In this document: positions 1 to 64,000 of the stretch, in pieces
Layout: every line of letters begins with the position of its first letter
Position numbering within the stretch: position 1 is the stretch's first letter
Assembly: GCA_000828835.1 (NCBI GenBank)
Contig: AP014633.1
Coordinates: 3,348,001-3,412,000 of the forward strand
Direction: 5' to 3'
Source of the DNA: Thioploca ingrica
Lineage (GTDB): Bacteria > Pseudomonadota > Gammaproteobacteria > Beggiatoales > Beggiatoaceae
Length of the DNA stretch: 64,000 nucleotides
Position numbers and translations under genes: made by a program
Notes under the pieces: model-generated
Database searches by the model: none
The model's input: only the letters and a program-made list of their open reading frames with translations
What the model was told of the DNA's origin: nothing

Positions 1-2
1 TT

Positions 3-77
3 GAAATACTCATAGGCTATCGCGTGGATGACACGGAAGTGCTAGGTAGTGACCCGATTATTCTCACTGTTGAGTAA
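3..77 (+). CDS. C-terminal end of an unidentified protein (5' end outside window)
   Basis: An open frame enters from the left edge and ends at a TAA at 75-77, giving a 24-residue tail that ends in DPIILTVE. It lies 34 nt upstream of the thioester reductase on the same strand, so both may share a transcript. The piece is too short to identify. Confidence 0.5.
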   Translation, partial: EILIGYRVDDTEVLGSDPIILTVE

Positions 78-111
78 GTCCACGTAATTCATTTAGCAAC
101 CAGGTATAGTC

Positions 112-1305
112 ATGTTAAATATCGATTTTTATCAGGAAGCGTTATTGGAACCGGATTTCCAATTTCGGGCGTTTTCACCACTTACCTCAAAACCAGAGGC
201 TGTATTTCTAACCGGCGCCACCGGATTTCTGGGAGCGCATTTATTGTCTGAACTCCTTGAGCAAACGAACGCCAAAATTTATTGCTTGGTTCGTAACAAC
301 GCGCATCTAACGGAAAGGCAACAACGCCTCAAAAGTACGCTGCAGTTTTATACACTCTGGGAAGATGAATTTGAAACCCGTATTATTCCGGTGGCCGGCG
401 ATTTATCCAAACCCTGGATGGGTATTCCTCAACTAGAATTCAAGGCGCTTGCAGAGCAGATTGAAGTAATTTACCACAGTGCCGCTTTTGTCAATTTCAA
501 TCGTCCCTACTCGGTACTGAAAGCGGTCAATGTTCAAGGCGTTCGCGAGATACTTCGATTGGCTATGGAGATCACGACTAAACCACTCCATTTTGTTTCC
601 ACCACCGCGATTTTTTCAAGCCAAACTAGCTCCCTAAACAATAGGGTGATGGAAACGGATTTTCCGCCTCCCAACGAACTTCGGAATGGATATAACCAAA
701 GCAAATGGGTTGTGGAAAAACTGCTTGCCAATGCTCGTGAACGAGGCTTTCCCGTATCGATTTACCGCCCCCCTGGCATTATGGGGCATAGCCAAACGGG
801 AATTATAGGGAATTTGGATGACGATCCGTGGTGCACACTCATTAAAGGTTGTATTCAGTTAGGATCCTTTCCGAATTTAGATATAACGGTAGCTTTTGTT
901 CCCGTGGACTATGTTAGTCGGGCCATGATCTATTTGTCCTTACAGAACACTTCTACGGGTAAAGTTTTTCACCTGGTCAATCCGCATCCACCCGTGGCCT
1001 GGAAAGATTTGTTCGACCTGATTCAGGCCATCGGCTATCACCTGGTCGAAACGCCTTATGATGAATGGCGTGCGCAAATTAAACAACACGCTATGAATAA
1101 TCCTCAAAATAAACTGGATGCGCATTTGTTTTTACTGGCGCAGTCTCAAATTTTTGCCGCTAAACCTCATTTTGATGCGAGGCATACCCTCCAAGGGTTA
1201 GCGGGGAGCAGTATTGAATGCCCTCAAGTAGATACCCGATTGATTTCAAAATATTTCTCCTATTTTCACCGAAGTAACTTTATATCTATCCCTTGTCGTA
1301 CCTAA
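112..1305 (+). CDS. Free-standing thioester reductase (NAD(P)-dependent SDR, NRPS R-domain type)
   Basis: This 397-residue protein reads as the reductase family that releases carrier-bound acyl chains as aldehydes or alcohols. The nucleotide-binding motif LTGATGFLGAHL is at about residues 33-44, and the extended-SDR catalytic pair appears in GYNQSKWVVEKLL (Tyr and Lys) near residue 195. The length equals a complete R domain with no fused adenylation or carrier domain, so it must act in trans. It is convergent with the large NRPS, which ends in a condensation domain and has no release domain of its own, so this enzyme is a candidate for chain release. That functional link is inferred from position. 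An alternative is reduction of an acyl-ACP in an unrelated pathway. Confidence 0.85.
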   Translation: MLNIDFYQEALLEPDFQFRAFSPLTSKPEAVFLTGATGFLGAHLLSELLEQTNAKIYCLVRNNAHLTERQQRLKSTLQFYTLWEDEFETRIIPVAGDLSKPWMGIPQLEFKALAEQIEVIYHSAAFVNFNRPYSVLKAVNVQGVREILRLAMEITTKPLHFVSTTAIFSSQTSSLNNRVMETDFPPPNELRNGYNQSKWVVEKLLANARERGFPVSIYRPPGIMGHSQTGIIGNLDDDPWCTLIKGCIQLGSFPNLDITVAFVPVDYVSRAMIYLSLQNTSTGKVFHLVNPHPPVAWKDLFDLIQAIGYHLVETPYDEWRAQIKQHAMNNPQNKLDAHLFLLAQSQIFAAKPHFDARHTLQGLAGSSIECPQVDTRLISKYFSYFHRSNFISIPCRT

Positions 1306-1306
1306 A

Positions 1307-1499
1307 ATGAAAACCAAACTAATTGTTGATTGTGACAAGGGCTTCAATCCGGTTATTTCGCAACCGTTGGAACAACTTTTAACCGGCATGGTGGCAGTCC
1401 TTGGCAAGCCTGGCACAGTGATTTGAGTGGATAGGGGTAAATACTCGTGGAGAGAAAGTGGTTATTGTTCATGAAGATAAAGTGCTTTTTAAAGGGTGA
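1307..1499 (+). pseudogene. Possible frameshifted small gene, unknown
   Basis: An ATG right after the reductase stop opens 39 codons (MKTKLIVDCDKG..., ending GKPGTVI) before a TGA at 1424-1426. The +1 frame then continues with a protein-like tail (FEWIGVNTRGEKVVIVHEDK and a few more residues) to a TGA at 1497-1499. Joined, the two would make a protein of about 63 residues. I do not recognise it, and it may be chance coding-like sequence. Its position after the reductase and the decay of other genes in this cluster make a broken gene plausible. Confidence 0.3.
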
Positions 1500-1559
1500 G
1501 TACAAGGTCGATTTCTAAACGGATACTAAGTGGTCTCCAAGAAGATCTTCATTCAGTAG

Positions 1560-1579
1560 GGCGAGAATCCTTTCTCGCC
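1560..1579. terminator. Perfect 8-bp hairpin between convergent genes
   Basis: GGCGAGAA at 1560-1567 pairs perfectly with TTCTCGCC at 1572-1579 around the loop TCCT. It lies 13 nt beyond the NRPS stop and about 255 nt after the reductase, where a shared bidirectional terminator would be expected. Neither strand has a proper T-run after it, so intrinsic termination is only probable. Confidence 0.5.
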
Positions 1580-1592
1580 TAAATAGCTGATG

Positions 1593-4500
1593 CTACAGAT
1601 TGGACGCTGCTTCCAATAAAGTCTGTAAACGCTTGACTAGGGACTGAGCATCTTCGTTTTCGAACCAGGATTTTCTGTAGAAACAGTTACCTTTGAGCGC
1701 AATGCCTTCGGGCGTTTTTTGTTCCTGGATAACTAAACTGAGGTTGGGTCTCATGACCAGTTCGTCAGTAACCATGGTGAGCGATTCCGTTACGTCGAAT
1801 TTCACTTTCTTGGCCGGCAAGTTCGTTCCGGCGACGGATAGGGATAGGGGTATATAACTGAGCAGGAAGTGGAATAAGATCTCGCCCGGTTTAGCTTGGA
1901 TGCCCAACTTTTGTATTCCTTCCAGGATAGTCATAAATTGCCGGGATTGTGCTTCCAAAAATACCCGGCGTGTCAGGTAGAGCAATTCCCTAAACCCGGA
2001 ATTGCTGCTCAAATCTAGTCGCAACATTAAAAACCGGCCGGTGGGACCAATCAATCTTTCCTGAATTGAATAAGTGCTGTCTGCAAAGGGTAAGCCGATC
2101 ACAATGTCTCCTTCACCGGTATCTTGATGCAGCAACGTGGCTATAGCCGCTATCAACGCCAATGGTGGGGTGATATTGGTGGCTTTAAGCACCTTGCTGA
2201 GTGAGCGCAAATTTGCTGGGGAAAATTTCCAGGGTATCACACCGGCACTGAAACCAGCATCAGTTACGGATCGCTGCGTGGAAAATACCAGCTTGGGTGG
2301 CAAACCCCGCGCAAACCATTCCCGCCAATAGGCTAGGCAATCATCCGCCACATACGGCGCTAAAATATGACGTTCCCAGTAGGCATAATCTGCGTATTGC
2401 ATTGGCAAGGGTTCCAACGGAACCGATTGATTATGTGACCAAGCGCTGTAAATGGTTTGTAGTTCTCCGGACAAAATTTGCAGTGAGCGCGCATCGTAGA
2501 TCAGGTGATGTAGGCAAATCGCCAGGATAAATTCGTCTCTCGCCAGTTGAATCAGCGTCGCTCGCCAAGGCGGCGCTTCTTGCGGCACGAAAGGCTGGCG
2601 TAAGAATTCCCGCAACCATTCGTTCACCATTGGTACTTGTTGCTCACCCGGTATTTCCATGGCATCCAACAGTGGCAGAGAAACCGGAAACTCAGCATGA
2701 ATGATTTGTTCCACCAATCCTTCATGCTCTCGATAAGTAGTACGGAGCAACTCGTGACGGTGGACAATTTCCACCAACGTGTTTTGCAACAAGTTGCGAT
2801 CCAATTCGCCAGTAATTCGTAGCCGGACTATGCCGTGGAACAAGTGACTTCCTGGGTTATTTTGCGAACTGCGCCAAAACCATTCCTGAAAGAACGTTAT
2901 GGGCAGCGGATTAGCTCGCGAAACCGGCGCGGGTGCTTCGACCCAGCGTGAAGTGACGCGCAAGCAAGCGAGGTTGTCAGCAAATTCCGCTACAGTAGGG
3001 GCGTCGAATATCTGCTGCAAATTCAATTGAACCCCGAACGCGGCCTTTACCTTAGCCAACAGTTGGACCGCAGCGAGAGAATGTCCACCCAGTTCAAAAA
3101 AGTTGTCGTGAATATCAACTTGTTCCAGCCCGAGAACTTCTGCCCAAATCTGGGCCAGGATTTCTTCTTCAACCGAGCGGGGGGGAACGTATTCGCCGAC
3201 TCCGATTTGATATGCGCTTTCCGGATCGGGCAAGGCGTGGCGATCAATTTTTCCATTCGGAGTTAACGGGAGGGCATCCAACAGCATAAAAGTTGAAGGT
3301 ATCATGTACTCGGGCAAGCGTTCACTCAGGTACTCGCGCCATTGCGGTATCAGTTTTTCGCTTAATTGGCTGTGCAGCGGATTGTTGGCATAGTCGCGCC
3401 ACGCTTTAAAGTTGACCCGGGGTATGGGGAACACCGCTGGTGGCGTATCAGCACCACGGCGGTTGAACAGCACCTCGTAATGCCCCTGCGCATTAACGTT
3501 GTGCCAGCCAATGTCTACGTTATAACCCAGTTCTTCACCCAATTGCCACAACGCTTCCGGTTCTAACCCGGTAAAAATCCTTGTTGCTAGGCTTTGGCGT
3601 AGTTCACCTACCGTTTCCGTGGCGGGGGCATTATTCAGCCATTCCACAATAGCATTTTCTCTTTCTAAACGGGCGTTAGACACCCCACGCAGTCCTAATA
3701 ACCTGGTGAGCGGTGTTTCAAGCTGTTGGCGCAGTTGGTCGAGACTAAATCGGTCTGGTTGCCAATACTGCCAGTCTACGGTAGTGGAGGCTGGCGAAGC
3801 CGAATGTTCGATTTCTAAAATGACCTGATAACGGAAACGGGTCAATTCGTTGTGTGCTAGGCCGCGATGGGGGCAAATTTTAACGCCGGTTACCCGCGGA
3901 TGTTGTTGAGATAAGGCGATAAACAGGCGCGGGTCAATGACGAGTTCTTTGTCATTTAACTGTTGTTGAACAACCCGGTGACGCAAGGTTGGTTGCGTGA
4001 TTTCAGCGGTTGCCTGCCAAGCTTGTACCGAGGCGTGGTAAGTATGCAGCAAAGGCAAATGACGCACGTCACCGACAAACAGATGTCCGCCAGGCTTGAT
4101 GGCGTTAATGGCTTGTTCCAACACCTTAATAAGGTAGTCAACACTGGGAAAGTACTGAATCACCGAATTGAGTATCACGGTGTCAAACTGAGCCGAAGAA
4201 ATCCCGCTGAAATCATCGGCGGTGCGCAGTTTGAGCACCACGTGTGACAACTGGGGTTGGCGCTGTTTAAGTTGTTCGACTTGTTGTAATGCCATCGACG
4301 AGAAGTCGGTACCCCAATAGATTCGGGTATGTGGCGCAATCCGTGACAGCAACAAGCCAACCCCGCAACCCATTTCCAACACCGCCTCGGGATGCCAAGC
4401 CTGAATCGTCGCTACGGTAGAATCCACCCACACCCGCATCTCTTGGGCCGGAATGGGTTCACGAGTACAACTGCTTTGCCAACCACTCCGGTTGAAAGCC

Positions 4501-7370
4501 AAATCGTCAACGGCTTCCTTATAAACAATGTTATTATACAACTCTTCCCATTTAGTGATAAACGCTTCGCTGACTTCTTGTATTGATTGGTTAAATTCAG
4601 CACTATGCTCATCCAATTGTGGTACCACATAGGCGACTAGTTTTTTATGGTCGGAATGTCCTGATTCAGAGAGGATTAACACTGTTTCTTTGACCAGCGC
4701 GTGATGCCTCAGGGTAGCTTCAATTTCCCCCAATTCAATTCTAAAACCACGTAGTTTGACTTGATGGTCTAAACGGCTAATATATTCAATCGTACCATCA
4801 GACAACCACCGGGCTAAGTCGCCGGTTTTGTAAATGCGCTCGGTTTGGCCAAAGAGTTCGACTTCGATAAATTTCTCGGCGGTGAGTTCGGGGCGGTTGA
4901 GGTAGCCGCGGGCGAGGCCATCGCCACTCGTAATCAACTCCCCCACAATTCCTACCGGGAGAGGTTGGTGATTTTTATCAACAATGAATACTTGGGTATT
5001 AGCAATGGGTCTGCCAATGGGAATGGAATTGCTATAATCGCGATCACTAATTGAATAGCAACAAGTAAACGTGGTATTTTCAGTTGGACCATAGCCGTTG
5101 ATGAGTTGGGTCTCAGGTAATAGGCGCAGTGCTTTCTGAATATGCGAAACGGATAGCGCTTCACCCCCAGTTAATAATTGCTTCACTCGATACAAACTTT
5201 TCGGATACTCCTCCAACAGGAGATTGAATAAACTGCTGGTCAGCCACAGCACGCTAATATTTTCCTGCTGTAAGACTTCAGCTAGTGCTTCAAGGCTTTT
5301 CCGCGATGCTGGCATGACCACCAACTTCGCACCGTGCAGTAATGCCCCCCAAATTTCCAGGGTAGCGGCATCAAAGGAGATAGACGCATATTGCAGAAAA
5401 GTTTGTTCTGAATCGAATAGGGCATAGTTAGTGTTTTTGACTAATCTAACGACAGCACGATGAGGAACACAAACCCCCTTGGGCCTCCCGGTCGACCCAG
5501 ACGTATAAATCACATAAGCCAAATCCGTCGCTTGACAGTTCACCAACGGATTCTCGGTCGGTTGCTTTGTAAAATCCGCCTCATCCAAACACACCACCAC
5601 ACAATCCGGTTTCAACTTATCTAACGACAACTGTGCCTTTAAATGGCTTTGCGTCAATAACCACGGTGCCGCACTATCCTCCAGCATATAACGGATCTGC
5701 GCCGCTGGATAACTCGGATCAATCGGGACATAAGCCCCACCCGCTTTGAGAATCCCCAACAAACCGATGACCATTTCCAAGGAACGTTCCACTGCAATGG
5801 CCATCAACGGATTATGAGAACGGCTTCCCGCTGGAGTCTTAAACTGAAGTAAATAGTGCGCTAACTGATTCGCCTGGTCATTGAGTTGCCGATAGGTCAG
5901 TTGCTGGTTTTCAAATACCACCGCGACATGGTTTGGCGTTTTGGCCACTTGTTCTTCAAACAGCGTCACGATGGTTTGATGGTTCGGATAATCGGTTTTA
6001 GTACAGTTCCATTCAATAAGTTGTCGGGTTTCTGATTCCGTTAGGATAGGCAGGTTATAAATCAGAGTAGAACTGTCAGCTAAGACCGCTTGCAAAATTG
6101 TCATCAACCGGTTTTGCAAGGCTTGAATATCCATTGGCGTGAAGTAAGCGAGGTTGTAGACAAAATCGAGTTTGACATCGGATTGCGCATGAAAATCCTG
6201 CACATGGATAATTAGCGGTATTTGTTCCCACGCCTGCCACAGCAACGAGCAATAACTTTTAATACCATTAAACTCGGTATCATAATCAAACTTTTGATAC
6301 GACAGACTAATATCAAATAACTTCGAGTGTCCGGTTTTAAAACCGACTTCTCGATTCAGCTCACTAATTGGAAAGCGTTGATAACGATAATTCGCTCTCA
6401 GTGTCTTTAGAATCTGAGCAAGCAGTTCTGCAAAGCTTAGGTTTTGGTCGAAACTAAATAAAATTGGGCTTATACTCACAAATAAACCCGCCGTTTGCCT
6501 AAATTGGGCATTAGAACGGTTTAAGATAGGCCACCCCAGAGTAAAGTTATCACTTTGCGCCGTGCGGGTGAAATAGACATAGAGCGCACCTAGTAGCACC
6601 TGAGGCAACGTGGCTTGGTGTTGTTTCGCTAAGCTATCTAATTGCTGATAAAAATCCCGTGGCAGATAGAGTGCCTCACAGCCACTGCCAACTAAACTGT
6701 TGGTGAAGAGTGAGCGATAACGCGGACTGAGCAACGGTTCGGGTACAGTGGAATATTTCTTCAACCAATAGCGGCGTTGTTCTTCAAATTTATCAGATTC
6801 AATATACGCACGGTCATCACGGATGTAATGCGTGTATGACGGTGATTCTAAATCCGGTGTCTGTTCCTGAGCAAGTTGGGTATAAATACAGGCTAAAGAA
6901 TGGTGAAGTAATGCTATACTATGTCCATCAACGATCAAGTGATGGTATTGCATCAACCAATAATAGCGGGTATCACTCGTTTTCACTAAATCATAACGAA
7001 ATAGCGGCTGTCCAATCAATTCAAACGCTTCGTTAAATCGCGCTTGCATCCACTCCACTGCCAATTGTTCAGCATTATCATGCTCGGAAAAATCCTGCAG
7101 CGGAACTGAAACCGATAATGTGTTCACAAACGATTGTAATGGTAGCCCGTCTTCACTTTCAGTATCGGTTAATACCGTGCGTAGGGCATCATGTTTTTGT
7201 ACCAGCAGTTTGACGGCCTGCTCAAACAATGCCGGGTCAATCGGGCCAAAAATTCTGATATATCCACCGACGTTATAGAGCGCTATATCCTCGTGTAGAG
7301 CCTGGTCAAACCAAATTTCGCGTTGGGAAGACGTGAGGGGATAGTCGGTTTGTGGGGTATGTGAGGACAT
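1593..7370 (-). CDS. Non-ribosomal peptide synthetase, C-A-MT-PCP-C
   Basis: The protein has 1925 residues. The first condensation domain (about 10-440) carries HHLIVDG at 143-149. The adenylation domain (about 450-890) has YTSGSTGRPKG at 622-632. The usual pocket positions read D667, A668, L671, W709, L733, G735, G759, T767, F768 and K1374, close to valine-type codes. A methyltransferase is inserted in the A domain (about 930-1310; SAM motif VLEMGCGVG at 997-1005), as in N-methylating modules. The carrier domain has LGGHS with Ser1431. The final condensation domain has HHLIYDA (1621-1627) in place of HHxxxDG. There is no thioesterase or reductase domain, so release must occur in trans. It is the last gene of the minus-strand series; the start is an ATG with AAGAGAT upstream. 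Product prediction is inference. Confidence 0.93.
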   Translation of the reverse strand: MSSHTPQTDYPLTSSQREIWFDQALHEDIALYNVGGYIRIFGPIDPALFEQAVKLLVQKHDALRTVLTDTESEDGLPLQSFVNTLSVSVPLQDFSEHDNAEQLAVEWMQARFNEAFELIGQPLFRYDLVKTSDTRYYWLMQYHHLIVDGHSIALLHHSLACIYTQLAQEQTPDLESPSYTHYIRDDRAYIESDKFEEQRRYWLKKYSTVPEPLLSPRYRSLFTNSLVGSGCEALYLPRDFYQQLDSLAKQHQATLPQVLLGALYVYFTRTAQSDNFTLGWPILNRSNAQFRQTAGLFVSISPILFSFDQNLSFAELLAQILKTLRANYRYQRFPISELNREVGFKTGHSKLFDISLSYQKFDYDTEFNGIKSYCSLLWQAWEQIPLIIHVQDFHAQSDVKLDFVYNLAYFTPMDIQALQNRLMTILQAVLADSSTLIYNLPILTESETRQLIEWNCTKTDYPNHQTIVTLFEEQVAKTPNHVAVVFENQQLTYRQLNDQANQLAHYLLQFKTPAGSRSHNPLMAIAVERSLEMVIGLLGILKAGGAYVPIDPSYPAAQIRYMLEDSAAPWLLTQSHLKAQLSLDKLKPDCVVVCLDEADFTKQPTENPLVNCQATDLAYVIYTSGSTGRPKGVCVPHRAVVRLVKNTNYALFDSEQTFLQYASISFDAATLEIWGALLHGAKLVVMPASRKSLEALAEVLQQENISVLWLTSSLFNLLLEEYPKSLYRVKQLLTGGEALSVSHIQKALRLLPETQLINGYGPTENTTFTCCYSISDRDYSNSIPIGRPIANTQVFIVDKNHQPLPVGIVGELITSGDGLARGYLNRPELTAEKFIEVELFGQTERIYKTGDLARWLSDGTIEYISRLDHQVKLRGFRIELGEIEATLRHHALVKETVLILSESGHSDHKKLVAYVVPQLDEHSAEFNQSIQEVSEAFITKWEELYNNIVYKEAVDDLAFNRSGWQSSCTREPIPAQEMRVWVDSTVATIQAWHPEAVLEMGCGVGLLLSRIAPHTRIYWGTDFSSMALQQVEQLKQRQPQLSHVVLKLRTADDFSGISSAQFDTVILNSVIQYFPSVDYLIKVLEQAINAIKPGGHLFVGDVRHLPLLHTYHASVQAWQATAEITQPTLRHRVVQQQLNDKELVIDPRLFIALSQQHPRVTGVKICPHRGLAHNELTRFRYQVILEIEHSASPASTTVDWQYWQPDRFSLDQLRQQLETPLTRLLGLRGVSNARLERENAIVEWLNNAPATETVGELRQSLATRIFTGLEPEALWQLGEELGYNVDIGWHNVNAQGHYEVLFNRRGADTPPAVFPIPRVNFKAWRDYANNPLHSQLSEKLIPQWREYLSERLPEYMIPSTFMLLDALPLTPNGKIDRHALPDPESAYQIGVGEYVPPRSVEEEILAQIWAEVLGLEQVDIHDNFFELGGHSLAAVQLLAKVKAAFGVQLNLQQIFDAPTVAEFADNLACLRVTSRWVEAPAPVSRANPLPITFFQEWFWRSSQNNPGSHLFHGIVRLRITGELDRNLLQNTLVEIVHRHELLRTTYREHEGLVEQIIHAEFPVSLPLLDAMEIPGEQQVPMVNEWLREFLRQPFVPQEAPPWRATLIQLARDEFILAICLHHLIYDARSLQILSGELQTIYSAWSHNQSVPLEPLPMQYADYAYWERHILAPYVADDCLAYWREWFARGLPPKLVFSTQRSVTDAGFSAGVIPWKFSPANLRSLSKVLKATNITPPLALIAAIATLLHQDTGEGDIVIGLPFADSTYSIQERLIGPTGRFLMLRLDLSSNSGFRELLYLTRRVFLEAQSRQFMTILEGIQKLGIQAKPGEILFHFLLSYIPLSLSVAGTNLPAKKVKFDVTESLTMVTDELVMRPNLSLVIQEQKTPEGIALKGNCFYRKSWFENEDAQSLVKRLQTLLEAASNL

Positions 7371-7511
7371 CTAGATTATCTCTTTTAACGTAAGTTCGGG
7401 GTAAGGAAGTAGCTAAAGATTTGAAGTATAACCAGCTAAACGAGCAGTAATGTAATAGTTAACGCCGGAATTGACATGTTCTCTCCTAAAACAACCGAAA
7501 AGAGTAGATCA

Positions 7512-8659
7512 CTATCTCATCCAAGGCTGGGTTCGGGTAATATCCATCAGGTAAATGTTCTTGAACAGATTTAGTACTGTTAGGGGTGGTGAACTTGCAG
7601 CAAGGTTACTTGGCCATTTTTCTACACGAGCGGCAAAGAAATACACTTCATTGGCACCGAGATTGGCGAAGTTTTCCTGAAAGACTTGATACGTATCATC
7701 CAGGTAGAGTTTGGTATTTAAGGCACTGCGGAGGACCATCATATCGTAGCCCAGGTTACCAGGTCGTTAGTTTTGCCCGTGATTAAAATTTGCCCACCAC
7801 AGCCACTATGTTGCTCCACGATGCGGTTAAGTTCTTTAGCAAATAGCAACTCACCCTCTTTGCCAAGACCAAAACCTAAAAACTCCATCGCCCCGCCCGG
7901 ATTGAGTTTGGGCAGGTATAAAGATAAAATTTCTTTGGTGAGCGCTAAACCATCGGCGCCACCGTGGCCCACCAGGGGAAATTTCATAGTATTGGGCACT
8001 GGGACAAAAGGGGTGTTGGACACGATTAAATCATAACTTTGTTGATCTTGAATGGCAAAATCTTGTGCTGACTGGTTAATCACTTGGATGCGATCATCAA
8101 AGCCATTAAACCGCAAATTAAACTCAGCCATTTTCGCCGTTGCTGGATTGATTTCCACGGCGGTAATCGAGCTTTGACTGTGATGAAGTGCTATATTCAT
8201 GGCTTGTATGCCGCTACCAGCACCTAAATCTAAACATTTACCATTATGTGGAAGTGGAATATGAAACGTACCCAAGGCCACGCTGTCTGGGCCAAAATAC
8301 ACGGTGGGTTGTTTCAGATGTTCATTGAAATTGCAAAAAAACAGAATGGAATTAAAACAGATCAACATGAATTCACTATGACACTCATTCCCTTCATTTT
8401 AGAAAATACTCGCCTCCAGCAATGTCTGGTACATCGCTTCGCCCAATAAGGTGGTTACTTGGTTTATCGAGAAGGGCTTATGCAACATAAATAAGTCTAC
8501 CAGTTATCTTAAATCGGAGGGTAACCCGTTGGCATTATCTCTCCATTCTTCACGACGTACATTACCATTGCCAAAGGCTAGATAATAGTGAATGTAGCCG
8601 GTTCGCAGCAAAAGTTCTTTAAAGGTTCTGAAAGTTTCATTCGAGAATGTTTGGGTCAT
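7512..8659 (-). pseudogene. Decayed second copy of the cluster methyltransferase
   Basis: Across about 1150 nt this region can be aligned by eye, in three frames, with the intact methyltransferase at 16620-17774. The start at 8659 reads MTQTFSNETFRTFKELL and continues GYIHYYLAFGNGN, the same as residues 23-35 of the intact copy. An in-frame TAA interrupts it near 8505, and frame changes occur near 8370 and 7740. The middle part (7739-8368) keeps a SAM motif (DLGAGSGIQAMNIA) but has SNTPF where the intact copy has NPPF. The last part (7512-7742) matches the C-terminus (VLRSALNTK, ANEVYFF). The gene is almost certainly non-functional. It implies a past duplication within the cluster. Confidence 0.82.
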
Positions 8660-8909
8660 AGTAGGAATCCCTTAAAAAGGCTAGATTGATTACGATCGAT
8701 AGTATAGACTTTCGTTTGTTTATAGCTTGACTTGCTTCATCTAAGCCTGGTGCGTGGAAGGCATAAATGGGGGTTTGTTTTGAAATGGCACGCGCAAATT
8801 CACGGTAAAACGTGATTTGACCAAAAATAGAATGGACTAAAAATAACAGTTTTCTTATTGGATCGCCGGCCTGAATTTTAGGTAATAGAGCGGAACGCAT
8901 TGTCGTCAA
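8637..8909 (-). pseudogene. N-terminal remnant of an NRPS-type thioesterase
   Basis: The frame begins with sequence typical of the start of an alpha/beta-hydrolase thioesterase (LLFLVHSIFGQITFYRE, then PIYAFHAPGLDEA) and then loses similarity after about 55 residues, running into the upstream end of the methyltransferase pseudogene. The nucleophile GxSxG, the Asp and the His regions are all missing, so it cannot be active. The sequence before the motif (LLPKIQAGDPIRK) looks like the linker found between carrier and thioesterase domains, so this may once have been the tail of a longer synthetase. No good ribosome binding site is evident; the frame opens with TTG. Confidence 0.6.
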
Positions 8910-8913
8910 GTGT

Positions 8914-9901
8914 TCAACCCGGTATCAAGATCGCCCGTTCACCTTTAGAGGAACTAAAAGACAACGCCTCCTGTATTTCCTCGAAGCGGAACCGTTGACC
9001 GATAGCCATCTTAAAATGCGGCCAGTGAATGATGTTGCTGATATCTTCTAGGGCTCTTGCTCCAGGCGTTGTCCTGCACGGTAGCGCTGACAAAGTTACC
9101 AAACCCGCTGATGTGCAAGCCTTTGATAAGAATTTGACTGGTCTGGATACAAAAAGGTTGGTTGCCGCCCAGAAACCCATAGGCATAAATGCTTGCCCCC
9201 TGGGGTAGGAACGGTGCTACCCGGCTCAACGTTTCTCCACCCACGCCGTCGAATACCGCAATTGCACCGAGTTTCGCGGCCAGCGTCTCCAGTTCGTGCT
9301 CAAAATTGGCGGCATCCAACGCCAGTACCTGGGTGGCACCTAGAGTTTCCAAACTTTGAATGTCACTGGTTTTACGCACCAGGGCGAGACAAGGCAGGTC
9401 TTTAGTCTTACACACCCCAATCATGGCGCGGCCGGTTGCCGAAGTACCAGCGGTGCAGATGATACCCGGCGAACCGGCTTCGATGACTTGCTTCCAGAAA
9501 GCATAAGGGGTGATGACATTCACTAAAGAACCGCAATATTCTTCAAGGTTAGCATCATCTGGCAATATCACGCAATGTAAATAATGCAACTGGGCATATT
9601 CAGACCAAGTCCCCACCAGATGGTCACTGAATTTCAAAGACCGGTAAAACGCGACTTTTTTCCCCTGGTAGCGTGGCGGCACGCCATTTCCCAAGGTAAT
9701 CACTTCCCCGGCTCCGCTGACACCAGCAATATCATGCAGACTTTCCGGCGCCCCCGGAATCGCGCCGGCCAACCAAGCTTTATCGCCAGGATTAATAGCA
9801 CAGGCGTGGACTTTTACTAAGACATGGCCGGCGGTGATTTCCGGCCGGGGCACTTCCCGGATTTGTACGGTAAGATCCAAAGCTCGACAAATTGCTCGCA
9901 T
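8914..9901 (-). pseudogene. Zinc-type alcohol dehydrogenase/quinone oxidoreductase-like gene, frameshifted
   Basis: The first frame (9901 to 9011) encodes an MDR-family oxidoreductase: a GroES-like N-terminus (HVLVKVHACAINPGDKAW), the nucleotide-binding region (TAGTSATGRAM) and FDGVGGETLSRV. It ends abnormally in SPRRYQQHHSLAAF. The normal C-terminus (LEDISNIIHWPHFKM through GERAILIPG) sits in the next frame at 8914-9060. Removing one base near 9055 restores a continuous reading of SKALEDIS. It is therefore either a one-base frameshift mutation or a sequencing error. An intact protein of about 328 residues would reduce an enone or quinone with NADPH. Its start is 0-1 nt from the DUF2156 gene upstream, so it belongs to the same operon. 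Confidence 0.8.
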
Positions 9902-10881
9902 TATTCGCTCCTCATAAAGAATGAATCTGTCACGGCATCCGATTTTCGAGTTGCCGTGTATTTTTTCAAAAAAAAGGCTGGCCGATAAAGCTGTTTTGCG
10001 GTACGCAGGCCGGAAATACCCAAATCCTGCTGCAGGTTCCAGTACACCAAGCCACGTTCATGCAACCATTTGAGCACTTGCCAATCGATAAAATGGTAAA
10101 TTCCCTTAAAGTCCTTGTCCGCGTGTGTGAACAGGCAAATCGCATAGTCATCCTGAAATTCATTGATACTGTACGCCCGCAAGATACCGTCAATGTACAC
10201 GCCCACCGCTAGCCAGCTTTGATATGCCGCAATTTCGCGCAGCCGTTCTACGGCGGTCATATCGTTGGACACATCATTTTCATCGTGCTCTTTTTGTGTC
10301 TGCCAGTGTGCATTAAACTGTAACAATGTTTGCCAAGTGTGTGCATCGGTGAGATCCAACAACTTGAAATTGCCGTGGTAGCTTTTTAGAAACCGATTGA
10401 GGTGTCCGCGGAAAGAATCGTATTTCTTGCCTCGCAGGGCTGAGAGTTCTACGATGCGATAAATATAGTCGTGATTATCCGGATCTTCTGCAATTTCATA
10501 ATTAGGTAATACTTGTATAGACTTCATAAAGTGTTCTGGAACGAGCCGGACGGCTTGCTGAATATCCTTTTGTTCCAGAATAAACTCGAATAAGGTATCC
10601 AAAGCCAAATTAACTTGATTTTGTCCATAAAAAGTATAAAAAGGTTCTCCAGTCGTGTAATCGGAAAACTTAATCACTAGATTACCGTATAAATCTGCCA
10701 GTTCGATTTTTCTCTCAACATCCCAGCACCAAAGCGAAGCAAAAGTATAATCGCTGTAAGGGGGATAGGCGCTGGTATAGTTTGCAAGTATGGCTTGGTG
10801 GCTTAATCGTAATGGTTCCAGGTGCGGAAAACTGGGTAATTTGACGGTAAACACCTCCCCATGAGCGCCAAAATACATCAT
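9901..10881 (-). CDS. DUF2156-type acyltransferase (phosphatidylglycerol lysyltransferase C-terminal-like)
   Basis: The protein resembles the soluble two-GNAT-fold domain that transfers an aminoacyl group to a lipid or other acceptor. The clearest family signature is near the C-terminus: YWNLQQDLGISGLRTAKQLY, followed by RPAFFLKKY. There are no membrane segments, unlike full MprF proteins. The start is taken at the ATG at 10879-10881, which follows GGAAGGAA and nearly overlaps the stop of the ATPase gene; an upstream in-frame start would overlap that gene by 55 nt and is less likely. Tight spacing to its neighbours suggests co-translation. In a biosynthetic cluster it could add an acyl or aminoacyl group to the product, but the substrate cannot be read from sequence. 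Confidence 0.75.
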   Translation of the reverse strand: MMYFGAHGEVFTVKLPSFPHLEPLRLSHQAILANYTSAYPPYSDYTFASLWCWDVERKIELADLYGNLVIKFSDYTTGEPFYTFYGQNQVNLALDTLFEFILEQKDIQQAVRLVPEHFMKSIQVLPNYEIAEDPDNHDYIYRIVELSALRGKKYDSFRGHLNRFLKSYHGNFKLLDLTDAHTWQTLLQFNAHWQTQKEHDENDVSNDMTAVERLREIAAYQSWLAVGVYIDGILRAYSINEFQDDYAICLFTHADKDFKGIYHFIDWQVLKWLHERGLVYWNLQQDLGISGLRTAKQLYRPAFFLKKYTATRKSDAVTDSFFMRSE

Positions 10882-10882
10882 C

Positions 10883-12904
10883 TCATTCCTTCCGGCGGTG
10901 CTCTTGTAATAAAGGCAACATGGCGCTGCCCACCCCAAGTGCCGCGCTGGCGCAATAAAACACCAGGGTGTTGGTCACCGTAAACCCCAAAAACAGGCCT
11001 CCTCCCATACAGATAAGACTGGGTGCAACGACGCCTAGGTTAATAGTCAACTTTTGATTGTTGCCGAAACGCTTAGCTATGTCTAGGGCATCCAGTAGTT
11101 GCATTAAATTCTTGTTCGTTAAGATGATTTGTGCACTGTCCATAGCTACGTGCGAAGCATCTTGTAGAGATACCGAGACAGCCGCTTTTTTTAGGGCAAT
11201 GGAATCGTTAATGCCATCCCCCACAAAACACACCGATTTACCCTGTTGTTGCAATTTCTCAATGACTTTGGATTTATCTTCGGGTAGAGTTTCCGCGATG
11301 TAGGCATCGATACCTAATTCTGCCGCGAGATTTTTCACCGGGCCTTCATGGTCTCCAGAGAGGATGTAGACTTGCAAACCACGTTCATACAGGTGGCGTA
11401 CCACTTGCGCTGCTTCTGGGCGCACTGTAGGGCGTAATTCTACCGCCCCACACAAAGCCTCGTTCACAGCGGTGTATATCAAGGAATAACCGTGCTGGTG
11501 AGCGTTTTGTTCCACGGCGGCGAAAGATTCTGGCAAGACAATATTCTCCCGCTGCATGAAGTGCACACTACCTACACGCACCACCTGCCCTTCCAGATTT
11601 ACGCGGAGGCCGTAACCAATACGGTATTGTGCCTCATCAATCAGTGGTAGTTCCAGTCCTTGCTTTGCAGCCGCATCAAGCACTGCCTTAGCAATGGGGT
11701 GAGTTTGCCGATATTCCGCCGCAGCAGTATAGAATAATACTTGTTGTTCGGTAAAGCCTGCAGCCGGATAAATTGTACTCACATGGGGTTGTTCTAGGGT
11801 CAAAGTGCCGGTTTTGTCGAAAACCACGGTATCCACTTTAAGCAATTGCTCTAGGGAACGTCCGTCCTTGATGAGTAAGCCCGCGCGTGAGGCGATGCGC
11901 AGATAATTAAGCATCCCCAAAGGCACAGTGAAACTCATCACATCAGAAAAATTGGAACAGAGCACCACCGCCATAGACATTGGGCCAGTAATTAACAGAG
12001 CGAATCCGGCAAGGCCAAGGGTAGGAGCTACCGAATCATTCGCTAGTTGTTCACTACGGATTTGCAAGGTTGAAATATAACTATCGGTATGGTCTAAAAT
12101 TGCCGCGATATGGGCAGCGACTGTCTCCGCTCCAGTTTGTTCCACGCGCACCGTAATCCGTCCAGAAATTACCAGGGTGGTGGCAAAGACCTGTTGATCC
12201 ACGGTTCTTTCTTCCGGCTGTGCCTCGCCAGTTAGCATGTGTTGGTCAAGGGTAGCAATTCCCTCTTCAACGATCCCATCGATAGGAACCATCTCCCCAG
12301 TGTTGATCACAATTCGATCCCCTTTGCGAATTTGCTCCAGGGGGACACTGATTTCCACGCCATCTTTGAGCAGCCACACGGTTGGAGGATGACCGCTGAA
12401 AATATCCGTCAGCCGGCTTTGAGTTTTGTGCCGGGTTTTGTAAAGCATTTTTGAAGAAGCAAAATAAATCACGGTCGCAAAAGCACTCAAGGCATATAAA
12501 CCACTGCCAATTCCAGTGCCGATAGCGGTGGATTCCAGCACGGAAATGCGCAACTCTTTTTCTTTCAAGCACTCGTAAGCATTTTCAAACACATCCAGGG
12601 TCACGTATCCCAAGATAGGAAGACTTAACAAGCCGAGAGGAAAGTAGAGCAAATGGCCCGCCGCTGCCAGTACCAGTCCCACGCCGGCGACTTGCAAATA
12701 ATGATTTAGCTCTGCCTCTTGCTCTATTCCAATCCTAGGGGTGACTAAAGTGTTCTGAGCTTTGGGAAGGATTAGCTTATCACTGGGTGATTTCGGAGCC
12801 GGAGTGAATATTTCTTCACCATTTTTACCTCTAGTAAGGTGTTTAGCCGTGTAAGCACCCGCTAAACTGCCACTAAATAAAAGAATTCCCAATAAGTGAA
12901 TCAT
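10883..12904 (-). CDS. P-type ATPase with P1B-like body but no CPx metal motif (copy 1)
   Basis: The 673-residue protein has all cytoplasmic P-type elements: actuator TGEA (225-228, usually TGES), phosphorylation site FDKTGTLT with Asp363, THP at 401-403 and VGDGINDS (561-568). Hydrophobic stretches lie near 1-20, 68-108, 120-150, 292-340 and 618-662, which resembles the P1B layout. The membrane helix that should carry CPC/CPx before TP reads CSNFSDVMSFTVPLG (316-330) with no CPx. There is no N-terminal CxxC metal-binding domain, only a hydrophobic N-terminus and a charged linker. It is the paralogue of 14315-16312, sharing LNYLxIA and LIKDGRSLE. Transported ion or lipid unknown. It starts 43 nt after the MamK-like gene in the same direction. 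Confidence 0.85.
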   Translation of the reverse strand: MIHLLGILLFSGSLAGAYTAKHLTRGKNGEEIFTPAPKSPSDKLILPKAQNTLVTPRIGIEQEAELNHYLQVAGVGLVLAAAGHLLYFPLGLLSLPILGYVTLDVFENAYECLKEKELRISVLESTAIGTGIGSGLYALSAFATVIYFASSKMLYKTRHKTQSRLTDIFSGHPPTVWLLKDGVEISVPLEQIRKGDRIVINTGEMVPIDGIVEEGIATLDQHMLTGEAQPEERTVDQQVFATTLVISGRITVRVEQTGAETVAAHIAAILDHTDSYISTLQIRSEQLANDSVAPTLGLAGFALLITGPMSMAVVLCSNFSDVMSFTVPLGMLNYLRIASRAGLLIKDGRSLEQLLKVDTVVFDKTGTLTLEQPHVSTIYPAAGFTEQQVLFYTAAAEYRQTHPIAKAVLDAAAKQGLELPLIDEAQYRIGYGLRVNLEGQVVRVGSVHFMQRENIVLPESFAAVEQNAHQHGYSLIYTAVNEALCGAVELRPTVRPEAAQVVRHLYERGLQVYILSGDHEGPVKNLAAELGIDAYIAETLPEDKSKVIEKLQQQGKSVCFVGDGINDSIALKKAAVSVSLQDASHVAMDSAQIILTNKNLMQLLDALDIAKRFGNNQKLTINLGVVAPSLICMGGGLFLGFTVTNTLVFYCASAALGVGSAMLPLLQEHRRKE

Positions 12905-12946
12905 AACGCCTAGTAGAGTGTGATAGAGTGTAAATACAAAGTCAGT

Positions 12947-13954
12947 TTAAAGTTGCTCCCAGTATTCCTCTGGCATGTCTTCGCACATTTTCAGCGTACC
13001 TATGCTGCCACAGAACTCGGCGTCGGTTACGCAAATGGCTCGACCGCCGCCATAGGGTTCCAGATTCTTCTCGATAGCACGGTCGATGCCTTTAAGGCGC
13101 GAACCACCTCCGGCGAGGATAATGTTATTACGTAAGCGCTCCTGAAACTCTGGGTCGAAGCTGCCCACTAATTCTTGAATTGCCTTGCTGATGGGCGGAA
13201 TCAGTTTGGAGCAAGCGGTATGTAGGATCTGGGTCAAATCATATTTATCAAGAATGCCCTGCCGAGTGAGGGTAACTATGACGGGTTCTGACACATCGTA
13301 TACATAGCCGTATTTTTCCTTAATATGCTTGATAATTTGCGGGGTCAACTGAACTTCCGGGTATTTCTCCAGGATAGCTTTAGTTAGCACCGCTTCTAGA
13401 TAATTACCGGCTTCATTAAGAGTGATTTGATCTTCCGCTTCCGCGAAAGAACCGTGCATACGGCACAGATCGGTGGTGCCCGCACCGATGTCCACGATTA
13501 AGCACTCGTCAAACCGATCCAGGGCATAGGCCACAGCGAATGCTTCACTGACAATGAGCAACTTGTTCACCAAAGGCCCAGTTGCCTCCAGAATGGCTTT
13601 CTTGCTATTTAAATTAGCTTGAGTGGGTACCCCGATAGCGGCGAACAATCGGTCTTCATCCCGTTTTTCTGGTAGGGTTGCGTTAATCAACTGTTGCAAA
13701 ATCAGGCGCGTGGCTTCCAGAGATTTTTCGTCTTCACAAATGACCCCGTCCGCTAGTGGCCACACCACATCCAGTGCGAGTCGGTGCTTTAGCACTTCTT
13801 CGCCAAGCAAATAATTCTTCCCGAAACGTTTTCTAGCAATCAAATCCTTGCAATAACCCACGCAGGTCAGGGTGGTCAAGCGTTTGCCGGTGGAAGTAGT
13901 AATAGTGGAACGGCTAGTGCCAAGATCGATGCCGGCATGATAGGTCTTAGCCAC
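12947..13954 (-). CDS. MamK-like bacterial actin
   Basis: This is a 335-residue actin-fold ATPase. Phosphate loop 1 is GIDLGTSRS (8-16), phosphate loop 2 is IVDIGAGTTDLC (153-164), and the adenosine motif is LAGGGSRLKG (280-289). VSEAFAVAYALD (135-146) contains the Glu that corresponds to the catalytic residue in MamK. The spacing of GNYL, EKYPE and the C-terminal CEDMPEEYWEQL resembles the magnetosome filament protein MamK, as I remember it, more than MreB or ParM. The start is GTG, overlapping the preceding gene by 8 nt, so the two are probably co-translated. MamK polymerises into cytoplasmic filaments that position organelles. Here no other magnetosome gene is present. Assignment to the MamK branch is from pattern recognition and needs a phylogeny. 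Confidence 0.8.
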   Translation of the reverse strand: MAKTYHAGIDLGTSRSTITTSTGKRLTTLTCVGYCKDLIARKRFGKNYLLGEEVLKHRLALDVVWPLADGVICEDEKSLEATRLILQQLINATLPEKRDEDRLFAAIGVPTQANLNSKKAILEATGPLVNKLLIVSEAFAVAYALDRFDECLIVDIGAGTTDLCRMHGSFAEAEDQITLNEAGNYLEAVLTKAILEKYPEVQLTPQIIKHIKEKYGYVYDVSEPVIVTLTRQGILDKYDLTQILHTACSKLIPPISKAIQELVGSFDPEFQERLRNNIILAGGGSRLKGIDRAIEKNLEPYGGGRAICVTDAEFCGSIGTLKMCEDMPEEYWEQL

Positions 13955-14315
13955 GATTATTTTCCCCCGTATTTAAGTCCTTGCGTAACTTGAGGTTCGT
14001 TTCTAAAATGCCTTTTAAAAACGAGGTTCTAATAGAATCCTGCGCCGGTTTGCGTGTACCTACAGCCCGCCGGTTTACTGCCTCTGGCGAAGAAGCTACT
14101 TGCAATGTTTTTACGTGTGCCGCGAGGGCTTGGTTTTCCGCTGCTAGGCGGTTGAGTTCCGCTTGCTGACGTTCGATTTCATCACGATTATTAATAGTTT
14201 CTGCACTCAAGCGACCCGCCAGCGCGCCTACTACCGTACTACCCACTAGCCAGGGAATAGTTACGGTGAGCAACCAGTTGACGGCCACAGGAGAAGCGAG
14301 TAAAACGGGCACCAT
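13947..14315 (-). CDS. Small membrane protein with coiled coil, unknown
   Basis: The 122-residue protein begins with a hydrophobic hairpin-like segment (about residues 1-36, containing LLTVTIPWLVGSTVVGAL) and continues with a heptad-rich region (about 40-72, DEIERQQAELNRLAAENQAL) and a basic, polar tail. That layout suits a membrane-anchored scaffold or adaptor. It overlaps the P-type ATPase gene upstream by 1 nt (TAATG) and the MamK-like gene downstream by 8 nt, so translation of all three is probably coupled and their products may work at the same membrane. No family was recognised; the idea that it links the filament to the ATPases is inference. Confidence 0.75.
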   Translation of the reverse strand: MVPVLLASPVAVNWLLTVTIPWLVGSTVVGALAGRLSAETINNRDEIERQQAELNRLAAENQALAAHVKTLQVASSPEAVNRRAVGTRKPAQDSIRTSFLKGILETNLKLRKDLNTGENNRG

Positions 14316-16312
14316 TATGAACTCTCATCGGGTTGGTGGCTTAACGCCGGCAGCATAGCATTGGCTACACCTCCTACCAGTCCTAGGAGATTCAAGACAA
14401 TACTTTGGGCCAAGCCATAATGCAGCAAAAATGCCCCACCCACGCTGATAGCCGCCGGTGCTAGCATGATAGCGAAAGTCATATTCATGTTGTTATTATA
14501 ATTTTTTGCTACGTCAAACAGAAACGGCAAATGAGTCAAGCCTTTATCCATGAGAATGACTTCCGCCGTGTCTACCGCGATGCTGGAAGCACCGCTCAAG
14601 GACACCGCCACCTGCGCCTGTTTTAAAGCGATGGAATCGTTGATACCATCACCTACATAGCACACCACTCGACCCTGTGCTTGCAATTTTTTGATAATTT
14701 CAGCTTTTTCATGAGGCAACACTTGTGCAAAGTACTCATCAATCCCCAGTTGTTTCGCTAAACTTTGAGTAGGTGTCTCATGATCACCTGAAATAATGCA
14801 AGTCTTTTTATTATGGGTTTTCAGATAATGAATGACTTCCCAAGCTTCCGGACGGATTTGAGGCAACAATTCAATCCCGCCGCACACGTCACCGTCCATG
14901 GCCACCATTACTAAGGTATGGCCTTGTTCTTGGGAATAGTTCTGCTGTTCCAACAAGAACGCCGGGATTTCTAGATTTTCCGCTTGCATGAAGCGGGCAC
15001 TACCCACCTGGATTTTTTTATGGTGAATCATCACGGACACACCATAACCCAATTTATATTCAGTTTCCTCAATGGATGGCAAGTTGATACCACGGTTTTC
15101 CGCCTCGTGCAAGATGGCTTTGGCCAACGGATGGGTCTGCTTGTATTCTGCCGTTGCGGCATAGGTAAGGATTTCGTTGGGGTAATACTGTTTTAGACAA
15201 TGGATCTCACCCACCACCGGGCATTCTTCGGTCAGGGTACCGGTTTTATCAAATACTACCGTATCCACGGCATTGAGCAGTTCTAGGGAACGTCCGTCTT
15301 TGATCAAGATATTGTGTTTGACCGCGATATTGAGGTAATTTAAAGTGCTAATGGGTGCAACAAAAGTCATTTTTTCCTTGGGATGGGAGTTGATTACGGC
15401 TAATGCGCCGTTCAATCCCAACAGAGGAATGGCAACCACGCCTCCTACCAAGGCCGGTATCACCAGATCCTGGGAGAGTTTCTCCGAGCGCATTTGTACT
15501 GTGGATTTGAAATCCACGGTATTGTTCAAAATGCTGGTAATCTTGGCCACCGTAGTTTCTGCTCCCGCTTGTGTTACTTTGAGGTAAATTTTACCGGACA
15601 GCAGGATTGTAGAAGAAAAAACGGGATCGCCGGCTTGCTTTTCGACGGGTTGTGATTCTCCAGTCAAGATATGTTGATCGATACTCGCCATCCCTTCGAC
15701 GATGTTCCCGTCTGCCGGAATGGAATTACCGGCTTGCACCACCAAAATGTCCCCAGGCTTGATTTGCTCATAAGGTGTTTTAATTTCTAAATTATCCACC
15801 ACTAGCCATACATAATCTGGTTTCTTTTCAAAAATATCAGCGATATCCTGTCTGGATTTTTCAGTGAGCATATTGGTGAGTTTAATGCTCCAGATAAATA
15901 GTACGGTGATTAGACTGGAAAGAAAGAACCCACCCGGAATGAAGCACGTACCAGCGATGGCGATGGTAATTAGGGTGTAGGCGGTGACTTTACTTTGCTT
16001 TAATTGTATATAGGTTATCTTAAACAGGTCTTGCAGTGCATAAAGTGTGAACGGCAAGCTGACAAGGTTCATGGGTTTAAACACAAAACCGATGCTGGAT
16101 AACCCTAAAGCGGATAAGGCAGCAATATTCTTTCTTTGGAACGAATCTTTTTCTTGAGTTGATACGGTTTTCCTCACTGGAGTGGCCGTCGTAGTATCAA
16201 CGAATTTTATTTTGGCCTCGTCCTTAGGAATATATTCGCCAACTATCACGGCCTCGGTTTTTTTAAAACTAACGAACAGCAGTGCGGCTAAAGCGGCTAT
16301 TTGTACAATCAT
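14315..16312 (-). CDS. P-type ATPase with P1B-like body but no CPx metal motif (copy 2)
   Basis: The 665-residue protein keeps the full catalytic set: TGES (217-220), FDKTGTLT with Asp355, a THPLAKAIL nucleotide-domain motif and YVGDGINDSIAL. Hydrophobic stretches lie near 1-15, 65-95, 110-148, 285-305 and at the C-terminus. Where P1B pumps have CPC, this one reads NSHPKEKMTFVAPIS (308-322), a charged stretch without Cys, which is very unusual inside a membrane helix. No CxxC domain is present. It is the paralogue of the ATPase at 10883-12904, with the MamK-like gene and the coiled-coil gene between them. Ion specificity cannot be inferred; transport of something other than a soft metal, or a partner-dependent pump, is possible. 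Confidence 0.87.
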   Translation of the reverse strand: MIVQIAALAALLFVSFKKTEAVIVGEYIPKDEAKIKFVDTTTATPVRKTVSTQEKDSFQRKNIAALSALGLSSIGFVFKPMNLVSLPFTLYALQDLFKITYIQLKQSKVTAYTLITIAIAGTCFIPGGFFLSSLITVLFIWSIKLTNMLTEKSRQDIADIFEKKPDYVWLVVDNLEIKTPYEQIKPGDILVVQAGNSIPADGNIVEGMASIDQHILTGESQPVEKQAGDPVFSSTILLSGKIYLKVTQAGAETTVAKITSILNNTVDFKSTVQMRSEKLSQDLVIPALVGGVVAIPLLGLNGALAVINSHPKEKMTFVAPISTLNYLNIAVKHNILIKDGRSLELLNAVDTVVFDKTGTLTEECPVVGEIHCLKQYYPNEILTYAATAEYKQTHPLAKAILHEAENRGINLPSIEETEYKLGYGVSVMIHHKKIQVGSARFMQAENLEIPAFLLEQQNYSQEQGHTLVMVAMDGDVCGGIELLPQIRPEAWEVIHYLKTHNKKTCIISGDHETPTQSLAKQLGIDEYFAQVLPHEKAEIIKKLQAQGRVVCYVGDGINDSIALKQAQVAVSLSGASSIAVDTAEVILMDKGLTHLPFLFDVAKNYNNNMNMTFAIMLAPAAISVGGAFLLHYGLAQSIVLNLLGLVGGVANAMLPALSHQPDESS

Positions 16313-16326
16313 ACCGGAATTCGGAC

Positions 16327-16584
16327 CTAGCCTTGTTTGCCCGTGACCACATCCGCCAGGACTTTGACTGTACTAAAGGATTCCGGTCGGAGTTCATCGT
16401 CAGAGAATTTAATCCCGAATTCTTTTTCCACCAGCGAAATTAACTCCACCAAAACGACAGAATCCAGACCTAAACCTTCTTCAAACAGTGGGGTATCGTT
16501 ACCAATTTCTTCCCGAGTGATGTTAGCATCCAGTTCTTGAGAAATAACATCTTTCAGGCGATTGATAACGGTCTCTTGAGACAT
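16327..16584 (-). CDS. Acyl carrier protein
   Basis: An 85-residue stand-alone carrier. The attachment motif is GLDSVVLVELI, with the serine in DSV (about residue 40), and the acidic helices around it are typical. The start is an ATG with GAGGT at a good distance. It is 35 nt after the methyltransferase and 14 nt before the P-type ATPase gene in transcription order, tying the ATPase/actin genes to the biosynthetic genes. The adjacent AMP-ligase could load it directly; the NRPS first condensation domain could accept the loaded acyl group. Both steps are inferred from gene order. Confidence 0.9.
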   Translation of the reverse strand: MSQETVINRLKDVISQELDANITREEIGNDTPLFEEGLGLDSVVLVELISLVEKEFGIKFSDDELRPESFSTVKVLADVVTGKQG

Positions 16585-16619
16585 ATAAAACTACCTCATT
16601 GAGTTGATAGTGGTAAAAC

Positions 16620-17774
16620 TTAGACAGGTAATTGCCAAATGGTAGAGCGAATAATTTCGCCCAGGTAAAGTTCTCTTGCCAAGTTTATCACAGTCAACTG
16701 ACTGTCGCTAGGTTGCTTGGTATTTTTGCGGATGCGGCAGAAGTATAGGTAAACTTCATTGGCATGGATTGCGCGAAAGTGCTCTGTTAAGGCTTCATAA
16801 GCGGCGGCAACCAGGATCTTGGTGTTTAACGCCGTTCTCAAAACCATATTGTCATACAATTGATTATTCGGTTGCAGCCGGAATTTCGTGACCAGGGTAA
16901 TATGCCCGCTATAACCCGGATGTTGCGCTAAAATCTTCTCAAACTCTCCGATAAATGTAGGGTTGCCATTTAATCCTGGGACGAACCCCAAAAACTCCAC
17001 TGTTCCACCTTCAGCCAGTTTAGGAAGATATAAATTTAAAATAGTCTTAACCATACCAAGACCATCCGGTCCACCATTGCCCACAAATGGGAACTGGTGC
17101 GATTGAGGAACTGGTACGAAAGGTGGGTTAAACACAATCAGACTGTATTGATTGTGGTTCTGTTGCGCATATTCCTCTGCCGAGAGGTTGAACAACTTGA
17201 CCCTTTCATCTAGGTGATTTAAATACAGGTTAAAGCGAGCCATCATTATCGCACGAGGATTAATTTCCACCGCATCTACCTCGTGTTGTGTATGCCGGGC
17301 AATATTCATTGCTTGAATCGCACTACCGGCGCATAAATCCAGGGACTTACCGCCGTACTGCGGAATATGGTAATGACTCAAGGCCACACTGTCTGAGCCA
17401 AAATACACCGACGGGGGGGCTAAGTGAGAATTAATCTGGCAAAAAAGCCAAATAGAATTCACACACACCAGTACGTAATCATCGGTAAAGGTGAAATTGT
17501 CTTTAGTTGTTAAGATCTCGAAGCTAAGCAGCAACTGATATACATCTTTGCCCAGCAGTTCGGATACTGCGGTGATCTCAAGCCATTGGTTGAGTAAAAA
17601 CAGTTTTACCAAAGCTTGGACTTGTGTAGGTAGATTACTGGCATAATCTCCCCATTCTTGCTGACGCATATTGCCATTACCAAAAGCGAGATAGTAATGG
17701 ATATAACCCGAATCGGATAACAACTCGCGAAAAGCTTGGAGAGTTTTTTGGTTCGGTTTTTGAGTTTGATCCAT
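16620..17774 (-). CDS. SAM-dependent methyltransferase, intact copy
   Basis: The 384-residue protein has a class I methyltransferase core in its second half: SAM motif SLDLCAGSAIQAMNIA (about residues 138-153), acidic VDAVEINPRA, and the motif FNPPFVPVP, a variant of (N/D)PP(Y/F) used by enzymes that methylate nitrogen in glutamine or bases. The N-terminal 100 residues (GYIHYYLAFGNGN) are not a domain I can name. A decayed copy lies at 7512-8659. The start has AAGAGGAATAT ahead of it. It is 12 nt downstream of the AMP-ligase. Likely it methylates the cluster product or a carrier-bound precursor; modification of a protein is the alternative because of the HemK-like motif. Confidence 0.8.
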   Translation of the reverse strand: MDQTQKPNQKTLQAFRELLSDSGYIHYYLAFGNGNMRQQEWGDYASNLPTQVQALVKLFLLNQWLEITAVSELLGKDVYQLLLSFEILTTKDNFTFTDDYVLVCVNSIWLFCQINSHLAPPSVYFGSDSVALSHYHIPQYGGKSLDLCAGSAIQAMNIARHTQHEVDAVEINPRAIMMARFNLYLNHLDERVKLFNLSAEEYAQQNHNQYSLIVFNPPFVPVPQSHQFPFVGNGGPDGLGMVKTILNLYLPKLAEGGTVEFLGFVPGLNGNPTFIGEFEKILAQHPGYSGHITLVTKFRLQPNNQLYDNMVLRTALNTKILVAAAYEALTEHFRAIHANEVYLYFCRIRKNTKQPSDSQLTVINLARELYLGEIIRSTIWQLPV

Positions 17775-17786
17775 ATATTCCTCTTA

Positions 17787-19193
17787 TTAACGGGCTGTCA
17801 GTTTTACTCTATCCACTTTGCCATTAGGCAGGAGTGGCAGAGAATCGAGAATACGCACTTCATCGGGCACCACCCGGCGAGGTAGTTTGTCGAAACAATG
17901 CGCACGGATAGCTTTAGCGGACAAACTACTGTCTTTAGCAATCACGCAGTAGGCAATTAGTTTTTTGCCACGCTCAGTTTCACTGCCAGCAGTCACCGCC
18001 ACCGCTTCTACTTGTTCCAGAGTCCCGATGATTTTTTCCAAGTCCGCGAAAAACACTAGCAGGCCATCGCGGTTGACGCTGTGGTCGCTTCTGCCCAAGA
18101 CTTCCAGATACCCTTCGGGGCTGAGTCTGGCGAAGTCCTTGGTGCAAAACCAGCCGTCTGCCCCTAAATCGACCGGGTTTCCGCGCATATCCACGTAGCC
18201 CTTGAAACCATAGGTGTGTTTGCACCATAACTCGCCTTCGCTATCTTGCCCCTGGAGCCGAAATTGTACGTCTGGCATGGGCAAACCCGCAGTGCGTTGA
18301 CGCACTTCCATGGGCAGAGCCGGAGTGCCTGCGGCGATGGCCCCTAGTTCGGTACTGCCGTAAAGTTGCACCAGCGGCCCAAAGGTGGTTTCGTAACGCG
18401 CAAAACTATCGGTGCGGAAGCGGTCACCCGCAGTCACAGTGAGGCGGTAAAGGTGTGCCGACTTGCGCGTTTGCAACAAGGTATTAGCAAAGGATGGAGT
18501 CATGAAGGCCACATTGGGATTGAAAGTCGTCTCACGCTGGATAAACTTCAACAGGTTGGCTCCTTTTTGCAAATCTAGCGCCGCACCCGCCGCTATGCTA
18601 GGTAGAAATGCTGCACCCAGGCCGTACATGTGGTAAATCGGCGCGGGTATCACCACCCGGTCGGCGTAACTTAAAGCGAAGCGGTGCACGCAGTTGAGCA
18701 CATTACTATGCAGATTAGCATGGGTATGCACGGCCATTTTGGGCGTTCCCGTACTGCCGGAAGTGCGCAGCAGCAATTTAGCGGAAGTTTCTTCAAGCAA
18801 GGGACTGTTGGGTTCCCACGCCGGATTTGCTGTGATGTTCAAAAATCGGGCGGGATTCAAGGCTTCCACCTCATCCCTATCTAGTACTTGTGCCGTCAAC
18901 GCATAGCGGCAAAAACTCGGTAGGGGTGGTGAGTTGCCGATCAAGCTGCCGCCAGGCAGAAGAAGCATACTGTAAGCGTTTTCCAGCAGGTACAACAGGG
19001 TTAGAGCAGTTGGAATGGTGTTCTCTACTTCCAGGATGAAACAGTCGTGTGGTTCAAACCCATTTTCCGTAAATACACGGTTGAACTGCTCGAAGCAACC
19101 TAGAATTTGCCCGTAAGATAGCGAAAATAGACCGTCAGTGAGAACATTGTCAGTTATTTGCCGTTCTTCAGCTAGGCAACCGATGAACTTCAT
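17787..19193 (-). CDS. AMP-dependent acyl/aryl ligase
   Basis: A 468-residue member of the acyl-adenylate family. The P-loop is LLRTSGSTGTPKMAVHTHANL split over its usual length, followed by LYGSTELGAIA, the hinge region DGWFCTKDFARLSPEGYLEVLGR, read in parts, and the C-terminal catalytic lysine motif LPNGKVDRVKL. It has no fused carrier domain. It overlaps the DUF98 gene by 4 nt (ATGA), so the two are coupled. The family of short aryl ligases (p-hydroxybenzoate, benzoate) has this size. A reasonable model is activation of an aromatic acid made by the DUF98 protein and transfer to the ACP; another acid cannot be excluded. Confidence 0.85.
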   Translation of the reverse strand: MKFIGCLAEERQITDNVLTDGLFSLSYGQILGCFEQFNRVFTENGFEPHDCFILEVENTIPTALTLLYLLENAYSMLLLPGGSLIGNSPPLPSFCRYALTAQVLDRDEVEALNPARFLNITANPAWEPNSPLLEETSAKLLLRTSGSTGTPKMAVHTHANLHSNVLNCVHRFALSYADRVVIPAPIYHMYGLGAAFLPSIAAGAALDLQKGANLLKFIQRETTFNPNVAFMTPSFANTLLQTRKSAHLYRLTVTAGDRFRTDSFARYETTFGPLVQLYGSTELGAIAAGTPALPMEVRQRTAGLPMPDVQFRLQGQDSEGELWCKHTYGFKGYVDMRGNPVDLGADGWFCTKDFARLSPEGYLEVLGRSDHSVNRDGLLVFFADLEKIIGTLEQVEAVAVTAGSETERGKKLIAYCVIAKDSSLSAKAIRAHCFDKLPRRVVPDEVRILDSLPLLPNGKVDRVKLTAR

Positions 19194-19771
19194 CGTAAAT
19201 CACTTTTGAAATATTGTTCAGGGAATTTTTCCGTAATCATCATGATGGGTACGCGTTGGCAAAACACCCGGTAAGTCCGGGAAAGCAAAATTTTCTGTGG
19301 GCCAATTTGGAAATGAACGCCCAAATCATGAGCGGGTTCCCGCCGCGCGGTAATGATTTCCTTGTAGGTCTCAGTTTTATGCGCGATCCAGAGTTTACCG
19401 ATGGGTTCATGGGAGTTCAACAACTTATCTTGAAAGTTCTTTTCTAAACGGTTCAAAACGATAATGGAATCCGCATACAACCAATTCCGCCCGCTCAACT
19501 TACCCTGGAGCAGAATTTTGCGTTCGATAATCTCTTGACCAGCGTCCAGTTCGAGCACTTCGATGGGAGATGGGGCTGGAAACACATCTTCCAGCAGTTT
19601 GACAATCTGTATCCGTTCGTCCAAGGAGATTTCAAGGAGTTTGGTCAAAGTGCCATCAGCAACGAGCAAAATTCTTTGCAAAGGGCTAAGTTCTTCCAGG
19701 ATCAACTCACCCAAAACATGGTAATCATGTTTTGAATCAGGCAATTGAAGGGAACCTGGTTGGATTGTCAT
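19190..19771 (-). CDS. DUF98 chorismate-lyase-like protein
   Basis: The 193-residue protein has the hallmarks of the DUF98 family: ELSPLQRILLVADGTLTKLLE near residues 30-50 (read in two parts) and the C-terminal GPQKILLSRTYRVF. Members such as mycobacterial Rv2949c cleave chorismate to 4-hydroxybenzoate and pyruvate. It overlaps both neighbours by 4 nt: the sulfotransferase upstream and the ligase downstream. That coupling supports a joint role in making and activating an aromatic starter. Enzymatic activity is inferred from the family, and some members may use other substrates. Confidence 0.75.
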   Translation of the reverse strand: MTIQPGSLQLPDSKHDYHVLGELILEELSPLQRILLVADGTLTKLLEISLDERIQIVKLLEDVFPAPSPIEVLELDAGQEIIERKILLQGKLSGRNWLYADSIIVLNRLEKNFQDKLLNSHEPIGKLWIAHKTETYKEIITARREPAHDLGVHFQIGPQKILLSRTYRVFCQRVPIMMITEKFPEQYFKSDLR

Positions 19772-20451
19772 GAGATTTGTTGGCCCGTTGTTGCCATGAA
19801 ACGATAATTGAACAACTCGATATCTGCCCTGAAATGTTCTGCCACTAATTTTCTGGTATGCTCATTGTAATAGCGGGTATAATTCTTATGCAGAGTGTGG
19901 TTTAGCACCGGCAAAATGGCCTGCACTCCGATGGGGTTACAAACTTTTTTGAAATCCTCAGCTAGGGTTTCAAAGCGACCAAGAAAATCGACGATGATGT
20001 TACCCTCCCGGTCCGTCACGATGTCTTTTTGGTACTTGGTGGCCCCACGGGTAAAGGGGTTGTGGGTCGCCACCACCCATTCCAGATATTCCTCGAACCC
20101 GGCCATCTTACTGATCCGTTCGTGATAGAGATGATCCGTGCGCTTGAGGATGAAATGGTACATGGACACTTGCCAGTCCCAGGGATTTCTCACGAAAGCG
20201 AATTTGTAGAAACCGTCGAACACTTCCGTTGGCAATTCCTGTTGCGCATCCCGCGCCTTGGCATGCAACAAGGTGTTGGTCCAGGCTTGATACATGGGAT
20301 TCGGGCTGCCATCCGGGCGGGTGTACGGAGGCCGAGCAATTTTGAAGTGTTTCGGTTCTTCGCAATACTTTTGCAGGGCCTCGCGAATACTTATCCCAGC
20401 AACTTTAGCCACATGAAAAAAAATAAAGCGGTTGCTATAGGAAATCAGCAT
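19768..20451 (-). CDS. Sulfotransferase (family 2)
   Basis: The 227-residue protein has the PAPS-binding 5'-phosphosulfate loop at the N-terminus (FFHVAKVAGISIREAL, where most members have PKTGGTS) and the 3'-phosphate motif FAFVRNPWDWQVSMYHF near residue 90. The length suits a soluble bacterial carbohydrate or small-molecule sulfotransferase. The replacement of the usual Lys-Thr by Lys-Val (AKVAGIS) still leaves the lysine. It starts 1 nt after the carbamoyltransferase stop and overlaps the DUF98 gene by 4 nt. It probably sulfates a hydroxyl on the product, perhaps the phenol; this is inference. Confidence 0.87.
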   Translation of the reverse strand: MLISYSNRFIFFHVAKVAGISIREALQKYCEEPKHFKIARPPYTRPDGSPNPMYQAWTNTLLHAKARDAQQELPTEVFDGFYKFAFVRNPWDWQVSMYHFILKRTDHLYHERISKMAGFEEYLEWVVATHNPFTRGATKYQKDIVTDREGNIIVDFLGRFETLAEDFKKVCNPIGVQAILPVLNHTLHKNYTRYYNEHTRKLVAEHFRADIELFNYRFMATTGQQIS

Positions 20452-20452
20452 A

Positions 20453-22207
20453 TTATTTTTTCGTGACCAGATAATTTTCCACCACCAGTACGTCGATGCC
20501 GCTGTTGAGAAAACAGTTCACCGCATCCATCGGCGTGCACACGATGGGTTCACCCTGGACATTGAAGGAGGTGTTAATCAAACAAGGCAACCCAGTTTTG
20601 CTCAAGAACTTGGTTAGCAGGCTATGTAACTTGAAGTTTTGCGCTGGAGTGACCGTCTGGAGACGGGAAGTGTTGTCCACGTGTATTGCGCTGGCCAGCT
20701 TGTCGTGGGCTTCCGGGCGGGACTTGAAGACGAAGGTCATGAACAGCGACTCTTTCTTTTTGCCCATCTCAAAATATTTGTCCGCTTCATCGGCCAGGAT
20801 GACCCCAGCGAAGGGTCGAAACGCTTCGCGGTATTTGACCTTGGCGTTGATGATGTCTTTCATGTCCGTGAAGGTGGGATTGGCCAGGATGCTACGGTTG
20901 CCCAAAGCGCGTGGGCCGTATTCCATGCGATCCTGGAACCAGCCAATGATCTTCTTGTTCATCAGGTGTTCCACCACCTCGTCGCACAACGTGTCCCAGT
21001 CCAGCTTGCGGAATTCGATTTGGTCTGATTTGGTATCCAGAGCCGCCTGCACATCGTCCTCACCAAAAGCCGGCCCTAGATAAGGCATGACCGGCGTTTC
21101 GTCGAAGATTTTTTGTTGATAGAACGGATAAAAACCTGCGCCGATGGTCACACCACCATCGTTGGCAGCAAATCCAACCTGTACGTCTTTGAAGCGGAAA
21201 TTCGCCAGCACTTTGCTGTTGTTGACACAGTTCAGGGCAACACCGCCTTCGATGATCAAGATGTCAGCATCCGTTTTTTCCTGGAGATAGTTAATCTGGT
21301 GGGTAATAGCCATTTCGGTCAGGTGCTGGACGAAGTACGCCATCGCGTAATCGCGTTTTTCGCTTTGCGGACCGAAATAGTCGTTGAAAAAGTGATAATA
21401 CTCCACATCACTATCTGGAATCTTGAGTTTAATCTGCCCGTTGGGCAACAGTTCCATGAATTTATCCACTTCGTAATTCGGTGGCGAGTTAGCGAAAGTT
21501 GCCAGGGCCATGACTTTGTATTCGTCGTTATTTGGCATGAATCCGAGGTAGCGGGTAAACTTACGATACAACATACCCATGGAGTTAGGGATACTGAGGG
21601 TAGCTTCGTCGAGAACTCGGTAGCTGTCGCGACTGATTTCTCCCATAATCGAGGAGGAGGTTTCTCCCCTACCGTCCGTGATCAAGAAGGCGCTTTTCTG
21701 CATACCCGAGATAAGGAAGCCACATAAGGTATGCGCGACATGATGGTGTACGAAGATAAACTTGTCCGCGCCAAAATCTGTTTTCAGATGGCAGTTAAAA
21801 TCTTCAATAATCCGGTCATAAGAAAATATATGAAAGTAAATACTTTTCCATTTGTCGATAAGTTCTAACTTTTTCGCTAAAGGTGCGGGGGACTGTAGTA
21901 TGTCCGTAAACGAATCAGTCATGACTTTTTCAGAAAAATCCCATGGGAAAGCGATATAATCCACGTCGCGTAGCGAGAGGTTGCCCTCACGCAGACAGTA
22001 CTCAATAGCCTGCTTTGGAAAAGTAGAAGTTTTCTTGACTCTAGAAAAGCGTTCTTCTTCGGCGGCGGCGAGCAATTTACCATCGATAAACAATGCTGCA
22101 GCGGCGTCATGCCCGGCCAAGCGGTTACGGTCGATACCCCGTGCGTTAAAATGAATACCAAAACATGCGGAAGCTTTGCTGAAGCCATTAAAGCTCAAAA
22201 CAATCAT
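20453..22207 (-). CDS. O-carbamoyltransferase, NodU/TobZ family
   Basis: The 584-residue protein has the two-domain layout of this family. The YrdC-independent Kae1-like half shows GHDAAAALFIDGKLL, EEERFSRVKK, the metal histidines in FVHHHVAH and DGRGETSS; the second half has MEYGPRALGNRSILA, FRPFAGVI and NTSFNVQGEPIVC. These enzymes move a carbamoyl group from carbamoyl phosphate to a hydroxyl, through carbamoyl-adenylate. The N-terminus contains about 20 extra residues before GHDAAAA (SKASACFGIHFNARG), a variation known in some cluster enzymes. It lies in the middle of the operon, 85 nt after the radical SAM gene and 1 nt before the sulfotransferase gene. Target hydroxyl unknown. Confidence 0.93.
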   Translation of the reverse strand: MIVLSFNGFSKASACFGIHFNARGIDRNRLAGHDAAAALFIDGKLLAAAEEERFSRVKKTSTFPKQAIEYCLREGNLSLRDVDYIAFPWDFSEKVMTDSFTDILQSPAPLAKKLELIDKWKSIYFHIFSYDRIIEDFNCHLKTDFGADKFIFVHHHVAHTLCGFLISGMQKSAFLITDGRGETSSSIMGEISRDSYRVLDEATLSIPNSMGMLYRKFTRYLGFMPNNDEYKVMALATFANSPPNYEVDKFMELLPNGQIKLKIPDSDVEYYHFFNDYFGPQSEKRDYAMAYFVQHLTEMAITHQINYLQEKTDADILIIEGGVALNCVNNSKVLANFRFKDVQVGFAANDGGVTIGAGFYPFYQQKIFDETPVMPYLGPAFGEDDVQAALDTKSDQIEFRKLDWDTLCDEVVEHLMNKKIIGWFQDRMEYGPRALGNRSILANPTFTDMKDIINAKVKYREAFRPFAGVILADEADKYFEMGKKKESLFMTFVFKSRPEAHDKLASAIHVDNTSRLQTVTPAQNFKLHSLLTKFLSKTGLPCLINTSFNVQGEPIVCTPMDAVNCFLNSGIDVLVVENYLVTKK

Positions 22208-22292
22208 GGGAATCCTTGCATTTTATTATTTGGGGAGAAGAAAAACTGACCGATCTCCAGTACCTAACCGGTTTTAGGCGGAGAAACCCGTG

Positions 22293-23633
22293 TTACGCCG
22301 CATGTCGAGCAAGTAAAGCCTTAGCGAGAAATTTACCGCTATAGTCGCCCTGCACCATACCTTCTTGAGTTAAGACGAGTTTACCATCGGTACGTTTCAC
22401 ATAACCCTTTTGCGCTAACTCCTCAATCGAACCGCCGCACAGGGTATCCAAGTTAAAGCCGTATTTGTCGCGGAAATACTCGTAACTTAGGTAGTTCAAT
22501 TTGATACCCAGCAATACGTCGCGTACCATTTCATCCAGCGCGGTCATGCGGTGGCCCCGAAAGATTGGGGTTTCACCTGTTTCTACCTGTTCCACGTAAT
22601 GGTCTACCTCATTGGTGTTCTGAAACAACTGCGAGCCTAATCGGCCAAACGCAGATACACCGAATGGAAAATAATCTTCCCCTTCCCAGATGCGAGTGGC
22701 GTGGACATGTTGGTATTTGCCCTGCTTGGTGAAAGTGAAGAAACACCAGGGCCGGTAACTTGCTTCTTCAAATTGCTCCATGGCATAGCGCATGAACTCG
22801 ATTTCTTGCTCGTCTGTAGGCAAGCTAATTTTTTCGTTGCGCAGGTCTTTGAAATACTGGGTGTTGGCGTATAGTTCGGTCTTATATACGGTAATACTTT
22901 CTACCCCGAGTTCCAAGGCACGCTTAACGCTGTATTTCCAGGTATCCATCGTTTCCCCAGCCAAGCCACTCATCAGATCGATATTTACCACCGCACCGGT
23001 TTCCTGGGCAAAACCGATAGCACGGGTGACTTTTTTCTCGGTATCTTGGCGGTTAGAAAGCTTTAACACGTGGTCACACAGCGATTGTACACCCATGCTG
23101 ATACGATTGGCCCCGATGTTTTTCAAAACGTCTGCTTTTTTCTTAATCACCGTGACCGGTTCGCCTTCCACGGTGAACTCTGGCAAGTTGTTGCTGTCCA
23201 GTTTGAAATATTTGTGCAGGGTTTCTGTAATCTGGTTTAGCCCCCGTTCATCCAGCAAGGTTGGCGTACCACCACCAAAGTAAATAGAACTGATAGGACG
23301 CTCACGTAAGCCAAAGCGTTCCGAGGACATTTCTATTTCTTTGCACAGTGCGTCCACGTAGCGATCCATCTCCGACTTGCGACTACCCGTTACGGTGCGG
23401 TAATAGCAATAAGAGCACTGCTGGGCGCAGAAAGGAATATGCACGTAAATATTGAGCGGGGAAACAAGCTGGACTTGTGAAGGACCGGTTTTTTTCCAGT
23501 GCTGAAAATTCGGGTAATTGGTCACGAATCCTCGTCTAGAAGGTTCTAAATTGGCGATAAAACGTCTTCTAGAAGCACTCAGGTCATGCGGGTAGTGATG
23601 AGCCAGTTCAGGGTTCTGTGATTCAACTTGCAT
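22293..23633 (-). CDS. HemN-like radical SAM enzyme
   Basis: A 446-residue protein of the coproporphyrinogen oxidase-like branch. The iron-sulfur motif is HIPFCAQQCSYCYY (CxxxCxxC) near residue 72, followed by YFGGGTPTLL and NRISMGVQS. The extra Cys of true HemN (CxxCxC) is replaced by Tyr, and a C-terminal HemN-type domain is present. This fits HemN-like enzymes in biosynthetic clusters, which can act as class C methylases or cyclopropanases, better than heme synthesis. It is the first gene of the minus-strand series, with the ATG at 23633 and a noncoding stretch of about 300 nt upstream where the promoter should lie. The reaction is not predictable from sequence. Confidence 0.85.
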   Translation of the reverse strand: MQVESQNPELAHHYPHDLSASRRRFIANLEPSRRGFVTNYPNFQHWKKTGPSQVQLVSPLNIYVHIPFCAQQCSYCYYRTVTGSRKSEMDRYVDALCKEIEMSSERFGLRERPISSIYFGGGTPTLLDERGLNQITETLHKYFKLDSNNLPEFTVEGEPVTVIKKKADVLKNIGANRISMGVQSLCDHVLKLSNRQDTEKKVTRAIGFAQETGAVVNIDLMSGLAGETMDTWKYSVKRALELGVESITVYKTELYANTQYFKDLRNEKISLPTDEQEIEFMRYAMEQFEEASYRPWCFFTFTKQGKYQHVHATRIWEGEDYFPFGVSAFGRLGSQLFQNTNEVDHYVEQVETGETPIFRGHRMTALDEMVRDVLLGIKLNYLSYEYFRDKYGFNLDTLCGGSIEELAQKGYVKRTDGKLVLTQEGMVQGDYSGKFLAKALLARHAA

Positions 23634-23835
23634 ACATTAATAATTTCTTCGATGAAGTGGAGACACAAGGCAAATAACCCTTTTGAATTTTAATTAATTT
23701 CTTCGTGAACGTCAATAACATTCTCCTGGGGAAAATAGGAATTGTCAAAAACTAAGTGGATGAGAAACGAACAACGACTTGATTTATACAGCGACTACCT
23801 AATTCAAGAACCATGCAATCTTCGGCCTCTAACCC

Positions 23836-23887
23836 ATTGAAGTCAATCACCGTCATTAAGCGATTGAAGTGGGTCACCGCCATTAAG
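23836..23887. repeat. Two-copy imperfect tandem repeat, 27-bp period
   Basis: Two adjacent units begin ATTGAAGT and end TCACCG(T/C)CATTAAGC, at 23836-23861 and 23863-23887. They lie in the gap (23634-23930) between the biosynthetic cluster and the cytochrome gene, close to the change in base composition. No other feature was seen in that gap except the likely promoter of the minus-strand operon, which I cannot place. Confidence 0.7.
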
Positions 23888-23930
23888 CTGAGAATTGAAT
23901 TTTCAACCATCCTCCCTTCCTTAGAAGAAC

Positions 23931-24890
23931 TTATTTTTTAATCTCCATAGCTTTTAAATAAGCAATGATATCGTCAGCAACTTGATCTCGATTAGACAAC
24001 TCATCACGTAAGACCATGCCGCTAACTGGGGCAACATTAATATTAGTAATGAGTTCTTTAATTCTTGCATTGGTGTTATTAGCAACTAATCCTGCTTGGA
24101 TTAAATCGGGTGCTTTTTTACCGCCATCCCCATTGACTTTATGGCAATTCATACAAAATTCGCGTGTTGATAAAAACCCAGTTTGAATTTGTTCTGAACT
24201 ATCTGCTGGCGGAATTGAATTAGCGAATAGGTCAGCAAATTTGACTAATTCAAAACCCGCTAATTGCCAAGGCCATGCGTATGATACCGACGCCTTTAAT
24301 TCTGGATAAGTGATGTTGTTCCAAATGAGCCAAAATGGCCCCAACTCGACCAACTTACCATCAGCGGCTTTAATCAAGATAAATTGTGGTCTATCAATCT
24401 GTTCATAAGCGACATAACTATCGTATTTAAGCAACCTTTCTACTGGAAAAGAAGATTGGTATCCATCTAAAGCAGTTGTTAATAGTTCTTCTCTGTTACG
24501 CCATTGTTCTCCATAGATTAGATCCAGCAACGCATTAGTAGAAACACCTCTAAAAGTTTTGTTACGGTTTTCTACTGGATCAAACACTTCGATATCGATT
24601 TGGGGTAATTGAGCCACTATTTCTGTTAGGGTGAGGATTTTATTGAAATTCGGTTGTTCACGATCTTTGAAAGTCAATGCAGAAATCAGTTTCGCTTCAG
24701 TCAGAACAAATCTCGCTTGAGCGGATTCATACTTCATCCTAGCTTCATATTGATCATTGCCGACCTGAACTCGAGGAATATATACCATTTCAGTGTTGGG
24801 ATCGTAAGTTACCTTACTATCGCTAAATGCAGGCTGGGCAATAGTCATTAGTCCACCTAGAGTTAAGCTAGCCAACTGCCAAGACTTCAT
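23931..24890 (-). CDS. Periplasmic c-type cytochrome with molybdopterin-like domain
   Basis: The 319-residue protein starts with a Sec signal (MKSWQLASLTLGGLMTIAQPAFS) cleaved near residue 23; positions here are by eye. The middle (about residues 95-215) resembles the sulfite-oxidase-like fold (ALDGYQSSFPVERLLKYDSY, WLIWNNITYPELK) but without a visible cofactor cysteine. The C-terminal cytochrome domain has one heme motif, CMNCHK, near residue 250, followed by VNGDGGKKAPDL; a Met late in the sequence (GMVLRDEL) is a candidate axial ligand. It probably carries electrons in the periplasm, with sulfur oxidation as a plausible setting. It stands alone, reading away from pdxB. Confidence 0.75.
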   Translation of the reverse strand: MKSWQLASLTLGGLMTIAQPAFSDSKVTYDPNTEMVYIPRVQVGNDQYEARMKYESAQARFVLTEAKLISALTFKDREQPNFNKILTLTEIVAQLPQIDIEVFDPVENRNKTFRGVSTNALLDLIYGEQWRNREELLTTALDGYQSSFPVERLLKYDSYVAYEQIDRPQFILIKAADGKLVELGPFWLIWNNITYPELKASVSYAWPWQLAGFELVKFADLFANSIPPADSSEQIQTGFLSTREFCMNCHKVNGDGGKKAPDLIQAGLVANNTNARIKELITNINVAPVSGMVLRDELSNRDQVADDIIAYLKAMEIKK

Positions 24891-25076
24891 AACAATTTTT
24901 CCTTTATAATATAAACCACTTAATGTTATTAATTTACAAGATGATTAAAATTTAATTATCCCCTATTGTTAAAGGAAGGTCTATAGTACTATTTTCTTTA
25001 GAAGACAAAACATAATCTCACTTATGAATGTTCCCCAATTTTTCAATTTACTGTAATTAATTACTATTTTTTACTT

Positions 25077-26219
25077 ATGCAAATCATTGCAGATGAAAAT
25101 ATTCCTTTGGTTGAGCTTGCATTTGCCAATTTAGGTGAAGTACGTACCATGGCTGGTCGGGATTTAAGTCATGCTGACTTAGGCAAAGCAGAAATTTTAT
25201 TAGTCCGTTCAGTAACATCCGTTAACGAGAAGTTACTCGCTAATAGTGCGATTCGTTTTGTTGGCACGGCAACAATTGGCTTAGACCACATTGATTTAGC
25301 GTATTTACATCACCGAGGGATTGGTTTTGCCAGTGCGCCAGGTTGTAATGCCACCGCTGCGGCAGAATATGTTATTAGCGCTTTACTGGTTATTGCTGAA
25401 CGCCAAGGTTTTAGTTTAGCGGATAAAACTGTTGGTATCATCGGTTGTGGCAACGTGGGATCACGCGTATTGAAAAAATTAACGGCTTTGAACATCAACT
25501 GTCTCGTTTATGATCCGCCTCAACAAGAACAAAGGGACGAGTTTGATTATGTTGACTTAGAGACGGTACTAACAGCCGATATTATCACTTTACATGTACC
25601 GCTAGAAAAAAATGGCCGTTATCCTACCTATCATTTGATTAGTGAATCGGTACTAAAAAAATTGTCTCACCAGGTTGTGTTGATAAATACTTCCCGAGGA
25701 GCGATTATAGATGAAACAGCCTTGCTTAACCGGTTAGCTATTCATCCAAAGATGACAGTTATACTCGATGTTTGGAAAAATGAACCGGATATTAATCCAT
25801 TACTATTGCAACGTGCGACTTTGGGTACCCCTCATATCGCTGGATACAGTTTAGATGGGAAAGTCAGAGGAACTGAAATGCTCTATGCCGCTGTATGTCA
25901 TTATTTTCAAAAGAGTCCGGTGTGGCGATCCCAAATGAGTTTACCGGCACCACCACTGATCCGTTTAGCTTTTTCCAATCAAATCGATGATAATACGGCT
26001 ATTCATACTGCAGTGATGGCTTGTTATGATATACGCCGTGATGATGCTACCTTACGTCGCCTGGAGCAAGCCATTCAGCCAGAAATATTTTTTGATAACT
26101 TAAGAAAGTATTATCCCATACGGCGTGAATTTGACTGTGTTGCAATTGAATTACCTCCAGAAAAAAGTCAGTTGGCAAAACAGTTAACCGGACTGGGTTT
26201 TCAAGTCGAGTTGAAATGA
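25077..26219 (+). CDS. pdxB: Erythronate-4-phosphate dehydrogenase
   Basis: The 380-residue protein starts MQIIADENIPLVE, the signature opening of PdxB. The Rossmann motif is VGIIGCGNVGSRV, followed by HVPLEKNGRYPTYHLI, NTSRGAIIDE and TPHIAGYSLDGKVRG, where the active-site His is found. It catalyses the second step of the DXP-independent vitamin B6 route. The C-terminal PdxB-specific dimerisation region (about residues 290-380) is present, so it is not a general D-hydroxyacid dehydrogenase. It stands alone with divergent transcription from the cytochrome gene. Confidence 0.95.
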   Translation: MQIIADENIPLVELAFANLGEVRTMAGRDLSHADLGKAEILLVRSVTSVNEKLLANSAIRFVGTATIGLDHIDLAYLHHRGIGFASAPGCNATAAAEYVISALLVIAERQGFSLADKTVGIIGCGNVGSRVLKKLTALNINCLVYDPPQQEQRDEFDYVDLETVLTADIITLHVPLEKNGRYPTYHLISESVLKKLSHQVVLINTSRGAIIDETALLNRLAIHPKMTVILDVWKNEPDINPLLLQRATLGTPHIAGYSLDGKVRGTEMLYAAVCHYFQKSPVWRSQMSLPAPPLIRLAFSNQIDDNTAIHTAVMACYDIRRDDATLRRLEQAIQPEIFFDNLRKYYPIRREFDCVAIELPPEKSQLAKQLTGLGFQVELK

Positions 26220-26264
26220 AGTGAACTCGCTTTAAGAAAAAAGGTGAATTAATATTGATAATAA

Positions 26265-26846
26265 TTACATGGCAAAGTAGAGATTATATAATCCTTCTAC
26301 TGAATAATTTTTAGTATAAGTTTCTTTACCAGAAATAATTTGATGGGCTTGAATATAACCCGTGGTCGGGTTAGCATCATCACTATGTGATTCTAAAATG
26401 AGTGCTACCTCGCCGGGGATATGGCTAAATCCAATAAATAAGCCTGAAATACCATGAAATTCACTAGTCACCACCCCACTAGCTACCCCAATGACACCAC
26501 CAAACACATTAATAGGCTGTTGCTGATCAGTACTTTCACCTTTGATTAAACCGGCTTGGCGCAAATACAACCAGAACAAGCGAGATTCATCGCCCGCTTT
26601 GATAGAATCAAACCGACCTTCAATTTTACCATTCTTGTTGAGATCTCCAGGTAAAACCCGATACTGCTCTAAGTAATTATAAGTTGCTACCGTTATCAGG
26701 TGAAAATCATTTTCTAAACGGTTAACTTTAGCAGCAATTAGAATTCTGTGAGGTAACTGATTTTTCCATATAAAAGAGAGTAAAAACATCATTATTCCAA
26801 TGAAGATAATAAATTCTACTAGAGTAAACGCGGTTTGTTTTTTCAT
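26265..26846 (-). CDS. Orphan type IV pilin-like / pseudopilin protein
   Basis: The 193-residue protein has a short basic leader and a prepilin motif, KKQTA/FTLVEFIIFIGIMM, followed by a hydrophobic N-terminal helix. The residue before the cleavage site is Ala instead of the near-invariant Gly, so processing may be slow or absent. The rest is polar and probably a globular pseudopilin domain; DLNKNGKIEGRFD looks like a calcium-binding loop. No other secretion gene is next to it; the nearest such gene is the gspG-like gene at 61075. Function is not known beyond membership of the family. Confidence 0.75.
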   Translation of the reverse strand: MKKQTAFTLVEFIIFIGIMMFLLSFIWKNQLPHRILIAAKVNRLENDFHLITVATYNYLEQYRVLPGDLNKNGKIEGRFDSIKAGDESRLFWLYLRQAGLIKGESTDQQQPINVFGGVIGVASGVVTSEFHGISGLFIGFSHIPGEVALILESHSDDANPTTGYIQAHQIISGKETYTKNYSVEGLYNLYFAM

Positions 26847-27045
26847 GGTACTGACTCCCTTTAAGGAGTACTGGTAATAATCTATTTATAAATTAACCGT
26901 AGCATACCTTTAACTGGCATTCCAACCCATTCCAGTTAGGACTGAGCAACTCACTTTAATGAACCACATAAAGATTTGCCTACTGGCTTGAATTTTGTTA
27001 AGTTGAATGAATATTCAGGGTAGTTCATGTTATGAGGAAACCGAG

Positions 27046-28284
27046 ATGCAAAATTTAGACACCGATGTGGTTATTGTAGGAAGTGGTATTGTCGGTGCAA
27101 CCTTAGCTTGCGCTTTACTACAACAAGGTATGCAAGTTACGCTTATCGAAGCGAAACCATTGCCAACCACCACAGCTAAACCAGAACCAGAACAGCCAAT
27201 CAATCCAGTTGATCCACGGACATTTGCCTTAACTCGTGCCTCAGAACGCATTTTAACCAGACTAGGAATATGGGATATTATCATGTCACAAGGGGTTAGT
27301 CCATTTCGGCAAATCCATGTTTGGGATGCCAATGGTTCTGGCGAAATTCATTTTGATAGTGCTACCTTAGCTGAGCCTAATTTAGGTTATATTGTTGAAC
27401 AATCTGTATTACAATCCGCGTTAACAACCCGTTTAGCTGAATTTGAGACTTTAACCTATTATCGTCCAACTAAAGTGCAACATTTTCATTTGACTGCCAA
27501 TCAAGCTGCTATGCAAGTCTATTTAGATAATAACCAACAGTTAACCACTCGCTTACTAGTGGGTGCTGAAGGTGCTCATTCACCGACTCGTAGTTTAGCG
27601 GGTATTCCTTATAAGCTATTGGATCATGGACAACAAGCCATTGTTGCTACCGTACAAACTGAACATACTCATCAAGAAACCGCTTGGCAACGTTTTTTGA
27701 CCACGGGACCATTAGCTTTTTTACCGCTGACTCATCCTTATACCAGTTCAATTGTTTGGAGTATTGATACCCCACGGAGTCAACACTTAATGAAACTGGA
27801 TAAAATTGATTTTCACCAAGAATTGGAACAGGCTTTTGCCGCTAAATTGGGTAAAATAATGGCGAGTAGTGAACGGTTTGCCTTTCCATTACAAAGTCGC
27901 TATGTATTGAATTATGTTCAACCGAGATTAGCATTAGTCGGTGATGCTGCCCATACCGTTCTACCGCTCGCTGGGCAAGGTCTTAATCTTGGATTACTCG
28001 ATGCCGCCGCCTTAAGTGAAGTTATTTTAACCGCACAGGTTCAAAGCAAAGATTTTGGTTGCTATCAAGAATTACGTCGCTATGAACGTTGGCGTAAAAG
28101 TGATAATTTGGCTATGTTAAAAATAATGGACAGTTTCAAATATTTATTTAGTACCTCCTCTATTCCACTCACTTGGGCACGTAATGTTGGACTTAGTTTT
28201 GTAGATGTGGCTACACCCATTAAACAAATGATAATGAGACAAGCGATGGGTCTTAGTCATCATTTGCCCTCATTAGCTCAATAA
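27046..28284 (+). CDS. UbiH/UbiF-type FAD-dependent aromatic hydroxylase
   Basis: The sequence has the FAD-binding motif VVIVGSGIVGATLACALL, the central DG-like loop LLVGAEGAHSPTR and the second FAD motif LVGDAAHTVLPLAGQGLNLGL, all standard for ubiquinone-pathway hydroxylases. I chose the ATG at 27046 (MQNLDTDVVIVG) because GAGG lies 8 nt before it; an in-frame ATG at 27007 would add 13 residues that the family lacks. It should hydroxylate a ring position of a ubiquinone intermediate, but which position (UbiH, UbiF or UbiI) is not clear. A PRK-type VisC name would also fit. Confidence 0.88.
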   Translation: MQNLDTDVVIVGSGIVGATLACALLQQGMQVTLIEAKPLPTTTAKPEPEQPINPVDPRTFALTRASERILTRLGIWDIIMSQGVSPFRQIHVWDANGSGEIHFDSATLAEPNLGYIVEQSVLQSALTTRLAEFETLTYYRPTKVQHFHLTANQAAMQVYLDNNQQLTTRLLVGAEGAHSPTRSLAGIPYKLLDHGQQAIVATVQTEHTHQETAWQRFLTTGPLAFLPLTHPYTSSIVWSIDTPRSQHLMKLDKIDFHQELEQAFAAKLGKIMASSERFAFPLQSRYVLNYVQPRLALVGDAAHTVLPLAGQGLNLGLLDAAALSEVILTAQVQSKDFGCYQELRRYERWRKSDNLAMLKIMDSFKYLFSTSSIPLTWARNVGLSFVDVATPIKQMIMRQAMGLSHHLPSLAQ

Positions 28285-28360
28285 TGATAACAACTGCTCA
28301 AAATTACATCTTGCTGATAATTGAAAAGTTAGGGCAAGCCCCTACAACTGAAATATTGCT

Positions 28361-29176
28361 ATGCCTGAATTGCCTGAAGTAGAAACCATACGCCGAAGTA
28401 TCGCACTCCCTTTACAAGGTCAAATTATTAAAGCAGTTATTGTCCGTGAACCGCGGTTGCGTTGGTCAGTGCCCAATACGTTGACTGCTTGTCTATTAGG
28501 TCAATCCATTCAGGATATTCAACGCCGAGGTAAATATTTATTATTCCAATGTGAACAAGGACATCTTCTCATTCATTTAGGGATGTCAGGTAATCTACGG
28601 TTGTTACCGGCTAAAACACCCGTAAAAAAACATGACCATCTTGATATTGTGTTTCACAATGAATTATGTTTACGTTATCACGATCCACGTCGTTTTGGTT
28701 GTGTATTATGGACGAGTGATCCGGTATCACAGCACCCCTTACTCATGAATTTAGGTTTAGAACCCCTTGAACCAGACTTTACCGGTGACTATTTATACCG
28801 CCTGGCTCAGCAACGTAAAGTACCCATAAAAACTTATATTATGAATAGTCGTATCGTGGTCGGAGTTGGTAATATTTATGCAAATGAATCCCTATTTCTT
28901 GCCAGCATTCATCCAACTAAACCCAGTGGACAAATTAATTTGGAACGCTATCAATGTCTTGCCAAAAGTATTCAACAAGTCCTCAGTACAGCCATTGAAA
29001 GTGGGGGGACTACTTTACGAGATTTTATGGACAGTGCTGGAAATCCTGGTTATTTTAAACCATTGTTACAAATATATGGACGAACCGGCCAACCCTGTAA
29101 TCAATGTGGCAATCCAATCCAACAACAACAACTAGCGCAACGTGTCACTTATTATTGTTCAACTTGTCAAGGTTAA
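28361..29176 (+). CDS. mutM: Formamidopyrimidine-DNA glycosylase
   Basis: The 271-residue enzyme begins MPELPEVETIRRS, with the catalytic Pro and Glu exposed after Met removal. Lys58-type residues follow in RRGKYLLF, and the C-terminal zinc finger has four Cys in CNQCGNPIQQQQLAQR and YYCSTCQ. It removes 8-oxoguanine and ring-opened purines. It lies 76 nt after the UbiH-type gene on the same strand and may share its transcript. Confidence 0.96.
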   Translation: MPELPEVETIRRSIALPLQGQIIKAVIVREPRLRWSVPNTLTACLLGQSIQDIQRRGKYLLFQCEQGHLLIHLGMSGNLRLLPAKTPVKKHDHLDIVFHNELCLRYHDPRRFGCVLWTSDPVSQHPLLMNLGLEPLEPDFTGDYLYRLAQQRKVPIKTYIMNSRIVVGVGNIYANESLFLASIHPTKPSGQINLERYQCLAKSIQQVLSTAIESGGTTLRDFMDSAGNPGYFKPLLQIYGRTGQPCNQCGNPIQQQQLAQRVTYYCSTCQG

Positions 29177-29272
29177 CTGAGGTTCATGGGAATATTTTGA
29201 CTAATTTTTAACTAAGAAACGACTCTCTATAGTAAAAAACTGAGTCTAGTTTTATCATGACCGCCGGTTTGA

Positions 29273-30742
<1,470 letters not shown>

Positions 30743-30776
30743 GATTGAGTTAAGATTTAAGTATTACCCTATTCCT

Positions 30777-30794
30777 ACCGTGTTACTTCACGGT
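30777..30794. other. Short perfect hairpin between two exported-protein genes
   Basis: ACCGTG at 30777-30782 pairs with CACGGT at 30789-30794 around TTACTT. It lies in the 5' untranslated region of the DUF2202 gene, 32 nt before its ATG. No T-run follows, so it is more probably an mRNA structure or protein-binding site than a terminator; chance is possible. Confidence 0.3.
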
Positions 30795-30826
30795 GAAAGT
30801 AAAACTAGATTGGATGAGGGTAAATT

Positions 30827-31648
30827 ATGAAAATTCGTTTTATGGTCACTTTATTATGTTGTTCTGTCTCCTTTACTCAAGCACAACAGCAGCAAACTAA
30901 CTCGGTTTGTGATACTACAACAATTGTACTTAAATTTCCTTATGGAAAATTAAATCAAGCCGAACAAGATAGCCTTATCCAGATGGTTCATTGGGAAAAA
31001 CTATTTGAACAAGTTTATAACCAATTCCATCAGCAATGGCAGCATGAGGTATTCAAAAATGTTCCCCAAAATGAGGCAAAACATAGTAAAGCGCTGGAAG
31101 CCTTACTAACCAAATATAAGCTCACACTGGTTAATACCGATAAGGCGAGTTTAACTAAACTCCAGGAGGATTGGATGACTCAGGGCAATACTTCCTTAGT
31201 TGCGGCGTTGACTGTGAGTGCCATAATGGAAGATAAGTATCTGCTTGAATTACAAAACGCTCTATCCAATAAGGCGGTTGATAATTTTGATATTCAATTT
31301 GTGTATCAAAATCTCGCTAAAGGTTCAAGAAATCATCTCCGCACTTTAGTTAGCGTGCTAAAAGAACAACAAGTCGAATATCAAGCTCATTATCTCACTC
31401 CAGCCCACTTCCAAGAAATTATTCATTCTCCTCAAGAAAGATATGCTTATGAAGAGACCGGTGATTCAACTTGTGGATTGGCTAAGAAAAATCATCCCAA
31501 TAACCAAGCAGAGCGAATGAAAAATAGTGAGAAATGGGTTCAGCAAATGCAACAGCAATCGCAAAAATTTCAACCTCAGTATGAGGAGAAAATCAAGATG
31601 AATGAAGGAGTGAAATCACAAGAAGAATCTAAAGAAGATGATGATTAA
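30827..31648 (+). CDS. DUF2202 ferritin-like exported protein
   Basis: The 273-residue protein has a Sec-type leader (MKIRFMVTLLCCSVSFTQAQ) and a ferritin-like helical domain. The family signature appears in SLVAALTVSAIMEDKYLLEL and in KGSRNHLRTLVSVLK, followed by HYLTPAHFQEII. DUF2202 members are thought to be metal-binding four-helix proteins, but their reaction is not settled. The glutamate pair in the usual EE position reads ED here (IMEDKY). The C-terminal tail is very polar (KSQEESKEDDD). A GAGG sequence precedes the ATG. Confidence 0.75.
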   Translation: MKIRFMVTLLCCSVSFTQAQQQQTNSVCDTTTIVLKFPYGKLNQAEQDSLIQMVHWEKLFEQVYNQFHQQWQHEVFKNVPQNEAKHSKALEALLTKYKLTLVNTDKASLTKLQEDWMTQGNTSLVAALTVSAIMEDKYLLELQNALSNKAVDNFDIQFVYQNLAKGSRNHLRTLVSVLKEQQVEYQAHYLTPAHFQEIIHSPQERYAYEETGDSTCGLAKKNHPNNQAERMKNSEKWVQQMQQQSQKFQPQYEEKIKMNEGVKSQEESKEDDD

Positions 31649-31681
31649 ATTGTTCTTAATTATCACTTTAAACTAATATCG

Positions 31682-32095
31682 TTATGAACGGGTTGTTAGA
31701 TTTTTGCTCAATAGCGGTGGATATGCAACTACAGTGACTAAAACTAATGACCCAAATAGCGTATAAAGCCAAGTAAAAACCCAATTGGGTGCTGTATAAA
31801 ATAAAAAATAATGCACCCAATAACCAATAAAACTCACGCTATAGGTTTCTTCACCGGCTAAGCTACGTAAATCTTGTTCTAAAGAAGTCAGTGGACAAGT
31901 TATTCCCAACCAGGCTTCTAAGACAACGTAACTAATAGCCACCAAATGTAAAACTCGAAAAACGCTATTTCGTGGCCACAGCCATTTTTTTGACCATCCC
32001 ACTAAAATAACGAACTGTCCACCCACAATAAACCCAACAAAAGCCGCATGGATTACCACAATCACATCGGCCAAAATGGCTGAGAACATACTCAT
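31682..32095 (-). CDS. DUF2784 membrane protein
   Basis: A 137-residue protein with four predicted membrane segments (about 5-30, 45-65, 90-105 and 110-130). LADVIVVIHAAFVGFIVGGQ, LHLVAISYVVLEAWLGITCP and a long-helix GYWVHYFLF are the family hallmarks of DUF2784. Function unknown. The start is 1 nt from the dtd stop on the same strand, so it belongs to the smpB-dtd transcript. Confidence 0.85.
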   Translation of the reverse strand: MSMFSAILADVIVVIHAAFVGFIVGGQFVILVGWSKKWLWPRNSVFRVLHLVAISYVVLEAWLGITCPLTSLEQDLRSLAGEETYSVSFIGYWVHYFLFYTAPNWVFTWLYTLFGSLVLVTVVAYPPLLSKNLTTRS

Positions 32096-32096
32096 G

Positions 32097-32546
32097 TTAT
32101 TTTAACGGATTCACTTGTAACCAAAATGTCACCGGACCATCATTAACTAAACTCACTTGCATCATCGCACCAAATTGACCAATAGCGACTTTGGGATATT
32201 GCGCTCGTGCCTGAGTACATAAATAATTAAATAATTTTTCACCTTGATGGGGTGGTGCGGCTGGAGTAAAGCTGGGGCGGTTACCTTTATGAGTATCCGC
32301 CGGTAAAGTGAATTGAGGGACCAGCAGCAAACTACCCTGAATATCGGTTAGACTCAGGTTCATTCTGCCTTCACTATCGGCAAAAACCCGATAGACTAGT
32401 AATCGGTGTAATAACCGATCGGCTTGCAATTTAGCATCACTTCGTTCAATACCAATCAAAACTACTAAGCCCTGGTCAATATGGGCAATCGTTTGTTGAG
32501 CAACCATAACACTAGCCGTAGTTACCCGTTGTAATAAGCCGATCAT
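32097..32546 (-). CDS. dtd: D-aminoacyl-tRNA deacylase
   Basis: The 149-residue protein starts [15 protein letters not shown] and has the two active-site motifs of [12 protein letters not shown] (SQFTL in most) and [14 protein letters not shown] (the GP motif). It removes D-amino acids mischarged on tRNA. It overlaps smpB by 4 nt (ATGA) and is followed by DUF2784. Confidence 0.95.
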
Positions 32547-33010
32547 TTTTTAAAAAGCCTTTCTTTTTCGCGTTGCCAATCACGATCTTTTTCAGTTTCG
32601 CGTTTATCATACTCTTTTTTGCCTTTAGCCAGGGCAATTTCTAATTTAGCTCGACCTTGCTTCCAATACATTGCCGTAGGAATTAACGCCTGACCTTTAC
32701 GTTCCACAGCGCCAATCAGTTTATTTAATTCCTGCCGATGGAGTAGCAATTTACGGGTACGTTGTGGATCGGGTTGAATATGTGTCGAAGCGGTGGGTAA
32801 AGGGGTAATGACAGCACCTAGTAGCCATACTTCACCATTTTTGAGTAGTACATAAGTATCTCGCAGTTGCACACGTCCGGCTCGAAGGCTTTTTACTTCC
32901 CATCCTTTTAATACTAAACCGGCTTCAAAACGTTCTTGTAAGAAATAATCAAAACCGGCTTTCTTATTGAGGCAAATCGTATTGCTATGATTGTTAGATT
33001 TTTTCTTCAT
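32543..33010 (-). CDS. smpB: SsrA-binding protein
   Basis: The 155-residue protein has the tmRNA-binding OB-fold ([40 protein letters not shown], read in parts) and the basic C-terminal tail [19 protein letters not shown]. It delivers tmRNA to stalled ribosomes. It is divergent from ratA, the usual arrangement in gammaproteobacteria. The tmRNA gene itself was not found here. Confidence 0.96.
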
Positions 33011-33180
33011 AATAGGCTAATCCGTGTTAACGGATCTTTCAGTGAAATTATTGACAATAAAAAAGAATATCAACTATTTTAATCTATTCAATAGAATTTA
33101 AGGAAGGTTGAGAGAAAACGTTTTTTCAATCACAATACTTAGATTCAAACTCATTAGCAAGTAAAGGTAACCGTAAACAA

Positions 33181-33357
33181 ATGTTCATAGACAATAACAG
33201 GGTATTAGGTATTTATTCTTGCCATGAGAGGAACAGCAATGAATTACAGCACCACTATTACCGACGACAAAGGTATCTCGTATTTTTTACTGGTGTACTT
33301 ATATTAATAAACGGTATAGGCTTAATGTTTCTAAATGCAATTGGTGTATTTTCGTGA
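33181..33357 (+). CDS. Possible 58-residue membrane protein overlapping ratA
   Basis: An ATG frame of 58 codons (MFIDNNRVLG..., ending GLMFLNAIGVFS) has one hydrophobic segment over the last 30 residues. Its TGA overlaps the GTG start of ratA (GTGA), which is a pattern of coupled translation. No strong ribosome binding site lies upstream, and the frame crosses the region where the promoter of ratA would be expected, so it may be chance. The rest of the smpB-ratA gap (about 340 nt) holds only AT-rich sequence. Confidence 0.3.
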   Translation: MFIDNNRVLGIYSCHERNSNELQHHYYRRQRYLVFFTGVLILINGIGLMFLNAIGVFS

Positions 33358-33791
33358 TCCATATTCATAAAACGGCTTTAGTTCCTTATCGCTCCCGCGA
33401 CATGTTTACTTTGGTTAATGATATTGATGCTTATCCCAGGTTTTTACCTTGGTGTAAATCAACAACGATATTGTCACAAACGTCTTCTCAAATCGTAGCT
33501 ACCATCACCATGGGTAGTGTTGGCTTAGAAAAATCATTTACCACGACTAATGTGATTAAACCCGATGAATCGATTGAAATTCATTTATTGGAAGGTCCCT
33601 TTAGTCAATTACAAGGACGGTGGACTTTTCAACCCCTGGGAGAAGAAGGTTGTAAAATTTCTTTAACCATGGAATTTGAAATTTCTAATCAGTTACTCCG
33701 GATGAGCTTAGGGCCAATCTTTAGTAAAATTGTTAATAGTTTAGTTGATGCTTTTGTGCAACGTGCGAATGAATTATATGGCAAATCTTAA
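33354..33791 (+). CDS. ratA: RatA/COQ10-type START-domain protein
   Basis: The 145-residue protein has the START/COQ10 fold pattern, with SRDMFTLVNDIDAYPRFLPW near the N-terminus and LVDAFVQRANELYG at the C-terminus. The start is GTG, as other candidates are further in the protein. RatA has been described as a ribosome-association toxin, and the related COQ10 proteins bind ubiquinone; which role is primary is debated. The gene sits in the conserved smpB-ratA-rnfH-bamE-fur neighbourhood. Confidence 0.92.
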   Translation: MIHIHKTALVPYRSRDMFTLVNDIDAYPRFLPWCKSTTILSQTSSQIVATITMGSVGLEKSFTTTNVIKPDESIEIHLLEGPFSQLQGRWTFQPLGEEGCKISLTMEFEISNQLLRMSLGPIFSKIVNSLVDAFVQRANELYGKS

Positions 33792-34092
33792 TACGATACT
33801 GGTTGAAGTGGCTTACGCTAAAACGGATGAACAAATGGTTATTCCGCTAGCAGTAACCAAAGGCAGCAATGTACAGCAAGCTATTGAAATATCAAATATA
33901 TTAAATTTTTTTCCGCAAATTGATTTAACTCAAAATAAAGTTGGTATTTTTAGTAAAATCTGTACGTTAAATACTTTACTCCGTGAAGGTGATCGGGTTG
34001 AAATTTATCGGGCGTTGATTGCCGATCCCAAAAAAATCCGCCAGCAACGAGCTGAGCAAGGTAAATTGATAAAAAAAGGAGGTAAAGAGTGA
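33778..34092 (+). CDS. rnfH: RnfH family ubiquitin-like protein (RatB)
   Basis: The protein has about 104 residues from the ATG at 33778 (MANLNTILVEVAYAK), overlapping the end of ratA by 14 nt. Longer in-frame starts upstream only shadow ratA. The family pattern is KVGIFSKICTLNTLLREGDRVEIYRAL, read in two parts, with the C-terminal PKKIRQQRAEQ. The fold is beta-grasp. Function unclear; it is always next to ratA. Confidence 0.9.
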   Translation: MANLNTILVEVAYAKTDEQMVIPLAVTKGSNVQQAIEISNILNFFPQIDLTQNKVGIFSKICTLNTLLREGDRVEIYRALIADPKKIRQQRAEQGKLIKKGGKE

Positions 34093-34134
34093 CCTCTACT
34101 AAGCAATTTAATGATCTAAACAACCCGGTTAATG

Positions 34135-34515
34135 TTACAAAATGGGGTGTTCATCTAGGGTATCGTGGGGAGGACGATGTTGTTGCGTTCTACGTAAGCC
34201 TACTTTAACATCACCGGCCACTTTGATAAGACGATCTTTATCATCAAAAAACAAAGCAATGTGACGTTGAACACGTTTCCCTCTACCCGGTTGAAAGCTG
34301 TAAAGGTAATCCCAACGTCGTTGATGAAATACATCAATTATCAGTGGTGTCCCCATGATAAAACGCACTTTTTTAACTGGCATGAACAATTCAAGTTGAT
34401 CCATCATTGCTTGTGTCACTACATTACCTTGTTGAATATCAACTTTATAAACCGCACAAGCTGATATCAATACATTCATGCCCAAACAAACCGTAATAAG
34501 AATTTTGTCCATCAT
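34135..34515 (-). CDS. bamE: Outer-membrane assembly lipoprotein BamE
   Basis: I chose the ATG at 34515 ([20 protein letters not shown]), because it puts the lipobox LISAC directly after a short signal; the longer frame to 34581 would bury it. Mature protein begins at Cys and has [18 protein letters not shown] and [12 protein letters not shown], the BamE signatures. It is part of the BAM complex that inserts outer membrane proteins. It is convergent with rnfH and divergent from fur. Confidence 0.92.
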
Positions 34516-34652
34516 GACTTCCCGATCTTGACCTAAGAGGTCGTTATCATAACGTAATTGCAAAAAAAACTCACGAAACAACTAAAAATTACTTCGCCAA
34601 CAAGAATTGATATCATGAAGAATTATAATGAATTACTGTAAGGAACACTGCT

Positions 34653-35078
34653 ATGGAGAGTCAAGATTTAAAAAAAGCGGGATTAAAAGCCACTTTACCG
34701 CGACTCAGAATATTGCAATTATTGGAAAAAAACCCCCAACAGCATCTGAGTGCCGAAGAAGTTTATAAAGCATTATTAGAGATTGGGGAAGATGTTGGTT
34801 TAGCAACCGTATATCGGGTATTAACTCAATTTGAATCCGCTGGATTAGTTTTGCGTCATCACTTCGAGGGCGGATTATCGGTATTTGAGCTCAATGAAGG
34901 TTATCATCATGATCATCTCGTTTGTATAAAATGTGGAAAAATAGTCGAATTTGTTGATGAAATCATTGAAAGACAACAATGCACCATTGCTCAACAACAT
35001 CATTTTGAAATTACAGAACATTATTTATATATTTATGGTATTTGTCCCCAATGTCAACGACAAAAACGCTTGAGATAA
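34653..35078 (+). CDS. fur: Ferric uptake regulator
   Basis: The 141-residue protein has the winged helix (LKKAGLKATLPRLRILQLLE, VGLATVYRVLTQFE) and the metal-binding HHDHLVCIKCGKIVEF, with a second Cys pair in CPQCQRQ. It represses iron uptake genes when Fe(II) is bound. It stands upstream of its own promoter region shared with bamE, and its stop abuts the stop of the convergent kinase gene. Confidence 0.97.
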   Translation: MESQDLKKAGLKATLPRLRILQLLEKNPQQHLSAEEVYKALLEIGEDVGLATVYRVLTQFESAGLVLRHHFEGGLSVFELNEGYHHDHLVCIKCGKIVEFVDEIIERQQCTIAQQHHFEITEHYLYIYGICPQCQRQKRLR

Positions 35079-36020
35079 TCACACTAATAGTGCATAACCA
35101 AAATGCTTTTTAAAACGAGTTTTGAAATTATCCCAGTTTAATTGATGATTTTGGGTACCGTGATGTTCTATTTTAATCGTACTCATCAAAGTCGCAATTC
35201 TTCCCGTCGTTTCCCAATCAATATCTTTAAGCAATCCATAGAGTAACCCAGCACAAAAGGCGTCTTCACAACCGGCGATATCATGAGTGGCTTGGGCGTT
35301 AGCACCAGGAATTTGATAATAAGTATCTTGGGCATAAATGAGTGCCCCGGCTTCGACCGGTTGAATAATAACCAAAGCCTGAACTCGTTGAGCAACTTGT
35401 TGTGACGTTAAGTGAGTTTGTTGTGCCAACCATTGCCATTCCAGTTGGTTAACTAATATCCAGTTCGCTTGTTCAATAAAGCTCAGTAAATCGTCACCGT
35501 CAAATTCAGTAATACTTTGTGCTGGGGCAAAGACAAAAGGGATTCCCAGTTCAGCTAATTGCAAGGCATGTGTTATCATGCCTTCACGACTATCATACGC
35601 AATCGTTGCCAACTGAATGTTCTGGATTTGAGAGAGGCTATTAGTGAATGAAAAACTCATCGCGCCAGGATGAAATGCTGAAATTTGATTGCCATCAACA
35701 TCGAGAGTAATAAAGGTTTGAGCGGTGTAACAATGTTCAATCGTGAGTAAATGGTCTAATTTAATCTCACAGCTATCTAGCCATTCAGCATATGGACCAA
35801 AATCCATACCCACTGTAGCCAGCGGCAAAGGTTCCAGTCCGAGCATTTTTAGGTTGTAAGAAATATTGCCGGCACTACCGCCAAATTGACGACGTAAATC
35901 CGGAACAGTGAAATAAGCATTAAGACGTTGGGTGGGGTCAGGAAAGATAGCATGTTTAAATTTATCCTGAAATTCCATAATAGTGTCATAAGTAAGAGAA
36001 CCACAAATTAATGCCGACAT
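35079..36020 (-). CDS. Degenerate PfkB-family kinase paralogue
   Basis: A 313-residue protein closely related to the kinase just upstream (36095-37039). The first motif (RRQFGGSAGNISYNL) is intact. At the catalytic site, the normal DPTGCGDAFRGG reads DIAGCEDAFCAG: the base Asp is kept, but the second glycine of the anion hole is Glu and a Thr is Ala. The ATP-site motif TKGAEGAVIY is changed to QPVEAGALIY, losing the Lys-Gly and the acidic residue. Catalysis may be lost or changed. The ATG at 36020 is used, because the longer frame would begin with TTG. The gene is 75 nt downstream of its paralogue. Confidence 0.85.
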   Translation of the reverse strand: MSALICGSLTYDTIMEFQDKFKHAIFPDPTQRLNAYFTVPDLRRQFGGSAGNISYNLKMLGLEPLPLATVGMDFGPYAEWLDSCEIKLDHLLTIEHCYTAQTFITLDVDGNQISAFHPGAMSFSFTNSLSQIQNIQLATIAYDSREGMITHALQLAELGIPFVFAPAQSITEFDGDDLLSFIEQANWILVNQLEWQWLAQQTHLTSQQVAQRVQALVIIQPVEAGALIYAQDTYYQIPGANAQATHDIAGCEDAFCAGLLYGLLKDIDWETTGRIATLMSTIKIEHHGTQNHQLNWDNFKTRFKKHFGYALLV

Positions 36021-36094
36021 GGAAATATTTCTCAACTTTATAGAATTAAATTAAAGCAAAATTTGGCGTTACCCATCACACCGATATTGGGGTA

Positions 36095-37039
36095 TTAAGA
36101 AGGTAAGAGTAAAGTATAATCAAAGTTCTTTTTAAAACGATGTTTAAATTCTTCTAAAGTAAAGGTATGGTTTTGGGTACCGTGATGTTCAATTTTAATG
36201 GCTCCTAACAGTGAAGCAATCCGTCCAGTGGTTTCCCAATCAATGTCTTTCATTAAGCCATACAATAGTCCACCACGGAAAGCGTCACCACACCCAGTCG
36301 GGTCATTAGCCGCATGAGGTTGAGCACTGGGAATTTGATAAACCGTATCGGTGGTATAAATGACGGCACCTTCAGCGCCTTTAGTGACAATTAAAGCTTG
36401 GACACGTTGAGCAACTTGTTGTTCTGATAAATTAGTCCGTTCATGCATTAATTGCCATTCATAATCGTTGACAATGACCCAGGTTGCTTGCTCAATAAAT
36501 TGCAAAATATCATTGCCATCAAACAGGGTCATACCTTGTCCAGGATCAAAGATGAAGGGAATAGCAGCATCTGCAAATTCCCGAGCATGTTGGAGCATCC
36601 CTTCTCGCCCATCTGGAGAAACCATTCCAATCGTAATACCTTGTGCTTGAGAAACTTGATTATAATGGGAAAAACTCATCGCCCCCGGATGAAAGGCGGT
36701 AATTTGGTTATCATCCATATCCGTGGTGATAAAAGCTTGTGCGGTATAAGAGTGGTTAATGGTAGTAATATGAGTACGAGCAATTTCACAGCTATCTAGC
36801 CAATCCGCATAAGGGCCAAAATCCATTCCTACTGTGCCCATCGGTAATGGATCACCACCTAATAATTTTAAATTATACGCAATATTACCGGCACAACCAC
36901 CAAATTCACGACGCAAATCGGGTACTAAGAAAGAAACATTGATGATATGTACTTGCTCCGGCAAAATATGATGTTTAAACTTGTCATTAAATACCATAAT
37001 GGTATCAAAAGCAAAGGAGCCACAAATTAAAGCAGACAT
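36095..37039 (-). CDS. PfkB-family carbohydrate/nucleoside kinase
   Basis: The 314-residue protein carries the family's first motif (FGGCAGNIAYNLKLLGG) and the second motif DPTGCGDAFRGGLLYG, with catalytic Asp in GCGDAF, and TKGAEGAVIY for ATP. Bacterial adenosine kinase-like members with ALICGSFAFDTIM at the N-terminus are close in pattern. It probably phosphorylates adenosine or a sugar; substrate not certain. A diverged tandem copy follows directly. Confidence 0.9.
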   Translation of the reverse strand: MSALICGSFAFDTIMVFNDKFKHHILPEQVHIINVSFLVPDLRREFGGCAGNIAYNLKLLGGDPLPMGTVGMDFGPYADWLDSCEIARTHITTINHSYTAQAFITTDMDDNQITAFHPGAMSFSHYNQVSQAQGITIGMVSPDGREGMLQHAREFADAAIPFIFDPGQGMTLFDGNDILQFIEQATWVIVNDYEWQLMHERTNLSEQQVAQRVQALIVTKGAEGAVIYTTDTVYQIPSAQPHAANDPTGCGDAFRGGLLYGLMKDIDWETTGRIASLLGAIKIEHHGTQNHTFTLEEFKHRFKKNFDYTLLLPS

Positions 37040-37242
37040 TTTCTTATTCTCTAAAAAAATTCACGATGACAATAAAAATACTTTATTGGAGAAACTAACC
37101 TGGTTAATAATTGAGAGCAAGTTGATTCGATTGAATCGAGCGTGAAATTATTATGTAATTATTTTTTAATAATATCAAAAAATGGTTGATAAGAGGTAAT
37201 CTTATTATCTTAATAAATTATCTATTGTAAATGGAGTCCGTT

Positions 37243-37557
37243 ATGACTTTAGAAGAATTTAAAAATTCTTTATCGCAAGAAACACCTCCACCGCAAATAA
37301 GCAAGGTATTACAAGCATTATGGCAAGATGCTAACGGTCAATGGGATATCGCTCATCGCTTGGCTCAGTCGGTTAATGATACCACCGGAGCATGGGTACA
37401 TGCTTATTTACACCGCAAAGAAGGTGATCTTTATAATGCTTCCTATTGGTATTCTCACGCTAACCAAACAATGCCAACGATTTCTCTAGAACAAGAATGG
37501 GAAGAAATCAGTAAGGCATTGTTGTTTGTCTACAATGAAATGATTCTGACAGTTTGA
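37243..37557 (+). CDS. Small conserved-looking soluble protein, unknown
   Basis: The ATG at 37243 (MTLEEFKNSL) follows GGAG at 6 nt; an ATG four codons earlier has no such site. The 104-residue product is helix-rich, with LQALWQDANGQWDIAHRLAQ and AYLHRKEGDLYNASYWYSHA, which looks like a short TPR-like helical hairpin. Proteins of this kind are common in gammaproteobacteria, but no function is known to me. Upstream, 37040-37242 is AT-rich noncoding sequence with no structure that I could identify. Confidence 0.7.
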   Translation: MTLEEFKNSLSQETPPPQISKVLQALWQDANGQWDIAHRLAQSVNDTTGAWVHAYLHRKEGDLYNASYWYSHANQTMPTISLEQEWEEISKALLFVYNEMILTV

Positions 37558-37711
37558 TTAGTGAGTAACGCTCCTCTTTTTTTAGCAATTGAAAGTTTCA
37601 ATAAGCTTTGATATTATGAGCACGTGTGGAGGATTATGGTATGATGCCAGATTAACTATAATCTAATCTTTTAGTTCTTCTTTTTAAATTATAATGTAGG
37701 TTAGGATAATT

Positions 37712-38761
37712 ATGAACCTAAAAAATATCTTGCCTTTTCTCACCTTTCGTAAACAACAGAATCAACTTCTCGTTGTTAATACCCCCCCTTTCTTCTCCTT
37801 TAAGTTCGTACAAGAAATATATCTGCAGGTTATAGCCAATCTGGAAGGATATATGGCTATAATCCGCGTCGATCATTGGTTTAAGAACATATTTATGTTG
37901 CCAGGAATTATCTTTGCCCTACTATATTTTGATATTACTCTGAGTTGGGAATTGGGCTTCATAATGCTGGTAGGCGTGTTGGCAACTTGTCTTATTGCTT
38001 CTGCAAATTACGTGATTAATGAATGGTTAGATGCTCAATTCGATAAATTTCACCCCGTTAAAAAGCATCGTCCAGCGGTGGTGAAAAATCTTTCCGCCAA
38101 AATTGTTTATCTAGAATATGTCATTTTAGCCATAATGGGTTTATCGATGGCGTATTACATCAATACTTCATTTTTTCTCTGTGAATTATTACTATTAATC
38201 ATGGGATTATTATACAACGTGGAACCCATTCGAACCAAGGATAAAGTTTACCTCGATGTATTATCTGAATCGGTTAATAATCCCATTCGCTTTACTTTAG
38301 GTTGGTTTATTTTTGTCCCAACCATTCTCCCACCATCAAGTATGTTAGTGGCTTATTGGATGGGGGGAGCTTTCTTAATGGGAACTAAACGCTTTGCTGA
38401 ATATCGCTTTATCAATGATCATCAATTAGCAGGTTTATATCGTAAATCTTTTAAACATTACACTGAGCAAAATTTGCTCATATCTATTTTTTTCTATGCT
38501 TTAACAGCTACTTTCTTTTTGGGCATTTTCTTGATTAAACATAGAATAGAATTGCTCTTAAGTTTTCCCTTGTTTGCTTTACTATTCACTTGGTACTTAC
38601 AAATTGGCTTTAGAGAAAATTCCCCGGTTCAGTACCCGGAAAAATTGTATAAAGAAAAGCATTTTATGTTATTTCTAGTTACGTTGTGTACTGTTGTCTT
38701 TATCCTATTATTCGTAGATATTCCCTGGTTGCATTTCCTTCTCAAAAGTAATTTTGGGTAA
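37712..38761 (+). CDS. UbiA-family prenyltransferase (polyprenyl-phosphate phosphoribosyltransferase-like)
   Basis: The 349-residue membrane protein has the UbiA Asp-rich motif as NEWLDAQFDKFHPVKKHRP, close to the version in decaprenyl-phosphate phosphoribosyltransferase (NDxxDxxxDxxHPxKxxRP). VDHWFKNIFMLPG at the N-terminus also fits that branch. Eight or so membrane helices follow. Such enzymes attach phosphoribose to polyprenyl phosphate, the first step to lipid-linked pentose donors. The next genes are membrane glycosyltransferases and an oxidoreductase, supporting a role in lipid-linked sugar metabolism rather than ubiquinone. Substrate is inferred. Confidence 0.8.
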   Translation: MNLKNILPFLTFRKQQNQLLVVNTPPFFSFKFVQEIYLQVIANLEGYMAIIRVDHWFKNIFMLPGIIFALLYFDITLSWELGFIMLVGVLATCLIASANYVINEWLDAQFDKFHPVKKHRPAVVKNLSAKIVYLEYVILAIMGLSMAYYINTSFFLCELLLLIMGLLYNVEPIRTKDKVYLDVLSESVNNPIRFTLGWFIFVPTILPPSSMLVAYWMGGAFLMGTKRFAEYRFINDHQLAGLYRKSFKHYTEQNLLISIFFYALTATFFLGIFLIKHRIELLLSFPLFALLFTWYLQIGFRENSPVQYPEKLYKEKHFMLFLVTLCTVVFILLFVDIPWLHFLLKSNFG

Positions 38762-38815
38762 CCCATATTATTAAAAGAATCCTCTCGGACAATTTTACAG
38801 TAGTCATTTAAACAC

Positions 38816-40060
38816 ATGAAACTACCTAAACCAGAGCATTTTTATGGATGGATACTTTTCATAGCGTTGTTATTGCGCCTATTATGGGCAATGGCAGCGG
38901 TACCTATTGTTCCAGTGTCAGATTGTAATGCCTATGATACTTTTGCCCAAAATCTAGCGAATGGCTATGGGTATGGTTGGACTAGCACTTCGCTTACTGC
39001 TCATTGGCCACCAGGAACATCCTTTGTTTATTCAATATTTTACCGTTTGTTTGGCCATACTTATGTTCCTATTATTATTTTAAACTTATTATTAGGAATA
39101 ACTATTATTTGGTGTTCAATGCAGCTAGCTGAAAGATGGTTTAATCAGCAGGTTGCTTGGCTAACTGGCTTATTATTAACTTTATGGCCGGTTACTATTC
39201 AATTTACTACCGTATTGTCCAGTGAGCTACTTTTTACTGCGTTGTTCCTCGTTGCTATGGTAATATGGTTAAATGAGTCAACTCATCTCTGGTTAAGAGC
39301 TTTGTTAGTTGGATTAATCCTGGCTGCGGCTTGTTATGTGCGAAGTGCAACCCTGTTTATTCCGTTCTTATTGTTGTTGTTTCGCTGGGTTAACACGAGA
39401 GAAATCTTAAGAAGTATTGCTGCCATTATCGTTGTCTTTGTGGTTATGTCTTTATTAATTGCCCCGTGGTCAATCCGTAATACCCGACTTTATGGTCAAT
39501 TTGTGCTCATGTCTACGAATACCGGGGTCGCATTGTGGATTGGCAATAATCCTAAAACGAGAAATGGTGCACATATGGACGTACCCCCAGAAATAAATGA
39601 AAAAACGGTTGGGATGAATTTGGCGCAACGTTCGGCTTATCTAAAGGCGATAGCAGTTGCTTATATTAAACAAGAACCGCTGAAATTTGTCACTCGTACT
39701 TTCAAAAAACTGATTCGCTTGCATGAGCGTGAAACGATTGGCGTGGCGTGGAATGAACCAGGATTAGTTTCTCATTATGGAACGGGGGTGTTGTTACCTT
39801 TAAAAATAGTTAGCCAAGGATATTGGTTAGCAATGCTAGGGCTAGCTTTGATAGGGATTATACTACTCGGTAAACAGCAGGGATGGATAACCATGATAAT
39901 ACATCCATTGATTGTTATCTGGGGATATTTTGCCTTGGGACATGCGGTAACTGAAATTGGAGATCGTTATCATTTCTATAGTATTCCCATGATCGCTATA
40001 TTGGCTGCACTTACTATAACTTATGGGCTAAAAATGAAGCAATACATTGTAAATAGATAG
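38816..40060 (+). CDS. GT39-like membrane glycosyltransferase
   Basis: A 414-residue protein with about ten hydrophobic helices. VSDCNAYDTFAQNLANGYGY, containing the first-loop Asp typical of PMT/ArnT enzymes, and HWPPGTSFVYSIFYRLFG identify it as a dolichyl/undecaprenyl-phosphate-sugar-dependent transferase of the GT39/GT83 type. It probably takes a sugar from a lipid donor at the periplasmic face. It begins 54 nt after the UbiA-type gene; the donor made by that pathway may be its substrate (inference). Confidence 0.82.
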   Translation: MKLPKPEHFYGWILFIALLLRLLWAMAAVPIVPVSDCNAYDTFAQNLANGYGYGWTSTSLTAHWPPGTSFVYSIFYRLFGHTYVPIIILNLLLGITIIWCSMQLAERWFNQQVAWLTGLLLTLWPVTIQFTTVLSSELLFTALFLVAMVIWLNESTHLWLRALLVGLILAAACYVRSATLFIPFLLLLFRWVNTREILRSIAAIIVVFVVMSLLIAPWSIRNTRLYGQFVLMSTNTGVALWIGNNPKTRNGAHMDVPPEINEKTVGMNLAQRSAYLKAIAVAYIKQEPLKFVTRTFKKLIRLHERETIGVAWNEPGLVSHYGTGVLLPLKIVSQGYWLAMLGLALIGIILLGKQQGWITMIIHPLIVIWGYFALGHAVTEIGDRYHFYSIPMIAILAALTITYGLKMKQYIVNR

Positions 40061-40118
40061 AACCAGTTTATGCGGAAAAGGATGAATTTAACCGGAGTAA
40101 ATAACTCAAGGAGAAATG

Positions 40119-40403
40119 ATGAAATCATTAAAATTGCATATGATCATATTGATTTTACTTAGTTTACCGGGAATAATTGCACCGATATCATTATGGGTAC
40201 CTGTAAATCTTCTCCCCGATATCGTGGGAATTCTTGCTATATTATATGTCATGCTATGGATTTTCCACACCATAATAACAAGTTTACTTATGGGAGGTTT
40301 CTTATGGTTTCGTTTTGGTCGAACCGAGCAGGTAGTCATTTCTACCCATCTAATCATCTTTATTATTATGCTGGTTTATGCTATTTGGCTTGTTTCTTCT
40401 TAG
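40119..40403 (+). CDS. Small three-helix membrane protein, unknown
   Basis: The 94-residue protein has three hydrophobic segments (about 5-25, 32-55 and 65-92). The start may be ATG at 40116 or 40119; AAGGAG precedes both. It sits between the GT39-like gene and the GMC partner gene. No family recognised. Confidence 0.6.
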   Translation: MKSLKLHMIILILLSLPGIIAPISLWVPVNLLPDIVGILAILYVMLWIFHTIITSLLMGGFLWFRFGRTEQVVISTHLIIFIIMLVYAIWLVSS

Positions 40404-40504
40404 CTGTTAAACAAAGAAAATAAATTATTAGTATTCCGTTTGGGGTTGTAAATTCTAACATCCCATGAGATTTTTATTTTATAACTCAGAGGAAGGTTTT
40501 ATTT

Positions 40505-40870
40505 ATGGAAAGGCGTCAATTTAGCTTAATATTACTCGGATGTAGTTTATTAGGGTTAACTCGATTTGCTTGGAGTAGTAACCCAGCAACTCGCTCTATT
40601 TCCATTGTGGCCAATTTATTCACTCATCACGATAGTGCTATTAATTTAGGACAACATTATTTAACTCTTTTTCCGCAAGAAGCGAATTATGACTGGCTTG
40701 TTAACCAAACTTTACCTCATGGATACGCCCATATTCAATCTCAATCACTTAAACAAACATTAAGAATGCAAAGAGGAAAGGATTTCTATGAAGGAAATAC
40801 AGTTATAATTGATGGTTGGGTGCTGTCACGTACTGAAGCCCGTCTTTGTGCATTGCTTGCCTTAGCTTAA
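40505..40870 (+). CDS. Small partner subunit of a GMC oxidoreductase
   Basis: The 121-residue protein has a leader (MERRQFSLILLGCSLLGL) with a twin-arginine-like start and ends with the phrase DGWVLSRTEARLCALLAL, which recurs in small proteins encoded before GMC oxidoreductases (sugar or sorbitol dehydrogenase small subunits). It lies 18 nt before the GMC gene. In known complexes the small subunit carries the Tat signal and takes the large subunit across the membrane with it. That role is inferred here. Confidence 0.75.
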   Translation: MERRQFSLILLGCSLLGLTRFAWSSNPATRSISIVANLFTHHDSAINLGQHYLTLFPQEANYDWLVNQTLPHGYAHIQSQSLKQTLRMQRGKDFYEGNTVIIDGWVLSRTEARLCALLALA

Positions 40871-40888
40871 TCAGAGAGATAGGTTGAC

Positions 40889-42475
40889 ATGATAAATGAT
40901 TTTCGCGAAATGACCAATGAAACCGTAATTGAAACGGATATCTGCATTGTCGGCGCCGGTGCTGCCGGCATTTCTATTGCTAAGTATTTGAATGGTAGTA
41001 ATATATCCATTTGTTTAGTGGAAAGCGGTGGGTTTAAATTTGAGGAGGAGACTCAGTCTTTATATCAAGGTAAAAATGTTGGCCACAAATATTTTCCTTT
41101 AGATACAGCGCGGTTACGTTATTTTGGTGGTACAACTAATCATTGGACGGGGTGGTGTTCTCCTCTGGAAGAGGTCGATTTCAAACAACGTGATTGGGTA
41201 CCTTATAGCGGTTGGCCTTTCACCCAAAAGGATTTAGAACCTTATTATATTCAAGCACAAAAATGGTGTAACGTTGGACCTTACCGTTATCAACCATCGG
41301 ATTGGGAAACAGATGATTTTAAATTATTAGAAGTATTACCCGAAAAACTAGCTACTAAATTTTGGCAATTTAGTCCGGCTCCTACTCGGTTTGGAATAAC
41401 TTATCGCGCTGAGTTAGAACAAGCAACTCACATTCAAGTGCTCTTACATGCGAATGTAGTAGAAATTTTGAGCAATTCATCGGCTCAAGCGGTAGAAGGT
41501 GTTAAAATAAGTACTGTAGATAAGGTCAAAACGGGTACCGTTCGTGCTAAAGTGGTGATATTAGCTTGTGGTGGTTTAGAAAATCCACGCTTACTATTAG
41601 TTTCTAATCGCGTCCAAACGACGGGATTGGGTAACCAAAATGATAACGTCGGCCGTTTCTTTATGGAACATCCGCTGGTGGAGTCAGGTAAATTGATTAC
41701 CTTAAAAGATTCTAAACCTTTAGCTTATTACAATAATATAACCATCAGAAATGGCGCTCATTTGCGACCGGCACTCAAAGGAAGTGAAATTGCCCAGCAA
41801 AAATATCAAATTCTTAATGTGGCAGTATTGATGCATTCTGATAGTCAGAATGAGGAAATCGGTTATCTCGCCACTAAAAAATTTTTTAAAGCATTAAAAT
41901 CCGGTAAATTCTCCAATCAATTCCGTAATGATGTTATCAATATGATTAGCGACTTAGATGGTCTTGCTGAGAATCTTTATTATCGTTTCAGAGGTACTCA
42001 AAAACCATTACCCAACAATACCAATATAACCGTGATGTCCTATTCTGAACAACGACCTAATCCGAACAGCCGTGTCTTACTGGATACCGACAAAGACCAA
42101 CTAGGATTGCCTCGTATTAAGCTAGATTGGCAATTGACTGAACTAGAGAAACGTAGTGTACGTGTCACTAATCAATTAATTGGAGAGGAATTAGGTCGAA
42201 TGGAGTTAGGTCGATTACAACTCGTTGATTGGTTACAATCAGAAGATGATCAGTTTAAAGCGGGTGGCCAATATCATCATATGGGTACAACTCGTATGAG
42301 TGAAGATCCGAAACAAGGTGTCGTGGATAAAAATTGCCGTGTACATGGTTTAGCTAACTTGTACATTGCCGGTAGCTCAGTCTTTGCTACCAGCGGTAAC
42401 AGCAATCCAACCCTTACTATTGTCGCATTGGCAATGCGCTTAGCAGAACATTTAAAAAAACAAGTAGTCAGCTAA
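40889..42475 (+). CDS. GMC-family FAD oxidoreductase
   Basis: The 528-residue protein has the FAD motif DICIVGAGAAGISIAKYL, then RYFGGTTNHWTGWCSPLEE and the C-terminal YHHMGTTRMSEDPKQGVVD and GSSVFATSGNSNPTLT, with the catalytic His near HHMGTTR. It lacks its own signal peptide, consistent with export with the small subunit just upstream. It should oxidise a hydroxyl of a sugar or other alcohol and pass electrons to a quinone or cytochrome. In this cluster it might epimerise or oxidise a lipid-linked sugar, but this is speculative. Confidence 0.9.
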   Translation: MINDFREMTNETVIETDICIVGAGAAGISIAKYLNGSNISICLVESGGFKFEEETQSLYQGKNVGHKYFPLDTARLRYFGGTTNHWTGWCSPLEEVDFKQRDWVPYSGWPFTQKDLEPYYIQAQKWCNVGPYRYQPSDWETDDFKLLEVLPEKLATKFWQFSPAPTRFGITYRAELEQATHIQVLLHANVVEILSNSSAQAVEGVKISTVDKVKTGTVRAKVVILACGGLENPRLLLVSNRVQTTGLGNQNDNVGRFFMEHPLVESGKLITLKDSKPLAYYNNITIRNGAHLRPALKGSEIAQQKYQILNVAVLMHSDSQNEEIGYLATKKFFKALKSGKFSNQFRNDVINMISDLDGLAENLYYRFRGTQKPLPNNTNITVMSYSEQRPNPNSRVLLDTDKDQLGLPRIKLDWQLTELEKRSVRVTNQLIGEELGRMELGRLQLVDWLQSEDDQFKAGGQYHHMGTTRMSEDPKQGVVDKNCRVHGLANLYIAGSSVFATSGNSNPTLTIVALAMRLAEHLKKQVVS

Positions 42476-42488
42476 TCAAGCGTAGTGC

Positions 42489-42538
42489 GTGAAGTGACAT
42501 AAGACGCATCAGCGAATCCCGCCCCTATGTTTCTTCAC
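42489..42538. repeat. Imperfect inverted repeat after the GMC gene
   Basis: GTGAAGTGACATA (from 42489) pairs with TATGTTTCTTCAC (ending at 42538), 11 of 13 positions matching. The loop is GC-rich (CGCATCAGCGAATCCCGCCC). No T-run follows. It is one of several palindromic intergenic elements in this window and may serve as a transcript-end structure. Confidence 0.45.
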
Positions 42539-42583
42539 TGCCATTCAAGTGAAACAAAAACAAATTATTAGGTAGAGATAAGC

Positions 42584-43840
42584 ATGGATAATAGAGAATA
42601 TAAAGCGGTAACGATTGTTTTTTTATTAGTGTTACTTACATTTGCATTGGCATTTACATTGGTTAAGAATGTTAAACCCATTGTGGATGAAGGAATTCAC
42701 TACCTTCAAATCAAATTTATTTTAGATTTTTTCAACGGTGAACAATTTATTATCCATCCTACACTCACTATGATACCTGGCTATCATTTTGTCATGGCTA
42801 GTCTTTCCTACATTTTCGACAATTTATCAGTAGCTTTTATTAGATCTTTATCTACAGTATTTTCTTATATTTCAATTATAATTTTCTTTTTATTACTGAA
42901 ATCAGAAAAAAGTTACCCTCAGATCCCAGTCATTAAATTAATACAATATGCTTTCTTTCCGTTAATTTTTCCATTTTTCTTTTTAATCTACACCGACTCT
43001 TTTTCAGTACTACTGATATTATTTTCTTGGTTGTTGGTATTGAATAAACGATATTATATCGGTGGTATCATAGCTACTGCAAGTGTCTTGGTTAGACAAA
43101 GTAACCTGATTTGGTTGATTTTTATGATTACTTATATTTATTATGAAAATAATCAGTTCAAATTTAATTTAGCAATACTGGCTAATTGGATAAAAGATTG
43201 TTGGACATTCTTCTTAGGTATTGTTTTTTTTAGCTTATTTGTTCTTGTTAATGGCGGGATGATAATAGGAAAGGGAGCAACTCAATACTATCCAAAATCT
43301 TTATATTTTGGCAATATCTATTTCTTCTTATTTTTGTTTTTCTTTTTGTTTTTACCTTTAAATATAGATAACCGCCATAAAATACAAAATTTTATTAAAG
43401 TTAATCCGTGGATAATGATAGGTATAGTTGCTTTCTTTATCTTTTATCTCTTAACTTTTAACCAGCTATCTCCTCACAATTTAAAGGGAGAAGATCGCCT
43501 CATTATCAACTATTTCTTGAGAAACGAGATATTGATAACTTTCACTTCTTCTACGCTGTTCAAAATTTTATTTTTTATACCGGTAGTTTATTCTTTACTT
43601 TCTATAGCAATCACCCAGTTATGTAAAAAAAGTTATTACCTTCTCTATCCATTTGCTATACTTTCCGTAGTACCAATATGGCCAATTTTTCCCCGATATT
43701 CCCTCATTCCTTTTATATTATTTATCTTGTTTAAAGAGACAAATTCTAAGTTAATTGAGTATTCTACTACAGCTATTTATGTCGTTCTGTCGATGGGGTT
43801 ATTTTATGGAATGTTGCAGGGATGGTTTTATCCTGGATAA
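42584..43840 (+). CDS. ALG10-like membrane glycosyltransferase
   Basis: The 418-residue protein has about ten membrane helices. KPIVDEGIHYLQIKF (31-45) matches the DE-x-FH-x-xQ motif of eukaryotic ALG10/DIE2, and PTLTMIPGYHFVMASL (59-74) matches its 'ITTxPGLY' part. YTDSFSVLLILFSWLL and SVLVRQSNLIWLIF match the other two conserved blocks (YTD, RQTNIIW). In eukaryotes this enzyme adds the last glucose to the dolichol-linked oligosaccharide. The acceptor in bacteria is unknown. The lipid-linked-sugar genes upstream fit a membrane transferase. It is followed by a good terminator. Confidence 0.72.
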   Translation: MDNREYKAVTIVFLLVLLTFALAFTLVKNVKPIVDEGIHYLQIKFILDFFNGEQFIIHPTLTMIPGYHFVMASLSYIFDNLSVAFIRSLSTVFSYISIIIFFLLLKSEKSYPQIPVIKLIQYAFFPLIFPFFFLIYTDSFSVLLILFSWLLVLNKRYYIGGIIATASVLVRQSNLIWLIFMITYIYYENNQFKFNLAILANWIKDCWTFFLGIVFFSLFVLVNGGMIIGKGATQYYPKSLYFGNIYFFLFLFFFLFLPLNIDNRHKIQNFIKVNPWIMIGIVAFFIFYLLTFNQLSPHNLKGEDRLIINYFLRNEILITFTSSTLFKILFFIPVVYSLLSIAITQLCKKSYYLLYPFAILSVVPIWPIFPRYSLIPFILFILFKETNSKLIEYSTTAIYVVLSMGLFYGMLQGWFYPG

Positions 43841-43858
43841 GACTTAAAGTCTTATTTT
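43837..43858 (+). terminator. Intrinsic terminator after the glycan cluster
   Basis: ATAAGAC (43837-43843) pairs perfectly with GTCTTAT (43849-43855) around TTAAA and is followed by TTT (43856-43858). The stem begins inside the stop region of the ALG10-like gene, where an operon end would be expected. Confidence 0.65.
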
Positions 43859-43882
43859 AAATTTGGTACCATAACCAAGAAT

Positions 43883-43914
43883 TGCTGCGTTACGCATTCA
43901 CTAATGCACCCTAC
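43883..43914. repeat. Fragment of a recurrent TGCGTTACGC intergenic repeat
   Basis: TGCTGCGTTACGCATTCACT followed by AATGCACCCTAC resembles the left half of the element at 47974-48046. The matching right half is missing here. Such elements are commonly scattered non-autonomous repeats. It lies between the ALG10-like gene and rnhA. Confidence 0.55.
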
Positions 43915-44005
43915 TTAATTATTTAACTTGAACGCAAATTAATATGACTAATGCGCTAAAAGATACGCTTATCACCTAACTTAGTAGAACCGAATAATAA
44001 TTTCT

Positions 44006-44464
44006 TTAACTTTTTGATTGATTTTGCAAAATTAACTCAATTCCTTGATTAGCTAATTGATCAGCAATTTCATTTTCGGGATGTCCGTTATGTCCTTTTA
44101 TCCACAGCCATTCCACTTGATGCTGTTGAGTCACTCTATCTAGGCGTTGCCATAAATCTTCATTTTTAACCGGTTCTTTATTGGATTTTTTCCAACCGCG
44201 TTGTTTCCACTGCGTAATCCATTCAGTGATCCCTTTGTTAACGTATTGAGAATCGGTGGTTAAGCGAACGTAACAAGGACGGGTTAATGTCTCCAAAGCG
44301 ATAATAGCTGCTAGTAATTCCATACGGTTATTGGTGGTGTGAGTTTCTCCACCATATAATTGTTTTTCTTTATCTTTATAACGCAACAATACTCCCCAAC
44401 CCCCCGGGCCAGGATTACCCCGACAAGCCCCGTCGGTAAAAGCTTCAACCCAAAATTGAGTCAT
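44006..44464 (-). CDS. rnhA: Ribonuclease HI
   Basis: The 152-residue enzyme has the catalytic [16 protein letters not shown] (first Asp), [12 protein letters not shown] (Glu), [11 protein letters not shown] (Asp) and the late [14 protein letters not shown] region with the last Asp. It degrades RNA in RNA-DNA hybrids. Its ATG overlaps the methyltransferase stop by 4 nt. Confidence 0.97.
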
Positions 44465-45204
44465 CGGTGATCTTCAAAATGGGTGCTAATGGCGCCAGTT
44501 ACTAAAGTTTGTTTGGGCCACCATTTGGGTTTGATCGGGGTGAGAGTGACTACCCGTTTTTTAGCGACGATAAGATAGACAGCGCCAAAATTATTTAACC
44601 AATGAGCACCCATCTTTTCTAAAAGAATCGTGAAATTTTTAAAACGGTCATTGTGAAAAGGGAGTGCATAAAAAAAAGTTTTTTGATCCTTTACTTCAAA
44701 ATCAAGTAAAGCCAACCAATCTTTTAGACGTAATAGGGGTAAAAAACGTCCACACCAGGGTGCCGCTGGCTTATAACGTGCTCTTAACCAATGCCACATT
44801 CCCCACAAGCTGATGGGATTAAAACCTAAGATAACGACATAACCTTCTGGAATTAAAATTCGTTCGACTTCTTGTAAGATTTCCTGCGGATTTTCTTCAA
44901 ACTCTAAAGTATGGGGCAACACGACGACATCTAAGCTATCTTGAGCAAAGGGTAATGCGGTCACCGCAGCATAAACATGAGAACAAGCCGAATGAGTTAC
45001 TGAGGTGGTTGTCGTTAAGATACAGCGGTGCATAATGCGACTACTTTCTAATAAACAACCCTCTCCTATATAGCCTATTTGCAATAAATGATAACCAAAC
45101 AATTGAGGTAAAATTTGTTGCAAGGCATCGGCTTCTTTTTGTAATAAGCGTTTCCCCAAAGGGGTGTGAAACCAATGGTTCAGTTGGGTAGAGCGAATGC
45201 TCAT
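44461..45204 (-). CDS. Class I SAM-dependent methyltransferase beside rnhA
   Basis: The 247-residue protein is of the methyltransferase type often encoded before rnhA. It has [15 protein letters not shown] at the SAM-binding position, where the usual glycine-rich loop is weak, and a later core [18 protein letters not shown] and [18 protein letters not shown]. Substrate unknown. Its position is typical and translation is coupled to rnhA. Confidence 0.85.
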
Positions 45205-45219
45205 TAATTCTAGTAATGA

Positions 45220-45543
45220 TTAAAAGGGTAATTTAAATCCTTCGGGCAATCCTAATCCACCGGCCATGTTAGCTAATTTATCTTGACTGGTTCTTTCCAC
45301 TTTACGCACGGCATCATTGACAGCCGCCGCGATCAAGTCCTCCAACATTTCTTTGTCTTCTTTCATTAGTTCTGGATCAATTTCAACGCGTCGTACATCA
45401 TGTCGTCCCGTCATCACAATTTTAACCATCCCTCCTCCCGCTTCACCCGTGATTTCTAAGTGAGCTAATTCCTCTTGTGCTTTTTGAAAGTTACTTTGAA
45501 TTTTTTGTGCTTGTTTCATTAAATTGGAAATTCCGCCTTTCAT
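45220..45543 (-). CDS. ybaB: YbaB/EbfC nucleoid-associated protein
   Basis: The 107-residue protein begins [20 protein letters not shown] and has [20 protein letters not shown], the family hallmarks. It binds DNA and is normally encoded between dnaX and recR; recR is not present here. It lies 161 nt downstream of dnaX. Confidence 0.95.
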
Positions 45544-45704
45544 ATACTCTGTCCTCTAATCATTTTAAAGTAGACATTTTGCGCTGATGGTGAAAACCGA
45601 TTGGTTTCTTCATGACGTAATAAATTTTCGGTAGTATACTGAATATTTTGCACTTCTTCCATGATGAGAGCAAATTAAGAAGAATAGATAAAATACTTAA
45701 AAGG

Positions 45705-47276
45705 TTATTTAATATCGAGTTGGGCATCACCATTTTCCTTTAAATAATTTACAAAAGGATCATTATTAATTTCTTGTAGCACATAGTGTTGACGAGATTC
45801 TTCAATACGTTGTTGTTGCTCAGCCGGCGTTACCGTTTGAGGTATTTCCACCCGAATATGAACTTGTTGGGCGTTACCATAATGTTGTTGTAACAATTCT
45901 TCTAATTTATTTTTGCGTTCCTGATTCAGTAAAAGTTTATGTTGTGGTGGTAAAACCAGCTCCCAATTATTACCCTCATGTTGCTTAAGTTCACAATTAA
46001 AGGCGAGTTGTTTAATAACGCCTTTTAGTTCTAAAGTATGTACGAGTTGGTTCCATTGTTCAGTTAATGGAGCAAGCGGCGAAACCGGAGTCGGTAGGGT
46101 AGCCGCAGTAGTTATGGAGGTATCGGTCGTTGCTACCAAAACCGGCGGTGCGTGGCTAGATTCCTCCACCTTGGATGGTGATAGTGTGAGGGTATCCGGA
46201 CGGAAGGCTAACATGCGGAGCATGACCATTTCAAAACCGCCTCGTGGTTCTGGGGCGAGAGGTAAATCACGTCGTCCTAATAAGCCGATTTGGTAAAATA
46301 ATTGTACTACTTCCGGCGTTAATTGCCCGGCGAGTTTTAAGATAGCTTCACCATGAGGTTGATTGACATCGATTGCACCTGGAACCAGTTGGGCTACAGC
46401 GATTTGTTGCAATAGAGATAGTATTTCTCCCAGGAGAGTAATAAAATCAGGGTTATATTCTGCTAATTGGGCAATTTGATTTAATAGCCCCGGGGCATCT
46501 TGAGCCGCTAATGAGTTAATAAGTCCAATCACGCTATCTTGGTCAAGCGTACCTAACATTTGATTCACGTCGGCACTGGAGAGTTGCCCACCGCCATAAG
46601 CAATAGCTTGCTCTAATAAACTTAAAGCATCTCGTAAACTTCCTTCTGCCGATTGGGCTAATGAATAAAGTGCCTTGGATTCATAGGGAATACTTTCTTC
46701 AGTCAAGATTTTAGTTAACTGTTGAGTGATCAATTCTACCGGCAGTCTTTTCAGATTAAATTGTAAACAACGTGATAAAACCGTGGCGGGAATTTTTTGC
46801 GGGTCGGTAGTGGCTAATAAAAATTTAATATGCGGTGGTGGTTCTTCCAAGGTTTTCAATAACGCATTGAAACTATGGGTAGATAGCATATGCACTTCAT
46901 CAATTAAGTAAACTTTATAACGTCCTCGAGTCGGTGCATATTGCACATTTTCCAAAAGTTCGCGGGTATCTTCCACTTTAGTACGGGAAGCCGCATCGAC
47001 TTCAATTAAATCGATAAACCGACCTTCATCAATTTCACGACAAGCTAAACACTGACCACAAGGATAAGCGGTCACACCTTGTTCACAATTCAGTGATTTT
47101 GCCAAAATGCGAGCCACGGTGGTTTTTCCCACACCACGGGTACCCGTAAACAAATAGGCATGATGTAACTTATTATTTTCCAAAGCATTAATTAGGGCAC
47201 GTAAGACATGAGTTTGTCCTACCATGGCAGAAAAATAACGCGGACGCCATTTGCGGGCAAGAACTTGGTAAGTCAT
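45705..47276 (-). CDS. dnaX: DNA polymerase III tau/gamma subunit
   Basis: The 523-residue protein has the clamp-loader ATPase core: GTRGVGKTTVARILAKSL (Walker A), the zinc-binding CGQCLACREID with further Cys, and LIDEVHMLS (Walker B), followed by SRCLQFNLKRL. It drives the loading of the beta clamp. The length is shorter than E. coli tau (643) but includes a C-terminal region. I did not see an A-rich slippery sequence for the gamma frameshift, so this host may make only one product. The gene is followed by ybaB as usual. Confidence 0.95.
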   Translation of the reverse strand: MTYQVLARKWRPRYFSAMVGQTHVLRALINALENNKLHHAYLFTGTRGVGKTTVARILAKSLNCEQGVTAYPCGQCLACREIDEGRFIDLIEVDAASRTKVEDTRELLENVQYAPTRGRYKVYLIDEVHMLSTHSFNALLKTLEEPPPHIKFLLATTDPQKIPATVLSRCLQFNLKRLPVELITQQLTKILTEESIPYESKALYSLAQSAEGSLRDALSLLEQAIAYGGGQLSSADVNQMLGTLDQDSVIGLINSLAAQDAPGLLNQIAQLAEYNPDFITLLGEILSLLQQIAVAQLVPGAIDVNQPHGEAILKLAGQLTPEVVQLFYQIGLLGRRDLPLAPEPRGGFEMVMLRMLAFRPDTLTLSPSKVEESSHAPPVLVATTDTSITTAATLPTPVSPLAPLTEQWNQLVHTLELKGVIKQLAFNCELKQHEGNNWELVLPPQHKLLLNQERKNKLEELLQQHYGNAQQVHIRVEIPQTVTPAEQQQRIEESRQHYVLQEINNDPFVNYLKENGDAQLDIK

Positions 47277-47532
47277 GGTGTTATTATCGGTAGTTGCTGA
47301 TAAGCCAGAATTGAATTTTGAGTCAATGAATGAATTGTTGCTAATTACTATTTGATAATATTAACAGTTTAAGAGTAAACTGGCTATCTTTCGTAGCGGA
47401 ACAAGTCGTGCAGGAATCCTTTCTAACCTTGATCTGCTTCTCGTTTTCATAAATTAAGGGCGAACCGATATGTTCACTCTAAAGCCTGTATAGATTTAGC
47501 TAACATAGCACTTTCTGGAAAGCATAACCATT

Positions 47533-47970
47533 ATGTCAACTAAAACTGTTTATGAAGAAGATTTTTATGCCTGGCTCATGGAGAATGTACAATTACTGCG
47601 ACAGAGACGGTTAGCCGAGATTGATGTTAATAATATTGCAGAGGAATTAGAAAGCCTGGGTAGAAGTGAGCGGCGTGAATTGATTAACCGACTTGCTCTC
47701 CTGTTTGCTCATCTATTGAAGTGGCAATATCAACCACAAAAACGTAGCCCGAGTTGGAAATACACGATTCGAGAACAACGTAGGGCGGTATTGGATTTAT
47801 TAAATGATAGTCCGAGTCTGCGTTACGAATTAGAAGAAAAATTAGCTGAAGCTTATAAAAAAGCGATTTTAACTGCTGCCAAAGAAACGCGATTAAGTGA
47901 GACACGATTTCCACCCGGTTGTCCATTTACTTTAGAACAGGCGCTGGATGAGAGTTTTTGGCCACAATGA
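47533..47970 (+). CDS. DUF29 family protein
   Basis: The 145-residue protein starts YEEDFYAWLMENVQLLRQRR (residues 7-26) and has NIAEELESLGRSERRELINR and LLKWQYQPQKRSPSW, the typical DUF29 pattern. The family is common in cyanobacteria and sulfur bacteria and often lies near mobile elements; function unknown. An intergenic repeat follows directly. Confidence 0.9.
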   Translation: MSTKTVYEEDFYAWLMENVQLLRQRRLAEIDVNNIAEELESLGRSERRELINRLALLFAHLLKWQYQPQKRSPSWKYTIREQRRAVLDLLNDSPSLRYELEEKLAEAYKKAILTAAKETRLSETRFPPGCPFTLEQALDESFWPQ

Positions 47971-47973
47971 AAA

Positions 47974-48046
47974 GCGTGGTGCGTTACGCTGCGCTAATGT
48001 ACTCTACATGTTACTAAATAGGGTGCGTCTTACGCACCGTCAGAAT
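47974..48046. repeat. Palindromic intergenic repeat (GGTGCGT / ACGCACC)
   Basis: The element has a left arm GTGGTGCGTTACGCTGCGCT and a right hairpin GGTGCGT-CTT-ACGCACC (48022-48038, perfect 7-bp stem). Related shorter pieces are found at 43883-43914 and 48555-48571. It sits between the DUF29 gene and the HigA-like gene. A short non-autonomous mobile element (MITE/REP type) is likely. Confidence 0.65.
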
Positions 48047-48061
48047 CAGAACAGGATAACA

Positions 48062-48469
48062 ATGATGAGTACTTTGTTAGAAAAAACTAAAATACATTGG
48101 ACAGAAGTCAAAGATGTTTTATCGGTACCACGTACTGAGCAAGAATATGATCGGGTTGTGTCCTTGCTAAACGAACTTATTGACACCGTGGGAGAAGATG
48201 AAAGTCATCCTTTGGCTGATTTAATGGAGACGCTGGTTGTATTTATTGAAATTTATGACCAGATACACTATCCGCTGCCGACGGTAGCAGGAGCAGAAGT
48301 GCTATCTTATTTGATGCACGAACATGGATTGAAGCAAACCGATTTGCGTCATGAGATTGGCACGCAAGGTGTAGTGTCAGAAATTCTAAATGGCAAGCGA
48401 GCACTTAATGTGCGTCAAATTCAAGCATTAGCTGAACGTTTCCAGGTTTCGCCAGCCACTTTTTTGTAG
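48062..48469 (+). CDS. HigA-type antitoxin/transcription regulator
   Basis: The 135-residue protein from the ATG at 48062 (AGGA upstream at 48053) has a helical N-terminus and a C-terminal HTH: GAEVLSYLMHEHGLKQTDLR, then GVVSEILNGKRALNVRQIQALAERF. It is the pattern of HigA antitoxins. The upstream in-frame extension to 47948 only reads through the repeat and is not used. No HigB toxin is adjacent, so it is either an orphan or a general regulator. Confidence 0.8.
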   Translation: MMSTLLEKTKIHWTEVKDVLSVPRTEQEYDRVVSLLNELIDTVGEDESHPLADLMETLVVFIEIYDQIHYPLPTVAGAEVLSYLMHEHGLKQTDLRHEIGTQGVVSEILNGKRALNVRQIQALAERFQVSPATFL

Positions 48470-48554
48470 TGAGTATTAACTGAATTAACTAGCGAGAATT
48501 GGTGTGACTACACTAACTAAATCGCTTAACTTAATAGCATTGATTTTCTGAGTT

Positions 48555-48571
48555 GGGTGTATCCTACGCAC
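48555..48571. repeat. Third partial copy of the GGGTGYRTC-TACGCAC repeat
   Basis: GGGTGTATCCTACGCAC differs at a few positions from the right arm at 48021-48037. It lies between the HigA-like gene and the antitoxin gene. Confidence 0.5.
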
Positions 48572-48581
48572 TGTTGGGAGT

Positions 48582-48836
48582 TTATTTAAAACTTTCTGCA
48601 ATGCTTCTAAGCTCTCCCAAACTCTTATCAACACCGAGATAACCTCCTTTTTCTGCTTCTAAAGCTCGTATCGCCCAATAAGCATCTTCAATTTTCCTCA
48701 AATTCTCAAAAAAATCATGGGAAACGATAACGGCTACTTTTTTACCATCTTTTTCAACAATAACGGGTTCTTTAATAGAAGCTTCTAAATATTTACCCAA
48801 GTTATTTTTCAATTCAGTGGCTTTAACAATGTTCAT
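48582..48836 (-). CDS. Phd/YefM-type antitoxin
   Basis: The 84-residue protein starts MNIVKATELKNNLGKYLEAS with VIVEKDGKKVAVIVSHDFFE, the DNA-binding half of the Phd/YefM fold. It overlaps the upstream toxin gene by 4 nt (ATGA), so the antitoxin is second in the operon. It should bind and neutralise the toxin and repress the operon. Confidence 0.88.
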   Translation of the reverse strand: MNIVKATELKNNLGKYLEASIKEPVIVEKDGKKVAVIVSHDFFENLRKIEDAYWAIRALEAEKGGYLGVDKSLGELRSIAESFK

Positions 48837-49105
48837 GATAACCTCTTCAATTGTTTGTAGATTTCATCATCATTTCTTTTATCTACCAACATAATATAAA
48901 CAACCTCCGTATCGTACCGATAAACAACACGATATTCTCCAATGTCCTTTCTAAACAAATTTGGATAATTAACTAATGCCTTAGAATCATGAGGTGTAGG
49001 ATTTTTCAATAATTCCAGAATAGCAATCTGAACTTGTTTAAATTGCTTTGCTTGTAGATTTTTAATAAAATCAAATGCTTTTTTTGAAATATCTAATTTA
49101 TACAT
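48833..49105 (-). CDS. RelE/ParE-type toxin
   Basis: The 90-residue protein has the RelE/ParE pattern: LDISKKAFDFIKNLQAKQFK, followed by LVNYPNLFRKDIGEYRVVYR and the C-terminal basic, Tyr-containing tail. RelE types cleave mRNA on the ribosome and ParE types poison gyrase; the sequence does not decide. It is encoded first and the antitoxin second, the reverse of the commonest order. Confidence 0.88.
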   Translation of the reverse strand: MYKLDISKKAFDFIKNLQAKQFKQVQIAILELLKNPTPHDSKALVNYPNLFRKDIGEYRVVYRYDTEVVYIMLVDKRNDDEIYKQLKRLS

Positions 49106-49244
49106 AGTGAATTTATATTAGCTATATTAATTATTATAGCTAATAAATCGTAACTATCACCTCTAGCAAATATCAATAATCGGTATAGCTGTATATTTCT
49201 TTGTCTGCTTGTCCACCCGCGTTATGCTAACGGATGAAAAAAAA

Positions 49245-49598
49245 CTAAGGCACCGTCATTTTATTACCATTTCCGTCTAAGCAAACAAAGCTGACGTGAG
49301 TGGAAAATACCAATTCTTCCTGCTCCGTTTCGATGTTGTCACAAAATATATTGGCTTCGTATTGCACAGAACTCTTGCCAACTCGCACTTTGTGCACCTG
49401 AAAGCGGAGAATTGAGCCTAATTTAACACTTTGGCGAAATTCCACCTTGTCCATCGCTACCGTAACAAAACAACAACCCGGATGTTCTCGACTCGCTGCA
49501 ATCCAAGAGATTTCATCTACCCATTTGAGTAAATGACCACCAAATAAATAACCATAGTGATTTAAATGTTCTGGTAAAACTAGTTTGTAACTTTCCAT
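49245..49598 (-). CDS. Acyl-CoA thioesterase, hotdog fold (YciA-like)
   Basis: The protein has about 117 residues from the ATG at 49598; a TTG two codons before is less likely. [20 protein letters not shown] carries the catalytic Asp/Glu region of hotdog thioesterases (N...GGxLxxxxD), and [18 protein letters not shown] is the following strand. It hydrolyses acyl-CoA. Stand-alone gene. Confidence 0.9.
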
Positions 49599-49687
49599 TT
49601 TCAAGATCGAGTGTTTTGCTAGGCTAAGTTTAATCGGTAAGGTTGCCGGGCAGACTCACAGTTTTTACCTCAATAGAAAAAATATCA

Positions 49688-50668
49688 TCACTCTGGTAAG
49701 TGAGAGAGATCTTGTTGCCGCTCTTGAGATAAATTAAAACCACAATATACGGTTACTAATGTGCCTTGAATGCCCATAATTAAAAAACTGAGGAGTTGCA
49801 TGACAATTGAATAAGCAACTGCCACACTTTCATCGATCCCGTATAGTTTTAATGCTAATACGCAAGCGACTTGATAAATACCAATAAAACCCGGTGCCGA
49901 AGGTAAAGAAACGCTTAACAGGATGAAAACACCGACGGTTACAGCGGCTTCAAAAGGCAATGACCAACCTAAAGCTAACATCACTTGCCATGCCCAGAAA
50001 TAGTCAAACATGAATACCAAACTAGTTAATAAAAGAATGAGAAATAAGTGGCTGGTTTGGCGAAGCGCTTGTACACCTTCTACCGCATGTAATAGCCATT
50101 CTTGTAACCATTGCCATTTATCTTGAAATGACCTTCTTTGGATTCTGACCTGTAAAGCATTAGCGTAAATGATTAAGAGGGTTAAAACTAAGGTAGCTAA
50201 GATAAAAACACCGATTACACTTCGACCCAGGTTGGGATCCACTTTTTGACTATGAATCCACAGCACTAATAAAGTGAAAATACCGACGGTAATCATATCA
50301 AATACGCGATCCAAAACAGCACTCGTCACGGCTTTGCCGAGTTTTAAAGGCACAAAATGATGAATAGCGATTATTTTTAGTACTTCACCGGCGCGTGCCG
50401 GATAAATCATATTGCCTAAATAACCAATGTTAGCGGCTTGCCAAAAGTGTTTAAAATGAGTTATCGGTATTCTCGCCACTAAATTCCAACGTAAAGAACG
50501 TAAGGCAATATTAATCATAATAATCACGGCTGCTAGTAAAATACCGGGTAAGTGTATCGTTTGGAAGGTTTTAAAAAAAGTTTCCCAATCTAAACGAGAA
50601 AATACCGTAATGAGTAAGACGATACTTAATAAGGTACCTAAAATGATTAAAATTCTTTTGGTGTTCAT
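49688..50668 (-). CDS. Flippase-like integral membrane protein (UPF0104/LPG synthase TM type)
   Basis: The 326-residue protein has about eight membrane helices, with ALRSLRWNLVARI, NIGYLGNMIYPARAGEVLKI and VSLPSAPGFIGIYQVACVLA, the family hallmarks (AglD/MprF transmembrane domain). Such proteins move or modify lipid-linked substrates; no catalytic soluble domain is present. It is divergent from the MFS gene. Confidence 0.88.
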   Translation of the reverse strand: MNTKRILIILGTLLSIVLLITVFSRLDWETFFKTFQTIHLPGILLAAVIIMINIALRSLRWNLVARIPITHFKHFWQAANIGYLGNMIYPARAGEVLKIIAIHHFVPLKLGKAVTSAVLDRVFDMITVGIFTLLVLWIHSQKVDPNLGRSVIGVFILATLVLTLLIIYANALQVRIQRRSFQDKWQWLQEWLLHAVEGVQALRQTSHLFLILLLTSLVFMFDYFWAWQVMLALGWSLPFEAAVTVGVFILLSVSLPSAPGFIGIYQVACVLALKLYGIDESVAVAYSIVMQLLSFLIMGIQGTLVTVYCGFNLSQERQQDLSHLPE

Positions 50669-50818
50669 TAATAGTTATTGCTAATTTTTTAGGAAGTTGT
50701 TGCTCAATTCGGTCATTCATTAAAGTTAAAGTTTTTTTAATGAGGAATAAAACTTGCCTTATATTTTCTTACTAAATCGATTAACATAGCAACCAGTAAA
50801 TTTTATCTTGTCTTAACT

Positions 50819-52168
50819 ATGAATCAATTTCAATTACTGCAAACTCGTCGTTTTCTACCGTTGTTTTGGACGCAATTTTTAGGTGCATTTAATGATAATG
50901 TTTATAAAAATGCCCTAGTTATTTTTATCCTTTTTCAAGGAAATACACTTTATGGTATTGATACCAATACGCTAGTCACTTTGAGTGCCGGGGTTTTCAT
51001 TTTACCGTTCTTTTTATTCTCGGCAACGGCTGGACAATTTGCCGATAAATATGAGAAATCTATGTTAATTCGATATGTTAAAGTACTCGAAGTTATCATT
51101 ATGTCTTTTGCGGTTATCGGATTTTATTTAGAAAATGTGTTGATGTTAGTTACCTTATTGTTTTTAATGGGAGTACACTCCGCTTTATTTGGTCCACTTA
51201 AATATGGCATTTTGCCACAACATTTACAGGAAAATGAATTGGTAGGTGGTAATGGTTTGATGAGTATGGGAACTTTTCTAGCCATCCTCCTCGGCACAAT
51301 TTTAGGCGGATTATTAGTATCAATCCCTCACCAAGGTCCTTTAATTGTAGCAATGATGGTCATTTTATTGGCTCTCTTAGGGTTAATGGCGAGTTTATTT
51401 ATTCCTCGGGCGGAACCCGCCGATCCACAATTGCAAATTCATTGGAATATGTTTACTCAAACCTTTAAAACCATGCAATATGCCCAGGAAAATCTCAGTG
51501 TGTTGATTGCTGTTATTGCTATGTCTTGGTTCTGGCTCGTGGGAGCAACTTACTTGTCACAAGTACCGGCTTATAGCAAAGATATTTTAGGCAGTAATAA
51601 TCAGGTGGTGACTTTATTACTCTTTATGTTTTCTTTAGGTATAGGCATTGGTTCGATGATGTGTGAAAAGCTTTCGCGGGGACGGATTGAATTGGGATTA
51701 GTCCCTTTAGGAGCCATTGGTATTACTCTATTCTCCATCGAGTTCTACTTTGCTAGCCAGTATTTTGAAGCTTTAGCTCTACCTCAAGGACAAATGAATG
51801 CCTCGCAGTTTTTTGCCATGCCAGGAAGTTGGAGAATATTGCTTGATTTAGCTCTAGTTGGCTTATTTGGCGGTTTTTATATCGTGCCGCTCAATGCGAT
51901 GGTACAAAGGCGAAGTGATCCAACCCATCGTTCTCGAATAATTGCGGCTAATAATATTTTAAATGCTTTGTTTATGGTCATATCAGCACTGGGTACGATA
52001 GAAATGATTCAGTTGGGTTTTAGTATTCCGGAGATTTTTCTCAGTTTAGGGTTGTTAAGTGCCATAGTCACCGGGACCTTATTTCTGATATTACCTGAAT
52101 TTATTCAGCGGTTTGTGGTTTGGTTATTCTTAATAAAAAGTGAACCGAAAAAGGAAAATCAGAAGTAA
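50819..52168 (+). CDS. MFS transporter, LplT-like
   Basis: The 449-residue protein has 12 hydrophobic segments. The N-terminal FWTQFLGAFNDNVYKNALVI and FLLMGVHSALFGPLKYGILP-like sequence (read as LFLMGVHSALFGPLKYGILP) are typical of the lysophospholipid transporter (LplT) branch. It may move lysophospholipids across the inner membrane. No acyltransferase/ligase domain (Aas) is fused or adjacent, so substrate is uncertain. Confidence 0.85.
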   Translation: MNQFQLLQTRRFLPLFWTQFLGAFNDNVYKNALVIFILFQGNTLYGIDTNTLVTLSAGVFILPFFLFSATAGQFADKYEKSMLIRYVKVLEVIIMSFAVIGFYLENVLMLVTLLFLMGVHSALFGPLKYGILPQHLQENELVGGNGLMSMGTFLAILLGTILGGLLVSIPHQGPLIVAMMVILLALLGLMASLFIPRAEPADPQLQIHWNMFTQTFKTMQYAQENLSVLIAVIAMSWFWLVGATYLSQVPAYSKDILGSNNQVVTLLLFMFSLGIGIGSMMCEKLSRGRIELGLVPLGAIGITLFSIEFYFASQYFEALALPQGQMNASQFFAMPGSWRILLDLALVGLFGGFYIVPLNAMVQRRSDPTHRSRIIAANNILNALFMVISALGTIEMIQLGFSIPEIFLSLGLLSAIVTGTLFLILPEFIQRFVVWLFLIKSEPKKENQK

Positions 52169-52220
52169 TTTTCTTTATTTTCCTTCTCCTTTGCTATTGC
52201 TTTTTTAGGTTGAGCGCGTT

Positions 52221-52838
52221 CTAAAGCTGTGCTAAATATTTATCAATTTGCTGTTTTAATTGTTCTACTGAGGAAACTTCTAGAATAATAGCCACATACC
52301 CATTAATATCTTTAATAGGTAATCCAAAATTCATTTGTAAAAACATAACAATATCATCTTCTAGATGATTAGTATTCACACCCAATATTTCGCCGGCGGT
52401 TCCCGTCATAAAAAAAGGAATATCACTGTTTAAATCAATCGCCAACAAATTAGCGAGGGAGGCGAGACAAGCATGTAGAATAATATTGCCTATCTCAATT
52501 AAGGCATCCTGTGCTAATTCATCTAGCATTTCATGAGGTACTCCCTTCATGAGAAGTTGTACCAATTCTAGACTTTTATCTTGAGGAAATAATAATAATG
52601 CTTCTCCCCAAACAGCGCCTTTAAAACATTGTTTAACAACAGCAATTATTGTTGGTGTTTCTCCATTCAGATGATCGGCAGCACTTTGGCGCGACAACAT
52701 TTCCAGGCTGGGGATTGATAAGCTAATTTCTTCATTAATCATTTCGCTCAAAGAACGTGCCGCTACTCCCATGCCAATATTTAATAATTCAACAATGGCA
52801 TCTTGCTGTAATTCCGTGAGTTGGATGTTGTCATCCAT
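52221..52838 (-). CDS. CheC-like phosphatase
   Basis: The 205-residue protein has two copies of the CheC/FliY active-site pattern, DAIVELLNIGMG near residue 13 and DALIEIGNIILHA near residue 108, each with the Asp-Glu-Asn set. CheC removes phosphate from CheY-P. It overlaps the CheY-like gene by 8 nt on the same strand, so the two are made together as a small signalling pair. No receptor, CheA or flagellar gene is present in the window. Confidence 0.88.
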   Translation of the reverse strand: MDDNIQLTELQQDAIVELLNIGMGVAARSLSEMINEEISLSIPSLEMLSRQSAADHLNGETPTIIAVVKQCFKGAVWGEALLLFPQDKSLELVQLLMKGVPHEMLDELAQDALIEIGNIILHACLASLANLLAIDLNSDIPFFMTGTAGEILGVNTNHLEDDIVMFLQMNFGLPIKDINGYVAIILEVSSVEQLKQQIDKYLAQL

Positions 52839-53187
52839 AAATAAAACTCAAGATTCTTTCTTCAGTAATGGGTTTGGGAATAAAACTAATACCAAGATCA
52901 CTCGCTTTTTTACGAACCATTTCTTGAATATTAGCCGTCAATAAGCCAATCTTCGCTGCGGGGAATTTTTCAAGCAATTTAGAGGCCAATATTAACCCAT
53001 CCATACCTGGCATGTTAAGATCCAAAATGGCAATCGTGATTTGGGTATTTTGGGTTTTAGTTAAAGCTTCTTCACCATTACTCGCTTCAATGACTTCAGC
53101 TTGTTCGTCAGCGTGATTGATGATGGCACGCACTAACATTCTGGACACGCGACTGTCGTCAACAACTAATATCGTCTGAGAGGTCAT
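52831..53187 (-). CDS. CheY-like response regulator
   Basis: A 118-residue single receiver domain: acidic pocket in LVVDDSRVSR, phosphorylated Asp in IAILDLNMPGMDG, the Thr in LLTANI and Lys in IPKPI. It has no output domain. The next gene, overlapping, encodes its likely phosphatase CheC. Signal input unknown. Confidence 0.94.
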   Translation of the reverse strand: MTSQTILVVDDSRVSRMLVRAIINHADEQAEVIEASNGEEALTKTQNTQITIAILDLNMPGMDGLILASKLLEKFPAAKIGLLTANIQEMVRKKASDLGISFIPKPITEERILSFIYG

Positions 53188-53721
53188 ATTTATTTCTTTC
53201 CATAAAAAATAGTTTGCATCATAACAGATTTATCACTGTTGTTAGTCATGATTGGTTGGTGAAAATGTATGAGGAAATTAGTTAACAACCTTTTCTTGCT
53301 ACTGGCTGAAAGTCAGCGGCTTGCGGGTAGCAACAGTATGAATAAGTCTTAAACTATCCTGGGTCAAATTTATTATAACAAATTACAAATATGAGAGAAA
53401 TAAACGAGTTGTTATCATCATCGTTCGTTGTCAATTCAGTTTCATTACTTCATAGTCAGGTTATGCAACGCAAGGAACATGCCCACTATGATTTCCGGAT
53501 TAACAATAAATTATTTCATCAAATACCTGACGACAATTTATAAGAAGACCAGAAGGTAGTCAATCTTAGATCAAACTATTTTATTACCTTAATGTTGCCT
53601 ATTTCTCTACAGTCACCCCCTCAAGGAAAAGACACCTTCATGCTAAACTAAAATAGAGCGATTTCCTATTCAATCTATAAGTATTGAAAGTTAATTTTCC
53701 AATTCTTATGGTTATATCACT
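53188..53721. other. Intergenic stretch with a nested hairpin (53296-53333)
   Basis: The gap of 534 nt between the CheY-like gene and the large ATPase gene is AT-rich and has no ORF that I trust. At 53296-53333 an outer pair TTGCTAC / GTAGCAA encloses a perfect hairpin GCTGA-AAG-TCAGC (53305-53317). That kind of small imperfect stem is known at the ends of IS200/IS605 elements, but no transposase is near. The rest, including the promoter of the ATPase gene, shows nothing that I could identify. Confidence 0.45.
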
Positions 53722-56700
53722 ATGCAATATGCACAATTAGTTGAATTTACTCCATTAGAAAGTATTATCGAGATCAACGCCGCTAACCGAACCAATAAGG
53801 CAAAACAACTCGTGGCTAGCTATGTTATTTCTAACGAAATGGCGGATCGGTTAATCAATCTGGTTTTTGTGCAACTTCAATTTGAACAATGGATTGATAA
53901 CAAAGGATTATTGATTATTGGTCATTATGGAACCGGCAAATCACATTTAATGGCGATGATTTCGAGTATTGCGGAAAATGCTCAACTCGTTGCTCACCTA
54001 AATCATCCTCAAGTTGCTCAACAAGCCGCCATGATTGCTGGCCAATTTCAGGTATTACGTATTGAACTGGGCGCCACCACGATGTCATTACGTGATATTT
54101 TGATCCAGGAATTAGAAACTTTTCTCCAGCAAATCGGGATTCCTTTCCATTTTCCAGCGGCGCATCATATTACCAATAATAAAAATGCTTTTGTCAACCT
54201 GATGGCTGCTTTTACTACTCATTACCCTAACCAAGGATTATTACTGATCGTCGATGAATTGCTTGATTATTTACGGACTCGTCAAGATCAAGAGTTGATT
54301 CTGGATTTAAGCTTCTTACGTGAAATCGGTGAAATCTGTAAAAATTCACGGTTTCGGTTTATGGCCGGCTTACAAGAAAGTATTTTTGATAATCAACGCT
54401 TTGAGTTTGTTGCCCATGCTTTACGGCGTGTTAAAGATCGATTTGAACAAGTTTTAATTACCCGTCAAGATATTAAATTTGTGGTTGCCGAACGCTTACT
54501 CAAGAAAAATAGAGCCCAACAAGATAAAATTCAAGACTATTTACAGCGTTTTTTTCCCTACTATGACCACATGAAGGAGCGGATAACCGAATTTGTTTCA
54601 CTTTTTCCAGTTCATCCGGATTATATTGATACCTTTGCACAGATTACGATCATTGAAAAACGGGAAATCCTTAAAACCCTGGATCAAGCAATACGAGCAT
54701 TAGCGGATACTGAAGTTCCTCAATCTTACCCTGGCTTACTGACTTACGATAGTTATTGGAATATCCTCTGCAATAATCCCGCTTTTCGTACTTTACCTGA
54801 TATTCGAGAAGTTATTGAATGTAATCAAGTTTTAATTAATCGAATTGAACAAGCTTTTAGTCGTCCTTCGTATAAAACCCTTGCTCGCCGAATTATTAAT
54901 GGCTTATCGGTACATCGGTTGACCACGCACGATATTCATACCCCCATTGGCGTTACTGCACGCGAATTAAGAGATAGTTTATGTCTTCATCAACCGGGCA
55001 TTGAGAAATTGGGGGGGCATCCGGCTGATGACTTACTTTCACTCGTTGAGACCGTATTACGGGAAATCTTGAATACCGTTAATCGCCAATTCATTACGTT
55101 CAACTCAGAAAATGGCCAATATTATATTGATTTTAAGAAGAATTATGATTTTGATGCCATTATTGATAACCGGGCGAATAGTTTAGATCCGCATCAACTT
55201 GACCGCTATTATTATGCCGCACTTCGCCAATTGATGGAGGTTGCCGATTTAGCTACCGGCTGGACGCAAAGTTTTTGTTGGGCGTATGAATTAGAGTGGC
55301 GTTCTCACCAAGTCACTCGACCAGGTTATTTAGTTTTTGGTAGCCCGAATCAAATGACTAATACTTGGGCGATGAAAAAGGCCGGTTTTTTACTTTATTT
55401 CTTACCGGTGTATCAACCTACTCATTTTGAAATCCAATTATTCACGGCGGTTAACCAAGCGGTTTTTTTTCACCTGAGTAAAATCGATGATTTTTTTACG
55501 CGCAATTTACGTCTCTATGCCGCTGCTGATGACTTAGCGGCGACGAGTGCTGGCGTCGCTAAAGCCGTTTATGAATCCAAAGCCCAAAATTATTTACGCG
55601 AAGTCATACAATGGTTACAAACTCATAAACCGACTGCATTTACTGCTCACTATCAAAATCGTGCCCAAACTTTATTAGATTGGATTAATACCCGAGCGAC
55701 TGAAGATTTTCGCGTCAAAAATGAGCCATTTTTATTTCAACCGCATCCCGCGTTATTAGCTAATTTCCGTGATTTAATCGATTTGGTGGCTGATATTTGT
55801 TTAGATAACTATTTTACGGAGATGGCACCAGAATATCCCATTTTTCCAACCTTGATTTCACAAGAAAATTTTATTCTCCTCACTCAAGAAGCGATTCGTG
55901 GTATTCCCAACGTCAATCGTAGCAAACCCGCACAAGGGATATTAGCGGCATTAGGATTACTGAATGGAACCCGAGTTGATCCCCATCAATCCAAATATGC
56001 CCAAGCGATTCTCAACCAATTGTCGCAAAAATCGACTGGACAAGTTTTAAATCGAACCGAATTATTAGCGGAGCATTATTTTGCACCAACAACTTATCGT
56101 CTTGAGCCGGAACTGGTTATGGTCTTAATAGCGGCTTTAGTTTACAGCGGTGAGTTAGTTTTGGTGATGCCTAATCAAACCGTCGATGCCACTCAGTTTG
56201 CTCACCTCGCCGCGATACCGATACAGCAGTTATTAGAATTTAACTATCTCGAACGTCCTAAAGACTTTAATTTGCCCGCATTAACCGCGCTGTTTGAATT
56301 ACTCGCGTTACCCATTGGCTTAGAAATAGCCTTAATTCAACGCCAAACCGAAGTTATCTCCCCATTCCAAAGCCGAGTCAGTGAATACCTGGATAAATTA
56401 GTCAAAATACCACCCAAATTAACCAGCGACTTTACTTGCTGGGGAAAACCGCTATTTAGCGAAGCAGAAATCCAACATTTCCACGCCAATTTAGCACAAA
56501 CTCAACATTTTCTCGAATCATTACAAGTTTATTCTGCGGCGGTAAAATTTAAAAATTTTCGTTATAGCGCTGCAGAAGTAATCAACCAACAGGATAATTT
56601 CCATCTCTTAGACCAACTCATTAATTTACAAACTCTATTAATGGATTTGAACTCCACCATCGCTTATTTGACCACTGCACAAGCGGCTTTACCACCGCAA

Positions 56701-57468
56701 CATAATTTAATCAATGAAATGAATCAAGTACGTGATAAACTCTGCGCTAGTCTAAAAGCCACGGTTATCCCGCTCGATTCGAGTTACTTTTTACACCAAT
56801 CCTTGCTTAAACTGAAACAAACGTATATCCAAATTTATTACCAATGGCACCAACAGGCGCGCTTAAGCCAAGCAGAACAGCTTATTCAACAACAATTGCT
56901 AGCTGAGCAGCGATTACTTAATTTAAAACACTTAGCCTCAATTACTTTATTACCTTCGCAACAACTCCTTGACTTTGAAGTGCGTTTAAGCCAATTACCC
57001 ACTTGTACTGCTCTGACTGAACCAGATTTAATTAGACAAGCAGTTTGTCCCTATTGTGGTTATAAACCTATTCTGGAATCTCATCCTATTCCGCTAGCGG
57101 TTAAATTAACTCAACTGAGTCAGACTTTAGAACAACTCTACACGAATTGGACTCAGATTTTATTAACTGAGCTAGAAAATTCTTTTTCTCACCGCGATTT
57201 ACTTAAACCAGAAAATCGTGTGCAAATTGAACAATTTTTGCTAACCCGCACTTTACCGGCTGAAATAACACCACCGTTTATTGAAGCTTTGCAGGAAGGT
57301 TTAGCCGATCTAATTAAGTTAACTATAAGTCCGGAAGATTTAACCACAGCGTTATTAGCTAAAGGATCGCCAATAACTATAATGGAAATGCAAAAACGAA
57401 TTAATGATTATCTGAATGACTTAGCTCAGGGTAAAGTAGTCGATAAGATTCGGATTTTTATAGAATAA
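53722..57468 (+). CDS. Large P-loop ATPase of the DUF6079/BrxC-PglY type
   Basis: The 1248-residue protein has an AAA-like P-loop with Walker A GHYGTGKS (67-74) and Walker B LLLIVDEL (173-180) with Asp178 and Glu179. The rest is long, mostly helical and without enzymatic motifs; one CxxC (CPYCGYKP, near residue 1110) may bind metal. The size and the opening (VEFTPLESIIEINAANRTNK) resemble the DUF6079/BrxC/PglY ATPases of phage-defence systems (BREX and relatives). No methyltransferase, PglZ, PglX or other BREX gene is present within the window; prfA follows. It may be a solitary remnant or a single-gene system. No biochemical claim is possible. Confidence 0.8.
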   Translation: MQYAQLVEFTPLESIIEINAANRTNKAKQLVASYVISNEMADRLINLVFVQLQFEQWIDNKGLLIIGHYGTGKSHLMAMISSIAENAQLVAHLNHPQVAQQAAMIAGQFQVLRIELGATTMSLRDILIQELETFLQQIGIPFHFPAAHHITNNKNAFVNLMAAFTTHYPNQGLLLIVDELLDYLRTRQDQELILDLSFLREIGEICKNSRFRFMAGLQESIFDNQRFEFVAHALRRVKDRFEQVLITRQDIKFVVAERLLKKNRAQQDKIQDYLQRFFPYYDHMKERITEFVSLFPVHPDYIDTFAQITIIEKREILKTLDQAIRALADTEVPQSYPGLLTYDSYWNILCNNPAFRTLPDIREVIECNQVLINRIEQAFSRPSYKTLARRIINGLSVHRLTTHDIHTPIGVTARELRDSLCLHQPGIEKLGGHPADDLLSLVETVLREILNTVNRQFITFNSENGQYYIDFKKNYDFDAIIDNRANSLDPHQLDRYYYAALRQLMEVADLATGWTQSFCWAYELEWRSHQVTRPGYLVFGSPNQMTNTWAMKKAGFLLYFLPVYQPTHFEIQLFTAVNQAVFFHLSKIDDFFTRNLRLYAAADDLAATSAGVAKAVYESKAQNYLREVIQWLQTHKPTAFTAHYQNRAQTLLDWINTRATEDFRVKNEPFLFQPHPALLANFRDLIDLVADICLDNYFTEMAPEYPIFPTLISQENFILLTQEAIRGIPNVNRSKPAQGILAALGLLNGTRVDPHQSKYAQAILNQLSQKSTGQVLNRTELLAEHYFAPTTYRLEPELVMVLIAALVYSGELVLVMPNQTVDATQFAHLAAIPIQQLLEFNYLERPKDFNLPALTALFELLALPIGLEIALIQRQTEVISPFQSRVSEYLDKLVKIPPKLTSDFTCWGKPLFSEAEIQHFHANLAQTQHFLESLQVYSAAVKFKNFRYSAAEVINQQDNFHLLDQLINLQTLLMDLNSTIAYLTTAQAALPPQHNLINEMNQVRDKLCASLKATVIPLDSSYFLHQSLLKLKQTYIQIYYQWHQQARLSQAEQLIQQQLLAEQRLLNLKHLASITLLPSQQLLDFEVRLSQLPTCTALTEPDLIRQAVCPYCGYKPILESHPIPLAVKLTQLSQTLEQLYTNWTQILLTELENSFSHRDLLKPENRVQIEQFLLTRTLPAEITPPFIEALQEGLADLIKLTISPEDLTTALLAKGSPITIMEMQKRINDYLNDLAQGKVVDKIRIFIE

Positions 57469-57526
57469 TCTATCCAAAAAGAAGAGAAAATCAGCGTTTT
57501 TCTCCCTAAATGAGCTAACCTCGGTC

Positions 57527-57566
57527 GTTCGGTTGGTTGAGTTTCGCGAAGCCAAGCCCAACCGAC
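57527..57566. repeat. GGTTGG...CCAACC inverted repeat
   Basis: GTTCGGTTGG (57527-57536) pairs with CCAACCGAC (57558-57566) with one bulge, around a loop with TTTCGCGAA. The pattern is that of an intergenic REP-like palindrome. It could also end the transcripts of the convergent ATPase and prfA genes. Confidence 0.6.
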
Positions 57567-57615
57567 ATAATTGATTGATTTATAAAACGGTATTGAGGCT
57601 CTTCATTTGCATTCT

Positions 57616-58701
57616 TTATTCTCCCATCTTTGCTAATAAATCCATTTGATGTTCATGTCTAAGCGGTTCAATTAAGTGATTTAATTTACCCTCTAAAATT
57701 TCCTCTAATTTATACAAAGTTAAATTAATTCGATGGTCAGTTATTCGTCCTTGGGGAAAATTATAAGTTCGAATCCGTTCAGAGCGATCCCCACTACCCA
57801 CTAAATTACGCCGGGTTTCGGCTTGATGTGCTTGTTGACGATCGCGTTCCATTTTCAATAATCGCGATTGTAATAAAGACATGGCTCGGGCCCGATTTTT
57901 ATGTTGAGAACGTTCATCTTGGCACTCAACCACAATCCCACTCGGTAAATGAGTTACTCGAATGGCAGAGTCCGTTTTATTAACATGTTGTCCACCCGCA
58001 CCAGAAGCACGAAAAGTATCAATTCTTAAATCGGCAGAATTAATTTCAATTTCATTAATTTCTTGCACTTCGGGTAATATCGCCACGGTACAGGCGGAAG
58101 TATGAATACGACCTTGTGCTTCGGTTTCTGGTACTCGCTGTACTCGGTGCCCACCGGATTCAAATTTAAATTGAGAATAAACCCCCTCACCAATAATCCG
58201 CAAAATAATTTCTTTATAACCGCCCTTTTCTCCCTCACTTTTACTGACAATTTCTATCTGCCAACCCTGTTGTTCGGCATAACGACTATACATTCGCATT
58301 AAATCACCGGCAAATAGGGCCGCTTCATCGCCGCCAGTACCGGCTCGAATTTCTAAGAAAGTATTACTCTTATCATCGGGATCTTGAGGTAATAAAAGTA
58401 ACTGCAGTTCTTGTTCTAATCGTTCCTGTTCCGCTTGTGCTAAAAGCAGTTCCTCCTGCGCTAAGGCTCGCATATCAACATCTTCATCATGTAACACTGC
58501 CTGAGCGGAAGCAATGGTTTCTAAATAAGTACGGTATTGGTTAAAACAGTCTGCAATCGGCCGAATTTCAGTATATTCTTTCGATAAATTCCGAAATTTT
58601 TCTTGATTAACAATAATTTCAGGTTCAGCCAGTAAGCCGTTGAGTTCTTGTAAACGTTCAGTTAAGGTTTCTAATTTAGTGAGAATCGATGCTTTCATCA
58701 T
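57616..58701 (-). CDS. prfA: Peptide chain release factor 1
   Basis: The 361-residue protein has the GGQ motif in [18 protein letters not shown] and the class I recognition region near [19 protein letters not shown]. It terminates translation at UAA and UAG. Its ATG is the first of two adjacent ones. It is downstream of hemA on the same strand, as in E. coli. Confidence 0.97.
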
Positions 58702-58749
58702 GTTAAACCGATTAAATTGGGTTAGAATAAATAAAATGGTAGTGCTGAA

Positions 58750-58807
58750 GTAGTGATTTTAGGGTAACCAGCAGTTGTCATCCCTGGTGGCGAAATTTTA
58801 TCACTAC
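58750..58807. repeat. Intergenic repeat between prfA and hemA (GTAGTGATTTTAGGGTAACC)
   Basis: GTAGTGAT (58750-58757) pairs with ATCACTAC (58800-58807). The left 21 nt, up to GGGTAACCA, recur with one difference at 60441-60461 upstream of hemA. Two copies flank the hemA gene. No other feature was seen in this 288-nt gap. Confidence 0.65.
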
Positions 58808-58989
58808 CCATAAAATTTATTCATTGCGTTAAATTAAAGCGAAATAAATAAAAATAAGGCTGTATTGTTAATTGAATTCAGCGACAATGAGCAAACTCGT
58901 GCTGACAGAAATGAGGTAACCGATGACTATTAAATGTATTTATCCCGAAGAGAATGAATCAGTGGTATATCCTACTCTCGTTATTCGCC

Positions 58990-60249
58990 TCAAGTATTAT
59001 CAGGCAATTGAAACAGTTGCCGTGCAGCGGTCACTAAATCATCACGACCGTCGTAACCGGCTTGACGTAACTGCGCACAAGGAGAGTGCATTAAAGTATT
59101 AGTGAGGGTATGAGCAATATAATCAACCACTTCATAAGGTGATTTGCCATTATCAAGCATTCGTTTCGCTTTGTTCACAACCCGATGACGGTTATCTTGA
59201 GCTCGTTCACGTAAATGACAAATCAGTTCGATGGTATCGAGAGAATTCCACCAACTGATAAAATGAAGTACTTGAGTATCAATAATTTCTTCTGCTTTTA
59301 AAGCCGCTTGTTCCCGCGAACGTAAATTTTCTTGGATCACTTCATTTAAATCATCAACACTATAAAGATAAACATCTTCTAATTCGCCAGCCGCCGGTTC
59401 AACGTCACGGGGAACCGCAATATCGACTATGAAAATAGGACGATGTTTGCGAATTTTAATCGCTTGTTTAATCTCGGCGGCGGTCACAATCGGTATGGGA
59501 CTGGCAGTCGAAGTAATCACAATATCGGCTTCCGCCAGATGGAGGGAAATTTCTTCCAAACTAATGGCATAGCCGGCAAATTCTTTCGCCAACTGCCGGG
59601 CTCGTTCGACCGTTCGATTTGCCACAATCATTCGACCCAAACGGTTTTCATGAAGGTGTCTTGCGGCTAATTCGATCGTTTCGCCAGCGCCAATCAATAA
59701 TGCCGATTGAGTACTTAAATCACCAAAAATTTGTTGCGCTAAGCGTACTGCTGCAAACGCAACTGATACTGGACTTGAGCCAATCTCAGTATCAGTACGT
59801 ACTTGTTTAGCAACAGAAAAAGTGTGTTCAAATAATTTATTTAATAATCGACTGGTCGTTCCAGCGGCACGAGCAACCTGATAAGCTGATTTAATTTGTC
59901 CCAGTATCTGCGGTTCACCTAATATCATTGAATTCAAACCACAAGCGACTCGTAACAAATGACGGATTGCACTCGCTTGTGAGTAAATATATAAATGATT
60001 TTGGAGTTGCTGATAGGGAATATTATGATAGTGACTGAGCCAAGTGATAATAACCTCAGCGGTATTATTTTTATCTCCGTAATAGAGTTCAGTACGGTTA
60101 CAAGTAGAAACAATCACGACTTCTTGTGCCAATTCTCTCTCGATGAGGTCATGTAAAGCGGCTTGAATTCGCTCCGGTGAAAAGTTTACCCGTTCACGGA
60201 TTTCAACCGGTGCAGTCGTATGATTAAGACCAATAGCCAATAATTGCAT
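58990..60249 (-). CDS. hemA: Glutamyl-tRNA reductase
   Basis: The 419-residue protein starts GLNHTTAPVEIRERV (residues 7-21) with the catalytic Cys in VIVSTCNRTELY (about residue 50), the Rossmann loop LLIGAGETIELA and the C-terminal dimerisation domain. It makes glutamate-1-semialdehyde, the first step of tetrapyrrole synthesis. The gene order hemA-prfA is as in other gammaproteobacteria; hemK is not next in line here. Confidence 0.97.
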   Translation of the reverse strand: MQLLAIGLNHTTAPVEIRERVNFSPERIQAALHDLIERELAQEVVIVSTCNRTELYYGDKNNTAEVIITWLSHYHNIPYQQLQNHLYIYSQASAIRHLLRVACGLNSMILGEPQILGQIKSAYQVARAAGTTSRLLNKLFEHTFSVAKQVRTDTEIGSSPVSVAFAAVRLAQQIFGDLSTQSALLIGAGETIELAARHLHENRLGRMIVANRTVERARQLAKEFAGYAISLEEISLHLAEADIVITSTASPIPIVTAAEIKQAIKIRKHRPIFIVDIAVPRDVEPAAGELEDVYLYSVDDLNEVIQENLRSREQAALKAEEIIDTQVLHFISWWNSLDTIELICHLRERAQDNRHRVVNKAKRMLDNGKSPYEVVDYIAHTLTNTLMHSPCAQLRQAGYDGRDDLVTAARQLFQLPDNT

Positions 60250-60424
60250 GTAACTATTATATATTATAAATTAGGTTCTCTGCGTTAGCCGGTGAGCAAA
60301 ATAAGATTTTGCGAGATAGTTGTTTATAATACCAGCGATGAACAAGTTTTTTTTGCTATATTATATTGAAAATTTTAATCGATCATAAAATTATTTAGCT
60401 AAATAAATGAATTGATAGATTAGT

Positions 60425-60491
60425 GGGTCGGGTTGAAAAAGTAATGATTTTAGGGTAACCAAGGATTGCTCTATTGCTAACACTACGACCC
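60425..60491. repeat. Second copy of the GTAATGATTTTAGGGTAACC repeat, upstream of hemA
   Basis: GTAATGATTTTAGGGTAACCA (60441-60461) repeats the element at 58750-58770. It is enclosed by GGGTCG (60425-60430) and CGACCC (60486-60491), which can pair. The gap (60250-60538) otherwise holds AT-rich sequence. Confidence 0.6.
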
Positions 60492-60538
60492 GTTGAGTTA
60501 GCACGACCAAATTATTTAATTTCTACAAGGATTAGACC

Positions 60539-61051
60539 ATGAAAACCGAAGAACAGCAACCAGAAAACCAAGTATTGCGTAGTAAAGAACGACCCACTCA
60601 GGAAGAGCAAAGTGAAACCACTAAACAACAATGGGCAGAACGGAAAAAAGATTTCTTGAAAGAAATCGATTTAATTCAAGCGGTGGTTACCCGTATGGCT
60701 AACACTTCCTTTTTGATAAAAGGCTGGACCGTAACGATGATGACTTTTATTTTTGCAACTAAGTGTGAACCTAAAGCTTTACCGTTGGTCTTCGTGCCCG
60801 TATTACTATTCTGGGTTTTAGATGCCTACTTTTTACAACAGGAAAGGCTTTACCGAAAACTTTATCATTGGGTAGTTGAAAATCGAATGCTCAGTGAGAA
60901 CTATTTATTTAGTTTGAGCACCGCCCGCGTTCAAGACCAGAACAAGCCGATTATTCGAATTATGTTTTCAACCACACTCAGAGTATTTTATGGTGGAGCT
61001 TTATTATTAGTCATCGCTTACCTTTTTTACATCAATCAATTTAATTCATAA
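60539..61051 (+). CDS. Membrane protein with polar N-terminus, unknown
   Basis: A 170-residue protein with a charged N-terminal third ([20 protein letters not shown]), two membrane segments around residues 62-100 with [20 protein letters not shown], and another at the C-terminus ([17 protein letters not shown]). This is a recurring bacterial type of unknown function, sometimes associated with defence or signalling loci. It precedes the gspG-like gene by 23 nt. Confidence 0.65.
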
Positions 61052-61074
61052 AATTTCTACTGCAATCGCTCGAT

Positions 61075-61512
61075 ATGTCAAATAATAAGCTGTACCAAAG
61101 AGGATTCACCTTAATTGAAGTCATGGTAGTGGTGGTTATTTTAGGGATACTGGCGGCGTTGGTCGTACCTAAAATTATGGATAATCCCGATAAAGCACGG
61201 ATCCTCAAAGTTGAACAAGATATCCGTGCTATCGAAACCGCATTAAAACTTTATAAATTGGATAATTACGTGTACCCATCCACTGAGCAAGGTTTAGAAG
61301 CACTCGTCAAAAAAACCACTATCCCTCCCGAACCTCGTCAATGGAAAGAAGGCGGCTACTTAGATCGGTTGCCTCAAGATCCGTGGGGATTTCCTTACAA
61401 CTATCTCAGTCCAGGTACCCATGGTGAATTTGATCTTTATTCTTTAGGTGCCGACGGGCAGCCAGAAGGGAGTGGTATTTATGCTGATATTGGCAATTGG
61501 CAATTAAAATAA
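61075..61512 (+). CDS. gspG: Type II secretion major pseudopilin GspG (orphan)
   Basis: The 145-residue protein has the prepilin cleavage motif [20 protein letters not shown] and the GspG-specific [20 protein letters not shown], with [16 protein letters not shown] and the calcium-loop region [18 protein letters not shown]. It forms the pseudopilus of the secretion machine. No other gsp gene is next to it in the window, which is unusual; the rest of the system may be elsewhere. Confidence 0.93.
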
Positions 61513-61599
61513 TCGGACTTACACCCGCTTTATTTCAGGTTCAGTGGAACCATTTTTGATTGGTGAAAAAATAGCTCCCTGATAGGAACAAAGGGTTAA

Positions 61600-62946
61600 T
61601 TAACCATTAGCTGCCGCGACTACTTTCGCTAATTGAGATGAGAGGGTTTCTACTTGTTGGCTATCGATTCCTTCAACCATAACTCGAATCAGTGGTTCTG
61701 TTCCGGAAGGACGTAAGAGAACTCGACCTCTACCATTGAGTTGTTGTTCTGCTTCATGCACTGCGCTTTGTACGGTGGGTAGAGAAACAATTTCTGCTCC
61801 CCGGGTAATGGGGATGTTAATCATCTGTTGAGGATATTTTTGCATCCCCCTTTTCAATACATGTAATGGTAAACCAGTCTGCACACTGGTAGCCAATACT
61901 TGTAAAGCGGTAACAATTCCATCACCGGTCGTAGTCCGATCGAGACAAATCACATGTCCAGATGATTCTCCGCCTAAGTTACTCTTATGTTGTTGCATCA
62001 TTTCTAAAACATAACGGTCACCAACAGCGGCTCGCAAAAACTGAATCCCTTGCTTTTTTAAGGCTTGTTCTAAACCTAAATTACTCATGACGGTGCCTAC
62101 GACTGCGTTTTGTAGTGTACCCGCTTGATGACGAGCTTGAGCAATAACAAATAACAATTCGTCACCATCCACTATTTCACCGTTACTATCAATCATGATA
62201 ACACGGTCACCATCCCCATCTAAGGCAATACCTAAATCGGCTTTTTGATATAAAACTGCAGTTTGTAAAGCTTGCGGTTGGGTGGCACCATAACCGGCAT
62301 TGATATTTAAACCGTTCGGTTGAGTCCCAATCGTTTCAACCGTCGCACCGAGTTCACGAAAAACATTGGGGGCGATATGGTAGGTGGCACCGTGAGCACA
62401 ATCAACCACGATTTTTAAACCTTTTAGATTAATATCATAAGGAATCGTGCTCTTGCAAAATTCAATATAACGACCAGCCGCATCGTCAATCCGTTCAGCT
62501 TTGCCTAACCGGTCGGAAGCCACCGTTTGCATAGGCTGCTCTAGTTCCGCTTCAATGGCGAGTTCAATTTCATCGGGTAATTTGGTGCCATGATCGGAAA
62601 AAAATTTAATGCCATTATCTTGAAAAGGATTATGTGAAGCACTGATGACAATACCGGCTTGCGCATGGAAAGTACGGGTTAAGTAAGCAATGGCGGGGGT
62701 AGGCATCGGCCCTAATAATCGAATATCCATCCCAGCGGCTGATAAGCCCGCTTGTAACGCCGATTCAAACATGTAACCAGAAATACGGGTATCTTTACCT
62801 ATCAGTACTTTGTTTTTACTTTGTCCATTTTTTAAAATTCGACCGACTGCCCAACCCAATTTTAAAACAAATTCAGGCGTAATCGGAGGCGTACCGACTG
62901 TGCCTCGTATCCCATCAGTTCCAAAATATTTACGCTTTGGTTTCAT
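61600..62946 (-). CDS. glmM: Phosphoglucosamine mutase
   Basis: The protein has 448 residues from the ATG at 62946 ([18 protein letters not shown]); a longer frame upstream is not typical. The catalytic serine is in [17 protein letters not shown], the metal site is [13 protein letters not shown], and the substrate loop is [11 protein letters not shown]. It makes glucosamine-1-phosphate for peptidoglycan. Stand-alone gene. Confidence 0.97.
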
Positions 62947-63023
62947 ACTAAAATACCTTTGTGCTTTTGTTCTTAACAATCTCTCCAGCAAGAAAGTAAC
63001 TTATCAGGCTTAATCCACTCTAG

Positions 63024-63248
63024 CTAACTTTGCTTATATTTTTGAATTAATGGCGATTTAATCAACAAAGCTACCAACACACCGCCCATAAATCCGCCTA
63101 GATGAGCGAAATTATCAATGTAAGGTGTCATAAAACCATTGACTATTTGATACAATGCCCACGCCAATAATACCAATCCAATTCGGTTATCACGCACCAC
63201 CAATCGATCTCGGTTAGCGAGATGACGGGGAAATAAGACATACGGTAT
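63024..63248 (-). pseudogene. C-terminal fragment of a rhomboid protease
   Basis: The frame from about 63248 to the TAG at 63024-63026 reads YVLFPRHLANRDRLVV, then DNRIGLVLLAWALYQIVNGF, then DNFAHLGGFMGGVLVALLIK. The NFAHLGGFMGG motif contains the catalytic His region of rhomboid serine proteases. A TGA stops the frame just before 63248, and the GxSG nucleophile region is absent, so the N-terminal part is lost. It overlaps the small CDS at 63143-63325 in another frame. The gene is a truncated remnant. Confidence 0.65.
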
Positions 63249-63325
63249 TCAAAATTAATTTTCTCCGCCACCAACATGTCATCAGAAATAGTAATAATTT
63301 CATTATTATCGGGTTCATTGGACAT
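63143..63325 (-). CDS. Possible small protein, second gene of the right-edge operon
   Basis: The ATG at 63325 (MSNEPDNNEIITISDDMLVAE) lies 3 nt after the stop of the upstream gene and has GAGGAG before it, so translation of the start is credible. The second half (from about residue 28) is only the out-of-frame reading of the rhomboid remnant and is unlikely to be natural. Probably a small gene truncated by the same event. Confidence 0.4.
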   Translation of the reverse strand: MSNEPDNNEIITISDDMLVAEKINFEYRMSYFPVISLTEIDWWCVITELDWYYWRGHCIK

Positions 63326-63328
63326 AAT

Positions 63329-64000
63329 TTAACGACGCTCCTCAGTATCCAGCAGGACACCGAGCGCAATGGCAATTCGTCTATCAAACTCTCTGGTGTT
63401 ATCGGCAGTCATATCGAGCACGTAGCGGTCTAAAAGCGTGAACTTCCTATTGAATTCACCAATAATAATATCACTGTTACCTTTTAAAATAATAAAGTTA
63501 ATGCGCAACAGACCGAAAAAATTTCCCAAAGCAATAGCTAACAAAGAGCCATTCGGTGCGTAACAGTACCAGTGTTTGCGAATAAGATTATAAAGGTAAT
63601 TTTTGCGGAACTTAGCAAGTGTCTTGCCATTATTATCTTGTAGGGTGTAATTGGCATTGAGAAGTTCAAACTTGTTGTCTTGGCGGATGCTCAGCAGTAA
63701 TTCGGTTTTAGAGTCATCACGATAAATGTTAGTATGCCGTCTTTTATAAAGCAGTGAGTGGATAACAACGAGACCAACGAAGAATCCAATAAAAGCTAAC
63801 AAGGCAATGATACTTTTCAAAGGTTCGTTGACTAAAGGGATGAGCGATGCGATTAAAACCTCCATTACATTTCCGCCAATGATACCGATTAATACCGCAA
63901 AAAGATTTCGTATTAAGTGAGCCTGTCTTTCAATGAATAGGATTGGGTTACCCTGTTCATTCCAAACGTCGTATTTTGCAAATATAGCGAACTTTTGCCT
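63329..64000 (-). CDS. Scramblase/tubby-like (LURP-one-type) membrane protein, 5' end outside window
   Basis: The frame is open to the right edge with no stop, so the gene begins outside. The visible part has a first half KFAIFAKYDVWNEQGNPILF and ERQAHLIRN, a membrane region (about LFAVLIGIIGG, then SIIALLAFIGFFVGLVVI), and a second half KFELLNANYTLQDNNGKTLA and KFRKNYLYNLIRKHWYCYAP. The repeated 'D.nG..l....' strands resemble the phospholipid scramblase/LURP-one fold. Function unknown. An internal Met at 63865 is the only ATG start seen in the window, but coding character continues upstream of it. Confidence 0.7.
   Translation of the reverse strand, partial: RQKFAIFAKYDVWNEQGNPILFIERQAHLIRNLFAVLIGIIGGNVMEVLIASLIPLVNEPLKSIIALLAFIGFFVGLVVIHSLLYKRRHTNIYRDDSKTELLLSIRQDNKFELLNANYTLQDNNGKTLAKFRKNYLYNLIRKHWYCYAPNGSLLAIALGNFFGLLRINFIILKGNSDIIIGEFNRKFTLLDRYVLDMTADNTREFDRRIAIALGVLLDTEERR

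Follow-up and report, generated by a model that had tools for sequence, protein, structure and literature searches.

Which filament is encoded by an actin-like gene that lies between the genes for two P-type ATPases, in an operon with a carrier protein gene, what ties this filament to a membrane, and what might it hold there? The question is raised by a stretch of 64,000 nucleotides (here, the window; C1:3348001-3412000) in the complete 4.81-Mb genome of Thioploca ingrica. The original prediction described five tightly spaced minus-strand genes at positions 10883 to 16584, coding for an acyl/aryl carrier protein (ACP), an ATPase, a membrane/coiled-coil protein, an actin, and a second ATPase. 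All five ORFs and their domains were confirmed, with domain calls coming from Pfam and NCBIfam scans (Table 1). In the order given, the intergenic gaps are 14, -1, -8, and 42 bp; therefore, judging by gene spacing, translational coupling and a single transcript from the ACP gene to the ATPase B gene are likely. The suggestion that the filament gene, the ATPases, and the ACP belong to one operon holds, but this operon is longer than was assumed: near-contiguous minus-strand genes run from the radical SAM gene, starting at position 23633, to the NRPS gene, ending at position 1593. The AMP-dependent ligase is the probable loader of the ACP. The region with a GC content of 0.47 extends ~16 kb to the left of the window (locus L043), where it carries genes for SPFH, DUF697, a periplasmic-binding lipoprotein, an ABC exporter, OEP, and a sulfatase.

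Table 1. Features of the T. ingrica window (positions counted from its first nucleotide)
Feature	Position	Strand	Basis
Right part of ~40-kb region, GC 0.47 (right flank 0.38)	1..24000		GC content
Thioester-reductase-like protein	112..1305	+	PF07993
NRPS (C-A-MT-T-C)	1593..7370	-	Pfam
LPG_synthase_C/GNAT-like acyltransferase	9901..10938	-	PF09924
ATPase B, CPx-less P1B fold, 673 aa, NFSDVM near CPC place	10883..12904	-	TIGR01525, 379 bits; motif survey
Bbp-clade actin-like protein, 335 aa, GTG start	12947..13954	-	MreB_Mbl/actin domain; NCBIfam; tree
Conserved Bbp partner, 122 aa: N-terminal hydrophobic segment, coiled coil, linker, C-terminal helix	13947..14315	-	Alignments, HMM, AlphaFold model
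C-terminal motif of the partner, TSFLKGILETNLKLRK	13977..14051	-	Profile match, 1.7e-7
ATPase A, CPx-less P1B fold, 665 aa, HPKEKM near CPC place	14315..16312	-	TIGR01525, 414 bits; Foldseek; motif survey
Acyl/aryl carrier protein (ACP)	16327..16584	-	PF00550 (PP-binding), 47 bits
Methyltransferase	16620..17774	-	PF05175
AMP-dependent ligase	17787..19193	-	PF00501 + PF13193
Chorismate-lyase-like enzyme	19190..19771	-	PF01947
Sulfotransferase-like protein	19768..20451	-	Named by eye from sequence
Carbamoyltransferase	20453..22207	-	PF16861 + PF02543
Radical SAM enzyme, HemN C terminus	22293..23633	-	PF04055 + PF06969

The actin, encoded in a single copy in this genome, was initially identified as MamK-like. 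Indeed, its best NCBIfam model is MamK, followed by BeeR (187 bits), and its nearest solved structures are those of MamK (5ljw/5jyg). However, the MamK score of 364 bits falls below the cutoff of 400, and the identity to MamK from strain AMB-1 is 38%. In a maximum-likelihood tree, the actin is found inside a clade of 44 rows, together with proteins from “Candidatus Electrothrix gigas,” Desulfonema magnum, and Beggiatoaceae (support, 95/100), and AMB-1 MamK lies outside this clade. By its sequence, then, the protein is assigned to the same clade as Bbp (“big bacteria protein”) and not to MamK. Bbp has been described as the actin of large, filamentous bacteria, with representatives in Beggiatoa, Thioploca, Thiomargarita, Desulfonema, and Thiothrix (Geelhoed et al. 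2023, PMC10580974). Relatives with 65 to 75% identity are encoded in approximately 20 of the 42 Beggiatoaceae genomes, and proteins of Thiothrix singaporensis, D. magnum, “Ca. Electrothrix gigas” (63%), Zetaproteobacteria, and Riflebacteria are 59 to 75% identical; those of Planctomycetota show 42 to 48% identity. The nucleotide-binding motifs are kept in the alignment. The genome's own MreB (C1:4275983; 531 bits) is ~24% identical to this protein and falls into a separate group of the tree. ParM does not appear among the NCBIfam matches to an E value of 1, and no plasmid matched; the tree was built without ParM and AlfA sequences. With no matches to plasmids or phages, the derivation of the actin from either is disfavored.

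The 2023 description of Bbp as an actin of giant and filamentous bacteria included neither a general partner nor a function. The bbp cluster of “Ca. Electrothrix gigas” was published as consisting of the actin, a hypothetical protein, and a Kelch protein (PMC10580974), and the main text of that paper mentions no conserved membrane adaptor and no link to P-type ATPases or biosynthesis. The current analysis revealed that the gene directly 5' of bbp encodes a conserved Bbp partner. A search with an HMM of this partner recovered, in ~30 loci, a related gene immediately upstream of that for the actin. The N-terminal parts of these proteins are divergent, and their C-terminal end is conserved as KLxMLKxIIxDNVxLR (in a shorter form, LxxIIxDNxxLR). 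A pattern for this motif matches close to the C terminus in 43 of 8,068 stop-to-stop ORFs, and 40 of these 43 are the ORF directly 5' of actin (40 of 52 loci), two of the 40 being copies of one contig and the motif definition having drawn on part of the sequences that were then counted. The 40 include the upstream neighbor of bbp in “Ca. Electrothrix gigas,” the product of which was published as having no known domains. The same motif is found in 29 of 38 loci of the Planctomycetota type, on longer proteins, one of which has a GGDEF domain, which suggests that the pairing of actin and adaptor is old.

A 27-residue profile of this motif was searched over 42 whole genomes at a threshold E value of 1e-5 or less. 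All 16 matches came from Bbp-positive genomes, 12 of the 13 of which had a match; in the remaining one (G002), the contig ends at the gene. None of the 29 Bbp-negative genomes had a match below an E value of 0.05 (Fisher test for co-occurrence, 1.2e-9). Most of the positive genomes had supplied profile rows, and finding the motif in them is therefore partly by construction. The absence from Bbp-negative genomes is free of this effect, and the matches in G019 and G020, which supplied no rows, are true predictions. Across the whole T. ingrica genome, the motif in the partner is the sole convincing match (1.7e-7). Adaptors of the same build are also encoded away from bbp in G020 and G022.

In the AlphaFold model, the partner consists of a long helix (residues 9 to 74), a linker, and a C-terminal helix (residues 93 to 120) that was modeled with high confidence over most of its length. 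A hydrophobic N-terminal stretch is present in 22 partner rows and weak in two rows from Riflebacteria. The partner is predicted to insert into the membrane, and its C-terminal helix may bind the Bbp filament. The membrane linkage of the filament that had been proposed is in agreement with this predicted transmembrane and coiled-coil architecture. The conserved membrane adaptor and its short C-terminal helix provide a handle on which membrane the filament holds and by what contact.

The two ATPases contain the E1-E2_ATPase and HAD domains, and both score above the 346-bit cutoff of the heavy-metal P1B model TIGR01525. The best Foldseek matches of ATPase A are P1B ATPases; its structural model, for which 8 sequences were used, has medium confidence (pLDDT, 69; pTM, 0.55) and served for the fold class only. 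Like the P1B-type (Cu/Zn/Cd) ATPases, these proteins have the TGE and DKTGT motifs, found in all 56 sampled relatives, and the GDGIND and HP motifs are mostly present in the family. In contrast to P1B-type ATPases, no Cys residue occupies the CPC columns in any of the 56, so the enzymes were correctly described as CPx-less, and no HMA domain was found in either window ATPase by the Pfam scan; their neighborhoods are linked to biosynthesis. The M..SS pattern is likewise absent from the C-terminal tails of all 56. The family is expanded in Beggiatoaceae, with up to 12 members per genome at E values of 1e-110 or less and three in T. ingrica. An ATPase relative encoded beside bbp in locus L080 has lost both TGE and DKTGT and therefore cannot work as a normal pump; for this protein, pumping may not be the point.

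In many Beggiatoaceae loci, relatives of these ATPases are encoded beside NRPS, PKS, ACP, ligase, sulfotransferase, or methyltransferase genes. A survey of 20 family members that were not picked for their context yielded 104 neighbors, including those with methyltransferase (6), AMP-binding (4), PP-binding (4), DUF697 (3), Condensation (2), SPFH (2), and periplasmic-binding (2) domains. None of these seven families is among the 25 listed for the 90 control proteins, where no family had more than two members, although the single counts are small. No literature was found on a P-type ATPase together with a nonribosomal peptide in Beggiatoa. The large family of CPx-less ATPases, with multiple members in a single Beggiatoaceae genome and a frequent location beside biosynthetic genes, raises a second question, one that can now be tested.

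These ATPases are also associated with bbp. Three Bbp-positive Beggiatoaceae genomes have an ATPase gene no more than 2 kb from bbp, compared to 0.14 expected from the copy number (Poisson P = 4.5e-4; with doubled copy numbers, P = 3e-3). Outside this family, the same proximity is seen in L069, L073/L074, and L078. Among the Beggiatoaceae with counts, ATPases are encoded in 16 of 16 Bbp-positive and 12 of 21 Bbp-negative genomes (P = 0.005, with kinship ignored). The recurrence of ATPases near Bbp-type actins in other lineages is thus above chance and gives a lead on what Bbp holds in place. Most Bbp genomes have no ATPase gene adjoining bbp, and the ATPases are therefore not required for Bbp. 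The order ATPase-adaptor-actin-ATPase, on whose wider occurrence the original prediction had staked its reading, was found only in T. ingrica among the genomes compared, and its status as a conserved unit is therefore not supported. In a genome of the same genus (G001), a B-like ATPase gene adjoins genes for an ACP (80% identical to that of the window), a ligase (66 to 75%), a chorismate-lyase-like protein (86%), and a radical SAM enzyme (87%), with an A-type ATPase ~10 kb away and no Bbp. The actin module of T. ingrica thus appears to be an addition to a preexisting ATPase-biosynthesis set.

Other genes of the region recur in a similar way. Homologs of the sulfotransferase-like protein (54 to 58% identity) adjoin such ATPases or are encoded near bbp in four loci (L156, L159, L163, and L185), and homologs of the thioester-reductase-like protein (49 to 52%) adjoin ATPases in two (L160 and L162). 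Homologs of the SPFH, DUF697, and binding proteins from the left part of the region are encoded near bbp in L073/L077, in Thiothrix (L081/L186), and in Mariprofundaceae (L083). The Bbp locus L080 encodes homologs of the carbamoyltransferase (58%), the radical SAM enzyme (60%), the sulfatase (37%), and the DUF697 protein (40%). In L078, the gene order is partner-bbp-PPTase-ATPase, followed by genes for an aminotransferase, a decarboxylase, a thioesterase, and an ACP-like protein. SPFH, DUF697, exporter, and NRPS/ACP genes are recurrent in the lineages with bbp and these ATPases.

The actin clade, the conserved partner with its motif, the missing metal motif, and the recurrent gene linkage form the observed basis of the following proposal. 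Its core would be a two-gene filament module of Bbp and the membrane adaptor, in which the N-terminal hydrophobic segment of the adaptor would enter the inner membrane, the coiled coil would serve oligomerization, and the C-terminal helix would bind the Bbp filament. A filament tethered in this way could hold or move whatever lies in that membrane. The two ATPases, with intact catalytic motifs and no metal motif, and the products of the SPFH, DUF697, periplasmic-binding, and ABC exporter genes might make up the positioned membrane patch or vesicle, which would export or store the product of the ACP/ligase/NRPS/carbamoyltransferase pathway. We consider the chances to be about even that a membrane-tethered Bbp filament positions a patch (or vesicle) with ATPases and exporters for the operon's product. 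The partner-bbp pair adjoining organelle genes in a Mariprofundus locus (L072) counts in favor of this proposal, and the occurrence of the ATPases, ACP, and ligase without Bbp in G001 counts against it. Of the originally suggested compartment or pump patch, the membrane adaptor and the recurrent ATPase and scaffold genes near the actin lend partial support to the general idea, and the compartment itself is still a conjecture. In its most elaborate form, a compartment or membrane domain unlike magnetosomes and ferrosomes, which the CPx-less ATPases, the SPFH scaffold, and the DUF697 protein would load with a carrier-protein-derived product and which Bbp would position via the adaptor helix, the idea is tentative and rather unlikely.

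Alternatively, Bbp and its adaptor could serve large or filamentous cells as a general cytoskeleton at the scale of the whole cell, and the module could have been inserted into a biosynthetic operon without being functionally linked to the ATPases or the product. The pair mostly occurs without ATPases, G001 has both ATPase types, the ACP, and the ligase but no Bbp, and Bbp is tied to large cells (PMC10580974); on the other hand, the above-chance proximity of ATPases to bbp in several lineages and the recurrence beside it of SPFH, DUF697, carbamoyltransferase, and further genes from the region would then be unexpected, which makes such a cytoskeleton a serious but less likely explanation. The ATPases could also work independently in the envelope, pumping or flipping the biosynthetic product or a metal complex of it, and the actin would only spread them over a large cell surface, with no compartment. 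Their frequent location beside biosynthetic genes, of families unlisted for the control proteins, and the invariant TGE and DKTGT motifs fit this explanation, but the lack of a metal-binding motif in M4 and of M..SS in the tail, together with the degenerate copy beside bbp in L080, leaves it improbable.

An iron organelle of the magnetosome or ferrosome type is the least credible alternative and is very improbable. The small gene sets of ferrosomes (Fez clusters) are tied to a compartment and include a P1B-type ATPase, which is a likeness, by description, to the window ATPases; ferrosome clusters are not known to contain an actin. MamK is the nearest characterized relative of the actin, and the MamK system, with MamJ and other magnetosome adaptors, resembles the Bbp pair in that the adaptor gene immediately precedes the filament gene and in its adaptor-to-organelle logic. 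The actin nevertheless lies outside the MamK branch, the ATPases have no metal motif, and neither MamM nor MamH was found over the cutoff in the T. ingrica genome, so a magnetosome identity was rejected, consistent with the earlier remark that the gene set does not match that of magnetosomes. In D. magneticus (Desulfovibrio magneticus), Mad28/MamK act with the coiled-coil proteins Mad20/23/25/26 in organelle positioning (PMC12748827), another actin-like protein with coiled-coil partners that is similar by description. In three clusters, a magnetosome-type one from another gammaproteobacterium (L041) and two from Zetaproteobacteria (L072 and L189), the gene upstream of true MamK carries no partner motif, and the identification of MamJ as the same adaptor was rejected on these grounds. 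In L072, the partner-bbp pair is itself inside the magnetosome cluster, a point in favor of an iron organelle, with MamK at a distance of ~7 kb and MamH nearby; MamM, MamH, and MamK score above their cutoffs there and Bbp scores below.

Several of the biosynthetic ORFs have a frameshifted appearance, and a radical SAM gene to the left of the window (L043) is split in two.

The genome G019, another Bbp-positive member of the Beggiatoaceae, carries bbp, the gene for the Bbp-clade actin-like protein, at loci L039, L040, and L044: one copy is intact and the two others, which lie on other contigs, are broken, each immediately preceded by the adaptor motif, the conserved C-terminal helix of the small membrane/coiled-coil partner. 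Membrane proteins resembling the penicillin acyltransferase (AAT) family are found repeatedly near bbp (in L062, L073, L075, L077, and L081), with a weak Pfam match for the L062 protein only. At L080, bbp adjoins a relative of the P-type ATPases in which the motifs TGE and DKTGT are missing and DPRGTLT is present instead; judging from these motifs, it is probably a dead ATPase retained near the actin. The third CPx-less ATPase of T. ingrica is surrounded by transposase-like fragments.

The apparent frameshifts in the biosynthetic part of the window, among the ORF fragments at 7512-9186, may represent decay or sequencing error. The GC-rich region extends leftward into locus L043 of the same genome, where an IS5-like transposase fragment, recognized by eye, lies at its left edge.

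Coordinates of the features discussed
Locus	Position	Feature
Window	7512-9186	Neighboring ORF fragments: methyltransferase (spread over two frames), short thioesterase-like piece, ADH (truncated at its end)
Window	48582-49105	Apparent small Phd/RelE-type toxin-antitoxin pair, assigned by eye
L043	4705-5629	IS5-like transposase fragment, left edge of GC-rich region
L043	11710-12844	Radical SAM (sulfatase-maturase-like) gene, broken into two ORFs
L043	12941-16189	Single protein with WD40 repeats, caspase-like and PG-binding domains, within GC-rich region
L080	12539-14473	Probable dead relative of the P-type ATPases, next to bbp
L172	9717-12002	Third CPx-less ATPase
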